From: Siphonodentalium dalli
Taxonomy: Eukaryota; Mollusca; Scaphopoda; Gadilida; Siphonodentaliidae
Direction: 5' to 3'
Length of the DNA: 64,000 nt
Assembly (NCBI GenBank): GCA_032622095.1
Contig: CP136065.1
Span: forward strand, 150,727,577-150,791,576
Shown here piece by piece: positions 1 through 64,000 of the stretch; the stretch's first letter is position 1; each line of letters opens with the position of its first letter. The translations under genes were made by a program, and so were the position numbers. The notes under the pieces were generated by a model. The model was not told the origin of the DNA. It saw only the letters and a list, made by a program, of their open reading frames with translations, and did not search any database.

Positions 1-292
1 TGGTCAAGTTATTTTATTTTATAACAAAGACCAATATATTTGAGGCATAACTCGTTTGCCGTGAAAACTAAATCCTCCTAGATACGTTGTTCAACTGACA
101 TGTTTCGAGTGTTATCCAAAACTTTCCGTCTGTGATGGAGATGGTCCGACAATTCCAAACAGACCGTTATAAATTCATTTTTATAGACCCACATGTCCTT
201 ATCAATAAAAAAACAAAAAAACAAAAATGATTTGATGACGTTTATTTAAATAGGAGAATGTTGGAGAGGTCGTCATGTCGATGATGGTTGTT

Positions 293-386
293 GCTGATGG
301 TCATGCGAGGTTGTACATCGACATTAATGCTTTAAGCCAACCGTTCTGCTGTGTGACCAAAGGGCTATCATGGCTTCAAATTTCCC
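293..386 (+). repeat. Dispersed repeat, copy 1
   Basis: This stretch, starting GGTCATGCGAGG and ending in CTATCATGGCTTCAAA, recurs at 1571-1703. This copy lacks about 40 bp in the middle that the second copy has. No coding potential is visible. The two copies lie about 1.28 kb apart in the same orientation. Confidence 0.75.
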
Positions 387-1407
387 TGTCTCATCATTAA
401 TATTTGTATTGTTTAATTATGCAAAAATAATGGTAACTATTAAACAAAAAGCACGCGGAAAGGCGCAGACTGTTATCTTTTAGGTTAGCGCGTTTCCAGG
501 ATAAAAACTCTTGAAAAACCTATACAAAGACAACACTTTCCGCGAATACGACCGTCCTTGGAAGTCAAAAGACCAAAAATCCACGACAGATCAGATTATT
601 TATTTTGAAAAAATCTCAGGCGGGTAGAAACCAAATTACTTATACGCTATAATGTAGCTCCATACAGTTGTAATCAAATTTCCAACCCAAATTGCGGGAG
701 GGGCGAACCAGATGTTTTCACTCATTTGAGCCCCAGTTGGAATTTCCAACCAATGCAAGGGTGGAGGGGGATTACTTGTAACTCAAATTTCACCCTAATT
801 GAGAACGGTCTAGTCGAAAAATCATTTATTCGTGGAAAATGTATGGTTATTTAAATCTTGACATTCACACAAGTGATCATATATAGTTCTGGATAACGTC
901 GTCCATTTTACATTGATTTCAATGCCATCATTTCTTGTTGGAATTCGTTTGATGAATAAAGTTGAAAAAAATGGGAACAAACACATCGGTTGAAATAATA
1001 AAGGTATGGGTGGCTTCGGAATTACTGTTGGACATATATTAGCATTTATAGGTTATGTCATCCCGTTTAAATACACGTTCACGACATATTATTGCTCGAA
1101 GAATATTGATTTTATAACTAGGTCAAAGGCTCTGAGCGGACAGGGACCGTGACCACCCGATTTCTTCGGTAGATTTCGGTAGTTTCTGATACGATATCTC
1201 GACTTCGCTTTGTTCAATTTCGCCTAATTATATGTCAAATGAAAGGAAATTTTATTGCCACTGCGACCCACCGGTAGATAGTTTGGCTGAAATTATCGAT
1301 TTCTAGAAATTATAAGTGTTTTTATAGTTGGTGTGGCTTTAGCCAAAATCGATTTGTTAACTTTGTCACTGGCATGGTCTATATTGGTATTGTAGTATTT
1401 CCCCCAG
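387..1407. other. Noncoding, no gene seen
   Basis: AT-rich sequence with no ORF of 60 codons and no recognisable element. A C-rich/G-rich dyad (TTTCCCCC ... GGGGGGAAA) spans about 1398-1426 and overlaps the candidate small exon. Confidence 0.5.
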
Positions 1408-1443
1408 AAGCCTGTGGGGGGAAATCAGGTCTGTTATTTTGCA
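1408..1443 (+). CDS. Possible 36-nt exon upstream of the vWA gene
   Basis: A strong acceptor-like site (TTTCCCCCAG) ends at 1407 and a donor GTAAGT begins at 1444. The 36 nt between are open in phase 1-1 and read ACGGKSGLLFC. The final base A joins the leading CT of the 2119 exon to make ACT (Thr), so the phase fits the downstream gene model. Against it, the acceptor is part of a C/G dyad and the peptide matches nothing I know. Chance occurrence is quite possible. Confidence 0.2.
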
Positions 1444-1570
1444 GTAAGTTGTTGTCAATGTCCCCACGCTGTTTGGGGAAACACTATGTTTTGGAACAGC
1501 TAAATGTAGAGAACACCCTTGGACTATTGTCTATTTAAGACTTTACACGTTAGGGGGTTTCAACATATAC

Positions 1571-1703
1571 TGATGGTCATGCGAGGTTGTACACCGACTG
1601 ATTTGGGTTGGCCTCTTGACTTCCAATTACGGCATTAATGCTTTAAGCCCACCGTTCTGCTGTGCTACCAAAGCGCTATCATGGCTTCAAAATTTCATTC
1701 TCG
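1571..1703 (+). repeat. Dispersed repeat, copy 2
   Basis: Second and longer copy of the repeat at 293-386. The outer segments are nearly identical, with an extra ~40 bp (around ACCGACTGATTTGGG) in the middle. It lies in the intron or upstream region of the vWA gene. Confidence 0.75.
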
Positions 1704-2118
1704 GATTATGTTAATAATTGGCGACGTCACAAAATAAGCCATAAGCTATATACGACTCAAAGCGTTGACTTTAACTCGTTAACAAAGGAATTTAGGTTAT
1801 CGAGACATAACCTTAAAGGCTAAATGTGTGATAACCAATTTTTAATAGTATTCCGTGGTTTGACAGATTATGGTTAAATTTTGTTTAAATGAATCAACAG
1901 CTACCACTAAATAATAAATATGACTAGAAAGTCCCTATATTTAAAGAAATGGTTTCCATCACGGGGTTAACTAGTCATTTGAAAACAATTGGAAGAATTT
2001 GTAAACTGTAAACCTCTCTAAACTGAACACCCTTCGGATCGGCGCTACTGTTTAGTTTAGAGGTCTGTTCGATTCATAGAAACTTGTATTCTGAACTTGA
2101 GCCTCCTTTCTGTTCCAG

Positions 2119-2148
2119 CTACCACGGTCCAGCCCCCGAACTATCGAG
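2119..2148 (+). CDS. Small linker exon of the vWA-domain gene
   Basis: An acceptor (CTTTCTGTTCCAG, ending 2118) and a consensus donor (GTGAGT at 2149) bound exactly 30 nt. Read with one base from a preceding exon, it gives TTVQPPNYR and ends with a single G. That G completes GGA (Gly) with the first two bases of the exon at 8091, so the phases (1-1 into 1) agree. The composition (Thr, Pro, Gln) resembles the short linkers between extracellular modules. The protein would run from this linker straight into the first beta strand of the vWA domain. The splice sites and phase are seen in the sequence; the role as a linker is inference. Confidence 0.42.
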
Positions 2149-2311
2149 GTGAGTACACAATTAAATGTTGATACCATAACTGCAACTGATGTGGTCATTG
2201 TCACAAGGCATCGATCACATCCATAGACAGCTTTTCAAATTGATCACAAATATTGCTAGCTTTTCAAGGGCGATCACATTCGCAGCCAGATTTTCAAAGT
2301 CATGTGGGTCT

Positions 2312-2415
2312 AATGAATGAGACTATAATTGTTTAAAATTGTATATAAGCAATGCATAAAATAAATGAATGAGACTATAATTGTTTAAAATTGTATATAA
2401 GCAATGCATAAAATA
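2312..2415. repeat. 52-bp perfect tandem duplication
   Basis: Two back-to-back copies of a 52-bp unit (2312-2363 and 2364-2415) that contains TATATAAGCAATGCATAAAA. No difference between copies was seen, so the duplication looks recent. Confidence 0.9.
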
Positions 2416-2679
2416 AATATTAGTTATTTATTTATATACTTAAAGGCACTCAATCCAATTAAGCACCACTAAGTTACTATTTCTTTGCTTCGGGGGTAAA
2501 AAATATTTGATTCTAGTCGAGGAACCCACCCTTCAAAGCTCAGAGTGATCAGATATCGATTTTTGAAATTTGTTAATTTTTGGAGATGGGGTCCACTTCC
2601 ACGTGCTCAAACGGACAAATTACGGACAAATTGCGGGTGTAAGATGGATAACTCTAAAATCAAGTGGTTATTATTAACA

Positions 2680-3131
2680 ATATCTGATCAAGACGTTTGA
2701 TCACTGTTGATGAAACATATTCGGACATGGAAAAGCAAATGAAAAACGTGAAAATTCATCAACCACTGTCAGCATGTAAACATTTCGAAATGCCGAAGTT
2801 AACGGTCATTTAAAGTCAATTCTCAATCGTTCCATTGGCCGTAATGATTTTTATCAGAGTTCCATCTCCACTATTAAAGAACTGAGGTTTCAGCTCAGCA
2901 CAATCTCTACAGTTAACACAGGTTCTCTTCACATCCTCAGTGGAGCATGGGAGATTCTTGGATCTCACAAAATGAAGGAGTTTTTTTGTCGGGATGACAG
3001 AGAGCAGCATCAATATCACCTAACCCGTCCATAGACTCAGATGAACGGAACGTTCGTGTGAATGAGTCAGGGGCCACATTCTCTTTCCCCGGTTGATACT
3101 GCATATTATAGGAAAACGAATCTAGTTCCAT
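2680..3131 (-). pseudogene. Gypsy integrase fragment (zinc-binding domain and start of core)
   Basis: Minus strand. The frame ending near 2816 carries the integrase HHCC finger tail (TCVNCRDC). Just beyond it, across a stop, ERLRIDFK supplies what looks like the first catalytic Asp, and TVVDEFSRF follows near 2750. Homology fades near 2680, before the rest of the catalytic triad. The other frame near 3131 holds the end of RNase H (YQPGKENVAPDSFTR). At least two frame changes and a stop separate these pieces, so no functional integrase can be made. Confidence 0.8.
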
Positions 3132-3840
3132 TCTCCAATCTTAAATTTTATTGTTCTTGATTTTCGTTCGCTGCCGACATGAATGCTGCAGAACGTTGGT
3201 CAGCTATGAAGGTGAAGTGTCGACCTGACAAGTAGTGTCGCCATTTACGAACAGACTCAATTATAGCTGTTGCTTCCTTCTCCACAGCTGGACAACCTAC
3301 CTCACTGCCTTGCAGCGTCATCGACACGAAAGCAACATGGCGCCCATTTTTATTAAGCGTAGCTGATACAGCTACTCTGATGCATCAGAGTCACAACAAA
3401 GGGGAGACACTCATCAGAAACATTTGGGATTCATTTGGCATAATACACAAACATGCCAAGAGCCCTTTGCAGAGAAGTAAAATTTGTAGAAGGAAACTCC
3501 TGTAATGGACGAAGCACTCTGGGTCTGGTTAAATGTTCAAGGAAAGGGAATGTGTCATTGATAACTTCTTTACCACAATATTGTCCATGCTCTCTGCAAG
3601 ACCGCAACTCCATTGGTTACACCAAATGGAATTCGACAATATTGATAGAGTTTGCCATTGGCCTCAAACCCTGTATAATTCCGATCAGCTTCTGGAATAG
3701 ATACTTGGTGGTATGCGCCCTTGATATCGTAAGTAGAAATATACTATGCAAGTTTATTGATAATTTCGTCGATACGATGAAGTGGATACACAACAAGTTC
3801 AGTGTACATATTCATTGTTCGTGAGCAATCAACACACAAT
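3120..3840 (-). pseudogene. Gypsy reverse transcriptase / RNase H fragment
   Basis: Minus strand. RT fingers/palm motif YDIKGAYHQV is readable near 3705-3735, followed by FEANGKLYQYCRIPFGVTN near 3620-3670. A shortened segment leads to the connection region (SLQRALGMFVYYAK, 3431-3490). The RNase H part is readable at 3181-3360, including VEKEATAIIESVRKWRHYL and FIADQRS. The segment around the active-site loop is disturbed and several stops interrupt the frame. Confidence 0.82.
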
Positions 3841-3901
3841 ATCTTATGTATATCTGAAAAGTCCTTAGCAATGATAACTTGGGCTCACTAAAGTGACATA
3901 C

Positions 3902-4342
3902 TTAGCTTGATGATTCCATCTGACAGCAATTTTGAAACTTCTTTCTAAATGATTTTTTGGTCATCGCTACTGATCTTTGGGATTTAGTTGCAACCTGTTT
4001 ACATACAAGACGAAGATTGGCAAACAATGATAGTTCATCAACATATGCTTCCGCAAGTGTACGGGATGTAGAAACCTGAAACTCAGGGTTGGAGACTCCA
4101 AACTCAATAGTTAGTTTTTCATGCTGTCCAAAAACGACATCACTACACAAGTCCTTGAAAATTCCGAGACATGTTGATTGATATAGTTTATCACCAATTT
4201 CTATGTCAGAGAAACACAATCCAATAACATTAGTAGTCATTGAAGTGAGAGCCATGGAGATGCTTTGAGATGTTGGCTCGAACTTAAGTTTCAGGCTATG
4301 TGCAGCTTTCTCGCTGATGAAGCTGTCAGGGCTCACGCCCAT
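3902..4342 (-). pseudogene. Gypsy aspartic protease region, partial
   Basis: A 146-codon open stretch begins just after the position where the catalytic DSG would lie. It reads GVSPDSFISEKAAHSLKLKF, and the normal family signature is a D-[ST]-G ahead of SFI; here the sequence is VSPDSFI, so the catalytic triplet is altered. VVFGQHEKLTIEFG follows, as in proteases of this group. It precedes the RT on the same strand. Confidence 0.75.
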
Positions 4343-4459
4343 TGATGACTATTATGACTATTAAAATCTCAATGTCAGGAAGATGAAATAGAGCAAAGAG
4401 TTGACGAGAACAATGCGGCTGTTGAACTAGTGGTCTTATTTTCAATCGAGTGACAGACT

Positions 4460-4990
4460 TTAGTAAAATCTGACCAGTATATAATTTCCGGTTATGAATT
4501 GAGCCACCACAGATAAAGCACTTCTTTTGAGTATATGAAGCTGCAAGATTTTTCTCAGACTGTAGACTAATCTCATCATTTCCATTGTCACATGAATAGC
4601 CACAAGCAGCAGTAACATGGTGTTAGATGTAAGGTATACACTTGCATCTTTCTGATCCAAGGCCAAAGCACTTGCTTGATCAATTGATCAAAAGCAGTCC
4701 TCAAATCAAGAAGACGCTGACGAATGAGTGACAAAGATATCCAGTTGATAAATGAACCACGAATCAGTTCCTCCTTATTTTGTTCGGCTGTGGCTGCCTT
4801 CAAATTACAGTCTTTGTTGAGCTTCCGTAACTCTTATAGGAACTTGTTCAGCAATTCACCTAGTTGTTTCCTTGTTGCTAATAGATGTCATGCGAAAAAT
4901 GTCATTGGGAGTCTTTGTCATTGTAGAGCTGTTCCAGTGTTTTACTGCATCATCATATGTCGTGCAGTCCTCCTCCAAGGCACTGGTTCA
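4460..4990 (-). pseudogene. Gypsy gag fragment with damaged zinc knuckle
   Basis: Minus strand. TRKQLGE, KLNKDCN and KAATAEQNKEELIRGSFIN (near 4740-4890) match the family's capsid-like region, and a QKDASVY segment follows. The zinc knuckle reads CFICGGSIHNRKLY at about 4465-4525: the first two Cys and the His are present, but the last Cys position is Tyr. Stops and frameshifts occur throughout. Confidence 0.75.
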
Positions 4991-5010
4991 TATATAGTAT
5001 CGTGATTGTC

Positions 5011-6620
5011 CTGAATTTATTGTGTGCCATAAATAGTAATAATGATAACTAAAGCTTTGAGTTGAAAAGAATTATTCAAATTTAGAGAGCCTTTAGTGAT
5101 TAATGGCTTTTCCCCATTTTTGCTGTTGTTGTGGCTCTGAATAATACATTCACAGTTTTACAGAAATATATTGATGATCTATTACTTGAGAAATATGGTC
5201 AGCTCAAATCTAGGTTCGTGCTTATTTCGAAACAGTTGTCCCTCCATTGACATAAAGAGCGAGTTGGACCAATGAATTTGAAAATTGTTCTTGGTTTCTT
5301 CACAAAATATTGTCGAAAATTACTATACTCAATGTTTCAGAAGAAATGAAATACTGGTTACATAATCAGGGGTTACCGAAGGTAACCTGTCGCAAATATG
5401 ACATGAAATTGCAGCCATGTGTACGGTGTGCTTTTATGTAAATGAGTTAATGTTTTGCTTTTAAATGGGCCAAGGGTCTACAAAACATAGTACAGTCACG
5501 TTTCTTATTAGCCGATCGTTTCGTTGCGAATGCCTCATCTGTCGGCTATTCTATAAAAATAAATTCCAAATGCTAAATACATTGGCAGTATCAGGTTAGA
5601 AATTTTAACAGATGGAAAGCTTTAGGTACCAGCTGGAAACTTTCAACCCAGATGGGTGCAAATTGAATTTTACTAAACTGGGAGTGTGGTCTTGTTCGAG
5701 GGGTTCAGTTGGAAAAGTAAAAGTGAACAGTCAATGGACACTCTAGTCACGTCTATGTGCCGAATATGTTGTTACTTTGTTCAGTTGAGGGGAGGGGGGT
5801 GTCCACATCCAAATGTTATATGCACTTGATATGCTACAAGTGTTAGGGATATATGAGTATACCTTAGGCTGGGCGAGGGGTTAAACCCCTAAAACGTGTG
5901 GGGAGAACTCACACTCTGCTCCAATTCACACGTCACAAGTGTTGTCTGAATACCTAGTTCATATATCAAGAAGTGTATTTATAGAGCGAGGAAATGTTAT
6001 ACACCAAAACGAAAGGGTGTGAATTCTTCTATACACTAAATTAGGTGTGGTTCTGAATATCATCAATGTCAAAAGGTCACACAGTACAAAATGAAAGCCG
6101 TTTCTTGAACCTGTACAACTAGTCCAGGATATATTAGTCGATCTTTGAACCATTGGAATCAGTTGACTCTGTCTATTTTCTTCCCTATGGTCTCTTCTAC
6201 CTTTTTTTCCGGATGCAAACAAGAAACAAGTCGCCGCATAAAGTCCATCATGGCGGCCATTTTGCTTGATATTCACCGCGTCTATTTGATCGCCAGTATA
6301 ATACAAAACGTATCATAGGCGGTCGTACTTTCCACAAAATTCGCCAAACTTATACACCGCCCTTAGAATTGAGCAAAAAATCCAACACCGAACTTCAACA
6401 TGACGGCCAAGATGGCGCAAAAATGTTAAAATTACTCTAAACTTTAAACATTTCACCAAATGTCGTTACGCCTTGCACGAACACATTTACATATTGGTGA
6501 TTTTATAGATTGTCAGATAGAAGAATCATTAGCACACACAATATGACCGTCATATGCATCCTATGTCGAATTTGTTAAGCCCAAATATGACGTTTTATTC
6601 AAATGCCGGTATAAGCTTTT
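5011..6620. other. Noncoding intronic sequence, nothing recognised
   Basis: No domain-bearing ORF. The longest open stretch (minus, 5959-6306) has no recognisable motif and biased composition. CGCGTCTATTTGATC at about 6277 recurs at 31342, next to a foldback, which hints at a shared old repeat. Confidence 0.5.
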
Positions 6621-7005
6621 ATTACACGATCCTACCATTATTCCATTCAATAAACCCATTCTATAAATTGTGATATTAAACGTTCGTTTAATAACAGGAA
6701 ATAGTGCCAGGTGACCTTTGACTTCCGGTTTACGGTCTTTTAACATTCCGTACGCTACGTCTCAAAAATACTATGACTTCCAATATTTTTCCAACAAACT
6801 ATCATGACTGAAGAATTTGAAAAGTTATGTTATTAAATATATACGCCATTAAAAGCGCCAAATAGTCTTTATTTATCTGGGACTATTTCTTTACGCGGGC
6901 AAACAACGAATAGTTACGTGAAACGTCATCGCATGTCTTATAGAAGCCGATGTTAGTTTCTCGTTCCATTTGTTGATTTAAGTATGTTTTGTCGATGTTT
7001 TGTCG
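6621..7005 (+). repeat. 385-bp dispersed repeat, inverted partner at 61.2-61.5 kb
   Basis: This segment (TGATCCTACC-like start, then CATTCCGTACGCTACGTCTC, ending near GATTTAAGTATG) matches the reverse complement of 61150-61510 over almost its whole length, with substitutions and small indels. It ends directly beside the foldback at 7026. No coding frame is conserved between the copies, so it is noncoding repeat DNA. Confidence 0.85.
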
Positions 7006-7025
7006 ATGTTTTGGATCATGTAATA

Positions 7026-7182
7026 AATAGAATCTACAACTCGTCCCCAGTTTATAGCGGAAATTACAAAACTCGTCCAGTAAATTAGGTCTGGACCTCG
7101 CCAAAGGCTCGGTCCAGACCTAATTTACTGGACTCGTTTTGTAAATTCCTCTATAAACTGGGGACTCGTTGTAGATCCTCTA
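7026..7182. repeat. Long foldback with mirrored CTCG words (member 1)
   Basis: Near-perfect palindrome centred on GCC-AAA-GGC (7100-7108), with position i pairing with 14208-i out to about 7029/7179. CTCG occurs in the same orientation at 7040, 7072 and 7097 in the left arm and at 7108, 7133 and 7165 in the right arm. The spacing is 32-25-11-25-32. Each CTCG faces another CTCG, giving a central TC/TC mismatch. Apart from these three sites I count only two internal mismatches between 7032 and 7176. I checked the pairing base by base. Confidence 0.9.
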
Positions 7183-7390
7183 TGTCACAAATGACTCGAC
7201 GCTAATCACGCAATGTCTGCTTTGAATCACAGCATGTTATTGTTGCGAAGACTCCATCCAACAATATGTGTGTCTGAGGCAAGTATTTTCCAAACAATTT
7301 AGTCGACGAATATTCATTCAAATCTAAGATGGCGTCCAACATGGCAACAAGAAATTGAAAATGGGGAACACGAAGCCCGGTTACACACTG

Positions 7391-7936
7391 GTCATGCAGA
7401 CAGGCCCTTTTTCTGCTTCTTGGTACAATAGTTGACCCAATATCACCTATTTTATTATATCATATAATCAATGTTGCATGTGATATAAAAAAAATAATTT
7501 ATGGTATCACTATAATTCTAATTTGTGATATCATAATATCAGTCTGTGATATCACTAATTCACCGACATTTTATTTCATAAAAAATTTCGACAAAATAGC
7601 ATGGCGGGAGTGTGCGGGGTAGTTCCCTTGGACTGTCGAATTCCGTCGAATTAGTGATTTAATAAAATAACTAATATTCATTGATATCACAAAATGAATA
7701 TATGATTTCACTAATTCAAAATAGTGATATTATAAAATTAATTATAATAAGTGATATCACAGAATGAATGTATGATATCATAAAATCGAATATGTGATAT
7801 CACTAAATGCTTACTATTTTATGATATCATATATTCGATTAAGTGACTTCATATATTCGATTATGTGATATCATAAAATGAATTATTGATATCACTAAAT
7901 AGGTAATAAACAGAAGAACGGCGCCACATGCATGAC
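7391..7936. mobile_element. MITE-like element filled with GTGATATCA repeats
   Basis: The ends read GTCATGCA at the left and its inverted form TGCATGAC at the right. The next ~20 bases match only loosely (…CTTTTTCTGCTT against …GTTCTTCTGTTT). Between them the palindromic word TGATATCA and close variants occur repeatedly, separated by AATGAATAT-like spacers. No coding capacity. The repeat content is clear; calling the whole unit one transposon rests on the weak terminal match. Confidence 0.45.
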
Positions 7937-8090
7937 GGGTGTGTGTATGTCATTGCAACGGGCGTTATAATGTGTAGCAGAAAGACGGCGCGATAATATC
8001 AATTCCGACCTTAAACCCTGCATGGAGTTTGAACTGAAAATAACGAATCGTTCCACAGATCCTGTTTATATGTAATATGTATATTTTCAG

Positions 8091-8274
8091 GATGTCTCTA
8101 CTTTATGTATGATCAACAAGAGCTCGGAAATGAAGGTGTTCAAATTGTCAGTAATTTTGTAAGAAACGTCGTCCCTTTAGTGAAGTTTGACGGGATGAAC
8201 TTCCGAACAATCACGACCAGCGATAACAACCTCGGAGCTTGGAAATTTCCAGAAGCAATTGCGAAATTTGATAC
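8091..8274 (+). CDS. vWA-domain exon, N-terminal half
   Basis: An acceptor (TATATTTTCAG, ending 8090) and a donor (GTATGT at 8275) bound 184 nt. Entered in phase 1, the frame starts CLYFMYDQQELGNEG and continues through VQIVSNFVRNVVPLV to WKFPEAIAKFD. This matches the first strand, first helix and following strands of a von Willebrand factor A fold. The usual metal-binding DxSxS after the first strand is DQQEL here, so a classical MIDAS is absent. The exon ends in phase 2 with AC. The exon at 12002 begins with the one base (A) needed to complete Thr. vWA domains are extracellular or membrane adhesion and matrix modules, and 1-1 flanking phases are typical of shuffled modules. Confidence 0.68.
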
Positions 8275-8292
8275 GTATGTAACAATACAAGA

Positions 8293-8440
8293 AACGGTAC
8301 ATTTTACGGGGTGGCTAAAGAACGGTATACCGCTCTTTATAGCCAGAATTGCCCGATGCACCGAAGAGTGGTACACCTTTCTTTAGCCATATTTGTGCAT
8401 TGAATGCTAAAGAACAGTATACCGCTCTTTAGTGCATCAG
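8293..8440 (-). repeat. Dispersed repeat with AAAGAGCGGTATAC motif, copy 1
   Basis: Contains two versions of the palindromic word GGTATACCGCTCTTT. On the minus strand it aligns with 11650-11780: …AAAGAGCGGTATA…, TTTAGCATTCAATGCACA and ACTCTTCGG… recur in order. The two copies are inverted relative to each other and sit in the same intron of the vWA gene. Confidence 0.7.
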
Positions 8441-8806
8441 GCCATTGTGACTGATAAGAGCGCTACGAAAAATCTTCATACAATTGCGTCCCCTTTGATA
8501 TGCTCCGTGCTCCGGAACGCATAGCAGTGACTGGTTCACTGACATATGTTGTGGTACGTACGCAACTTCACGTTGGCCCAATCCGTAGACTATATCACAG
8601 AATTGCGCGTGCCTCTAAGGCAGTGAAGGGGTCACTCTCATCTAAAAAAAAATGCTGATGCAGTGGTGGGTAATTATTCTTTAACCATTTCTACACTAAT
8701 TGGACTTTCCCATTCAGTGATAATATTATACATTGGAATGCATGGTCTATTGTTCATTTGGGGGAATGTTCAGATAAAAAAAAAGCATGATTCATATTAT
8801 TTACTA

Positions 8807-8877
8807 GGAAATGTTCAGATAATAAGTTCAACAAAAAACCTATAGTCGTTTGTTGAACTTATTATCTTAATATTTCC
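8807..8877. repeat. 29-bp-arm hairpin
   Basis: Left arm 8807-8835 and right arm 8849-8877 are complementary at 27 of 29 positions, with a 13-nt loop. The arm contains CAGATAATAAGTTCAACAAA, and the same arm sequence occurs singly at 13753-13782. Confidence 0.88.
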
Positions 8878-9290
8878 AATTGGAACTGCTCATGAATGAG
8901 TTAGTATTTAGTTATGAAAGGGTGAAACTGACAAATTTGTTTCTCACTAACAAATACTCCGATAACTTATAAGAAGAGAAAAACATGGACTGCCAACTAT
9001 TCATGTGGTATTATCTATCCATGGCATGTGAATGGAAACGAGAAGACAACAGAACGACACAACTCGAAGGGTAGACCTACATCACAATTTTGAAAACGTG
9101 TTGAACTTGAAGGGATACACACGGGCCAGTAAGCATCTGCCCCTCCCAATAATTTCCAGAATGTGTTTATTTTATTTGACAAATATAAGGAATGAATTGA
9201 CAAATTTGCCTAAACTACATATAATAACGAGTATTGTATTATAAAGGGGATCAGTATCCTATTAACAATGTAACATTAGCATGTGGTATA

Positions 9291-9827
9291 TCTCATATAT
9301 ATTTTGAAGACCTCTGTCTGTCTGTCTGTTTGTCTGTCATTGATACAAATCTACGATTCTCGACCGATCGGGACGAAACTTGGTACGTGTGTGTAGTTTG
9401 ACCAGGCGGTCGTCGTTGTCGTATTGGCGAGTCCGTGCGACGCCCGTGCAGCGCATGCGCAGACGAGATCTCGGAAACGGGTGGAGCTATCGACTTGAAA
9501 TTTGCTATGTGAATGTATCTTGCCCCGGATGCGAATTTTATCGGGTCGCCGAGCCCGTGCGACGCCAGCTTCGCGCATGCGCAGACGAGATCTCGGAAAC
9601 GGGTGGAGCTATCGACTTGAAATTTGGTATGTGAATGTATCTTGCCCCGGATACGAATTTTATCGGGTCGCCGAGCCCGTGCAACGCCAGCTTCGCGCAT
9701 GCGCAGACCAGATCTCGGAAACGGGTAGAGCTATCGCATGCGCAGACCAGATCTCGGAAACGGGTGGAGCTATCGACTTGAAATTTGGTTTTTGAATAGC
9801 CCGGACAACGTCGGGCTCATCGGCTAG
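9291..9827 (+). mobile_element. Helitron-like non-autonomous element A
   Basis: The 5' end TCTCATATATATTTTGAAG follows a host A. The 3' end is a short GC-rich hairpin (AGCCCGGAC-AAC-GTCGGGCT), a 6-nt spacer and CTAG, followed by T. A TC start, a subterminal hairpin and a CTRR end without target duplication are Helitron features. The interior holds a (TCTG)n tract and about three units of a 122-bp tandem repeat, each with the palindrome GCGCATGCGC. Internal tandem repeats are known from Helentron-derived elements (DINE-1/HINE). No helicase gene is present. It lies in the intron between the two vWA exons. Confidence 0.75.
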
Positions 9828-10012
9828 TCTTCTCTCCTATATATTTTGATACAATCTGTATTCGAGAGATAACCCACATCATCCGGACCTCAATGATATG
9901 ATCGTGAATGAGTATTGATATACCCCACTAACTTTGACAAACACCAGTAATGGTGTGTAGATAATTTACATATGTCTCCTATATATTTTGATACAATCTA
10001 TCTAATTTACAT
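9828..10012 (+). mobile_element. Fragments of Helitron-like 5' ends
   Basis: Directly after element A's CTAG comes TCTTCTCTCC followed by TATATATTTTGATACAATCT. The same 5' sequence recurs at about 9974 and 10013. These look like 5' stubs of the same family as element B, separated by unrelated sequence (9870-9970). Confidence 0.55.
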
Positions 10013-10499
10013 ATCTCTCTTATATATTTTGATACAATCTATCTGTTTGTCTGTTTGTCATTTATACAAATCTACGATTCTCCACCGATCGAGACCAAAC
10101 TTCCTATCTAGGGGTAAAATCCCACGGACACGGTCGTTGTCGTATTGGCGACGCCCGTGCAGCGCATGCGCAGACGAGATCTCGGAAACGGGTGGAGCTA
10201 TCGACTTGAAATTTGCTATGTGAATGTATCTTGCCCCAAGTACGAATTTTATCGGGTCGCCGAGCCCGAGCAACGCCAGCTTCGCGCATGCGCAGACCGG
10301 ATCTCGGAAACGGGTGGAGCTATCGACTTGAAATTTGGTATGTGAATGTATCTTGCCCCGGATACGAATTTTATCGGGTCGCCGAGACCGTGCGACGCCA
10401 GCTTCGCGCATGCGCAGACCAGATCTCGAAAACGGGTGGAGCTATCGACTTGAAATTTGGTTTTTGAATAGCCCGGACAACGTCGGGCTCATCGGCTAG
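10013..10499 (+). mobile_element. Helitron-like element B
   Basis: The 5' end (TCTCTCTTATATATTTTGATAC) follows ATA. After a TCTG-rich tract come 122-bp-type units with GCGCATGCGC, then the same hairpin end and CTAG at 10496-10499 as in element A. Its CTAG abuts element C with no intervening base. Confidence 0.72.
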
Positions 10500-10863
10500 T
10501 CTCATATATATTTTGAAGACCTCTGTCTGTTTGTCATTTATACAAATCTACGATTCTCGACCGATCGGGACGAAACTTGGTACGTGTGTGTAGTTTGACC
10601 AGGCGGTCGACGTTGTCGTATTGGCGAGCCCGTGCGGCGCCCGCTTCGTGCATGCGCAGACGAGATCTCGGAAACGGGTGGAGCTATCGACTTGAAATTT
10701 GCTATGTGAATGTATCTTGCCCCGGATACGAATTTTATCGGGTCGCCGAGCCCGTACGACGCCAGCTTCGCGCATGCGCAGACCAGATCTCGGAAACGGG
10801 TGGAGCTATCGACTTGAAATTTGGTTTTTGAATAGCCCGGACAACTTCGGGCTCATCGGCTAG
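10500..10863 (+). mobile_element. Helitron-like element C
   Basis: Starts TCTCATATATATTTTGAAG immediately after element B's CTAG. It contains about two of the 122-bp units and ends with the hairpin (one substitution in the loop-proximal stem) and CTAG at 10860-10863. Element E begins at the next base. The head-to-tail junctions suggest concatemer formation by rolling-circle transposition rather than independent insertions. Confidence 0.75.
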
Positions 10864-11446
10864 TCTATTATATATTTTTGGAAGATCTGTCTGTCTGTGT
10901 GTCTGCGTGTCTGTCTGTAATCGATGGACTCGATAACGGCCGAGCCGATTTCGATGAAACTTGGTATGTGGGGATATTTTCGGCCGGGGAGTGACATGGG
11001 CCTATTTGTCCGTGCGACGTGAACTTGACCTTGAAATCGGGTCATTTCAAGGTCAAACGCCCGAATATCACGGGATTTCGATGAAACTTGGTATGTGGTG
11101 GTACTTTCGTATGGGGAGTCTTATAAGCATATTAATTTGTCCGTGCGACGTGACCTTTTCCTTGAAATCGGGTCAATTCAAGTCAAATCGCCAATTTTGA
11201 TGGGATTTCTACGAAATTTTATACGTATGGTTACTTTTGTCCACTGGGTGTTTTGGACGGGTCAAATCGTGAGCCCGACCTGACCTTGACCTTCAAATGA
11301 TCAATTCAAGGTCAAATCGGGTAAAACCGGATGGATTTCGACGGGCACGTTTGTCGGGTACTTTTGTCCGGGCAGTGTTTTGGACTGGTCAAATCGTGAC
11401 CCCACTTGACCTTGACCTTCAAAATGGACAATTCAGCACCTTCTAG
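10864..11446 (+). mobile_element. Helitron-like element E, different internal repeat
   Basis: Begins TCTATTATATATTTTTGGAAG directly after C's CTAG and has the same TCTG-rich lead. The interior is a different ~127-130-bp unit (GATTTCGATGAAACTTGG … CTTGACCTTGA … AAGGTCAAATCG) repeated about four times. This unit is shared, inverted, with the element at 22537-23038. A CTAG followed by T lies at 11443-11446, but no clear hairpin precedes it, so the 3' end is tentative. Confidence 0.55.
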
Positions 11447-11649
11447 TATGATATATGATAGATGGCTCTGCAGTTGATTCTTAACACAAGCCGGCAGATG
11501 GTCTTGCTGTTGCATCAATTTAACCTTATCCAGATACTTTGATAATTGTATTACTATCACTGATAAAGCTGGTGTATACTATTCTCACTGTATCTAGAGA
11601 GGTACCAGGCTGGGTAGTAAAATTAGTTTGATCAACACTGTATACCAAC

Positions 11650-11780
11650 GTGACATTGCGTACCGCTCTTTATCCAGAATGACCTGACGTACCAAAGAGC
11701 GGTATATATCCGCTTTATAGCATTTCATGCACATATTGCTAAAGAGCGATAAACACTCTTCAGACACGGCCTACATTGTA
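11650..11780 (+). repeat. Dispersed AAAGAGCGGTATAC repeat, copy 2
   Basis: Partner of the inverted copy at 8293-8440. CAAAGAGCGGTATATA, TTTCATGCACATATTGC and ACTCTTCAGACACGGCC align with it. Noncoding. Confidence 0.7.
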
Positions 11781-12001
11781 TGTAATTTTTAACAATGTAT
11801 GGGTCAATTGACTGCAACATAGTTCTATATAAAAGCAGTCAACTTCCAACAGAAGGTTATGCATAATGCATGCTTGTTCTTATCACAAAACAGTGTGACA
11901 TCGTGCTTTATATTATAGGTTTGAAACAGCACTGATTTTCCGAACGCAAGTTGCATGTAGCTGTTGTAATATACTTCTTGAAATTTTGCCGCACATTTCA
12001 G

Positions 12002-12303
12002 AAATGCTGGGACGAAGGCATCAGCGCTTCTTGCTGAGCTGAACGCCAATGGGTTCACTGCTGGTAGCGGCTACAGAGATGGTTCAATGAAGGTTGCTGT
12101 GTTGTTTATAAATGGCAAACTAGATAAACCCAGGTATGCCAAATGGGCGGCATCGCGTGTGCGTGAGTCAGGAGTTGAGCTTTTTGTCGTTGACTTGGGA
12201 GGCGCTGGAGGTAATGCACGTGAATTAGCACCAGAAAGTTACATCATCCGTGGGAAGTCCCTATCAGATGCGAACAATCTGATGGATAAGATTTTATATA
12301 AAG
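12002..12303 (+). CDS. vWA-domain exon, C-terminal half
   Basis: An acceptor (CGCACATTTCAG, ending 12001) and a consensus donor (AAG/GTGAGA at 12304) bound 302 nt, entered in phase 2 and left in phase 1. The frame reads NAGTKASALLAEL, then MKVAVLFINGKLDKPRYAKW, then RESGVELFVVDLG, and ends SDANNLMDKILYK. This matches the later strands and helices of a vWA fold: the hydrophobic strand before FINGK, the GVELFVV strand and the C-terminal helix. The conserved Asp of the usual TDG turn is Asn here, a second sign that metal binding is lost. With the exon at 8091 it gives a compact domain of about 160 residues; typical vWA domains are nearer 180. The next exon was not found. Confidence 0.78.
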
Positions 12304-12873
12304 GTGAGACGTATTTCGTTCGCTTCTATATAATTAAAGATATGGTTTAGCGTTGGCGTGGGTATTGCTGTTAAAATAATCACAGCCGTTAAAACCACTG
12401 TAAACAGGAAGAATATTATATTATAGACAAACATTGTTCTTATACTAATCACAAATATCGCGTAAATAGTTATTGGGTTTTCTTCCCATGGTCTACAGTT
12501 ACAATTCTTAAAACATTTATTCAATTATAACAATCTCTAAAAACGCTTCTTCAAAAATCTCCGTTTAATTATCAATATCAATCCTCGATTAATCCTGAGA
12601 TCAATCTTTAAAAACTCTTTTTCTTAGTCAATATTAGTCATCGATTACTCCTATGATCAATCTTAATGGTCAGACAAACATTTTGCCAAAATTTCCTGGT
12701 ATTTAAACATTTATTTTCTAAAAATTTGCCAGGAATTTGTTTGTGAAATTTGGTACAAGCAATTATTGTGACACAATATTTAAGAAACATCGATCCATTG
12801 GATATTATAACTTATTCCACACCCATCTACGCGAGGCACATGTATTCAACGGAATACGATCCATTGAATACAT

Positions 12874-13299
12874 ATTAGTGTATACCTCTAGTGGAATACA
12901 AACCGGAACTATTCTTGTTGACGTTGTAGCCAAGAAAGATGACGTATATATAGACAGAACACAACGCGCATCTCAATCGAGACTCTTTTATCGAATGAGT
13001 TGCTCGAGCGAAATATAACTTTGCGCCGTCCGCAACGAGTTCGATAAAAGATTCGAGATTATGATGCAAGTTGTGTTCTGTATTTATTCTACACCGTTCA
13101 GTCACATAAGTTCAATCCACGAATGTCACCTTCATTGTTACTATAGCTACCTTTATTGTGATTTAAGTCTGACAAATAACCAGTAATTATGGGGGGAATC
13201 ACCGGAAGCGGATGATCGACGTAATGTACGTCATCTTTCTTGGCGACAACGTCAACAAGAATAGTTCCGGCTTGTATTCCACTAGAGGTATACACTAAT
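12874..13299. mobile_element. Foldback MITE with 73-bp terminal inverted repeats
   Basis: Left arm 12874-12946 (ATTAGTGTATACCTCTAGTG…) and right arm 13227-13299 are inverted copies with two mismatches. A second nested foldback lies inside: GAACACAAC…, then TCTTTTATCGAA near 12957-12995 pairs with 13035-13085. About 135 bp of unpaired sequence sits only on the right side. No transposase. The right terminus directly abuts the minisatellite at 13299. Confidence 0.88.
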
Positions 13300-13730
13300 A
13301 CTATGGGTGGCGGAATGGGGTGGTGGGTGGGTACTGCATATATACGAGCGCCTGTGGCGCATAAGATACTACGGGTGGCGGGATGGGTGGTGGTGGGTAC
13401 TACCTATATACGAGCGCCTGCGGCGCATAAGATACTATGGGTGGCGGGATGGGATGGTGGGTGGGTACTACCTATATATACGGCGCATAAGATACTATGC
13501 GTGGCGGGATGGGGTGGTGGGTGGGTACTACCTATATACGAGCGCCTGTGGCGCATAAGATACAATGGGTGGCGGGATGGGGTGGTGGGTGGGTACTACC
13601 TATATATACGAGCGCCTGCTGCGGGTGGAGGGATAGGATGGTGGGTGGGTAATACCTATATACGAGCGCCTGCGGCGCATAAGATACTATGGATGGCGGG
13701 ATGGGGTGGTGGGTGGGTGGGTATACTATA
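13299..13730. repeat. GC-rich 60-69-bp minisatellite, about 7 units
   Basis: Tandem units of the form ATACTATGGGTGGCGGGATG, then GGTGGTGGGTGGGTACTACC, then TATATACGAGCGCCTG and GCGCATAAG. Unit lengths vary between about 60 and 69 bp. One frame stays open over 205 codons, but this follows from unit composition and spacing. The G-rich stretches could form quadruplexes. Confidence 0.92.
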
Positions 13731-13752
13731 TAATTATTCCTATTCATATGTG

Positions 13753-13782
13753 GGAGATGTTCAGATAATAAGTTCAACAAAC
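13753..13782 (+). repeat. Single arm of the 8807 hairpin family
   Basis: ATGTTCAGATAATAAGTTCA plus the following CAACAAACGG match the left arm of the hairpin at 8807-8877. The complementary arm is missing here. Confidence 0.7.
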
Positions 13783-14337
13783 GGCCTTTCTGAACATTTC
13801 ATAAGGGAGGTATATAATCGTGATGAGTATTTAGTAAAGAAAGAGGTAATGTGTTGAGTGGCTGCGTGTTTTTGAGGAGCGTCCACATGACTGTCACGTG
13901 TGGAAATACATTCTGAATGAATATATGCTATCTATATAAATATAAAAGCTACGCGTTCAAGAGTTTGAACCACTCCGATATATATGGTATTATATATATA
14001 ATATTACCACAGATGCATAGAGATTTCTCCGCAGTGTGACGTCACCGGGTAGGGTTCTCTATTCCGAAAGTTCATTATTCCGAAGGTTCGCTATTCCGAA
14101 GGTTTCAATCCTGGGCATATTTAGCCAGAAATTAATCAAAAGTTACACCCCCCCCCCCCCCCCCCCGCAAAAACCACACGAGGAATGAAAATACTAATAC
14201 GCCAGTTTTCACTTATATATAGTACATTTATACACCCCATTCTAATTTCCAAATTGTCCCAAATGTCGGTTATTAATGGCAGGAAGACAGTATTAGTTTA
14301 TCGTTTATTATATATTTATTATAACTTCATGATTGAA

Positions 14338-17300
14338 TGATATTTGTATCGATCATCTTTATTATTATTATATGTATGTGTTTTTCTTTCAGCATGGTAT
14401 GTAAGGAGGGTGTGAGTGCAAGTGACATTGGTTATTTTTTACACGTTTCGGTATACTCCTGTATAACTTCCACATTAAGAATTTCAGTTGAAGTCTTTTC
14501 CGCCCTTGGTGGTCGATCGGTTGGACGTCTGCGTACTAACGTCTGCTCATGTCTGTAAAAATTATTTCTTCAAACTGTCGAGGGCTGAACGAAACTACTA
14601 AGCGTCGCGATGTTTTTCGACACTTGAAAGATTTGAAACCGTCTATAGTATGTCTACAAGATACACATTTTACAAAAGATATGGAAAAAATTATTTCAGC
14701 CGAATGGGGCTCCAAAACAGAAATAGCATCTTTTAAATCAAATTCTCGTGGAGTAGCAATTCTGTTCAATACAAATTTAGATTTCCACATACACGAATCT
14801 CTGAAAGATACTGGCGGAAATTATATCATTTTGGATATCACCATTGAAAATGTGAGAATTAGTTTGGCTAATATTTATGGGCCAAATAACGATAACCCAG
14901 AATTTTACCATAACCTGCAAAAAGCAATTACTAAAATAGGCAATACTCAAATCGTAATATGTGGTGATTGGAATTTGGTTCAAAATCAAACGTCCGATAC
15001 TTTTAACTATAAACATACAAACAGTCCACGCGCACAAGAGGCGGTGCATAGTCTTGTCGATAGGCTCGAACTAATTGATGTATGGAGATCCAATAATAAA
15101 GAACTTAAGCGTTTCACTTGGAGAAGAAAGTCACCTATAAAAATGGCGAGGCTAGACTATTTCCTCGTATCAGATGATATTTTAAGCCTAATTGGAGAGA
15201 AACCAAACATACTGCCGGGATATAGATCCGATCACTCGATTATAACATTATCACTAACATTAAATACTCACCAGAAGGGTCACGGTTTTTGGAAATTTAA
15301 TCTTTCACTTCTACGAGACAAAACATATATCGATATGATGAATGAGCTCATTGAAACCAATAAGATTCGATACAACTACACTACAGACGAATTAGATAGT
15401 TCCCCTCATCATACTTGTAAATGTGATATCAGCAAAAGACTTTTTCTAGATTCACTTTTATTGGATATAAGAGGGGCTACCATTGCTTACTCTTCAAACA
15501 GAAAACGAGATCGTAAATCAAAAGAAGAATCTCTACAGAAAGCTAAATATGATCTTACCGAATTGGTTGATAGGAATGGGTCGGACATTGAACAGAAGGT
15601 GAAACTTCTGGAAGAGATACAAAAAGTCGATGACGAGTTAATGGATATGAGAAAGGAAGCTACAATGGGTGCAATGATAAGATCTAGAGCAAAATGGATC
15701 GAGGATGGCGAAAAACCAACAAAATATTTCTTAAATTTGGAAAAGCGTAATTATATATCGAAAACCCTGACCAATCTGATAGACTCAAATGGGAAATTAT
15801 TAACCTACCACAATGACATTATTAAAGAAACTCGTAACTTTTATCAAACTTTATACGCTTCAAAATGCACTACTCAATCCGAGACACATTTTGCCACTTT
15901 CGACAATAACGTTTTGAAACTAAATAAAGATATTTCAGATAGTATAGAAGGGCCAATCACCATACATGAACTGTCTGCAGAATTAAAACAAACAAAGAAT
16001 GGTAAGACATGTGGATTGGATGGATTTCCGTATGAATTTTGGAAATTTTTCTGGCGAAAGCTTGGGCCTTTTTTATGTGAATCTCTCAATGAGTCCTATA
16101 AATCAGGAGAGCTCTCCATTACACAAAAACAAGGAATTATAACTCTTCTCCCCAAAAAAGACAAAGACAGACATCTTCTAAAAAATTGGAGACCGATTAC
16201 CTTATTGAACAGCTCATATAAGCTGGCATCTGCATGTATAGCTCAGCGGATGAAACAAGTTCTCCCCCATATCATTAACGAGGACCAAACGGGTTTCTTG
16301 AAGGGCCGATACATAGGAGACAATACACGACTGATTTATGATCTTATATACCAAACTAACTTGAAGAAAATTCCTGGCCTCTTACTACTTTTAGATTTTG
16401 AGAAAGCATTTGACTCTGTATCGTGGAAATTCATGCACAAATGTCTTGAATTTTTCAACTTTGGAGAAACGATAAAAAAATGAATTTCAATATTTTATAC
16501 GAATATTAACTCTTCCTTACTCATAAATGGGCACATATCACAATGTTTCACACTAGGTCGAGGCTGTCGGCAGGGCGATCCTATATCTCCGTACATTTTT
16601 TTGATTTGCGCAGAAATCCTAGCTCTCATGATTAGAAATAATAAAAAAATCAAAGGAATTACCCTCGATGGTTTTGAATTTAAGTTAACGCAGTACGCAG
16701 ACGACACGACACTTATTCTAGACGGTTCCGAAAGTAGTCTGAGTGAGGCTTATTCCACCCTAAATGCCTTTGCTAAAATATCGGGACTCAATCTCAATGC
16801 GAGTAAGTGTCAGGCGTCGTGGATTGGATCAATGGTGGGGCGGCAAGAAAATATATGTCCGGACCTTCATCTCACATTTGCTGACTCATTTAATCTTCTT
16901 GGAATCAACTTTAATACTACTTTAAACAAAATGTCGATTAATTTTGAAAATAAGCTGAATGAAATTAAACGATTAACAGAAACATGGAATCATCGACTAC
17001 TTACCCCATTTGGTCGTATAACAGTTATAAAATCCATCATTATCCCCAAATTAACTCACCTATTCATCGCATTACCTAACCCCAACAACAATTTCATGAC
17101 CAAACTCGAAAAAATACTATTCAATTTTCTCTGGAATTCCAAGCGGGACCGAGTAAAAAGAAAACTCGTCTGTCAAGACCACTCTCACGGTGGAATGAAA
17201 ATGGTAGATGTAAACAATTTCCTCATGTCAATGAAAATAACTTGGGTGAGACGATTGTTATTGAAAAGTTCAAAATGGACACCCCTAACCGACCTTCCTA

Positions 17301-18793
17301 TCACCAAAGACCACCTATTTCTGACATACAACCATGTTTTTCTGAAAAACAAAGCTAGTGTCGTGAACAATCCTTTCTGGCATGACGTATTACTGGCTTT
17401 TGCAAATATGTTAGAAAAAAATAAGAAACAAAATCGATTTCAGGCATGCACTATTTGGAACAACCCCGATATAAAACTGGAAGGACATACCATTAAATTT
17501 TTTTCATGGCGAAAAAAAGGAATTATATATGTAAATGACTTGTTTCAAAGAGGTGGCATATTACACACAGAACAATCTTTATTCGAATGTTATCATATAC
17601 GTACAGATTTTCTGACAATGAACAGCATCCGCCAACAAATAATAGCTATGTCACAAAAGCTCAACCAACCCTTATTTCGTATTGAAAGCCCTTTCCTTCC
17701 AAGTAATTTTGTTATCCCATTGAACAATACTCATGGTGGACAGGACTTCTACAAAATTTTAAATTCAATGAATATCGTACCAAAATCCCATACAAAATGG
17801 CAGGCTGAATTTGAGGATAATGACATTCAATGGGAAAACTACAACCGGCTTGCTTTCACCACGACGCCTGACACGAAAATGTGGTGGTTACAATATAGAA
17901 TTAATCATAGAATACTTTCCACAAAGAAATTTCTTAAAATGGTCAACCTAGAACAAAATGATTTATGTAATCGCTGTGGCACAACATCTGAAGATATATC
18001 CCATATTTTTTGGGACTGTCCGCTTGTTAAAAACTTTATAAATGATGTTACTATTTGGTGCAAATCAAATGGTATCGCCTTGTTAGCCACAAGAAAGATT
18101 GCAATTCTTGGATCCCTATCAATGGGCGGTAACTCTATGATGAATCTGTTTTGGCTACTGATAAAACAATACATATACAAAACTAAATTTAATCCTGATA
18201 TGTTATCACTAAAATCCTTTCTATCAGAACTACAATCTAGATATTTACAGGAGAAATTGTTGGCACAGTGCCAAATGAAATTACCCTCTTTTGAGAAAAA
18301 CTGGTTTTTAATCATTGAAGCTCTTAACAAAACGTCAGAAGCAAACAAACCATGATGTATCAAAATATCGTTCTCACCAAAATCCAAGTTTACCTCTCCA
18401 ACTCACAAGTATTGACCAGAGGAATAAGTGCCGAAAAACCGCCGAGTTGACCCACCAGAAAGGGAAAAAACTTATTTCAACATCAATCAAAATCCCATTA
18501 TACTCAGCAAAGAGCTATATATACACAATTAATATCTTATAAGCATTGAACCTACCGATATTAGCTCTTTGACTAAACATATGTCTAACATAGCTTGCGG
18601 GACCCATACCAGAAACGTGTATAATTATAAACTTGTCGCGATGAGTGAAAGAGCATGTGAGCGAAAGGATGTATGCAAGTTACTGATAGATGGGGATGAA
18701 AGAGTTAGTGTGTGATCTTTTTTTGCAATCTTGTTACAATATTTATATACATTTAATCTTGATCAATAAAAACTTTAAAAAAAAAAAATAAAA
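14338..18793 (+). mobile_element. L1/Tx1-like LINE with target-site duplications
   Basis: The element is bounded by a 17-bp direct repeat with one mismatch: ATAACTTCATGATTGAA at 14321-14337 and ATAACTTCATGACTGAA at 18794-18810. It ends with AATAAA (18764 area) and an A-rich tail. Only about 200 bp precede the long ORF, and no ORF1 is present. Either it was 5'-truncated or the copy never carried ORF1. It sits inside the TIR element 14047-19478, so it is younger than that element. Confidence 0.93.
14549..18355 (+). pseudogene. LINE ORF2: endonuclease / reverse transcriptase, one internal UGA
   Basis: One frame of 1,269 codons runs from an ATG in MSVKIISSNCRGLN to the terminal stop, broken only by UGA at 16481-16483 (codon 645). 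The UGA falls where related proteins carry Trp (IKK-x-ISIFYTNI), so a single TGG-to-TGA change is likely. APE-type endonuclease motifs: SSNCRGLN, CLQDTH (Asp where Glu is usual), IYGPNN, ICGDWN (~137), RLDYFLV and RSDHS (~226). RT motifs: GLDGFPYEFW, RPITLLN, DQTGFLKGR, LLLDFEKAFDS (~616), GCRQGDPISP and QYADDTTLI (~714). A CCHC finger CNRCG…H…C lies near 1139. These are hallmarks of the L1/Tx1 group. The protein would nick target DNA and prime reverse transcription. Otherwise intact, the copy looks young. Confidence 0.93.
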
Positions 18794-19478
18794 ATAACTT
18801 CATGACTGAACTAAAATACATGTACTGTACAAAACTATCTCAATCACGAGCGTTCTAGTTTTGCATTCTGGCGTATCTGCCATCTGTAACATAGCTTTAT
18901 TTCTTACCGGTTATTTCGAGCTCTATATATAATGGAAATCTGGTGACCTTATATTCTTCAAAGCAGAAACTATAGAGATCAACAACAACATTTGAGTCTC
19001 CCTTTCATGGAAACTTAAATCAGCCATTGCTATAATATACATGTAACGTATATACAACGCACATACGTATGTTTTGATTTCATTATACAACAATGTCGTT
19101 TACATTATTCATGTGATGCATTATTATGTATTACATGTTTATTTATATATTTATTATTTGTATTATTTATCTCGTCTATTGAGTCTATTTATAATATATT
19201 GCGTAACGTAAATATGTTTTGAGAAATAACGTCATACGTATAATAACATTAAATCTTATGGAAACCCACGGGGAAAAAAATCACATTTATTGTTTTAATG
19301 TTTTAAGTTATTTCCTTCATAAAAGAGTCTTCGGGATAAATAACTCTCGCAATACTTAGAATATAGAATTAACCTTTAAAATAACACAAACCTTCGGAAT
19401 AGAGAAACTTGGGAATAGCGAACCTTCGGAATAGCGAACCTTCGGAATAGAGAACCTTCGGAATAGAGACATGTCCCC

Positions 19479-20790
19479 GACGTCACCGCCCACACCAACA
19501 CATTGGCTTCGGTTGAGTACTGACATAATATGTTTTTCAAAGTAACCCTTGTAAAAACACTGGTAATAGTCAGGCAAACGATATACCAGGCTCTATACTC
19601 TGGTGAATTATGGTAAAGTCAGGTAAACAATTATATACTCTGGTAAAACCCATGTAATGCCCATGTAAAAAGGACACACCCTTGTCAATTCCAAGTAAAG
19701 GCATGATGTACCCACTTTACTCTCGTAAAATGCTATTGAAACAGGATATACATGCCTAATTTGAGTACAAATTATAGGGTGGTCGATACCTGTTCCTCTG
19801 AAATGAAATTATATGAATTATACAAATACAAATGCAAGTCGTTATAACGAGTTGTTGGAAGTCGTTATAACCAGTAAACTGTTGTGAGTCGTTATAACGA
19901 GTTGTGCATTTGTATATTTGGGGGTGCGGTGGTTTTTCGGATGGCCCTAATGCACTTTCGTAAAAATCAGCCAAATCAATAGCTACATAGCTGGGCGATA
20001 TGCACCGGTATAATATAATCATGGGTGTCTAACCTGGTGATGCATACGGTGTTCTCTTGTCACTTGTTTCATTTCGGCCAATTTGGCCGGTTACTTCATG
20101 TGACTTTTTCATCTGACGTGTGTGTCGGATAATTGATCTGGAGGATTTATGTAAATGTTAGCCCAAACTACATTTCCAAGTAACGATGGTTTTTTTGTTT
20201 ATTTTGAGGAATAATACCGCGTTAGATGAATTCAGCCCAAATATGTTAACAGTTGTCGTGTCAAACATTAGGCAGTAGGTTAGCGTTATTTAGTATTTGT
20301 GGATGTCCTTTAACATGGGGAAAATAGACTACTGCGCTTGAACGAGCATGTGAATTTGTCGTTTTTAATGTACAGCAACTTGATAATCAATAACAGAGGC
20401 ATTCTCTGTCAAATAAGGTCGCTCTATTTACGGTATTAATTGCGGAACTTTCTAAAGTAAACTACGCGTAAACGGATACATACGGTAAATTATAGAATGT
20501 GCCGGAATCGGCCTAATCGCCCCATGGCCAACTCGCCCAGTCGACGTGTGTCAATTCGGTACCTACTATAACATGTACCCGAGTCCGATTCGGAATAAAA
20601 GATGTATACGGGTGTTATATAGCGTTTGGTCCGTTGTTTCTCAATGAATATTATTGAAATTTGGTGTATATGTCCGGGCTGGGACATGGAATACAACAAC
20701 GTTTGAATTGTTTTTAAATTTACAAATTTGTTGATTTTATTCAATTTTTTTTCGTTCTGAAAACACACTATAAAGTGTATATAATAATAT
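19479..20790. other. Noncoding; one palindrome only
   Basis: No domain-bearing ORF. Short GGTAAA/CTCTGGTA-type near-repeats occur at 19590-19720, and the palindrome at 19824-19918 is listed separately. Confidence 0.5.
19824..19918. repeat. Palindrome with three GTCGTTATAAC words
   Basis: The outer arms ATACAAATGCA and TGCATTTGTAT are inverted copies. Inside, AGTCGTTATAACGAGTTG occurs near the left end and again near the right end in the same orientation, with a third partial copy (GTCGTTATAACCAGT) between. CGTTATAACG is itself palindromic, so both direct and inverted pairing are possible. Confidence 0.85.
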
Positions 20791-21093
20791 AATAACGAAC
20801 ACGAGACATACATAATTTATAAACTGTTAACAAAAGATATCAAATTCAATACATGACAAAGATGACTCAGTGGACTTTATAAAGTGAACATAAAAACATT
20901 GAGGTAAGAATCTTTTTAAGGAATGCAACTTTATTTAATGATAATAAACACATAAATTAAAATAACAAACATGAGACATACATGATTTATAAACTGTTAA
21001 CAAAAGATATCAAACTCAATACATGACAAAGATGACTCAGTGAAGTTTATAAAGTGAACATAAAAATATTAAGGTAAGAATCTTTTTAAGCAT
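20791..21093. repeat. 170-bp-period tandem duplication
   Basis: AATAACGAACACGAGACATA… at 20791-20920 recurs at 20961-21093 with few changes, including AAAGATGACTCAGTG and AAGGTAAGAATCTTTTTAAG. About 40 bp separates the copies. Noncoding. Confidence 0.92.
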
Positions 21094-22536
21094 TACTAAA
21101 CCGTTTAGCACAGACCACAGTCCACTTCACTCATCCGATCATCACCAAACTTCATATTTATCTTGATATTGATCTATCAGATGAGAGCTATCAAATATTT
21201 TTTTAATTTCATAGGAAAAAATGGTCGCCAGCGGCCATATTGCATTTACGTTATATTTTATCGCGTCATGTCGATATCTAGTATTACTTAGAAATTTCAC
21301 CTTTCCAGATTCATAATTGCTCCATTGACTGTAACAGATGAAATTATTCCCCTCTTCGGATAGAGTGTCACTGAAACTTTATTTTGTCAGACTGTCTGTA
21401 TAATCACTGATTATATATGGCAATAATCTGTAATAAGATGTAGCACTATTTTATTTTATATTTACATGCAGTGCTGTTTTTATACATCAATTCTAATCCC
21501 CCTAGATCATCATGTGATCGATCATACATCGCGCGAGGACCTGGTTGAATTAAGGGGGTTTTTATGGATCACTTCTGTCCTCAAGCTAGATTATATACTT
21601 ATGACATTTAATGGCATGTTTCTAACGTGGAGGGTTAGATATGCTTGAGAAACCACCACTCTTTAATTCACACCAAGTTCTCAGCTGTCATGTTCGGATA
21701 TTAGAACCCATAGCCATGATATATGGTTTATTTTGTGTATACTAGTAATATAGTTATTTTCAGTACCTTTATATACCAGTACTGTGTATAACAATGCATA
21801 TAAATTAATCCATGTCTACATGTATATTGATTCAACGGATTCAGTGGTTTTGTCCATCAGTCTATCAAATTTGCGGGGAAAACATGGCCACAAGCAGTAC
21901 ACCCTGCTAAATTTCGAATTTGAATCAATTGGCGCACCCTGCAGCCAGCTTTTATTGGAGAACTTTTTCTTATGTGGATATTTTGGGTCACCGCTAGATG
22001 TGAGCCATATTTTGTTCTCAAACTGTCCTTGTGAAGACATCACTGCCAGCGGTGATCTTCAATTTTACTATTTTTATGGCTAAATAATTTGGTTGATCCT
22101 ACAGACGACACCCTTGTCCGATCGTCATCAGATTCCACAATTATCTTCTGGATAACCAGGGTGAGAGTAATCTAATTTTCCCGAATTTCGTTAAAAAACA
22201 TTACCACAGGCAGCAATTTGGTATCTTACTCTTTGATCCTCTTTTGCATGACTGAATTGTTTAGCAACTGTACAGACATATCCCTCATCTGGTTTTTATA
22301 TACATGTATATCTCTTCATGCGGATAGCCAGTATTACGTAGGTACTTCAACTTTCTGCATTCCTGTCATCATTTGAAATATAAAAATTTACCTGATACAT
22401 GCACCCTTCAAAATTTGTTTCGTCGTATCTATTTTAATGACCCGTATGGTAATATTGATACAGATATATTTGTCAAACATTTCTTTGTACAATATACAGG
22501 TATTTAGTTTGTAACTAAATCTAGAAATATATAATA
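21094..22536. other. Noncoding, no feature recognised
   Basis: Open stretches at 21466-21648 and 21784-22083 (plus) and their minus shadows have no recognisable domain and no supporting splice pattern. Confidence 0.4.
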
Positions 22537-23038
22537 GTAGCTCGTGGACCCCACTTCGTCCGGGATGTTCCCCTCAGATTTTCGGAGAAATGCGCGATTT
22601 AACCTTGAATTGACTATTTTAAAGGTGAAGGTCGTGTCGGGGTCACGATTTGACCCGTCCAAAACACTCCCCGGACAAAAGTCACGACAAAAGTACCCGT
22701 CGAAATCCGCCCGGCTTTATACCCGATTTGACCTTGAATTGACAATTTTGAATGTCAAGATCAGGTCAGGGTCATGATTTGACCCACCCGAAACACTCCT
22801 GGGACAAAAGTAACAGTAGGTATCAAATTTCGTTGAAATACTTCCGTTTTACCAGATTTGACCTTGAATTGATCTTTTTGAATGTCAAAGTCAGGTCGGG
22901 ATCAAGATTTGACCCGTCCAAAATACTCCCTGGAAATAATTTCCCCTAGGTATCAAATTTCGTCAAATCTGTCCGGCAGTTTTCCCGGCCATAGCTAACA
23001 GACAAACAGACAGACAAATGTCCAAAATATATATTAAA
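22537..23038 (-). mobile_element. Helitron-like element F (minus)
   Basis: Read on the minus strand it starts TTTAATATATATTTTGGACA, directly after element G's CTAG. It has a TCTG-rich lead and about four tandem units (CGGGTCAAATC … TGACCTTCA-type words) like those in element E. It ends near a degenerate hairpin and CTAC at 22537-22540. The end is less well preserved than in elements A-C. Confidence 0.55.
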
Positions 23039-23425
23039 CTAGCTGATGTACTCGACTTCGTTCGGGCTAGTTAGGGATTTTTTTTGTGATCGCCTCCATC
23101 TGGACAGTACCCAGTATATACAGCGTCTGGCCAAACTATTGTTCAATTGGTCCAGAAACATGCCTATATCAGCACGTTCGAGAACATGGTCCCACGTGAA
23201 ATTGGACCCGTCCATATTGCTCCCGGGATCGAAGTAGTCCTACACACAAATTTTTAGTCGGATCGGTCAAGGTCCAGAAACATGCCTATGAGCGAGGTCA
23301 AGTTGACACGTTAAATACCAAATTCGAGCAGTGTTAGAGTCTATAACACATACACACATGCATTCACGCATACACACATACATACATACATACAGACAGG
23401 TGTTTCAAAATGTATAATCGATAGC
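23039..23425 (-). mobile_element. Helitron-like element G (minus)
   Basis: The minus-strand 3' end is AGCCCGAACGAAGTCGAGTA followed by CATCAGCTAG. It resembles the ends of elements A-C in layout but has a weaker hairpin. The 5' part has a (TG/TATG)n-type lead near 23350-23400 and ends in TTTTGAAACACCTGTCTG-like sequence. The interior differs from A-F. Its CTAG touches element F, another head-to-tail junction. Confidence 0.5.
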
Positions 23426-24545
23426 TACAACAATTCTATGGTAGATAGTTCACGGCCGACCTGATGCATGCATCTTAGTTTTCTTGTTGTATTCTGACTC
23501 ATGTGCATGTGTGGAGAGGTGGCCATCGCAATATCAGACGGAGTGCCAATACTTGACAAGAAAACCATAGTCAGAAATGGTAACGCCACCAAGATTATAG
23601 TATTACATATAAATAGAAATTATAAATAATACATAAAATATTTTGATAACAATTGCGTTTAAACAAGTAATCCTTCAAATTATTACTAACAAAGCAAGTA
23701 AATGACTGTGGGGTCACTCAACAGATTATAAAGACTTGGACTTAGTATACTGTAAATACTGGGACTGTATATTTTTAAATTTTAGTCTAAAATTTAAATG
23801 AAATAATTAAAAGATAAAATTTAGCAAGTAGTAAAAGTTAATTTTATCATTTAATTTATTTTTTTGGTTAAATAAAGGAATAATTTAAATGTAAAATTTG
23901 GTTTTAAAAAAAATGATTGACCGTGGCTCTTCCAATAATTGCGCGACTGACCTGGTCAATTGTTCTTAAGAAGTTGTTTTGAGAATTACTATGGAGGGAA
24001 ATAGTTATGGCTGTGGCTTCGCGAGTAATTGACTTGGTGACGTGATGTTAACAATCTGAACTCCAGTAAACCAAGGACGCTCCATACCAAATATAAGGTA
24101 AATAAATAATTCTTTATAAGTTGTTTTAATATTTACTATGGAGGTGCTGGCTTGAATTGTGGTGCTGGCTTCGTAACTATTTGACCCCATTGTAACAAAT
24201 ATAAATATTAGTCACTCAGGCAATAGATATGTATCTATTCTGTATATTAAGTTATTGGGTCTTATTACGTGTCTTGAGATGTCTAAATATGTTTTGATGG
24301 ACAGATCGCGCAAGCGCAAGGGACCCCGCCAATCTTATTTGTTGTGCTTCCAATTGTTGACTTATTAAATATGCACATATACTTAAGAAACAGTCGCGTG
24401 CGAAGCGCGCTCCCGTCCCGTAGGTCGGTTTTTGGATGCCAGTTAATGAAAATATCATTGAAATAATCGGTTTCCCCCCAATAAACATCCATATATTCAA
24501 TATACATGTTTTTGGAGCAGAATTAGGTAGACCATATTGAACGAC
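23426..24545. other. Noncoding, minor repeats
   Basis: ACAAGAAAACCATAGTCAG at 23559 recurs at about 50437 and 53819, marking a small dispersed repeat. A diverged ~146-bp-period duplication (TTTACTATGGAGG…GGCTTCG) lies at 23970-24180. No gene is seen. Confidence 0.5.
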
Positions 24546-24960
24546 ATAATTCTGCTGTGGTTAAGTGGTCAATTACTTTGGACATTACTGTATGTAGATG
24601 GAGTTATCATTAGACCTCACATCCTTATATGGGATACAGTAATGCCCAAAGTAATTGACCACTTAACCACAGCAGAATTATGGGTAATTTTTCAGGATTT
24701 AAAATCCGGAAAAATTACCCACAATCTGCTGTGCTTAAGTGGTCAATTACTTTGGACATTACTGTATGTGGATGGAGTTATCATTAGACCTCACATCCTT
24801 ATATGGGCTACAGTAATGCCTAAAGTAATTGACCAATTAACCACACCAGAATTAAGGGTAATTTTTCAGGATTTAAAATCTTGAAAAATTACCCATAATT
24901 CTGCTGTGGTTAAGTGATCAATTACTTTGGACATTACTGTATGTAGATGGAGTTAAACCT
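24546..24960. repeat. 174-bp tandem array, two hairpins per unit
   Basis: About 2.4 units with starts 174 and 175 bp apart (TCTGCTG at 24551, 24725 and 24900). Each unit has a 47-bp-arm hairpin, arm 1 starting ATAATTCTGCTGTGGTTAAG and its inverted copy about 45 bp later. A smaller hairpin GGGTAATTTTTC…GAAAAATTACCC follows. The structure repeats faithfully; function is unknown. Confidence 0.92.
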
Positions 24961-25239
24961 CACATCAGTTTGTTGGGGATTTGGACCTTGACTTGGGACC
25001 TTTTTTTTTTAACGCAACAAATGCGAGTACACCTTATACACAAATTTCTGATGTAGCCAGAGTTTTTATTGGATAATATTAGTTTGAAGCCTGCTTACAT
25101 TTCAATATGTTGTCAGTTTTGTATTCTCTGCAGCAGCTAGAACTCGGCGCGTTGAAGCAAAAGTTATAAAAGAAAAATGTGTACGTAACGAGACTATAAT
25201 ACAAATGAAAAAATAAATTGAGGGAGGGGTGGGCATTAC

Positions 25240-26050
25240 ATGGAACTAAGGGTTGAACCGATATAAATCTGTAGAGCGATAACGACCAATGTTGACATAT
25301 TATGCATCCCAACTCTACTGTTGCAACAAGGTTATAAAATAGGGGGGGGGGGGTGTCAGAATTTTAGTCATCTCTATATAGTGCCAGAATAGTAATTTAT
25401 GGACTTCTATAGTGGTACAATACAAATTAGAATCAAATGATAAAAAATATGTATGTAACACAACTATACCGATGAAAATAAAAATAATAATTTAGGCCGG
25501 GATAAGATGTTGGTTTGGTTATATGGACTCGGAGAAAAAGGGGTTCGTACCGATGAACTGACATAAATTAGTGGAGCGATGTTGCCATGTAATGCATCGC
25601 GACTGTACTAAAGCAGCAATGATATAAAATTGGGGGGGGGGGGCCCGGGGGGGGGGGGTCGGAAATTATCTCTATCTCTATAGATGGCACCAGAATTATA
25701 TAGAAAGGAATAGCAATTGATATACGTATACGGTATACTATAGTAATACCATAGACATATAAGTACAAGTATCACGCAATAAAATATTTCGTAACGTGAC
25801 TATAGCGATGAAAAAAAAAAAAAAAATTGGACTGGGATTAGAGATTGGGTTGGTTATATGTGGATAATTGGATATGGAATTCATACCGATGAAATGATAC
25901 AAATTAGTGGAGCGATAAAGACCAATGTTGACACTTAGTCAGGCTACGCGGGGGAAATAGGGGTTGATACGATAGACCGAAATAAATTTGTCGAGTGATA
26001 ATGACCAATGTTGACGTATAAAGTAACGCGACTGTACTGTTGCACAATTA
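25240..26050. repeat. Diverged ~320-bp tandem repeat with poly-G tracts
   Basis: Three diverged units share ATAAATTxGTxGAGCGATAA, GACCAATGTTGAC and a GGGGGGG tract before a TCTCTATA…GCCAGAAT segment. The tracts are at about 25342 and 25632-25661; the second is G13-CCC-G13. The third unit lacks the tract. Confidence 0.75.
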
Positions 26051-26135
26051 TCATGTAGAACCAGTCAAATATGGACTCTGGTGCCAATATGGAACAGCTC
26101 AGAAAACATTTGAAGGGGCCTAAAATTTATTTAAC

Positions 26136-26510
26136 ATGGGATCTGCCATACAAATCGATTTATGTTGATAAATCTCTTATTTTTCAAAATTTTAAGCTGA
26201 GACTTGGTGTGTCTGAGTGGGATACGTATATATTCCTAAAATGATAGGATACAGCACATAATTATGTTTTAGGTGGAAGAAATGAATTTTTTTCGATGAT
26301 AAAATTTAACAATAAGTTAATATTATATAATAATAACATGGGTGGGATTTGCAAATAAAATCGATTTATGTTGACAAAACTGTCATTTTTCAAAATTTTG
26401 AGTTGAGAATTCGTGTGTCTGTGTGTAATACTTATATATTCTTAAAATGACAGAGTCCAGCGCGTAATTATGTTTTAGATGGAAGAAATTGAATTTGTTT
26501 TCGATAACCA
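26136..26510. repeat. Two-copy ~200-bp tandem repeat
   Basis: AATCGATTTATGTTGA, TTTTTCAAAATTTT, GTGTGTCTG and TAATTATGTTTTAG…GGAAGAAA occur in the same order at 26150-26310 and 26355-26510. Noncoding. Confidence 0.85.
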
Positions 26511-26759
26511 TCTACGGCCGTACGACGGGTTTATCGAGTACGCTATTTTATAAACAAACTTTTGTCAATAGCCGTTTTGGTCAAACTAAACCTTTTTCGA
26601 CCGGGAAAGCAGATCCGAATAGTAGCTAAGATGTATTTAGATAGAATTATCAAAAGAATTTGACCGATTAGGGTGCATTTTAAAAGAATCGAGTGGAGAA
26701 ATCTTGGTGACATTTTCATAAAACACGCCGATAATTCCAAAGATAAAAGATGGCGGTTA

Positions 26760-27850
26760 TCACAATAGAACAGGCATAATATTACCCATAATTCACCTCA
26801 CAACACCAGGGGGCTTACCCATAATTCACCTCACTATACCAGGAGGCTCCCAATGGGTTATATATTATTTTCAGGCTATCAGATTATTTATATTTTCAAC
26901 AACATATTATTACACCGGTGACTTTAAGATTACAATTTCAGCCTGTCCTGACTATCGATACGATTGAGTCATATTTTCAAAAACATATTATACACCGGTG
27001 GCGTTAACTTTACAATTTCAGCATCTATGTGATTCTATCGGTACGATTTGAGTAAGGTACAAAAAAAAGAAATCTTCGCCCACTCGACCACAGAATTGGA
27101 GACTACCACTGAATATGAAAAACAGCCACACTAGAAACACCACACATGGTGGCGTAATAATAAATAAATTAAACCATAAACTCTTACCATAATTACAGAA
27201 AATAAAAGATGGCCGTTACTACAAAAAAAACAGACATGCGCACTCCAATTAAAATTACCCATAATTCAGTTCACTACACCAGGGGCTCCCAACAGGTTAT
27301 ACAATATTTTCAGGCTATCAGATTATTTATATTTTCGACTTTAAGTTTACAATTTGAGCCTGTCCTCACTCTATCGATACGATTTATCATAAACATATTA
27401 TACACCAGTGGCGTTAACTTTACAACTTCGGCATCTACGTGATTATATCGGTACGATTTAGTAAGGTACAAACAATCTCCATAAAATACCCACAATTCAG
27501 TTCACTACATGCAGGGGCTCCCAATAGGTTATTCCCATTTATTATGGGCTCCCAATAGGTTATACAATATTTTCAGGCTATCAGATTATTTATATTTTCA
27601 ACAACATATTATTACACCGGTGACTTTAAGTTTACAATTTGAGCCTGTCCTGACTCTATCGATAGGATTTATCATATTTTCATAAACGTATTATACACCG
27701 CTGACGTTAACTTTACAATTTCGGCATCTACGTGATTATATCGGTACGATTGAGTAAGGTACAAACAATCTCCAAGAATACATTCGCCCTGTACTCCATG
27801 CGATATAAAAAAACCAAATGCTAGAAACACCACACTAGGTGGCGTAATAA
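26760..27850. repeat. Three-copy tandem repeat, 270-430-bp units
   Basis: Units carry ATTTTCAGGCTATCAGATTA, TTTACAATTT…GCCTGTCCT, ATTATACACC…GTTAAC and CGGTACGATT…GTAAGGTAC. Copies start near 26840, 27285 and 27550. CTAGAAACACCACAC…GGTGGCGTAATAA closes the first and third copies. The middle copy is internally deleted. Confidence 0.85.
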
Positions 27851-28591
27851 GTAGAACCGCTAATTAAATAGTTTAACCCATGTTGCCATAATGTCGATAG
27901 GGGTGGCACGCTCCTTACACAATAGTGTATGTTTGTATCAATTGCACAAACATATTTCCGAATCCTTAGTTGAAATCGGCATAATCTATTACAATATAGG
28001 GAAATGCACGTTTGGCTATAAATAATCAAAATTATAGAATTTTTCACATGTATATAAATCGTGCGAAGATAACTAGAAAATCGCGTGCTGTGCGTCTATT
28101 GTCTGCATGGCTCTCGGTGTGGGTTCATGGCCAATGGCCGCCCCCCCCCCCCCCCAAATCAGTTTTCCAAGTGCTACTGATCAGTTGATCGCATGTGTGT
28201 TTCCACAACCTTTTAGCAGAAGCAACTAGAAGCAATATACTTTTAAATATATGACTTATGTTATTTGTATTTCGTCATTTCAGTAAGGACGAAAAATAGA
28301 CCGAAGTGGGCGTGGCTCTATTTGCTACAAGAAGAACAGTCATAACGAAATCACAAAGAAACGTCTTCGTTCGTGGACGTATCCACTCGATCAATTGATC
28401 ACTATATATCGGCAATCAATAAAGATTCTGATGTGGAACATGTTAATAATATTGAATTTTAATTCTAAGCAAATTATTTGCAATGTGATCTGTATCCTTA
28501 TGACCGTGTGGTATATTTCTAGATATTAAAAGTTATCAGCAATTCGAATTAGTCGTCAGACTACATTGGTTTATTACAGGTATTATTACAC
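27851..28591. other. Noncoding, poly-C tract
   Basis: No gene seen. An uninterrupted C tract of about 16 bases lies at 28140-28155. Confidence 0.5.
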
Positions 28592-28595
28592 TTAA

Positions 28596-29049
28596 AGGCC
28601 TACTTAATTTTCGAACCCCCAGATTACATTATATAAAATATATGCCATATTATATACCATTTGAAAGATGAAGCTCCAAAACATTGTATTATCAACTTAT
28701 CCGGTGTAATAAACTGTGGACATGTTGTTTTTGTTGAATTGCCAACGCGTTTTGTCATCAAGAATGAAGTAAAAATCAGTATTATTTTCAATGCAGGGGG
28801 AATAACTTTATATACTAAAGATAGAGTTCTTCCCCTTCCATTGAACCAGTTTGAATTCTGTTGCATTCTGGGTGACAGAGGGGGGGGGGAGTCTTCTATT
28901 TATCTGTGGGCATCTTCTGAGACACAGATGTTTAAAATAGTGGTGAAATATAGCATTTTAATCATATTTTATGGCATAGATTGTTATTAAAACCGTATAT
29001 CAAGTCACCATAAAAAAAATAATTGGCGACTCGAAAATTAAGTGGGCCT
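28596..29049. mobile_element. TTAA-flanked non-autonomous DNA element 1
   Basis: Inverted termini AGGCCTACTTAATTTTCGA (left) and its near-exact inverse (one substitution, right) are each flanked by TTAA (28592-28595 and 29050-29053). A TTAA target duplication is typical of piggyBac and Kolobok-type elements. Inside is an open stretch of 109 codons (plus, 28661-28990) with no recognisable transposase motif and a shadow on the other strand, so I do not call it a gene. Confidence 0.82.
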
Positions 29050-29329
29050 TTAAATATGTTCTATATATCTTCCTGGCAACGCGTCCAACAATAACACCAA
29101 CCATGCATTAGAATCAAACTTCTATATATTGAACACACGTTTGCATGATTACCACACCCTCAATAAAACATACCAAGAGAAACATTTTGTGTTACACAGT
29201 ATTTCACTTAAAGATTCCCTGTCCGATTTGACACCATGAAACTACATGCAATATATACGTTTTCTACACCAGAAAATAATTAGAACGGAATCATGACCCC
29301 ATTAATAAATATTTGTATTGCCAGATATC

Positions 29330-29620
29330 AACTTTCAAAAGAGGAAGCTGAAGCACTTTTTGGATTTTTGACAACCTGGCAAAAAATCAAATGATCGCCT
29401 CTTATAAAGAGCCTCCATACTTCGGTCACACAAACAGCGGTAGATACTTGTATAATAAAGAACATTATCGTTTACGAACTTTTATCTTATTTTCGACGTA
29501 TTACTTATTGGAGATTTTGTGGATATGCCTGTGTGGTACGAATGATGGTGATTGTAAGTATTTTTTCAATTTATTTTGCCTTGTAAGTGAAAACGTGGAT
29601 TATAGGAAATTTTGAATTAG
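29330..29620. repeat. Diverged dispersed repeat, copy 1
   Basis: CCAGATATCAACTTTCAAAA, then GAAGCTGAAG and ATGATCGCCTCTTATAAAGA align in order with 52920-53010. Upstream TGTTACACAGTATTTCACTT (29202) also resembles 32590-32613. Old, noncoding repeat. Confidence 0.55.
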
Positions 29621-30084
29621 TTTGTGTCAAATTGGACATGGCAGCGTTTTAGAAGATATAATTCCAATGAACACATATTATTAATTTCTATATTCACCAT
29701 ACTGGGGATGGCAGGCTATGCCATCCCCCACAATATACGACAGAATTATCCATAATTTTCATCATTATTATGTAATATATATGTGTATTGGAAATAAAAT
29801 ATCTCATCCTATCCTAAAACATGGTAATGGTATAAGTCCTAATTAATGAGCACAATTTGGGGGAGACATATTGTGACAGCTAGAAGCTCCTGTTAATTGT
29901 TCCCCCTGACTAAAACAATTACTGCTTCAGAAATATTCATTGAAGTCATACAATTTAGAAAAGTCGCGTTCCGATGTCTTTTCAGCATCAGAGAATGATA
30001 GTCTATATATGTGCCATCCGTCTAGCAAATTACAAGTGTGTTTAAAATCGCCACCCAGAAGGCAAATACAGATTTTGTGATTTT
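29621..30084. other. Noncoding, no feature recognised
   Basis: AT-rich. A short dyad GGGATGGCA…TGCCATCCCC lies at about 29704-29727. No ORF of note. Confidence 0.4.
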
Positions 30085-30960
30085 TGGTACTCTACCCTAT
30101 TTGAAGTCTACAACACCACGAGTTGAAGGTATATGCTCTTAATATTAACTATGGGAGTGGTCAAGATCTATCAGGAAATATACAATTTATATGGATTGGA
30201 AGGTTATCGAAAGCATGGGGCACTTTATACAAAGAGGATATATGGCAAGTAAGAACGGCGATGTTCGTTGGCCTGATCCTATCTGGTGTCTTGAACGCAC
30301 CACGAACTGAAGGAATGTGCACTCAATACTTACTGATGGTGTGGACAAAAGGTAGATCTACCAGGAAATGTACAATGTGTATAGTGGAATGGTTACCGAA
30401 AGCATAGGGCACTTTACAAAAATAGAATGGCAAATAATAACGGCGATTTTTCGTTGGTTTGTTTTGGGGAACCCCTATCCTATTTAAAGTCTTGAATACA
30501 CTACGAACTGAAGGGATATCTTCTCACTATTAACTATATTTTAGGCGTGGACAAAATGTAGATTTAGCAGGAAATGTAAGGTGCGGGGCGCTTTATAAAA
30601 ATTGGATGGCAATTAAGGCGATTTTTAGATTGTTTTTGGGGACCTCCTACTTCAAAACATCGATCGATAACCACCCAAAGCATATAAGTGTATTTTCGTG
30701 TACACGTAGATGTACAATTTGTCCACACCCTCGGTCAATATTGAGAGCATTACCTTCAGTTTGTGATGTGTCCAATACTTCAAATAGGGTAGATGGTCCC
30801 CAAAATCAACGAAAAGTTTCCTTTCTTATTTGCCATGATTACCATCACATCGATATCGATTGGTTTTTCCAGTTCTGTGCACTCCCACAGTTAATATTGA
30901 GAGCATAAACCTTCAACTATATTGGTGTAATTTCTAGACTTTAAATAAGGTTTCGTTTAC
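30085..30960. repeat. Cluster of three direct and two inverted repeat copies
   Basis: Three head-to-tail copies begin near 30085, 30285 and 30470. They share CTATTTGAAGTCT, GAACTGAAGG, TAxTATTAACTA, GGAAATGTACAATxT and AAGAACGGCGAT…CGTTGG. Two more copies in the opposite orientation follow at about 30690-30960 (GTACAATTTGTCCAC, TCAATATTGAGAGCA, ACCTTCAxxT). Noncoding. Confidence 0.8.
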
Positions 30961-31361
30961 ACTGCTGTAGATATGTATACCGATATGTATGAAGTCACTT
31001 GTCGCGCATTACTGTGATCACAACATGATTACTGATAGTAAACGCGCGCTGATCGGTACTCTGGTAATTGACAATTCACTACGAGTCATGTCAGTTTAAG
31101 CCAGACATAAAAATGGATCAACTATCAGTAGACAGCGATTTGGTATGTGCCGCATGTATTTAAAGTGTATCCTTATACCACTTGATAATGGTTCGAAGAA
31201 AGAATGAAAATCGCATAGGAATACACAATAAACAACACGTAAGACACACGTTTAATATTAGCGCGTGCGATGACGTCACGCCATTATTTAAATAACTTGC
31301 GATTGCTGAAGTTTGTGATTGTTGTTTTCGATGAATCCTTCGCGTCTATTTGATCATGTGA

Positions 31362-31515
31362 TAAAAGGTATCTCAAACTCGTTCTATTTTATACGTAATT
31401 TATCAAATTCGTCCACTAAATTATATTTGAGGCTCGGTAAACCTCGGCTCAAATCAAATTTAGTGGACTCGGTTGATAAATTCCGTATAAAATAGAAACT
31501 CATGTGAGATCCTCT
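31362..31515. repeat. Long foldback with mirrored CTCG words (member 2)
   Basis: Palindrome centred at about 31439-31440, with position i pairing with 62879-i across the central ~110 bp. CTCG or a one-base variant lies in the same orientation at 31378, 31408 (TTCG), 31433, 31443, 31468 and 31499 (CTCA), giving spacing 30-25-10-25-31. The outer sequences GATCATGTGATAAA and GAGATCCTCTATA are shared with the foldback at 7026. The arms between them differ from that copy yet still pair with each other. Confidence 0.88.
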
Positions 31516-32620
31516 ATATAGGTCTCCTGTTTGACACCATCTGTGGGTGGCCATTTTGGATCTGTATGGAATTGGTATCCACCCTACAACACCCTTTATT
31601 TGACCAAATGTAGGACAATATTGTTTTCTTAAATTAACTAGCAGTTTTTGACTGGCCACGGGGAGGGACCTGGACACAATCTTTCCAAGTGTTGGAAATT
31701 TTGACCAAAGTTGCCACGTCCCTGTCCGTGTTCAATATTCGAAATACACGGGGTGAAATGACAACGAAAACTAAAACACATTCGCCAAGCCCGAGTAACA
31801 ATTAATCAAAACAGATTTGCCTGTCGCAATGCTTCGGCGTTGACCGTGACATATAGCGGACACGATTTTCGCTCACACGAACTAATACCGTTTTCTTTCT
31901 GTGTGCATTTCTGTATCAACCCGTTTACACAAGTCTGCGTGTAGATATGTGTACAGTTCTATAGCAATGTAAATGCACACTTATAAGGTAGGGATCTGCA
32001 AAAATCAGAAAAAGCATTATTTGCCATCCGAATATGGCAAATAACGATTTTAAACACCCATGTATAGTGGGTTGGCAAATAGCTGCTGCCTCAGATAATG
32101 GAACAATAATGAGTTTTTCTAGACCTATATATATACGTATATATATATACGTCACTAATAAAATCTCGAACCGTCGCTTCAGAAGTTTGGATAGCTGATA
32201 TCTGGAACTCATGCAATATGGTTGAGCCAGATATGTGTCGAAGGAGTTATGGTACTGACGAGTGAAAGGGATTATGTGAATTTTACGAACATGTATAAAA
32301 TGGTTGATATGTGTTTGTCGTTCAAAACCGGACACAATTCTTTATCTATTCCCTGTAAATTTCAGTTATAAGTAAGACTTGTTATCGATTAATGATTTTT
32401 TAATGTGCATTGTGAATTTTCACAGTTCATGTATTGATTATTCTGTTAGACACCGTTTTGGTTTAGAATCTTGATTGGTGACGTACTACGTGTGAGGAAC
32501 ACTATATAACAAAACAAAATGCCTATGAAACTGCTTTTGAAAATTACGTGTGTATTGTTATTCCGGAAAACACACGAGAATCATTCGGTGTTACACAGTT
32601 CACTTACCGGAACTCAATGC
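31516..32620. other. Noncoding, no feature recognised
   Basis: Minus-strand open stretches at 31384-31677 and 31925-32335 have no recognisable domain. TATATATACGTATATATATACG-like dinucleotide sequence lies near 32126-32150. Confidence 0.4.
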
Positions 32621-32625
32621 ACAAA

Positions 32626-32996
32626 TTATGAAATCTGTAAAGCATCACAAGAACAACATGGATAAATATATTAATTTTGTTCTTATGTTAATTAGTACAG
32701 CTCTCCAATAATAATGACATTTCGCGTGTTAAAACATTGTTATATAAACAAAACTGTTACAGTGATTTGTCAACAAACATCGTTAATAACGCAGATAATG
32801 ATGAGATATAAAATCACTTCTATATGTTGATGTGACGTTTGTCCCGTGCCGGGCTAGCAAGGGTTACTGGGACACCGATAACCACTAAAAATAAAAACGA
32901 TTCTATAAACGTCTGTAACGTTTGTCCCGCTCTGTCCCAATGGTTGCTTCTTACAGCAACTTATAGAAGTTATTTTTATTCATCATCTTTAAGTTG
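32626..32996. repeat. Composite repeat, uninterrupted copy X
   Basis: Contains a unique-looking 5' part (CAAGAACAACATGGATAAAT … AACGCAGATAATGATGAGAT) and then GTGACGTTTGTCCCG-type units (TTTGTCCCGCTCTGTCCCAA). It matches 39167-39379 followed by 48630-48799 at very high identity. It therefore shows the state of that copy before LINE-A inserted. It stops at AAGTTG, where the LINE-D 3' end begins. Confidence 0.9.
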
Positions 32997-33239
32997 TTGA
33001 ACATATTTATTGTGACCCACAATGTATATATAAATTACACATAGTATTATAGACATAGATAGTTGTGTGGGCACAGAGGATTGGAGCACAAGTTGCGGAA
33101 CTATCAGAGCCCATCTCCTCTGGCATTCGGCTGCTAATAAATGTATTTAGAGATAGGTTCAAAATTTGTGTATAAAGTGGCTGCTGCATGCTGTTGCTGT
33201 TTGGAGTGGCTATGGTCTCGCGTTAGGGAGTAGGGTAAC

Positions 33240-34454
33240 ATTTATGAGAAGTGGTCTGTCGAAGAAATAAATGAATGGACTGTCTCGAAAATGCGCGTAT
33301 TTATTGTTTCACTGCAGTGCGGAATGCCGAACAGGAAATCTTTTTCCGAGACGATAGACACATTAAGTTCATCCAACCTTGCCCACAAAAGTTCTCTGGA
33401 GCCTGCGTACCAAGGACAAATGAAGAAAAAAATGGTCTGCGTCTTCACATGGATGACCACAACTGCATGTTGATTGAGCCGAGATGTAATTTTCATGTTT
33501 GTCGAAGTTTAGATCACTGCAGTTATTTCTGAGTATACAGTGCAGTATGTTTAGTTTCCTCTAACCAGCGTTATAGTATGATGGGGTTTTTATAGTCATT
33601 TCTTGTTTGCAAAAAGTTTTATACATGTTACTTATGATTTCGTCTTTGGTTGGTTCTGATGAGGGGTCAGTAAGTTTTTTGTTGTCGGTAGTGGTTTTGC
33701 ATGATAAATTCCATTCATCGATCATGGACGGGATGAAACTCGATTTAAAACGGGCCGTATTCGTGAAGTAGTTTATGTATCGCAAAGGGTTTCTGATGGG
33801 GTATCGGGATGCTTCACTGACAGTTTGGGGTAGTAAATTTGTGAGGTAGTTTGGGACATGATTGGTTCATATTTTGTTCCAGGTATGCATTTTATGAAGG
33901 TTTCGTCTTTCTTTAAGGGGAGCCCATCCGAGATCGAATAATACTCTCTCATCTGATACCGAACGTGCCAGACCACTTACTATTCTACCGGCGTCAATAT
34001 AGAGGCGGTCGAGTTTCCGGAGGAGGCAATGGGGGGGGGGTGTCCCAAACAACGTCTCCGTATTCCAGTATCGGGAGTACATAAGTTTTAAACATTATTT
34101 CGAGGGTTTGTCTATTTACAAGAAATTTTATTCTCCTTAGTTGTGACAGTCTAGTTGCCACTCGACTGCAGATTTCATTGATATGAGTGTCCCAATGAAG
34201 ATTTGATTGTATAGAAATTCCAAGGTGTTTGCTCGATGTCGCGATCATCAAGTTCAAGATCCAAATGATCTTCGGAGGGAGTGAGCGAAAACACCATAGA
34301 TTTGTTTTGTATCTGCATTGAATGTAACCAACCATTGTTTCGACCAGCAAGATACTCTATCCAAATTTTGAATAGTTCCCACGAACTGTCTTCGACTGAT
34401 GGTTGGGCAGTGAAAAAACATGTATCATCTGCATACATATACGAGTAAAGGAGT
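33240..34454 (-). pseudogene. LINE-D RT end and C-terminal region
   Basis: Minus strand. SYMYADDTCFF (YADD active-site box) is near 34415-34445. Next come HLGISIQSNLHWDTHI and LVNRQTLEIMFKTYVLP (thumb/connection), LEYGDVVWD near 34070, GLARSVSDERVLFDLGW near 33930-33990 and SSFIPSMIDEWN near 33715. The final segment is the Cys/His-bearing tail STCSCGHPCEDADHFF near 33410-33470. Each lies in a different frame. A poly-G run at 34031-34041 coincides with a frame change. Confidence 0.85.
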
Positions 34455-35330
34455 TTATTGCACACCCAATGGCTTATTTGTGCGAAATACAGCAAAATAC
34501 AGAAGATTTCAAAACGTGCAATAAACAATTGTGTATTGTTCTTGAACAATACAAACCGATTACGTCAACAATGTCGTTGGCGACGTTAACCGTAACAGAC
34601 AATTTCTTCACTAAATTATTAGGTATAGTCTACATTAAGCACATGCACGTTTGTTCAATTAAATAAAGAATATAGACCTAAATTTTAGTATAATACAAGC
34701 TACAATCATCAGAGCGTGCAATAAACATAGAACAACACAGTTTTATGAACATGTTAACGTTATTGCACTCGATCGTTTGTCATGCCGCTAGGTAAAACTC
34801 GAACCTCCGGTTCTCGTTTTACCATCGCGTCACAACAAACTCGTGCAATAACGTTATCATGTTCACACACTTATGTCGTTCTATCTATTTATTTCACACC
34901 CAATGGCTTATTTGTGCGAAATACAGCAAAATACAGAAGAATTAAAACGTTCAATAAAAAAATGCGTATTGTTCTTGAAGAATACAAACCTATTACGTCA
35001 ACAACGTTACTGGCGACGTCAACTTTAACAGAAAATGTGTTCGCTAAATTATGGGATATAGTCTACATTAAGCAAATGTTTGTTCCATTAAATACAACGA
35101 TATCGACCTAAATGTTAGTATGTTACAAGATGCAACCTTCATGGTGTGCAATAAACATAGAACAACACAGTTGTGTGAACATGTTAACGTTATTGCACTC
35201 GTTTGTTGTGCCGCGAGGTAAAACTCGAACCTCCGGTTCTCGTTTTACCATCGCGTCACAACAAACTCATGCCATAACGTTAACCAGTTCACACACTTGT
35301 GTCGTTCTATCTATGTATGGTCGTTGCCAG
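34455..35330. repeat. Tandem 434-bp duplication inserted in LINE-D, each copy with a CTCG foldback (members 3a, 3b)
   Basis: CACACCCAATGGCTTATTTG at 34461 recurs at 34895, and the rest of the unit follows with about 10-15% difference. Each unit ends in a foldback: arms CGTTATTGCAC…TTTGTTGTG and TTTTACC around GAACC-TCC-GGTTC. CTCG lies in one orientation at 34768, 34798, 34813 and 34840 (copy 1) and at 35198, 35224, 35239 and 35266 (copy 2, the last CTCA). The insert splits LINE-D between IHDLATT and the YADD box, so it arrived after LINE-D. Confidence 0.88.
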
Positions 35331-36442
35331 GTCATGTATATATGTCAGGAATAAGAAAGGTCCAATGATAGATCCCTGTGGAACTCCTGCCGGAATAATG
35401 TGGTAATCAGAAAAGGAGTTACCAACTAAGACACGTTGTGATATGTTTGAGAGATAGCTGTTGAGCCAGTTGTGGATGTTTCCGGCAACTCCGTGTTGTT
35501 CCAGTTTGAATAACAACCCCCTGTGCCAGACTCTCTCAAACGCTTTGGAAATATCGCAAAATATTGCTGACGTATTTAACTTCTCATCGAGGCACAGGGT
35601 GTGGTATATCTCAAGTAACTGGAAAGTTGTGCTATGCCATGGACAAATCCTGATTGATATTGGAATAAAGTATATTATTATTTGAGAAATGGGCGGATAA
35701 GTATTTCAGAACAATTTTCTCCATGATCTTACTGAGGCACGGGAGTAAGGATATAGGGCGGTAGTTTTTACAGCTGGATTTGTCATTTTTCTTGTGGAAA
35801 GAGATAACATTTGCCTGCTTCCACTGTGTCGGAAAATCGCTGAAATCAAGTGATTTCTTAAAAAGAGCTTTAAGGGGGGGGGGGGGGGGTGGCGATAGCT
35901 GGGCTTTTGATTTGGATCATTTTAACGGCAATTCCATCGTGGTCAAATGCTTTATTCGGTTTCAGCGTTCTAATAGCACAAATTATATCTTCGATATTGA
36001 ATTCAATGTATGTTACTGTATTGCTACATTTCTGGGTGAATATTGGTAGACTACACGACGAATCGTCGAGGTCTGAATTAGAGATGAACACACAATTGAG
36101 CATGGATGCTTTGGTGTGGTCGTCAAACACTAAGTTGCCACTGTCATCGGTAAGAGGGGGGATAGCGTCTTTGTGTTTGGTTTGCATAATTTCCTTTATG
36201 CAGTGCCAAAAGTCTTTCGATGATGGATGCTCTCGAACAGTTTTTTGAAGTGTTTCTTCTTAGCGGGCTCTGGCGTATATTTTCATGTTATTTACCGTAT
36301 TTCGCACTTTTTTTAATTTTTCAAAATCATGGTCATTTTTTTAACTTCATTGCAATTTTACGCAGTCTGTCTCTTTTGCGGATCATCGTTCGCGGTTCTG
36401 AAGTGAACCAATGTTCATCTTTATGTCTTTTTAATACTAGAC
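35331..36442 (-). pseudogene. LINE-D RT, central part
   Basis: Minus strand. The endonuclease-RT linker (KNCSRASIIERLLAL near 36205-36260) is followed by LKPNKAFDHDGIAVKMI (RT entry, near 35930). Then come GNIHNWLNSYLSNISQRVLV and GVPQGSIIGPFLFL (35340-35480, conserved RT block). A G13-type tract at 35876-35889 has disrupted the frame. Confidence 0.85.
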
Positions 36443-37596
36443 CACAGGTATTAGGCACAATTTTTTTTTTTTTTTAATTTAATCAAAATCTCGGAAAGGT
36501 ATTTATCTCATTTTTGATAGAGGTCAGCATTTTTCTCTACAAAAGCAACATTTTATTTTTTTATTGATCTGTAATTGCAGCACTATGTGACCAAATAATC
36601 ATAGTTTTCAAAAAAGTTTGGTTCGCCGTCGTATTTGAGATTAGTGAATATACAAAAACATTTAAAGTTGATAAATCAAATTTATTTGGTTGGTACCCAA
36701 AACGTCCGTCCAATGAAAAATAAAAAAATCAAACAATCCAACAACTAAATCACCGAAATCTATACTCTAATCATCAAACTAAATAGCCATATTGTCAAAC
36801 AGACGTTGTATCACGAAGGATAGCTAATTTGGGTGTGGTACTCAACATACATCGAGTTTAATAACGATTTTTGTCTTTTTTTCCAGTCAGTTTAACATGA
36901 TTTTATTCTCGGGAGGCCATTTTGAAAGTGCGAAACAAACTCGAGAAACGCTGCCGTAAATGACTCCAAAATAAAATAATTTTACATCGATAAAAAATAA
37001 TGTTTTATCAAATTCCTTATCTAGTGGGTATTATATATCCACCGCATGATTTTTGTCATTAAGAATGCCGGATATCAATTAAAAGAGAGATATTAAAATT
37101 AATTTAATAAAGTTCAAGTTAGTTTCGCTTTCAGTTTTGCAAAATGGCTTCCCGGGAATAGAAATCTGTAAAACTGACGAAAAGAAAGAACATAAATCGT
37201 TATTAAACACGATGTATGTTGAGTACCACCCACAAATTAGCTGTACTTCACGAAACAACGTCTGTTTGACAATAGGGCTATTTAGTTTGATGATAATAGT
37301 ATAGATTTCGGTGATTTAGGGGCTAGATTATTTGATTTTTTGATTTTTCATTGGACGGACGTTTTGGGTACCAAAAAATAAATTTCATTGACAACTTCGA
37401 ATGATTTTCTATGCTCACTTGTTTAAAGTACGATGGAAAGCTAAACTTTAACAAAAATATGATTACTTGGGCACATAATGCTAGAATTCCAGATCAATTT
37501 GATAAAAAAATTTGCTTTATTTTCACTATCAGCCTTGATACTTACCTTTCCTAGATTGTGATTAAATTAAAAAAAAAATTGTGCCTAATACCTGTG
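36443..37596. mobile_element. 1.15-kb foldback element inserted in LINE-D
   Basis: Inverted arms of about 520 bp (36443-36960 and 37085-37596) start CACAGGTATTAGGCACAA at both ends and stay similar to a central ~120-bp loop. Shared inner words include GGTACCCAAAACGTCCGTCC and AAACAGACGTTGT. Flanks TACTAGAC (36435-36442) and CTCTAGAC (37597-37604) look like an 8-bp duplication with two changes. No transposase. LINE-D's reading resumes on the far side, which proves insertion. Family not assigned; an 8-bp duplication would fit hAT-like transposition. Confidence 0.88.
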
Positions 37597-37602
37597 CTCT
37601 AG

Positions 37603-38670
37603 ACTGGGGACGGTTTTGTCCATAATATCAAGGAATTTTGAGGTAAAAATATCAGTAGCTGAATCAATGTCGGGTGCTGTTTCGATAGCGTGTAGCCACT
37701 CTGGGTCCAGAATGAGTTTTACAGCTTCATCAAGATTACATCTGGTATAATTCCTGACTAACCGAAAGGAGGGGACATTACTGCCTGAATCATAATTTAG
37801 GTACCCAATGACGGCGCAGTGATCTGATATGGCTCTTCCAAATTCGATCACTTCATATTGACATGTAACATAGTCATTCACTATGATGGGATATAGTAGA
37901 GTGGATGTGGTCGAAGTAACTCTGGTTGGTGATTCAATGACATTTCGTAGACTATAGAATGATATAATTTCCCTGATTTTTTATGAGGGGTCTAATGCGT
38001 TTGAGTTGAAATCGCCAGTAAGGATCATAGGAATATTAAGGCCAAGAGCGTCAGATATGGACTGGTCAATCAGCTCCCAGTATACCTCCCGCAACAAAAT
38101 TTATCGGAACGATAAGAGACACATAATAGGTAGCGGGAGGACCTGGAAGTCAACTTGAACCAGAGGATTGAATCATCGAATTCGAGAGAGGGTATTCGTT
38201 CAAAGACGAGATGATCAGCGAAATAAACCGCGATACCTCCTCCGTGGCTCGAACCGTCGTATCTCACAGGGTCGGAGAAACCGCGGAGCTGTATGTTACT
38301 ACTAGGAAATGTTGCATCGATGTGGGTTTCGGTGAAACATAAAATGTCATAGTCTTCTATTTCGTCTATCAGCCTCAAAATTTTATTTCTGATGCTTCTT
38401 ATGTTCAAATGAAAGATCGAGATCGTTTGATGAACGTCGTTGGAATTATCACGACTGTTACCAGGACCAGGGTTAGGTTCTAAGGACCCACTGCGTACAA
38501 GGAGTAATGTTAATATCAAAATTAATCTAATTGCGCTTATTCCGAACGGAAGCTTGACTGCACGAAATTTGGGTGGCAAAGACATACTTCTTTTCGTGAG
38601 ACCGTTTAATGTAGAAAACTGGAAAGTCCCTATTGAAATTCTCCACGTATTTATATCAACTCCCATGAGA
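37603..38670 (-). pseudogene. LINE-D N-terminus with 2A-like motif and endonuclease
   Basis: Minus strand. A hydrophobic run (ISAIRLILILTLLLV) leads into RSGSLEPNPGPG near 38455-38490, then SIFHLNIRSIRNKI, the start of an APE-type endonuclease. CFTETHID and GGGIAVYF (38215-38340) follow, and ISDHCAVIGY appears in another frame near 37800-37830. At least two frame changes separate the parts. The NPGP motif resembles ribosome-skipping 2A sequences (DxExNPGP), known from the N-termini of some LINE proteins; here Ser replaces the Asp. Confidence 0.85.
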
Positions 38671-39166
38671 AATGGTGTGCAATGATCTAATTACAAGAGG
38701 TTTCAACGGGGACTTCCATAACAGTTCCATTCCGTCGCGAGGCCACAGCCACAGCATAGCCGTAATTAAATAATCTGTGCATACAGAGATATACACGAAT
38801 AAATGTGCAAAAGAGATAGCAAAATAGCACACATTAGTTGGTGTGCACAACATATATATAAAGGTAACAACTCAATCGGGATACACTTATATATGTATGT
38901 ATTAATATTTAATATTGTGTCAGATGCATTTATCTCATTGGTGGGTGGTGGTTCATTTGGCAAGGAGATGGGATATGTAACGAATAATTTAATATTAGTT
39001 ACACTTAATGAGCTGAACCCCCTCCCCTCTGTTTTATCGTTGAAAGCCGCGTTTAAAATCGCACACAAACCACAACCACTCACGAGCGGGAATAACGCAT
39101 CCGAGTGAGACGAGGTTTGGTCTTAAAAATACATAAATATAAATAAATAAATACTTAACTTAATAA
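38671..39166. other. Unassigned, possible LINE-D 5' region
   Basis: No recognised coding motif on either strand. A small dyad with CGAG on both sides (39083 and 39102) loosely resembles the centre of the CTCG foldbacks but has short arms. Confidence 0.4.
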
Positions 39167-39379
39167 ATAAGTAAATCTGTAAAACATCACCACCAAGAAC
39201 AACATGGATAAATATATCAATTTTATTCTTATGTTAATTCTTACATCTCTCCAAAAATACTGACATTTCGCGTGTTGAAACATTGTACAAAAATGTTACA
39301 GTGATTTGTCAACAAACATCGTTAATAACGCAGATAATGATGAGATATAAAATCACTTTTATATGTTGCTGTGACGTTT
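39167..39379. repeat. Composite repeat copy Y, left half
   Basis: Matches 32626-32839 closely (ACAACATGGATAAATATAT…, AACGCAGATAATGATGAGAT). It is cut off after TTGCTGTGACGTTT (39366-39379). The continuation is at 48630, on the other side of LINE-A. Confidence 0.93.
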
Positions 39380-39750
39380 AGTTTAAACATATTTTATTTT
39401 AACCAATATAATGTACAAAATTCACGGTATGATGATGAGAGATATTGATGGTTATAATGGGATTTGGCAGTAAGCATAATGCTTATCTTAAGCCATCTCC
39501 TACACGTATGAAATAATGAATGGTGACCGTTTCATACAGACAAAACTAGAATGTACATTTCGATGTATATGAATGTATACAGCTCAAGAAATTACTATTG
39601 TTATTGTTAATTATAATGTGCCTGATAGCCCCCCCCCCCCAATCGTAGCAGGTTTTGGCAGGGTACTTTTGGGATTGATGTTACACTTAGTTTAATTTTG
39701 ATTTTAATGCGTTTTTAATTTGTTCCATACATAGCCTAAGATCGTATACA

Positions 39751-41168
39751 TCAGGTCTGTGCATAATATGGCTTGAATCTGCCAGTCAGTTCTATATATT
39801 TCTGAATGTTAGCGAATATCTCAATGTTTTTGGATAAGGGAAGTGATTTTGTACCTTCTAAGAGTGTTTTTGTTTCCAAATTATTAAGGTTGTTGAGACA
39901 TATATCTCTCTCGGCTTCAAAGACTGGGCAATAGTGCAAGAAGTGTGATACTGTCTTGCAAATGATTGAGATATAAGTCGTAGTTCAGATTGATACACCC
40001 TAGTCGTAGTCGACAATGAAAAATTTGACTTCGTCTTGTGTAAGCAAATTCCATGTAACGGGGGCTCACGACGAGGTCAGTATTAAGAAAAGATTTGAAG
40101 TCCGATATGGTTTCACATTTTTTAGCCTCCGGTGGTAGATCATTCCATGGACTCACAGCTGCAGGTAAAAAGGATTTTTTATATGATTCAGTATTACAAA
40201 AAACCGGTTTCATGTCTTTAGGTCTGAAGTCGTAATTTGTTAGACTCCCTGATATAGGGGGAACATATATGTATAGGTAGGCGGGTGTTGACTTTTTCAC
40301 CATTTTGAAAAATTGGGTTAGCTTGGTTTTTCGGCGTCTATTCGTAAGTGTCTCCCACCCAGTTTCATGGAGCAAGCCCTCTTTACTACAACTTCTTGTC
40401 GCGCCAGTTACGATTCTTGCGGCTTCGTATTGGATTTCTCCTAATTCATTAGCTTCTTCGTTGCTGCAGTTGTCCCAAACTGAGGAGGCATACTCCAGGA
40501 CAGGACGAATAAATGATAAATATATTCTTTCTAGTGACCTCCTGTCAAGGTTAAATTTATGCCTCCTCAGCAGGGACAGCCTACTATAAGCTCGTTTTTC
40601 AATATCTGCGATATGGTATTTCCATTTACCGTCGGAACTAAAGGTTAGACCTAGGTGTTTATGTGTCGCTACTTCGCACATTGGCTGATCTGCCATTTTG
40701 AGATGGGGGTGGCTAGGTTTAATTTCTTTCCTGCTAACTAAGAGGGATTCAGTTTTGGATGCGTTAAATTTAACAAGCCATTTGTTAGACCAATCGTGTA
40801 TTTTCGATATATCTTTGTTTAGGACGTCAGCAGCCATTATGGGATCTTCTACTGCTAGAAAAAGGGAGGTATCGTCTGAAAAAAGTCGGATATTACTTGT
40901 TATATCGTCTGCTATATCATTGATGTATATCAAGAATAGTAGGGGACCCAGTATTTACCCTTGGGGGACACCAGATTCTACAGATTTCCAAGACGACTGG
41001 GTAGTTTCCAAAATGACTCCAAATGACTTCCAAATAATTTTTCAAAATGTCGTATGTGTTTTCACACACACCTAGGTTACTTAGTTTGGACAATAATCCC
41101 TTGTGCCAAACTTTATCAAAAGCTTTGCTGATGTCACAGAAAAGACACCTTATTTATTTTCCTTCGTC
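39751..41168 (-). pseudogene. LINE-A RT second half and C-terminus
   Basis: Minus strand. CDISKAFDKVW lies near 41105-41145. SGVPQG is followed by a stop and then ILGPLLFLIYINDIAD near 40915-40980. RLFSDDTSLF is the active-site box. Then come HKHLGLTFSSDGKWKYHI, FIRPVLEYASSVWDNC and YEAARIVTGATRSCS near 40400-40440, AVSPWNDLPPEAKK near 40120-40170, and RRSQIFHCRLRLGCINLNYD (39975-40050). HYCPVFEAERD is the end of the Cys/His tail (39900-39935), one frame away. One nonsense codon and two to three frame changes block expression. Confidence 0.9.
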
Positions 41169-42813
41169 TCAAGATGAAATAAGATAATGATATATGTCTG
41201 TTAGTTGGAATACAGTACTGTCATTTGGAGTGAAACCCGATTGTAAATCTGTTAGGAGCTTATTTTCGTATAGGTATTTTGATAAATGTCGAAAGATACA
41301 TTTCTCAAATATTTTTGAGAGGCAACTTAGCAATGAAATCGGACGATAATTCGATGGCATACTTGGATCTCCTTTTTTAAAGATGGGACAAACATTTGCT
41401 CTCTTCCACTCATCAGGGAAATAGGAATGTTTTAACAATTCGTTAAATATATAGCACATAGGACTTGCTAGGGCCGTTGCGCAATTCTTTAGACTTTTTG
41501 GGCTGATACCGTCACCGCCACTGGCCTTTGCTACTTTAACACTTGTCATGGATTCCAATACATCTTTGTGTGTAATCTTAATAAGTTTCAATGTACAATT
41601 TTTAGATCTAGATAATAGCGGTGGTTCTTTTTTGTCAGATTCGGGCAGGGACGATGTAGAGCAGAAATAATTATTTAATATTTCTGATTTAGAATTGTTA
41701 TCTGTGTATACGTTGTTGTCCTCGCAAAGTGACGGAATAGGTTTGTGGTCTGGGGTCATGAGTCTATTAAGAATTTTCCACCACACTGAGGAATCAGTAA
41801 AATAACTGCCGAGGATTTTTTTTTTTTCCATTTCCAGTCGCTTGGCAGTTCTGATAGATGATATTACTTCATTTCGCTTGGTTTTATATTTAGCCCATGC
41901 ATTTAATGTCGTATTCTTTTTTGCTTTGACATATAATCGTTTGCGTTGCCTCATAAGGAGACGAATGTGGCCTGACATCCATTCGGGTTCATCTGTTCTA
42001 ATTGTAACAAATTTGTTTGGAATGTGTTTTATCGCGACTTCATTTATTTTGTTAGTTACCACCGTCGCAAGTTCTGTATAATTCACATGTTTCAACGGAT
42101 TCTCGGAGACCCACGTTTGCAATTCTTCATTCATTGCACTGAAATTTGCCTCGTTGTATTTCCATATTCTTCTTTTGATGAATCGGTTCGATGTCCCTTT
42201 ACAAATATTTAAAGTAAGTACGATTGGGCAGTGATATCGAAGCAATTCTGCAAAAAAAGGATCTAAAATCTCACACGACTGTACAAAATCCGGTTTATTT
42301 GAGAAAAACAGGTCTAAGAGTGATCGGGAATTTTCAGTGAAGTAGGTTGGTTGTTCTATAAGCTGTTTCATACCAAACTTCCCACATATATATCTTGTTT
42401 GTTTTGGTTTAGTGCACAGTTGATTACAATTGAAATCTCCGGTAATAATTGTGTGATTTCTGGATTATTTTGTATCCATCGCTCCATCAAGTGAAGTGTA
42501 TAATTTATCCCAGAGTTCTACAGGTGAATTCGGAGGTTTATAGAAGGTTCCAAAAAGGAAACTGTTCGAATGCGTGAAGATTTCTAACCACATATGTTCA
42601 AGGCCGAGTATTTCGATATCTTTTCGCCTTTTGAAATGAAGTGAGTTGCGGACATAAATCGCAATACCTCCACCGAGAGTAGGACGATTAAGTCGTTCAG
42701 GGCTGTTGAATCCCGGTATAGTCAACTCCTCGTCCGAGGTTGAATCTGATAGCCAGGTCTCAGTAAATGCAAGTATATCATAATTTTGACATTCGGCAAT
42801 AATGGTATCAATC
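41169..42813 (-). pseudogene. LINE-A endonuclease (distal) and RT first half
   Basis: Minus strand. IDTIIAECQNYDILAFTETW starts right at the LINE-B junction near 42810. GGGIAIYVRNSLHFKRR follows, GDFNCNQL near 42425-42445, then LRYHCPIVLTL, where SDHCPI is expected, so the catalytic Asp is replaced. The 400-codon stretch 41169-42371 continues through GGDGISPKSLKNC, PIFKKGDPSMPSNYRPISLL and DLQSGFTPNDSTVFQL of the RT fingers. A stop near 42465 interrupts the endonuclease. Confidence 0.9.
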
Positions 42814-43042
42814 TTTGAATTGAATTGAATTGTTTGTTAGCAAAGTCAACATCTAAGTTGCAACATGCCATACAACTTATTTACACAACATTATACAACA
42901 TACATATATATCAATAAATGAGTTCATCATATTATATGATATTGATAATAAATACAAATAATGCTAATACATTTGGGAATATGTTTTCTGAAATGGTTTC
43001 ATATAATATTTACATTATATATAATATAATGTAATACTTGCT

Positions 43043-46000
43043 TCATGGTAACTTTATAAATGCTAATTTTAAGAAAATGCTCACTCTTTTCAATATACTT
43101 ATGTTAAGCAGTGACAGCAGTCTGTAGAATTTATTTCTGTTAGGGTTTTCCCAGTAATACTTCGGTATATAGGTTTCTCGCAGATCGTTGAGTTCAGTAC
43201 ACAAAATAACAAAATGGTATTCATCACATACATTTTCGCCACATAACGGGCATTTCGTGTCTTTACATGTACTTTTATTCCATCTGCATTGCTCTACCGG
43301 TAGTCTGTGATTGGCTGTTCTAAATTTCAGTAAATACGTAGCTAGATGAGATGGCATATATACTAAGTATCGGCTCAATCTGACAGAATCCTTTATGTTT
43401 CGATAAAATATGGCACGGCTTGAAATAAGACATATTTAGATTGCCGAAGAGGCAACATGTGTGTTGCTCTATTAATTTCGGTTTCATGTGTTTCATGTCT
43501 GTCTTGCTTAGTGGTGACTGATTCTGCCACGCACTTTCCATATTTACTTCTCGCAGAGTTTCTTTGATAAACGAAATCCATTTAATCTTGTTTTGTAGTA
43601 TGGCATCACCATCATTGAGATACCTGAGTAGAAGGAATACATTTTTAGCTAATTCTGATCCTTCGTGCGATACTAGTTTTGACCAATATGATATTGCTCG
43701 GCACTTAATTTCGATCATTACGGGGTATCTCCCCAATTCTGCATATACCATGTAGTTTGGTGTGCTAGACTTCATTGTTGTGATAATTTTGCAGAATTTA
43801 AGATGTATGGTCTCCAAAATTTGAGTTTTCTCGAAACACCAAACTTCACCACCATACAGCATAATCGGCATAACCATAGAGTCAAACAATTTAAACATAA
43901 TATCTAGAGGCAGCTGCAGCTTTCTTGTTCTATTCAAAAGGCCACACATTGCTCTCGTTGCTGTATTCTGGGTCTGCTTAATCGATTGACAGAATCTACC
44001 ATTGTAAAATAATTCAATACCGAGGTATTTAAATTCTTTTAGAATTTGTATTTCTTGGCCCCTATAAGTGAATATTGGTAAGTTCTTTGACCATTTGTTT
44101 GTTAAAATTACCATTTTCGTTTTCATTGTATTAACTTGCAGATTCCATGCCTCGGCATAATCAGCGAATGCTGAAAGTGCACGATGCATATTGTCCTCCG
44201 AGTCTGAGAGGATCACGGTATCATCTGCATATAATAAACACAATATATTTATAAAACAGCCAATATGTTCAAAGTATTTCTCATCAAAATAGTTCAAGTT
44301 TGAGATTGCACAGTCGCTCAGAAAACTTTGTATATCGTTCACAAACAAAGAAAATAAAAGAGGTGACATTGGTTCACCTTGAAATAAACCAATCTGGCTG
44401 ATAAAGAAGTCTGATTGCGAATTATTATTTTTCACACATAATTTTATATTGTCGTACATGCTTCGTATTACCTGTAGTATCTTACCGTTTGTATCTGCTT
44501 GCATAAGTTTCAACCATAGAGCATCTCTCCATACAGTATCAAATGCTTTGCGGAAATCAATAAAAGTACAATAAATCTTCCGTCCGCTCTGTAGGTATAC
44601 GTTTATTAGAGCATGTAGAATAAATATATTATCTACTGTTGAGTGACCCTTACGAAAACCTGTCTGAATTTTATCTACTATGTCATTGTCTTCTGCAAAC
44701 GACGATATTCGATTATTAATAACGGATGTAAACAGTTTAGCAAAACAACTTAGAAGGGCTCTATATGATTCAGGTAAATTTGGGTCCCCGGATCCTTTGA
44801 AGATGGGTTTTATCATCCCAACAGCCCATTGTTTCGGAAAATGCCCACTACTCAGAATGAGATTAAAAAAGCGGACATAAATACTCATCATTTCACCGAC
44901 CGATTCTTTGATATATTCGTTCAAAATTTGGTCCGCCCCTACTGCCTTGCCATTCTTGAGCTTGCTTACAACACTAAAAATCTCTTCTTGTGTTATAGGT
45001 CTATTTAGATGCGACTCGTGATTTTCGTTAAAGTCCATATCGACATAGTCGGAAATATCCGATTCATCATTACAATCGTTTAGGTTTAAATCCTTAAAGT
45101 ACTCCTCGAATTGTTCTATTGTGACGTTTCCTCTGCATTTTTTGGTCTGGCTGTCGGAACACATTTTGTCAAGTCTGTCCCAGAATGACTTACCTGAATA
45201 CTTAGCTGCATCTCGAAGTTCTGAAACTTGCTTTACTCGCATTTCTTTAATTTTTCTATCCATAACCCCTCTGTACTTCGCGCAATGTTGTTTCATTATA
45301 TCTTTATCTATAATAGATTTTGTTTTATTGTACTCACGCTTTGAATGGTTAAATTGATTCCTCAGTGTTCGACACTCCGCATCAAACCAGGCTTTGTCTT
45401 TGCGAATATTTTCCCGCGTTTTATTTTGAGGTTTATAAGTTCCCAATGTACGATCGGCCGCAGTGTTTAGAGCTCTCGTTATAAGCCTGCATATATCATC
45501 AATATTTGTTTGGGATAAACAACTATTGTTTTCCAAATCAGTAAGTTCACCAAGAATAGGCGTAATGTCGTCGGAATTAATATTTCTGGGTAACATTCTC
45601 CCTTTTTGTGGGTCCCATCGTTTCGTTTTTATCATTTGTTCACCAACAGTGGAGTTCTCGTCGGTGAAGTTATTTCGTATATATCGATTTGGGAAATTAA
45701 ATTTTATCACCAAGTGTATAGCTCCATGTATATCGGAGAATAGAGAACAATGATCGTGGACTTTGAAGTTTTCTATTTTGCTCAAAAGGCGTTTTGTTCC
45801 TAGTGCATAATCTATTACCGTGCGATCAGATGACGTAAATTTTCCACATTTATCATCACCACACCTCCCATTGACAATGAATAATGTCATAAATTTACAT
45901 AAACCCAATAGTTTATAACCATAAGAGTTCACTTTACCTTTGTCTTGTGATATTCGATTTGGGACCTGAAAAGTCTTATCAAAATCATCGTCATTACATT

Positions 46001-46565
46001 CATCATCATAATATTCATCTTCTATAGACGACAAAAATGTATTAACCGTTTTACAAACAGTAGTATTTTCAAAAATATGGTACATGTCTCCCGTGTCATT
46101 GTCGGCGCTGACGTCACTGACATTGTTTGTTCGTGAATTAAAATCCCCCATTAAAAGAAGTAAATCATTTTTCATTTGGAATTTCCTTATATCATCTTCA
46201 AGTTTCAAATTCCAATCATCATTAACATATCGCGTTCCTACAGGGGGTATGTAGACTGCCCCCAAAAGAAGCGGTGAAGATTGTTTATCACTGGCATCAA
46301 TGCGTATCCATGCGACATTAGAGTTGTCCGATTTTAATGGAACAACGTACTGAAATAAATCACTCTTTGCCGCTATCATGATGCCACCCGATCGTGTACC
46401 ATTACCAATATGTTTTCCCTTTACAACACAAATTTCAAAACCAGGTATAATTATTTGGTCTTCTAAAAAGCATTTCGTTTCTGAGAAACACAAAATGTCG
46501 TAACGGGTTATCAAATCATGAAATTCTTTATATTGCAACCTTTTTTCTAGGCCACACACATTCAA
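43043..46565 (-). pseudogene. LINE-B ORF2: endonuclease / reverse transcriptase
   Basis: The main frame 46565-43320 (1,081 codons) runs to a frameshift near 43350, after which 43043-43378 supplies the C-terminus. Endonuclease motifs: LNVCGLEKRL, CFSETK, GAVYIPP, LLMGDFNSRT (~138), TVIDYALG and FSDIHGAI (the SDxH form). RT: VGADQILNEYIKES, QTGFRKGHSTVDNIF, CTFIDFRKAFDTVW, GLFQGEPMSPLLFSLFVNDI, LLYADDTVIL (~777) and EFKYLGIELF. The tail KCPLCGENVCDEYHFVILC is a CCHC finger typical of this LINE group. Apart from one frameshift it is open throughout, so the copy is younger than LINE-A and LINE-D. Confidence 0.93.
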
Positions 46566-46625
46566 AGTTAAAATATTCAGAAACCGCGTTTCTGGTTCAT
46601 GGGAAATTACTCCATGAACAGGCTG

Positions 46626-47102
46626 TCAGCTATCGATGCCATGGGAAATAACCCAATTTTCTGACCCCGGAGACTCTCGGCTTATCTCCACTGGTCTATT
46701 AATCGTGGTCTCGCAAGTCAATCTGTGTAGGTCATTTTTGTTAAAGTTTATTTCAAATGAGTTCACATTTGAGCGCATACGTTTATCATGCATGATTTTA
46801 TGTACAAACAATTCGCTATAGTTATTTGACCATTTAACGTTGTATATAGGCACGCAAACATTACTCGCTAAATTGAAATGATTTATCGCATATGTATTGG
46901 AGCAGTAATCAGTAACGGCAGTACAATTCAGCTCGTAATTGCCGTTAATGATAACACTACCATGCGCGCGGTACATATTAGTCAATACCCCGTGAACACA
47001 TAAGCAATAAACATTCGTAGGTTGTTGGTCACATGAACAATTAACACATGGGCGAATTGGCCCGATATTTTCCAAAACGACATCACTCGAACAATAATTA
47101 GT
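46626..47102 (-). CDS. LINE-B open segment between ORF1 and ORF2, Cys-rich, unknown
   Basis: Minus strand. About 158 codons are open between two UGA codons (47103-47105 and 46626-46628), in the same frame as both ORF1's end and ORF2. The sequence has many Cys (CVNCSCDQQPTNVYCLC near its start). There is no ATG near the start, so it is not an ordinary separate gene. It may be an N-terminal extension of ORF2 or part of a readthrough product. An open run this long in AT-rich DNA is unlikely by chance. I recognise no domain. Confidence 0.55.
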   Translation of the reverse strand, partial: TNYCSSDVVLENIGPIRPCVNCSCDQQPTNVYCLCVHGVLTNMYRAHGSVIINGNYELNCTAVTDYCSNTYAINHFNLASNVCVPIYNVKWSNNYSELFVHKIMHDKRMRSNVNSFEINFNKNDLHRLTCETTINRPVEISRESPGSENWVISHGIDS

Positions 47103-48075
47103 TCATTCACACACCTTAGCTGACTTTCCTTTCGCACTAGGTGGCGTTTGGTCACTTCGGTCTCGCTTTCTCTCGTTCCGGCTGGCTCTCTCGATTACGT
47201 TTGCAAGGTCCCTTTTCCCGTCGGGGCTCAGATGTAAGCCTGACGATTCATCGGCCTTAAATTGAGCTCGTATTACGAAACCTTCCTTGTTTGTGAATAA
47301 TTTCGAATTGTCAACGAACGACAATTTTGGGATGTTAAACCCGCACATGACTTTAATGTAAGAATTAACTTGTTCTGCAACTTCATTGAACAGTTGAATT
47401 TTCCGTCCCCTTCCCTTTCTGGGAGGGATACTACAAACAGTGAATCTTGCATTTGTGAAAATTCCCTCCAGCTCCTGTATTCCAATGCCGAATTTTACAC
47501 TAACTGCAATTGCATGTGAATCGTAGGCACTGTGCAGAATATCGTTTGTTCCTAGATGGATAATTACATGCTTGACTTCATCTAGAATAACAGACTCGTC
47601 CGTTTTAACGAGTTTAATGAGCTCACCAACACTATGTCGGCACCAGAGTAATTGAATTTCTTCATATGCTGGTCTTTAAATTCAAGCCCGTGGCAGTTGC
47701 TCGCACCAAGCAGCACTGTGTCACACGAATCTTCATCATTTTCGTCAACATCATACACCACGTCATTCTCATCTTTGTCACTCACATCTTGTTCCACATC
47801 GATGCTGCCACTTTCATCAACATGAATGAATTCGTCGACACTCTCAGAATCACTGCAATCACTTTTGTCATCACTTTCGTCGATTTTGTCATCTTGGTCC
47901 ACCTTTCGTCGTGAGTATTGTCCAAAGAACCCGTTAGTTCTTGTGTCTTGATGATTGTCCTGGCTTGGGTCTATTATTACATAGGTTAATTTTGTGTTGA
48001 TCGCTTCCGCACGCGTAACACACTGGAGGCTCCGTACACTCGCGTGATCCGTGAGTGGTACTCTTACAATTTCGG
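47103..48075 (-). pseudogene. LINE-B ORF1 with SGNH-hydrolase-like domain
   Basis: Minus strand. The first frame (48100-47582; LINE-B proper from about 48075) has a long acidic stretch (DESDDKSDCSDSESVDEF and similar), then VLLGASNCHG near 47686-47725. After a frameshift near 47640 the second frame gives VIIHLGTNDI (47540-47570). SSGLHLSPDGKRDLA (47215-47260) follows, and the ORF ends SAKVCE. GDSN, GTND and HLSPDG mark the SGNH/GDSL esterase-like ORF1 domain known from CR1/L2 LINEs. The catalytic Ser is present (GASN), but the Asp of GDS is Ala. Together with the frameshift, this copy's ORF1 is inactive. Confidence 0.85.
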
Positions 48076-48097
48076 CAATAGGCTTTGTACATTGAGG

Positions 48098-48540
48098 CAC
48101 ATAATCGATAGTGTAGGTGCGTTTGGTCCAGGATTTGGGTGAACGCTCCCAGATTTCATTAATAAACTTTTCATTATTTCATAAATTGCACGACATAAGT
48201 GTGATAAAGTTACTAGTGATGATCGAGATATTGTGTTTATTGCAACATTGAAGGAAAGTTTGCTAAAGTTTGCAGTGACTCTGAAATTATTCCTATCAAA
48301 AATATATTTGGGAAGAATACTATCGTTATTCAGCATATAATACTTCAGAACAATGAGGAAAGTCAAGTTTTGCGTTATACCAATGGAACGTAGTGCAAGG
48401 AATGACAGAAGGCTAAGTGAACACAACATATTTAGTTTCTTTCCCTTTGTACTTACTGCACGCGTATAGAACACACCAACTACAATAGGATTCGGCCACA
48501 AAGGGCCGATCCCAGTTATAGGCAAACCGGTGGGCAAGAG
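48098..48540 (-). pseudogene. LINE-A N-terminus with 2A-like motif
   Basis: Minus strand, 48537 down to the LINE-B junction. KSLLMKSGSVHPNPGPNAPT precedes SIMCLNVQSLLPK, the first endonuclease strand. The reading continues at 42813 on the far side of LINE-B (IDTIIAECQ). The NPGP motif is preceded by SVHP rather than the canonical DxEx, so skipping activity may be weak or absent. About 140 upstream residues are open and moderately hydrophobic. Confidence 0.85.
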
Positions 48541-48629
48541 GTGGTATGTGATCGTAGTGCTTTATTGGGGAGGGTTGGGCTATCAGGAAATAACAATATA
48601 TATGATGGAGGCATAGATCAATTAGCAAT

Positions 48630-49022
48630 TTGCTGTGACGTTTGTCCCGCGCCGGGCTAGCAAGGGTTACTGGGACACCGATAACCACTAAAAATAAAAA
48701 CGATTCTATAAACGTCTGTAACGTTTGTCCCGCTCTGTCCCAATGGTTGCTTCTTACAGCAACTTATAGAAGTGATTTTTATTCATCATCTTTAAGTTGC
48801 TTGTCCCGCTCTGTCGCAAGGGTTACTACTGGGACGCAGATAACCACTATAAATAAAAACGATTCTATAAACTTCCGTAACATTTGTCCCGCTCTGTCCG
48901 ATTGGTTAATATAGCGATGATAAATAGAATCACTTCTATAAGTTTCTGTAACGCTTGTCCCGCGCTGTCCCAAGTGTTACTACTTGGACACAGATAACCA
49001 CTAGAAATAAAAACTATTCTAT
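48630..49022. repeat. Composite repeat copy Y, right half, TTTGTCCCGC array
   Basis: Continues 39167-39379. Contains four to five diverged units of ~80-110 bp with TTTGTCCCGCTCTGTCCC, TGGTTACTACTGGGAC, GATAACCACTA and AAAAACxATTCTATAA. Each unit carries a small GTCCCA…TGGGAC dyad. Isolated units recur at 50385-50440. Confidence 0.9.
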
Positions 49023-49029
49023 AAGTAAT

Positions 49030-49120
49030 GGTTAGAGCACAAGAATTGTTCTTTACCAGAATCAATCGAGACGGAGACGAGATTTATTCTGGTAAAGAAC
49101 AATTCGCGTACTCTGACCGA
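49030..49120. repeat. Foldback with mirrored CGAG words (member 4)
   Basis: Arms GAATTGTTCTTTACCAGAAT and its exact inverse flank a centre AATCGAGACGGAGACGAGATT. CGAG (CTCG on the minus strand) stands in the same orientation at 49067 and 49078, 11 bp apart, and these face each other as a GA/GA mismatch. Outer arms continue as GGTTAGAGCAC / GTACTCTGACC with a few mismatches. It lies immediately after the composite repeat. Confidence 0.88.
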
Positions 49121-49282
49121 CTTTTTCAATTCTTTAATCTCAATAAATCAACAATCATGATATATGAGATATACAAAATTCAAATACAATTATATGACAA
49201 AAGCACATTTAACAGGTACATAATTATTATATTATAGTATATGTAATATGAAATATTATATATCGCTAATGCATTCATTGAA

Positions 49283-49314
49283 GGCACATCCACCCAAAAC
49301 AGGGTGGATGTGCC
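49283..49314. repeat. Perfect 13-bp-stem hairpin
   Basis: GGCACATCCACCC and GGGTGGATGTGCC are exact inverse copies around AAAACA. It could be a structured RNA element or a remnant of a transposon end. There is no T-run and no neighbouring gene to suggest a role. Confidence 0.85.
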
Positions 49315-49320
49315 CATTAT

Positions 49321-50800
49321 TATATAAGACTATCGATTTATTTGATACACTCGCGTCATTTACACAGGAATACTGTCATAGCGACATGCATTTTCATAAA
49401 TGTTGACTTGAGACGATGGGGCACATGAGCTACAGATGTAACTTTGAATTGGAAAAAATATCGTATGGACAAAATCTGCATGGTATTTTTTTTTTATCAT
49501 CCTATAACTTGAGGTCGAAGTTGTGTGTGTATTCGAATAATAATGTTTAGAGAGTGGCTTCAAATAAACTGACAGAGACACCGTTACTAATAGGCCCCAT
49601 CGCATCAAGTGCATGTCCACATCAAGTAAATCCTGCGTACTCAGTGAGGATCAAGCGAATCCTGTCAAAAATCGTGCTCATGTCAACTGAGCGGCACGCG
49701 TCAGGTACTATTTCACGCAATCGATGATCCCACAATGAAAATACCAATGTCACGTGATTAAATTGAAGTTGTTCGGGAATCACCGTCTGAAATATGGGTC
49801 AGTATTATGTTATGGCTGTGTTCATGCAAGTCGGGAGCTTTGGATGTACGCTGTAATACTTCAAGTTGCACCACCGTGAGTATGATGTTCATCATAACAT
49901 ATCAACAGTACATTTTACAGTAATTATTATATACACCAAGCTTTAATCCTTCTAAATATTCGTGATAGATATCGTAAGCGCGTGATGGAGCATAATATCC
50001 ACGACCATTCGGTGAGTCCACACAGGGACGCGAACGCCCTGCGTGGCGGGGGGGGGGGGTTCATCGATGGAAAAATAGAGCACAATTGATCACACACAAT
50101 GCAATAAACTGGAAATGTGCCGTGCGCTGGCCGCGATTGCACACAATAGCCGGTTAGCCACGCCCAAAAACGTGATTAACATGAACTTAATGTGAATAGA
50201 TATGTCCGAAACAACACGGACTGTTTCCACTTTGAATCGCCCGTGCGATTTGTTTCTTATGAGTTGCGGGTGCCTAACAATGTGATAATCATTGAACTAT
50301 TCCTTCGCCAGCCTTGGGAATTGGTGTACTTTACCAAAAATCAGGGAACGATTGCAACAATGGGATTGTGCTCTAAACATCTGTAACGTTTGTCCGGCTC
50401 TGTCCCAATGGTTACTATACTGGGACGCAGATACAGACAAGAAAACCATAGTCAGAGATGGTAACCCCACCAAGATCATATTATTAGCCATGTATACAAT
50501 AAAACAACTTTAATGTGGTGATTGTGAACAATTTGTGAATAGGTAACGCCTATTCAGTTGATTATATGTGATATTTTGTTTCCAATTTCATTTGAAATAG
50601 TGGTCTGAATAGCGCATGAAATAGTATGCATAATAATAATCGGGCAAAATCTTTTGATCTTCGTAACATGGTTCAAGTACGCAAACACCGACCACGTTTC
50701 TTATCACATTTAGTATCCAATTACGCAAATACCGAGTAGGTTTTAATCACATTTAGTCCACCACCCCTGCGACAGGGCCAGATATACTCGCCAATATAAA
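49321..50800. other. Noncoding, minor repeats and a poly-G tract
   Basis: Holds a G10 tract at about 50049-50059, an isolated TTTGTCC unit (50389-50420) and the ACAAGAAAACCATAGTCAG repeat at 50437. No domain-bearing ORF. Confidence 0.45.
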
Positions 50801-50869
50801 CCCTAGGAGGGCGTAATGCTGATATAAGAATGGCCTCAGTTAATGCACTCCTGATATGACCTCTCAAAG

Positions 50870-51104
50870 GATTAATTAAAATACATGTATGGTTCCATGA
50901 GGGTAAATTAAAATATAGTCACACCCAGAGAGGGTTAATTGAAATATGGTGCGATGAGGGTAAAATAAAATATGGTCACATCGCGGTTAAATAAAAAATG
51001 GTTCCATTAGGGTTAATTATTATATGGCCCAATGAGGGTTACTTGATTGTTAATTAAAATATGGTCCCATGAGGATTAATATAAATAGGGACCATGAGGG
51101 TTAA
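50870..51104. repeat. ATGGTCCCATGAGGGTTAAT minisatellite, left part
   Basis: Eight or so diverged units of about 25-35 bp with AATTAAAATATGG and CCATGAGGGTTAA. The array is interrupted at TTAA (51101) by a DNA element and resumes at 51618. Confidence 0.85.
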
Positions 51105-51617
51105 AGGCACGGGCGGCGTTCGTTGCAGAAATATTCATATTTGTTCAAATCGCCATCAACAGAAGGAATATTAAAATATATATAGTTTTGTTCATATGCC
51201 AAACATAATCAGCGCGTAAATAGTATATTGTCGTCTAGACGTACGATGGTGTACGTAAAACAAGAGCCTGCTCGTGTTACAGAAGTTTTGCTTCTGTTTA
51301 CATAACACAGCGCAATTATATTGGTTAATCACACACAAATGATATAAACTCTCTTTATTTTTTCCGTATCAGGAAAACAGTAACAAATAACGCTTTATGT
51401 TTACCATATCCGGATCTAAACAAAAGCCAGGAACGTTTTTTGCTTTTGTTTACATAACAAATGAAAAACATTTGACAATAACATACTGTTTATGCCATAT
51501 TTCTGATTGGTATAAGAACAATGTCTGTCTATATTTTACTATTATTTCTGTTTATGGCGGGTTTTAGCGGAGGTGAATATTTTAACAGCATACCCACCGC
51601 CAACGCAGCCCGTATCT
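51105..51617. mobile_element. TTAA-flanked non-autonomous DNA element 2
   Basis: Inverted ends AGGCACGGGCGGCGTT and AACGCAGCCCGTATCT match at 13 of 16 positions. Both are flanked by TTAA (51101-51104 and 51618-51621), inside a minisatellite that continues on both sides. Internal near-repeats include TTTTGCTTCTGTTTACATAA and TTTTTGCTTTTGTTTACATA. No transposase. The TTAA target is like piggyBac/Kolobok, and the termini begin AGGC as in the element at 28596. Confidence 0.8.
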
Positions 51618-51780
51618 TTAATTGAAATATGGCCCCAATAAGGTCAATTAAAATATGGTAACGTGACTTATTAAAGAATAAATATATGGTCCCATTATGA
51701 GGGTTAATTAAAATAAAAATATGGTGTCATCAATGTTGATTTAAATACGGTCCCACTGGGGTGAAATACAATGTACGATG
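51618..51780. repeat. ATGGTCCCAT minisatellite, right part
   Basis: Continuation of the array at 50870-51104 (TTAATTGAAATATGGCCCCA, AAATATGGTCCCATTATGAG) beyond the inserted element. Confidence 0.8.
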
Positions 51781-52919
51781 GTATAAATTTTGTTCATATA
51801 AGACGAGTAGTTTAAATAAACTCATCATTTTTCGTTCAGGGACCACTTTTTCTGTGAAAAATTACCATCGATCCACACAAAAAATCACCAACGAACAATA
51901 TTGCGTGAAATCGTTGAGCACCAGTGTCTGTGTAGTACTAGAGTGATCTACCTTGGGAAAACCCTATAGAATTCGCTGGGTGTACGATTTCACACTCATT
52001 TTTATCCCTTCGCTGGTGCGCTAACTTCACGGGTACGAAATAACATGTTATGTTAGGGTTCTTGACTCAAATCATGCAGGATCGTGTATAAATAGGTATT
52101 CGGGTATAGGGTTCATAAACAGAGATAAGATGCCTTTTATAAATAAAGGGTACCCACAGAGACGTTGCATCAGTATTCATTGCAGTTGCAAAGTTCATGC
52201 AGAGCCGTATTGATGAAGGGTCGGGGTGTCTCATCCTCATATGCTTTCACATTTTCCACACTTCATGATGTTCTGACTTATATATGCTGGAATCGGTAAA
52301 TCAGTCAAATAGTTTCAATCGGTATAGGGTCGTTGGATTGACCATTAAATTTCTAACATGTGAATCTTGCGTAATCATTCGAGAAATTCAACCCTATACT
52401 CGGAAATATTGTCTGGTGCTAGTACACTCGATCCGCCAATCCCCACAGAGACACAGTCACTTTCCGATTCCATCCCAGAAAAAAAAACAGCACTGAGTTT
52501 GAAATTTAAGACTATAGATAATAGGTTGGAACTATTCCAATAGTTTAATTATTACAACTAATATCAACTGTAAATTACAACAAGTAGGTTGCAGTTTGTC
52601 CTGCATGCAGTTTAATATTGTTTGTGACATCAAATTCGGGCTTCCCTTCCCCTTAACAAAGTTAAACTTATCCCTTGTCAAAGGAAATTACATTTATATT
52701 ATATATTTGCCCTCTCCTCGCTTAGAAATATTTTCATCTGTCTTATCTACGGTCATTCATTTTTTTTCAAAATTACATTGGACATGTATCTGAATCGTGT
52801 GTATTTGACCACCAATAAAAGATGCCTTGTCCCATTCGACATAATAAAATCACAACACGTACTTCCTTCGTACCGGTGAATAATTTGATCGGGCACATAG
52901 CCATATGAGTATATATATG
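51781..52919. other. Noncoding, no feature recognised
   Basis: Short open stretches without domains (for example plus 52284-52496 and minus 52753-52977). No repeat structure was noted. Confidence 0.4.
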
Positions 52920-53150
52920 CCCAGATGTCGGCTTTCAAAAGCTGAAGTTTGAAGACGTTTTGATTTTTTCGGGCCACAAAAATTCAAACGACCGTCTCTT
53001 ATAGAGAGCTCCCTGAATTATGATATTTTGTACTAGTTTTCAGTTTAAAAGTATGAAATCGTTTGTGTTTGTTCGTGATGCTTGTGCTACATTAATGGTG
53101 GCGATTGTCAAACAAACACCAATCATGTCCCTATTGATATTTTTGTAGGC
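52920..53150. repeat. Diverged dispersed repeat, copy 2
   Basis: CCAGATGTCGGCTTTCAAAA, then GACCGTCTCTTATAGAGAGC align with 29330-29410. The 3' portion diverges. Confidence 0.55.
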
Positions 53151-54704
53151 AAGAAAACACAGGAATTAATCCAACTCCAGCCACGATTTTAAAGACATTC
53201 AATATACACGTCACTCGGGTAAGGTACGTGGCTATATATAGGGTCTCCGTTGGGGGGGGGGGGGGTCAGCTTAAAATTTAAAAATGCACCGGGTCCCTCC
53301 CCTTCAACCAGACGAAACTACCATGGGTAGACACCCACATCTCAAAGCCCCGGTCCAAATGGCAACGTCCCTGGTGACCCTCTATCAGGACCGTTGTTTG
53401 GGTTCTATTTTTTCCTTTATAGAAAGATTTTATGAACATGGTCAATTAATGTAAAAAAGGACAATCCTCGGAAAATGAGTCAAACACATTAAAATATCCT
53501 TGCTTTCACAGCCTGGAGAATGGGAGAAACGAAGTTCTTACATATCCAATCGTATAGCTATATAGTTATTTCCTCTTTACCTGACAAGCGATTGGCAACA
53601 TTCCTAACTTACGAAGTTCAAAGTTCTCGATTCGTCTGCACTGATAATTTACACAACGTCGCCTACACTATTAGATTCCCATCGTTCATATAGTACTGTC
53701 CACGTTGTCCGCTACTCAATTACACGAGTTAGAGAAGTGAGAGTACGGACCTAGAAGGTCCATAATCGAGATATTTTAAAATCTACGATAAAGCAAAAAA
53801 TCACAGATAGCTATATACAAGAAAACCATAGTCAGAAATAGTTACGCGCTCAAGATCACATATTATATACCCATGATTGCTATTATAGAATATAAAATAT
53901 ATTGGTTTCGCGAACGACCAACTCAGAATTCCGTTAAAATAACAATAATAACCAGCACTTAATTAACGAACCGCCGGCCGACTCGGCCGTCTCCGACCAC
54001 AACCATCAGTGGGCTGCAGAACGAAACATATCTATAAAAGTTGAAATATAAGACTTACAAATTATCTTTTAAATTTCTTTTATTGGTATTTGACATAGCT
54101 TGTCACAAACCAAAAATCAACATTATTGGCATAATAATGTAAAGGACAATAAACGAAATTGAAATTCACAACTATAACCTTTTACCGGACTCGGTCTCCT
54201 GGTCGCGCAGTTCGACTTTTAAACCGGAAAAAACAATTATCTATAAATAAAATCCCCATATGACCACGGCTATCAAGAAATTGCCGAACAGTATACACGC
54301 GGTGCGCGCTAACAAGAATGCAGAGGCAGTATATCAAATGTTACCCACCATATCAAAACCAGTCGTAAATCAGGATACATTTGTATATAGTTCTACTCTG
54401 TCGACATAAAGTAGCATAAAGTGAAGTTTATTAATGTGCTTTTGTAATATGGACATAGAGTGGTGTTTATTTATTAAGAATTAGCTAATTTATTTGTCCT
54501 TAAATGCGATTATCTCTGGAATCGGTTTATGCTGACATTCAAAATCCTATAACTTTGGACCGCAACAACACATTAAGTGTGCGACCTATGTAAAGATCTT
54601 ATCACACTCTATAACATGCAGCACGTAACTCAAATAAAATATTTTTCGACTTACGACTAGTTTTGATATGACGGGTCACAAATAGCATAATCCATCGCAT
54701 CATT
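53151..54704. other. Noncoding, poly-G tract and small repeat
   Basis: A G15-type tract lies at about 53252-53266, and a third copy of the ACAAGAAAACCATAGTCAG repeat at 53819. No gene is recognised. Confidence 0.4.
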
Positions 54705-55017
54705 AAAGGGGTACTGTACACTAAATCCGGCCATTTATATGACTCTCTCTTGTTATACTCAATAGAATATATGCAAGAAATGAATGAATTTGAGCCATGG
54801 ATTAGCGCAAAATACAGTCGCGTGCTCTATGATGCAAACAACATGGTAATGAAAATGAATGTATGACTCCAGCCATTTATTCATTTTCATTATAATTACC
54901 ATGAGTGTATTTTTGCACTAATCCATTGCCAACATTCATTCATTTGTTGCATATATTCTATGGAGTATAAAGGAGAAGGTCCCTTAAATGGCCGGATTTG
55001 GTGTACATTACCCCTTT
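54705..55017. mobile_element. 313-bp foldback MITE
   Basis: Both ends read AAAGGGGTAxTGTACAC, then AAATCCGGCCATTTA, inward. The arms stay similar for over 100 bp (TAGAATATATGCAA, AAATGAATGAAT, ATGGATTAG.GCAAAA). A small inner dyad ATTTTCATTA.AATTACCAT forms the loop region. No coding capacity. Confidence 0.9.
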
Positions 55018-55069
55018 GAGAATTACTTTGGAATAGAGCTCTACCTATCCCTCACCAATCAAAATGTAA

Positions 55070-55360
55070 TTTCGCGCCTCCTGAAATTTCTCACACGCAA
55101 CCACAGATTACACGTAGAGACAGGCGCATGGACAGGCGATGATTACGAAAACAGAATATGAAATATATGCATGCGAAAATGAGATAGGCGATGAATACCA
55201 CATTATTCTGAAATGTAGCGAACTACAAGATATTATAGACATAAATATATTAAACCATATTTTTACATTTGACCAAATATTTTTTAAACTAAACAGTCTC
55301 TTCACGCCTACAAACATGAACACCCTAACGAATCTATCAATATTCATAAAATAAGCTGTT
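55070..55360 (+). pseudogene. LINE 3' fragment (CCHC tail)
   Basis: Plus strand. The frame reads TRNHRLHVETGAW, then YACENEIGDEYHIILKCSEL and ends NTLTNLSIFIK. This is the same Cys/His tail and terminal helix found at the end of LINE-B ORF2. Only the last ~90 codons remain, as expected of a 5'-truncated LINE. Confidence 0.75.
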
Positions 55361-56299
55361 TCGTTTTGGGAATTAAAGAGCCGTCAATGTTGCAAAGCAG
55401 TTTTATTAAAATACCTTCAAGCTGAAATAACAAAAATCACTTACAATATGGAATGCACGCATTTCTAATTCCTATTAATTAAATATACACACAGTAGCCT
55501 TTTAGCACCCTGACGTAGAATCAAACAACCCAACCGTGAAACCATCCTTGCCCGCCCAATTATATAACTTCAACATGAAACAAAGAAACACTCAGGCCGC
55601 ATTCCCCCTGCCCCCTTATTGCACTTGGCCCATGCATTATACAAATAATTAATTAACCCTAAATCCGCATTCTCACAGTGATCCTACTCCACCCTCCCAC
55701 CATGCCCATTGTTTGTACTTTTTTAACGAACCCCATATACATATTATGCACACAATATTGCACACTGAATCCGTATTCCCATCGTGACTCTGCCCCACCT
55801 CATGAACCCACCCACCGTCCAACATGCAGGTGACCCGAACATTGACCAAATGAAACGCGCCAACCAAAATACATAGTATGCACATCACATATAGCACCAC
55901 GAATTTGTAATCTAAAATGTAATGCGCATCAGTAATAAGCTATCATCATCATCATCATCAGGGCGTGCTAACCCAAATCAATCGACAGACCTAACAAGTG
56001 TACTGCATGTAAAAACCACTGATCCCGTATGCAGAGCAACAAACTTGCCCGGACCGTATAGTCATATGCACGAATATCTTCACATCGTGGATCACAACTC
56101 CGCGCTTACCAGAATTGGAACCAGTTTCTACATCGCATGACGGCATTTTGTGGCATAACAATGCGATATATACACCTTACCAACTGATCCACTGGGCCCT
56201 CAAAGGTATATACGATCCATAATAATGATGGTGGGCGTGTTTAATTGTGACTCAAATCCAACCATGGTGAGATCAATAAGTGCGATCGAGGAAGGTTGT
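55361..56299. other. Noncoding upstream of the duplicated promoter
   Basis: No domain-bearing ORF. ATCATCATCATCATCATC lies at about 55944-55961. Nothing else is recognised. Confidence 0.4.
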
Positions 56300-56304
56300 G
56301 TCGA

Positions 56305-56519
56305 CATAAACTTTGTCAAATGTCCGAGAAATTAAACGCGGGAAGTCAAAGCTATCAGCATCATCACGCCAGCTCATCAGTCACGTAACCACAATTACTA
56401 AGTATTGTTCTTTATAAACACGATATTTAGTAAGAACGTGTCATGTTAAATTTTAGAAGACCAACGACGTCAGAGCAACTGCACTGAGAAAGCATGAAGT
56501 TCATCGGATTGTTGGTCCA
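56305..56519 (+). promoter_or_regulatory. Duplicated promoter, upstream copy
   Basis: First copy of a 215-bp tandem unit (CATAAACTTTGTCAAATGTC … TTCTTTATAAACACGATATT … AGAAGACCAACGACGTCAGA … AGCATGAAGTTC). It has the same TATA-like TTTATAAAC and an ATG with MKFIGL. It runs into the second copy after seven codons with no splice donor, so it is probably a partial duplicate or alternative promoter. Confidence 0.6.
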
Positions 56520-56700
56520 CATAAACTTTGTCAAATGTCCGAGAAATTAAGCACTGGTAGAATGTCAAAGCACATGTCAGTACCACCACACGAGCTCATT
56601 CACGTAACCCCAATTACTAATTATTGTTCTTTATAAACACGATATTTATTCAGAACCTGTCAGGTTAAAATTTTAGAAGACCAACGACGTCAGAGCAAGC
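56520..56700 (+). promoter_or_regulatory. TATA-type promoter and 5' UTR of a secreted-protein gene
   Basis: Second copy of the 215-bp unit. TTCTTTATAAACACG lies about 70 bp before the ATG at 56701, a spacing that suits a TATA box with a transcript start near 56660 and a ~40-nt 5' UTR. GACGTCAG, a CRE-like half-palindrome, lies just before the ATG in both copies. The duplication is seen directly; promoter function is inferred. Confidence 0.5.
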
Positions 56701-56727
56701 ATGAAGTTCCTCGGATTGTCCATTCTG
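56701..56727 (+). CDS. First coding exon, start of a signal peptide
   Basis: ATG at 56701 opens MKFLGLSIL and is followed at 56728 by GTATGT, a good donor, in phase 0. A basic residue then a hydrophobic run is the start of a secretory signal peptide. Joining it to the phase-0 exon at 62373 gives MKFLGLSIL + FHLGLAVSWQ, a complete hydrophobic core with an AVS/W-type cleavage site. The ATG is retained in the duplicated upstream copy (as MKFIGL), which supports its use. The rest of the protein is unknown. Confidence 0.5.
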
Positions 56728-56849
56728 GTATGTTTATTTAATATACATATACTACACGCATTCTCTATCTTCCCACCGCTCTATCTGCCGAAATTTAAAT
56801 TAACTGACCTCTGATAACTGAAGCGACTCGTAATCTTCACGCATCTTCA

Positions 56850-57890
56850 AATTCAATTTTTTTTCAATTCAATTTTATTTAGTAATATATAACAAACATG
56901 ATAATGTATAATACAAAACTCAAACAAAATATAGTATATATTACTGGGAGATGGCATGACCTACTGGTCGTCTTCCTGCACACTCCCAAACTTAGATAAT
57001 AATATTCCGAATCTGAGCCCATATGGCAGCATACATTGGTGATACAAATTTTTATCTATCGTAGTGTAGACAACGATACTTTTGTGGTTTTTTCCATAGC
57101 CAAAGTGGCAATACAGTAAAGAATCGTTCAGTTATGGTATATGATATAAGTGTTGCTATAATATAAGACTGATGACATAGTTGTATTCTTCACACATAAA
57201 GGGTGTACATGCGTTGGATTCACTTAACAATTCTTACACTAGTAGTTTTCATCCATGAACGGGTAACAGTCGAAACAATGTAGGTTTTTACAAAGAACAC
57301 TATCAAGATAGCTGCTTATGATATCTTCAGATACATCTCGTTTAAATTTGGAACGTGGTAAAACTGACTGTAAAGATGTATCTAGTTCTTTCCAAAATTT
57401 CTGGAAGATATGATATGGGAGGTTTTCGGAGAAGGATGTTCTAGGTTTTGTTCCACCAAATTTGCCACTCTGTCTTGTTACCATTGTTGGGTTGTGGTAT
57501 ATGCGATAAGTGTTTTGAAATGAGAGTGGTAGTTGCGTGGTTGCAGAACCAATCGTTCATGAATTGATAAGCGCGTAATGTATAAAGATCGTGAGCTTTC
57601 AATATATAACTCTTTTTTTTAATGGATCGGTGTGGCTGTTATATCTTTTATTATGTATAACGCGAATTGCCTTTTCTGCAATACTATTAATTTATTAAAC
57701 GTATTCGAATTTCCTCAAATTTCTATGCCATATGTTAGGTGACTATGAATTAGTCTGTAATACAACTGTCATAAATCCTTTTTTTTATCACGCCAAGGTG
57801 ATCAAAACGTCTAAATGTTAACATAAAGTGTATGATATATTGAGAAATAGCCGTTTGAGTCTTCTGTGTACCATAATACCACATCCCGGG
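56850..57890 (-). pseudogene. LINE 3' fragment, jockey/CR1-like
   Basis: Minus strand. RT C-terminal motifs are readable across frames: SHLTYGIE near 57730, KAHDLYTLRAYQFMNDWFC near 57540-57600, GKFGGTKPRTSF and ISSYLDSVLC at 57300-57470. The 3' end near 56850-56890 has AATAAA and AATTGAATTG-type repeats. It lies in the first intron of the signal-peptide gene, antisense. Confidence 0.75.
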
Positions 57891-58070
57891 TAAAGTTAAC
57901 TGCAAAATAACACCTTTTTAGACTCATGAGATATATTATTGTGCAAATATAATGTTACACAATACACGAGCTTTCGATCCTTCTAGGGATCTTTATTGAT
58001 AAAGATCCATAGAAGGATCGAAAGCTCGTGAGTCTAAAAAGGTGTTATTTTGCAGTTAATTTTACCCGGG
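57885..58070. repeat. 186-bp foldback with a one-sided 35-bp insertion
   Basis: Outer arms CCCGGGTAAA…TAACTGCAAAATAACACC and inner arms ACGAGCTTTCGATCCTTCTA pair with their inverses to 58070. The loop is at about 57993. In the left arm only, ~35 bp (ATATTATTGTGCAAATATAA…) interrupts the pairing after GACTCATGAG. Confidence 0.9.
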
Positions 58071-58659
58071 GTTTACTATTATCATACAGACTATATAGGT
58101 GCACACTGTTTGACTTATTATAAAGCCATTGCACTTTTCTAGCTGTTGCCTGTTGGCAATTGGGTGCCAACCCCCAAAGTTGTGATGAAAAACAATGGAA
58201 ATAAACAGATACGGCAAAGGGTATCCAATATTTTAAAGGACGTTGCGGATGAAATGGCAATCATGTAAACTTACTGAAAAGCACCATAAATCTCAGAAAA
58301 TCTCTCGACAGTCGCTAATGTCTCGTCTTTCTTAGTCGCCCTTGAGCTCTGACCGGCCACAATTCACATGCATAGAGGTATACATTGGGCCTATAATTTT
58401 ATAGAAAATCAGACTGGCCGGTGTGTATATTTCTGCAGAATGAGTTTTGATGACATAATTGAGATTTTAGAAATGGCACAACGTGATGAAGAGAAAAAAA
58501 ACCAAGACAACGTCTCAGTAAAATTATAAGGGGTAGGTCCAACCCACTAGAAGAATCAGTGACGTGGCTAGAGGGTCTCCTTTGTGGGGTGCCGACTTAG
58601 ATAATTACAACTGTACCACCCCTTCAACGAGACCAGACACATGTTTGCGTAATTCCATT

Positions 58660-59550
58660 TGCACACTGCGGTCAATAGCTGTTGCTTTCCGACTTTTTGA
58701 TAGTAAAATTGAACCAATACTTTTGTATGGTAGCGAAGTTTGGGGGGGTTCGAGAATTTCGAATGCACAGAAGGGGTTTATTTAAAGTTTATGAAATATG
58801 TCTTGCACATGAAATCGAGTACACCAAACTATATGGTTTACGGGGAAACAGTAAGGTATCCCTTGTCGATTTCAGCGAAAAAGAGAATGCTTGGGTTTTG
58901 ATCGCGATTAGTTAAAGGTGGTTGCTCAATATTAGCGCAAAAGTTATATAAACTTCTCTATTTCATCGAACAAAGTTCCTATTTGCACGGTAAGACGATC
59001 AAACGGATCACTTGTGTCAGAAGTACGTTGTCTTGGGTTGGGTCCCTTTGGTACTCGCAACACTCTTTAAGTAAACTAGAGTTGAATATATTCATGGAAG
59101 TTCGTAGAACAAAATTTGTTGAACAATGGAAGAACACAATTGAGTCATCAGATCGAGGAAAGTTTTATGGGCTGTTTAAAAACAAATTCGGAATGGAAGC
59201 ATATATGACTATTACAACAAACAGTTTGACAACACATACTGTTAAGATGCGCAGTGCTAATCATATTGAAAGGGCAAGGTGGGGTAAAGCTAAAAAGAAA
59301 AACAGGAAAAATAAGAATACAAATATCTGCCAGCAACGCAAGACGGCAATATGCGACGAATTGCACTTTACACTAGAATGCACGGAACTCACATATTTAA
59401 GACGAAAATATTGGCCAGAAACTTACCATACGGAACCAACTGAAACTAAATTAGTGAGATTACTCACGAGTGCTGACCCAAATATTCTAAAGCAGTTTGC
59501 AATCTTTGTGAAGTTGGGTTGTAAGATTATCGATAGGAACTATAACTAAT
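58660..59550 (+). pseudogene. LINE-B-type C-terminal fragment
   Basis: Plus strand. FDSKIEPILLYGSEVWG (58705-58755), KSTP-less VYEICLAHEIEYTKLYG, then a 188-codon open stretch 58983-59549. This reads MRSANHIERARW, CQQRKTAICDELHFTLECTEL (CCHC tail) and ends ILKQFAIFVKLGCKI. The order and motifs match the end of LINE-B ORF2. Earlier parts are out of frame or missing. The 3' end runs into the GAT/GAC microsatellite. Confidence 0.85.
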
Positions 59551-59599
59551 TGACAGCGGCAATTTATAACTATATCTGCTTACGACGATTGCGATTGCG

Positions 59600-60330
59600 G
59601 TGGTGACATATATTTCGACAGATATAGCGATGATGATTGATGATAACGAAGATGATTGCGATGATGATAGTGAAAACTATCTTTATGGTGATGACAATAA
59701 CTATGTGGTATGTGAAGATGGTATTGACTATGCCGCTGATGATAACGAGAGCGAAGATATTACGATGACGGTAACGACGTTTAGACGCTGATGACGACGA
59801 GGATAATGATGACGAGGCCGATGTATGGAGTATGACGATAACTGTGGTGGTGGTGGTAATGATGCTAATGTTTCGAATGGCAATGGTGATGATGATGATG
59901 ATGATGATAATGATAACGATGCCGATGATGATGATGATGATGATGACGAAAATGACTATGATGGCGAAGATGATTAGTATGGCGATGATGTCTGATGGCG
60001 ATGATCACGATGCTGGTGACAATGATGGCTACGATGACGATTATGGTGGTGCTCATGATGGCGATGATGATAACGATGACGACGACGATGACGACGATGA
60101 CAATGACGACGATGATGATGATGACGACGACGATAATGATTTTGATGATCATGCTAACGATGATGATGACTATGATTATGACGATGGTGAAGTTGATGAT
60201 GATGAAGACGATGATGATGACGGTGGTTGTGGCGATGACGATGACGACGATGACGACGACGATGATGACGATGATGATAATGGTGATGATGATGATTATG
60301 TTGATGTTGATGATGATGATAGTGCAACTA
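59600..60330 (+). repeat. GAT/GAC microsatellite
   Basis: About 730 bp of imperfect GATGAC/GATGAT repeats starting just after the LINE fragment's end. Long Asp/Met or Ile/Val-type ORFs in several frames are by-products of the repeat. It may have grown from the LINE's 3' tail. Confidence 0.93.
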
Positions 60331-60400
60331 TACACTTCCGTCTGCCATATGAAAATGGCAAGCCAGACAATAGTGGCCCCTTTTTGTAAATATATGTATA

Positions 60401-61040
60401 CTAGCCGATGAGCCCGACGTTGTCCGGGCTATTCAAAAACCAAATTTCAAGTCGATAGCTCCACTCGTTTCCGAGATCTGGTCTGCGCATGCGAGAAGCT
60501 GGCGTCGCACGGGCTTGGCGATCCGATAAAATTCGTATCCGGGACAAGATACATTCACATACAAAATTTCAAGTCGATAGCTCCACCCGTTTCCGATATC
60601 TCGTCTGCGCATGCGCGAAGCTGGCGTCGCACGGGCTTGGCGACCCGATAAAATTCGTAACCGGGGCAAGATACATTCACATACCAAATTTCAAGTCGAT
60701 AGCTCCACCCGTTTCAGAGATCTCGTCTGCGCATGCGCGAAGCTGGCGTCGCACGGGCTCGGCAACCCGATAAAATTCGTATCCGGGGCAAGATACATTC
60801 ACATAGCAAATTTCAAGTCGATAGCTCCACCCGTTTCCGAGATCTCGTCTGCGCATGCGCGAAGCGGGCGCCGCACGGGCTCGCCAATGCGACAACGTCC
60901 ACCGCCTGGTCAAACTACACACAGGTACCAAGTTTCGTCCCGATCGGTCGAGAATCGTAGATTTGTATCAATGACATACAGACAGACAGACAGACATACA
61001 GATAGACAGACAGACAGAGGTCTTCAAAATATATATGAGA
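60401..61040 (-). mobile_element. Helitron-like element D (minus)
   Basis: The minus-strand 5' end TCTCATATATATTTTGAAGA ends at 61040 and the 3' end CATCGGCTAG at 60401, with the hairpin AGCCCGGAC-AAC-GTCGGGCT. The host bases are A before and T after. It contains four 122-bp units with GCGCATGCGC and a TCTG-rich lead. It is the best-delimited member and nearly matches elements A and C, 50 kb away, so the family moved recently. Confidence 0.82.
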
Positions 61041-61149
61041 TATGTTACTTAGTACTCTGTATTCGCCACTTAATTGTGGCGTTGAGTTAAATAAACAATC
61101 AAATAAACAATCAAAAATCAACATAATCTGTACCGGGCGAACCATGGCA

Positions 61150-61510
61150 CCCAAAACCTCGATAATACATACTTAAATCAACAAATAGGACATTAAACTA
61201 ACATCGGCTTCTATACACGTTTCGCATACATGTAACTATGAGCTGTTTTCCCGCGTAAAGATAAATAAAGACTCTTTGAGTATTTAGTGGCGTATAATTA
61301 ATAATAACTTTTTAAGCTCTTCATTCATTAGAGTTTGTTAGAAAATATTGGAAACCATAGTATTTTGAGACGTAGCGTACGGAATGTAAACAGACGACAA
61401 ACAAGAAGTCAAAGGTCAACTGACACTATTTCCTGTTATGCAACAAACGTTGCATATCACACTTTATAGAATGGGTTTATTGAATGGAATAAGGGTAGGA
61501 TCATGTAATA
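61150..61510 (-). repeat. Dispersed repeat, inverted partner of 6621-7005
   Basis: The reverse complement follows 6621-7005 from TGATCCTACC to GATTTAAGTATG with about 80% identity by eye. Includes CATTCCGTACGCTACGTCTC unchanged. Confidence 0.85.
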
Positions 61511-61770
61511 ATTAAAAAAATCGTCAATAATAAGGTGGACTTATAAGCCTTTCACGTTTGTTCCAAACCACTAACCCCATACCATATTACCATCATTCAA
61601 CAACAGTAACGTATGTGTTCCTTTCATCGCTCTTTGTATAAACTTCACATTACGAGCAAGGTAACATTTTTTTCTAAAAACATGAATACAAATACAAACG
61701 GAGACGATTTAATAAGTAAACCCGATAAATAAATATAGAATAAGGCATTTTATTAAATTGTTACCCATTT

Positions 61771-62020
61771 GACATGTGTCACTATAACAGCGCCGCTATA
61801 GTAAGACATACTGAGCAGGTGACATTTTTTGTCATTGGAACATTTCATGTATGCATGTTTATAATATCATGTTATGTGTGCTATACTTGTATTACTTTCA
61901 TATATTTACATACACCTAATATTGCTTACGATTTTCCCAAAAACGTTACGATAGACACGCACACTGATTCAACGTTACGATAGACACGCACACTGATTCA
62001 ATGTTATAGTGACACATGTC
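61771..62020. mobile_element. 250-bp MITE-like element with exact 19-bp inverted ends
   Basis: GACATGTGTCACTATAACA at 61771-61789 is exactly inverted at 62002-62020. Just inside the right end a 29-bp unit (CGTTACGATAGACACGCACA…) is tandemly repeated twice (61944-62001). No coding capacity. Confidence 0.85.
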
Positions 62021-62372
62021 ACCGTGGACGCATTGATTAAAAGTCGTTCGAAGGTTTATGAACACACTGGCCGCCTCATGCAACATCACACCGTATTTAA
62101 GTGAGAAAAGCACATAAGACCGGGCCACCCGGCAAACCGAGTGGTCCCAGCTTGCCGAGTTGTCCCGGCTCATGTTTAATAAATTTGTTAAGCCCCTAAA
62201 TCAAGTCAATCATTCCCGTAGCCTGCATTATCAAAACATTGGCGACAGTTTTTATAACGTATAAGTATTCATAATTATGTTACAGTAATGTAACTTGAGA
62301 TCCGTAAGTGTCGTAAACTGGTATATTTTCCAATGATCTAATGCTATATAAATCTTCATCTATTTTTCATAG

Positions 62373-62430
62373 TTTCACTTGGGGCTCGCCGTTAGCTGGC
62401 AAGGTTCTTACAACAGGGAAAGTTCGGAAC
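62373..62430 (+). CDS. Probable second exon: rest of signal peptide
   Basis: A strong acceptor (TCATCTATTTTTCATAG, ending 62372) and the consensus donor GTAAGT at 62431 bound 58 nt. In phase 0 it reads FHLGLAVSWQGSYNRESSE and leaves in phase 1. Added to the exon at 56701 it completes a signal peptide with a small-residue cleavage site. A second open frame exists (FTWGSPLAGKV…), so the frame choice depends on the inferred joining. No downstream exon was identified in the window. Confidence 0.42.
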
Positions 62431-62639
62431 GTAAGTAATTTATTTCACCCTATTATATATTAAAATATACTCACGTCAAGAAACCTACTTTCTTTGAACA
62501 TGAGAATGCATTCGCTATATCTACACTAAGGTGGCGAGAAATACATATTGCTAGTTTTTATATTGGTGTCTATGAAACAAACTGCAAGGCAGATAGTGTT
62601 TAGTTGATATGGCTGTTCTGTCAGCTGGTTCCGTCGCTC

Positions 62640-62840
62640 GACCCCCCCCCCCCCCCGCGGAAATGAAATTATCAAATGAGATTTCGTTTCGTTGATTACT
62701 TCGCTTTCCCATGCATGTTCCATGCCACGAAATCTCGTTTGATTATCTCGTTTTCATCGCTTTCGTCGATGCAAGAAAATCAAACGACAGAGCCACCGAA
62801 AGCTAAATAATCTAACGAGATTTCGTTTGATTTTGTCACT
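62640..62840. repeat. Poly-C tract and GAGATTTCGTTTGATT words
   Basis: A C16-type tract lies at 62641-62656. The word GAGATTTCGTTT occurs in direct orientation at about 62679 and 62818 and inverted near 62729 (AAATCTCGTTTGATTATCTC), giving several possible foldings. Confidence 0.6.
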
Positions 62841-63250
62841 TAAGGCGGTTTCCGCGGTTCCCTCGCATGGTGCCATGAGTGCGCATCGGCGCTTTCGGTG
62901 GTTCCAGATGGGAGTCAGTCGGCGACGAGAGAAATCGCTTCCTGGATCGCTCCAATATACAAGTCCACCGGTTATCGATCGACATTCCCCACAGCGGTTG
63001 ACTGATATATACTGTAATCCCCGCTATACGGTACGTGGTGTGTCTATTGTCTCGTCTGCACGTGGTGAGTATCTTGAGCTGGTGAACAATCCAAGCTCAG
63101 GGATCACACGTGCAGGTTCACCGAGACTATCGAGTCGCCAACTCGTTCGTCGGCTAATCGTAAAATACACACAAATATGTGTTAAAGTGCAGACTAATTC
63201 ACCACGTTCGTGTATTCAAGAATATGAATCACACCAAAATTAAGCGAATT
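62841..63250. other. GC-richer unassigned segment
   Basis: Base composition is more balanced than the surroundings and one plus-strand frame is open for 138 codons (62827-63243), but no domain is recognised. Donor-like GTACGT (63024) and GTGAGT (63066) occur. It could be a host exon or promoter region, or part of an unknown repeat. Confidence 0.3.
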
Positions 63251-63528
63251 GTAAATGGAATGTGTAGGTATAAGCTGCCATGTATATATCATTCTCCAAA
63301 TGCTTCAATATCATGACAATCTATTAGTTATTATAAAAAAAACCTCAAAGTTTACGGAACGTCGCGATATACGCAAGAACGCAAACATACCATATTATCG
63401 TACGCTATTTCGCTGTTGGGCCGATCGTTCAATGTAACATAATTATGTTTGTCCTGAACTAATGTCTGTGAACAACGATTGTTAAGTTGATATATGAACT
63501 ATCCATGTCGTGTGAAGACTTATAATAA

Positions 63529-63765
63529 AAGGTTCCCTGAAGAACCATGTTGGGATATATTATGGTTCCCTAAAGAACCCTGTTCTGTTATGAACAGGGT
63601 TCTCTGAAGAACCCTCTTGGGGTTCTTCTGTGGAACCTTATGATATGGTTCTTCAGTAGAACCTTATGATGGGGTCCTTTGAAGCACCAAATAAGGTGCT
63701 CCTATTGTGACAAGGTGAAGAACCTTTTTGGGTTCTCTGAAGGACTTCTGGTTCAAAGAGTGTAT
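63529..63765. repeat. GGTTCTTC/GAAGAACC palindrome cluster
   Basis: GGTTCCCTGAAGAACC, GGTTCTCTGAAGAACC, GGTTCTTCAGTAGAACC and similar inverted words recur about ten times in 240 bp. Any two can pair. Comparable GGTTCTTxAxxGAACC clusters are common in animal genomes; no function is shown. Confidence 0.85.
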
Positions 63766-63864
63766 ATGGATGTAGAGTACATATAGTACGTGGGTATACA
63801 TTCATGTAGGAATATATACACAAAACCACACACCCCTCCTACATTCCCCATGTGTATTCGGATT

Positions 63865-63930
63865 AGTGTTAGGGTCAGGGTTGGGTCTATATGGTTAGGG
63901 CTATGGTTAGGGCTGGAATTAGGGTTGGTG
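63865..63930. repeat. Degenerate TTAGGG-like repeats
   Basis: GTTAGGGTCAGGGTTGGG, GGTTAGGGCTATGGTTAGGG and ATTAGGGTTGG follow one another. This looks like decayed interstitial telomere-type sequence, although simple GT-rich DNA is the alternative. Confidence 0.5.
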
Positions 63931-64000
63931 TATTCTTACAATTAAGAAGGACATACCGCAGAGTGGATGGCGATATTGAAATTGAGGTGACCTGAGAGAC

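Follow-up and report, generated by a model that had tools for sequence, protein, structure and literature searches.

Self-facing CTCG words in a family of long hairpins from Siphonodentalium dalli, possible 3' ends of Helentron-like transposons

The window analysed here is a 64-kb stretch of contig CP136065.1 of the scaphopod Siphonodentalium dalli (assembly GCA_032622095.1). Long genes for a LINE reverse transcriptase/endonuclease lie at 14540-18355 and 43320-46625; the first frame is interrupted by a single stop (16481-16483), and the second runs without a stop for 1101 codons. These LINE genes by themselves point to eukaryotic, probably animal, DNA. Predicted LINE-type open reading frames at 38070-38690 and 48064-48561 contain NPGP motifs (EPNPGP, HPNPGP), which we take to resemble 2A-type ribosome-skipping peptides. 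Arrays of a 122-bp satellite (CGCATGCGCAGAC...) are present in opposite orientation at 9428-10833 and 60431-60881. Tandem palindromes with a period of 174 bp and devoid of CTCG and CGAG occupy 24545-24942, and 36437-37602 holds an inverted repeat whose arms, about 500 bases long, are roughly 79% complementary. Common to this window are also six hairpins of one design, termed A, B, C1, C2, D and E, on which the evidence for a family is based.

Hairpin A is a palindrome (7029-7179, centre 7104) which, together with the end motif GATCCTCTAT, extends over 7028-7183 of the plus strand. Compared with shuffled sequences, its two strands fold with z-scores of -19.4 and -20.1. The word CTCG starts at positions 7040, 7072, 7097, 7108, 7133 and 7165, and each copy lies opposite another CTCG, which results in a 2x2 mismatch T.C/C.T; CGAG was looked for in this hairpin and does not occur. 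A first-pass annotation of the locus had reported that CTCG is repeated in the same orientation in both arms, leaving a TC/TC mismatch at each facing pair, and this is true of all six words. It had also given their spacing as 32-25-11-25-32, with which the coordinates agree. The mirror symmetry of that spacing is not a separate fact because it follows from the words facing each other within a palindrome. The additional claim that mismatches occur only at CTCG was too strong: six of the ten mismatched pairs belong to the three CTCG/CTCG loops, and the other four (A7031/C7177, C7058/T7150, A7063/A7145 and the apical A7103/A7105) lie elsewhere.

The design recurs in the remaining five hairpins, of which D and E are read on the other strand and those of C1 and C2 are located within 34454-34887 and 34888-35318, respectively. 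Among 78 2x2 internal loops in inverted repeats of the window (located by BLAST at E<=1e-3, with the two arms no more than 400 bases apart), 11 were self-facing CTCG/CTCG or CGAG/CGAG, with 0.00045 per loop expected from base composition. Eight of these loops are formed within single hairpins and three arise where copy C1 pairs with copy C2. In the set of inverted repeats obtained at E<=10, CTCG/CTCG was the commonest 2x2 loop (8 of 41, of which three again join C1 to C2); every other word pair was found at most three times. In a strict word scan CGAG was the sole non-self-complementary word, with 2 of 25 pairs. A looser scan tolerating one word mismatch was unspecific: CATC (14), AATA (11), TAAA (9), AAAT (8) and CACC (7) preceded CGAG, which ranked sixth with five pairs.

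The words are strongly biased in orientation. Together the six hairpins comprise 933 bases and contain 23 CTCG and 2 CGAG, where about two of each are expected; without hairpin E, which was oriented by the word itself, the counts are 21 and 2. A true palindrome would balance the two words, and the ratio of 23:2 thus departs from a palindrome; the same counts led us to reject a mere richness in CTCG. By reading, 22 of the 23 words stand opposite CTCG or a sequence that differs from it by one base, the exception being that at 13005 in hairpin D. In seven further stretches of the window that form inverted repeats, the counts of CTCG and CGAG were zero and zero in five cases, one and one in another, and three to two in the last. 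Hairpins with ordinary inverted CTCG words and random mismatches, named in the first-pass annotation as the outcome that would contradict its view, were not seen in the window.

Five of the six hairpins (A, B, C1, C2 and D) share their ends: an AATAAA-type repeat precedes the hairpin, and TCTAT follows it. In all five, this order of repeat and hairpin is seen on the strand that carries CTCG. The ends of hairpin E gave no match to those of the family, despite the same design. Shared ends, the order of parts and a repeated body place the hairpin at the end of a transposon-like element, a setting that had been overlooked in the initial description of hairpin A.

On the plus strand, element A consists of a 5' terminal or subterminal inverted repeat (TTTATTACACGATCC, 6618-6632, identified in the sequence by fuzzy search), a body (6619-7002), a small hairpin (6674-6693) with an 8-bp stem and a 4-nt loop, a 3' subterminal inverted repeat (subTIR; GGATCATGTAATAAA, 7013-7027) that is the inverse of the 5' repeat with one base differing, and finally hairpin A. 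According to self BLAST and alignment, the body is 80% identical to 61511-61152. This second copy (61152-61511, minus strand) has the 5' repeat, found by fuzzy search at 61499-61512 on the other strand, and lacks the 3' subTIR and the hairpin, its similarity to A ending where these two parts would begin. A small hairpin of 8-9 bp near the 5' end is present in A and C1, and its version in C2 has a mismatch; between A and the second body copy its stem shows compensatory changes at two pairs.

Elements C1 (34454-34887) and C2 (34888-35318), both on the plus strand, are arranged head-to-tail and are 86.6% identical over 440 aligned columns; C1 terminates in TTCTATCTAT, and C2 starts there with TTTATTTCACACC. 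The 5' subTIR of C1 (TTTATTGCACACC) is located at 34454-34466 and its 3' counterpart at 34713-34725; in between are a complementary repeat (GTGCAATAAA, 34517-34526) and the small hairpin (34533-34552). The corresponding subTIRs of C2 are at 34888-34900 and 35143-35155. In the hairpin of C1, CTCG is found at 34768, 34798, 34813 and 34840, and that of C2 has CTCG at 35198, 35224 and 35239 and CTCA at 35266. The two copies also differ by a 4-bp insertion, ATCG, beside a CTCG word of C1 (34768-34775), which offsets the pair 34768/34840.

Of B and D the 3' copy of the repeat is present, and the inverse 5' repeat occurs in A and C, where (in A, C1 and C2) the subTIRs are inverse up to a few mismatches. 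Element end B (31352-31517, plus strand) comprises the subTIR GATCATGTGATAAA (31352-31365), the hairpin and the same end GATCCTCTAT as in A, and its words are CTCG at 31378, TTCG at 31408, CTCG at 31433, 31443 and 31468, and CTCA at 31499. No credible 5' end of B emerged from a search of 20000-31352, which yielded one hit with three mismatches. Element end D (12948-13095, minus strand) is made up of the 3' subTIR GGTGTAGAATAAA (13083-13095), the hairpin and the end TCTGTCTAT; no 5' end was found in 13087-20000. Its subTIR block has 18 of 22 positions in common with the C2 block; elsewhere in the window, C1 and C2 excepted, the best agreement is 16 of 22. In plus-strand notation, the facing pairs of D are CGAG/CGAG (12978/13054), TGAG/CGAG (12996/13036) and CGCG/CAAG (12965/13067). 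Hairpin E (49030-49118, minus strand) has CGAG facing CGAG at 49067/49078 and CAAG facing CGCG at 49040/49105, also in plus-strand notation. In both D and E the outer loop thus places CGCG opposite CAAG, mirrored between the two hairpins, and perhaps represents decayed words or a second allowed pair. End D lies between the 77-bp arms (96% complementary) of a longer palindrome, 12873-12949 / 13224-13300, beside the left arm, and may have been inserted at the centre of this older palindrome.

With breakpoints chosen by eye, the flanks of A and C allow a reading as a TT target, ..T/TTATT....TCTA/T.., where the slash marks the breakpoint, and those of B and D allow it on their 3' side; in the second copy of the A body, TTATT is preceded by A. 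As read here, the element has asymmetric ends (TTTATT.. and ..TCTAT), and the counterpart of the 5' repeat precedes the hairpin rather than lying at the 3' end. A gene for a Rep/helicase protein or an autonomous partner was not found in five open reading frame stretches of the window, whose scan returned hits to reverse transcriptase and endonuclease, a GDSL hit that stayed below its cut-off, or nothing.

Comparison of A with B suggests that stems and words have evolved differently. The two sequences are 72.8% identical over 173 aligned columns, flanks included. Ten stem pairs show two-sided compensatory changes; 500 shuffles averaged 5.1 and never attained ten, and the maximum in slid controls was three. 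Of the 66 pairs of this alignment, 15 are broken in B and four are gapped, in part owing to gap placement. Identity holds in 22 of 24 word columns, compared with 73 of 115 columns in the rest of the hairpin (P=0.004, one-sided Fisher test); drawn from two sequences, this conservation is suggestive, not final. The changed words (TTCG and CTCA in B, CTCA in C2, TGAG on the plus strand in D) differ by one base each, and three of these four changes affect the CpG, the exception being TTCG. Simple random decay was rejected in view of word conservation, 2x2 loop enrichment and the 23:2 orientation bias. The proposal of the first-pass annotation that selection acts on the word is supported in this respect, as a facing word is present in five more hairpins and as the words of A and B were kept while their stems diverged with compensation.

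The elements resemble Helentrons and their non-autonomous HINE relatives in several respects. Published accounts give the order of HINE/DINE-1 elements as 5' subTIR, body, 3' subTIR and short 3' palindrome, with insertion into a TT target (PMC4067079, PMC7492417), and for mite HINEs they give 3' palindromes of 5-10 bp and 3' subTIRs 38-60 bp from the end (PMC4067079). As far as these descriptions go, inverse subTIRs of 12-15 bp near both ends are shared with A and C, and a palindrome between 3' subTIR and 3' end is shared with A, B, C1, C2 and D. C1 also has, towards its 5' end, the repeat that is complementary to the subTIR, although this repeat is located 1-22 bp from the subTIR in the HINEs described and about 50 bp from it here. 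A T-rich target as given for Helentrons and HINEs is consistent with the flanks of the elements, whose breakpoints were set by eye. By contrast, the hairpins of A-D measure about 115-180 nt and contain facing CTCG words, as compared with the 5-10 bp of the mite palindromes, and the 3' subTIR is situated about 130-165 bp from the end instead of 38-60 bp. A palindrome size beyond that of the mite HINEs described makes these elements a variant at most, and we have not filed them as ordinary HINEs.

Helraiser offers a functional parallel. Its 3' hairpin is reported to act as a transposition terminator, and a swapped stem retained about 90% activity whereas changed loop bases did not (PMC4778049). 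A hairpin just before the 3' end with an exchangeable stem and important loop bases, as described there, parallels the free stems and fixed words seen here. The palindrome of Helraiser is 19 bp long, the ends are 5'-TC and CTAG-3' (CTRR in general) and the target is A-T (PMC4067079, PMC4778049), none of which we saw in our elements. A canonical Helitron was rejected on the basis of the ends, which we read as TTTATT.. and ..TCTAT, without 5'-TC and CTRR-3'. With regard to hairpins as such, none of the open-access papers listed in literature searches describes, by title or opening of the abstract, a design with self-facing words.

Foldback transposons such as Tetris or Galileo possess long inverted repeats, as do the hairpins of the window. 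The terminal hairpins of the bacterial IS200/IS605 elements are short and carry a bulged base, and such asymmetric features enable the enzyme to read the hairpin of one strand alone. The likeness of the hairpins studied here to those of IS200/IS605 lies, by analogy, in their strand asymmetry.

Since each word is opposite its own copy, the loops are tandem T.C on one strand and, within C-GA-G, tandem G.A on the other. The two hairpins of a perfect palindrome could not be told apart; self-facing words make the top and bottom strands differ. Sheared tandem G.A pairs are favoured in the context CGAG. Among 48 self-facing words CGAG ranks third in the RNA energy model and twelfth in the DNA energy model. 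With RNA parameters the CGAG strand has the lower energy in five of six hairpins, E being opposite by 0.2 kcal/mol. With DNA parameters the bottom strand is lower in four of six, and B, D and E differ by at most 0.2 kcal/mol; the generic DNA energy model does not clearly favour the G.A strand.

We give even odds to the view that hairpin A forms, as a terminal foldback, the 3' end of a non-autonomous transposon of Helentron-like type in which facing words mark one strand of the palindrome. Several observations weigh against this view: the second copy of the A body lacks the hairpin, B and D yielded no credible 5' end, E has the design but other ends, the palindromes published for mite HINEs are far shorter, the DNA energies hardly separate the strands, 15 of 66 pairs of the A/B alignment are broken in B, and the five open reading frame stretches scanned contained no Rep/helicase gene. 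From the hairpin family with its shared ends, the order of parts in A and C, the conserved words and their fixed orientation, we infer rolling-circle mobility, recognition by a Rep protein and strand marking. In this model the stem sequence would be free to drift as long as the arms pair, while the facing CTCG words would be retained and would distinguish the top from the bottom strand of the element. A HUH Rep/helicase supplied in trans may then read the marked hairpin on one strand only, and the hairpin might signal the end of strand transfer, as is described for the 3' hairpin of Helraiser.

The asymmetry of the two strands might alternatively be used in RNA. Acting as a transcript of the CGAG strand, the hairpin would form a long stem with tandem sheared G.A pairs and serve a dsRNA-binding or processing protein or the escape from dsRNA sensing. 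The compensatory evolution of the stems and the RNA energies mentioned above are in line with this idea, but in B and D the two strands differ by just 1.7 to 3 kcal/mol. Moreover, the design is found at matching element ends in stems with no evident sequence in common, which fits an end signal better. No Rfam family in the window scored above its gathering threshold, for which reason a known Rfam RNA family was rejected; there were only five weak generic models of miRNA precursors, below gathering scores, at 6950-7250. An RNA function is unlikely in our opinion. Slightly less probable still is that CTCG serves as a double-stranded binding word that a transposase reads in one direction, the hairpin being a mere foldback. 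The single orientation relative to the element end (five of five) and a context that often reads A-CTCG-T by eye would suit such a word, yet binding sites need not face each other, as 22 of the 23 words do, and evidently just four bases are shared. The protein-binding word considered in the first-pass annotation is possible as such, but the facing position and the C..G closure suggest a motif built from both arms.

Two further explanations invoke the history of the palindromes instead of a function of the word. If the elements were ordinary cut-and-paste foldback MITEs, the words would be an inherited accident. The hairpins are indeed palindromic and repeated; however, the words outlast the stems and recur in stems without evident common sequence, and the asymmetry of the ends also speaks against this origin, which we regard as improbable. 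Alternatively, the CTCG pairs could be target-site duplications around inner palindromes inserted at older CTCG tips. Formally, stripping each inner layer leaves a CTCG-centred palindrome, and end D, as noted, is enclosed by a longer palindrome. Nested insertion is nevertheless the most improbable of these alternatives because A and B have all three layers in common (28/21/7 versus 26-27/21/6 bases) and these layers diverge together; furthermore, when 6000-7700 was compared with the window by BLAST, hairpin A matched itself and B alone, save for 20 flank bases.

Relatives of the hairpins were also sought in public viral and prokaryote collections, where we judged the matches to be due to chance, so that these searches revealed no copy beyond the window. 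The pattern CTCGTCCASTAAATTA matched 13 viral contigs, none of which, folded with 80 bases on each side, had a repeated facing CTCG. A pattern of four words at the observed spacing was found in at least 120 stretches, and the best arm pairing among the matches listed was 11 of 21 (143 matches checked). The five-word pattern matched seven viral stretches and at least 119 genome stretches; in a check of 241 matches in 255 loci, the mean GC content was 0.75 and the best pairing among the matches listed was 12 of 21, compared with 21 of 21 and 18 of 21 for hairpins A and B by the same measure. A pattern specific for A and B had no match in the genome contigs and one derived from C none in the viral contigs, while the end pattern of C and D matched a single viral contig without CTCG in the approximately 280 bases examined. 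BLAST of the hairpin against a phage collection gave no match, and none of 48 candidate relatives of the LINE reverse transcriptase sought in viral contigs was confirmed.

Enzymes that move DNA via single-stranded hairpins must tell the strands apart, and a perfect palindrome conceals the strand. We tentatively propose, at a lower level of confidence than for hairpin A itself, that the elements belong to a rolling-circle-like superfamily of animals with giant terminal palindromes in which self-facing CGAG (G.A versus T.C) marks the strand for the replication enzyme. If true, a symmetric palindrome with a strand-specific conserved word would be a clear natural solution to this problem, and it would provide a handle for finding the enzyme and for testing hairpin recognition in eukaryotic rolling-circle transposons. 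Annotators gain a searchable signature, namely self-facing CTCG in long hairpins.
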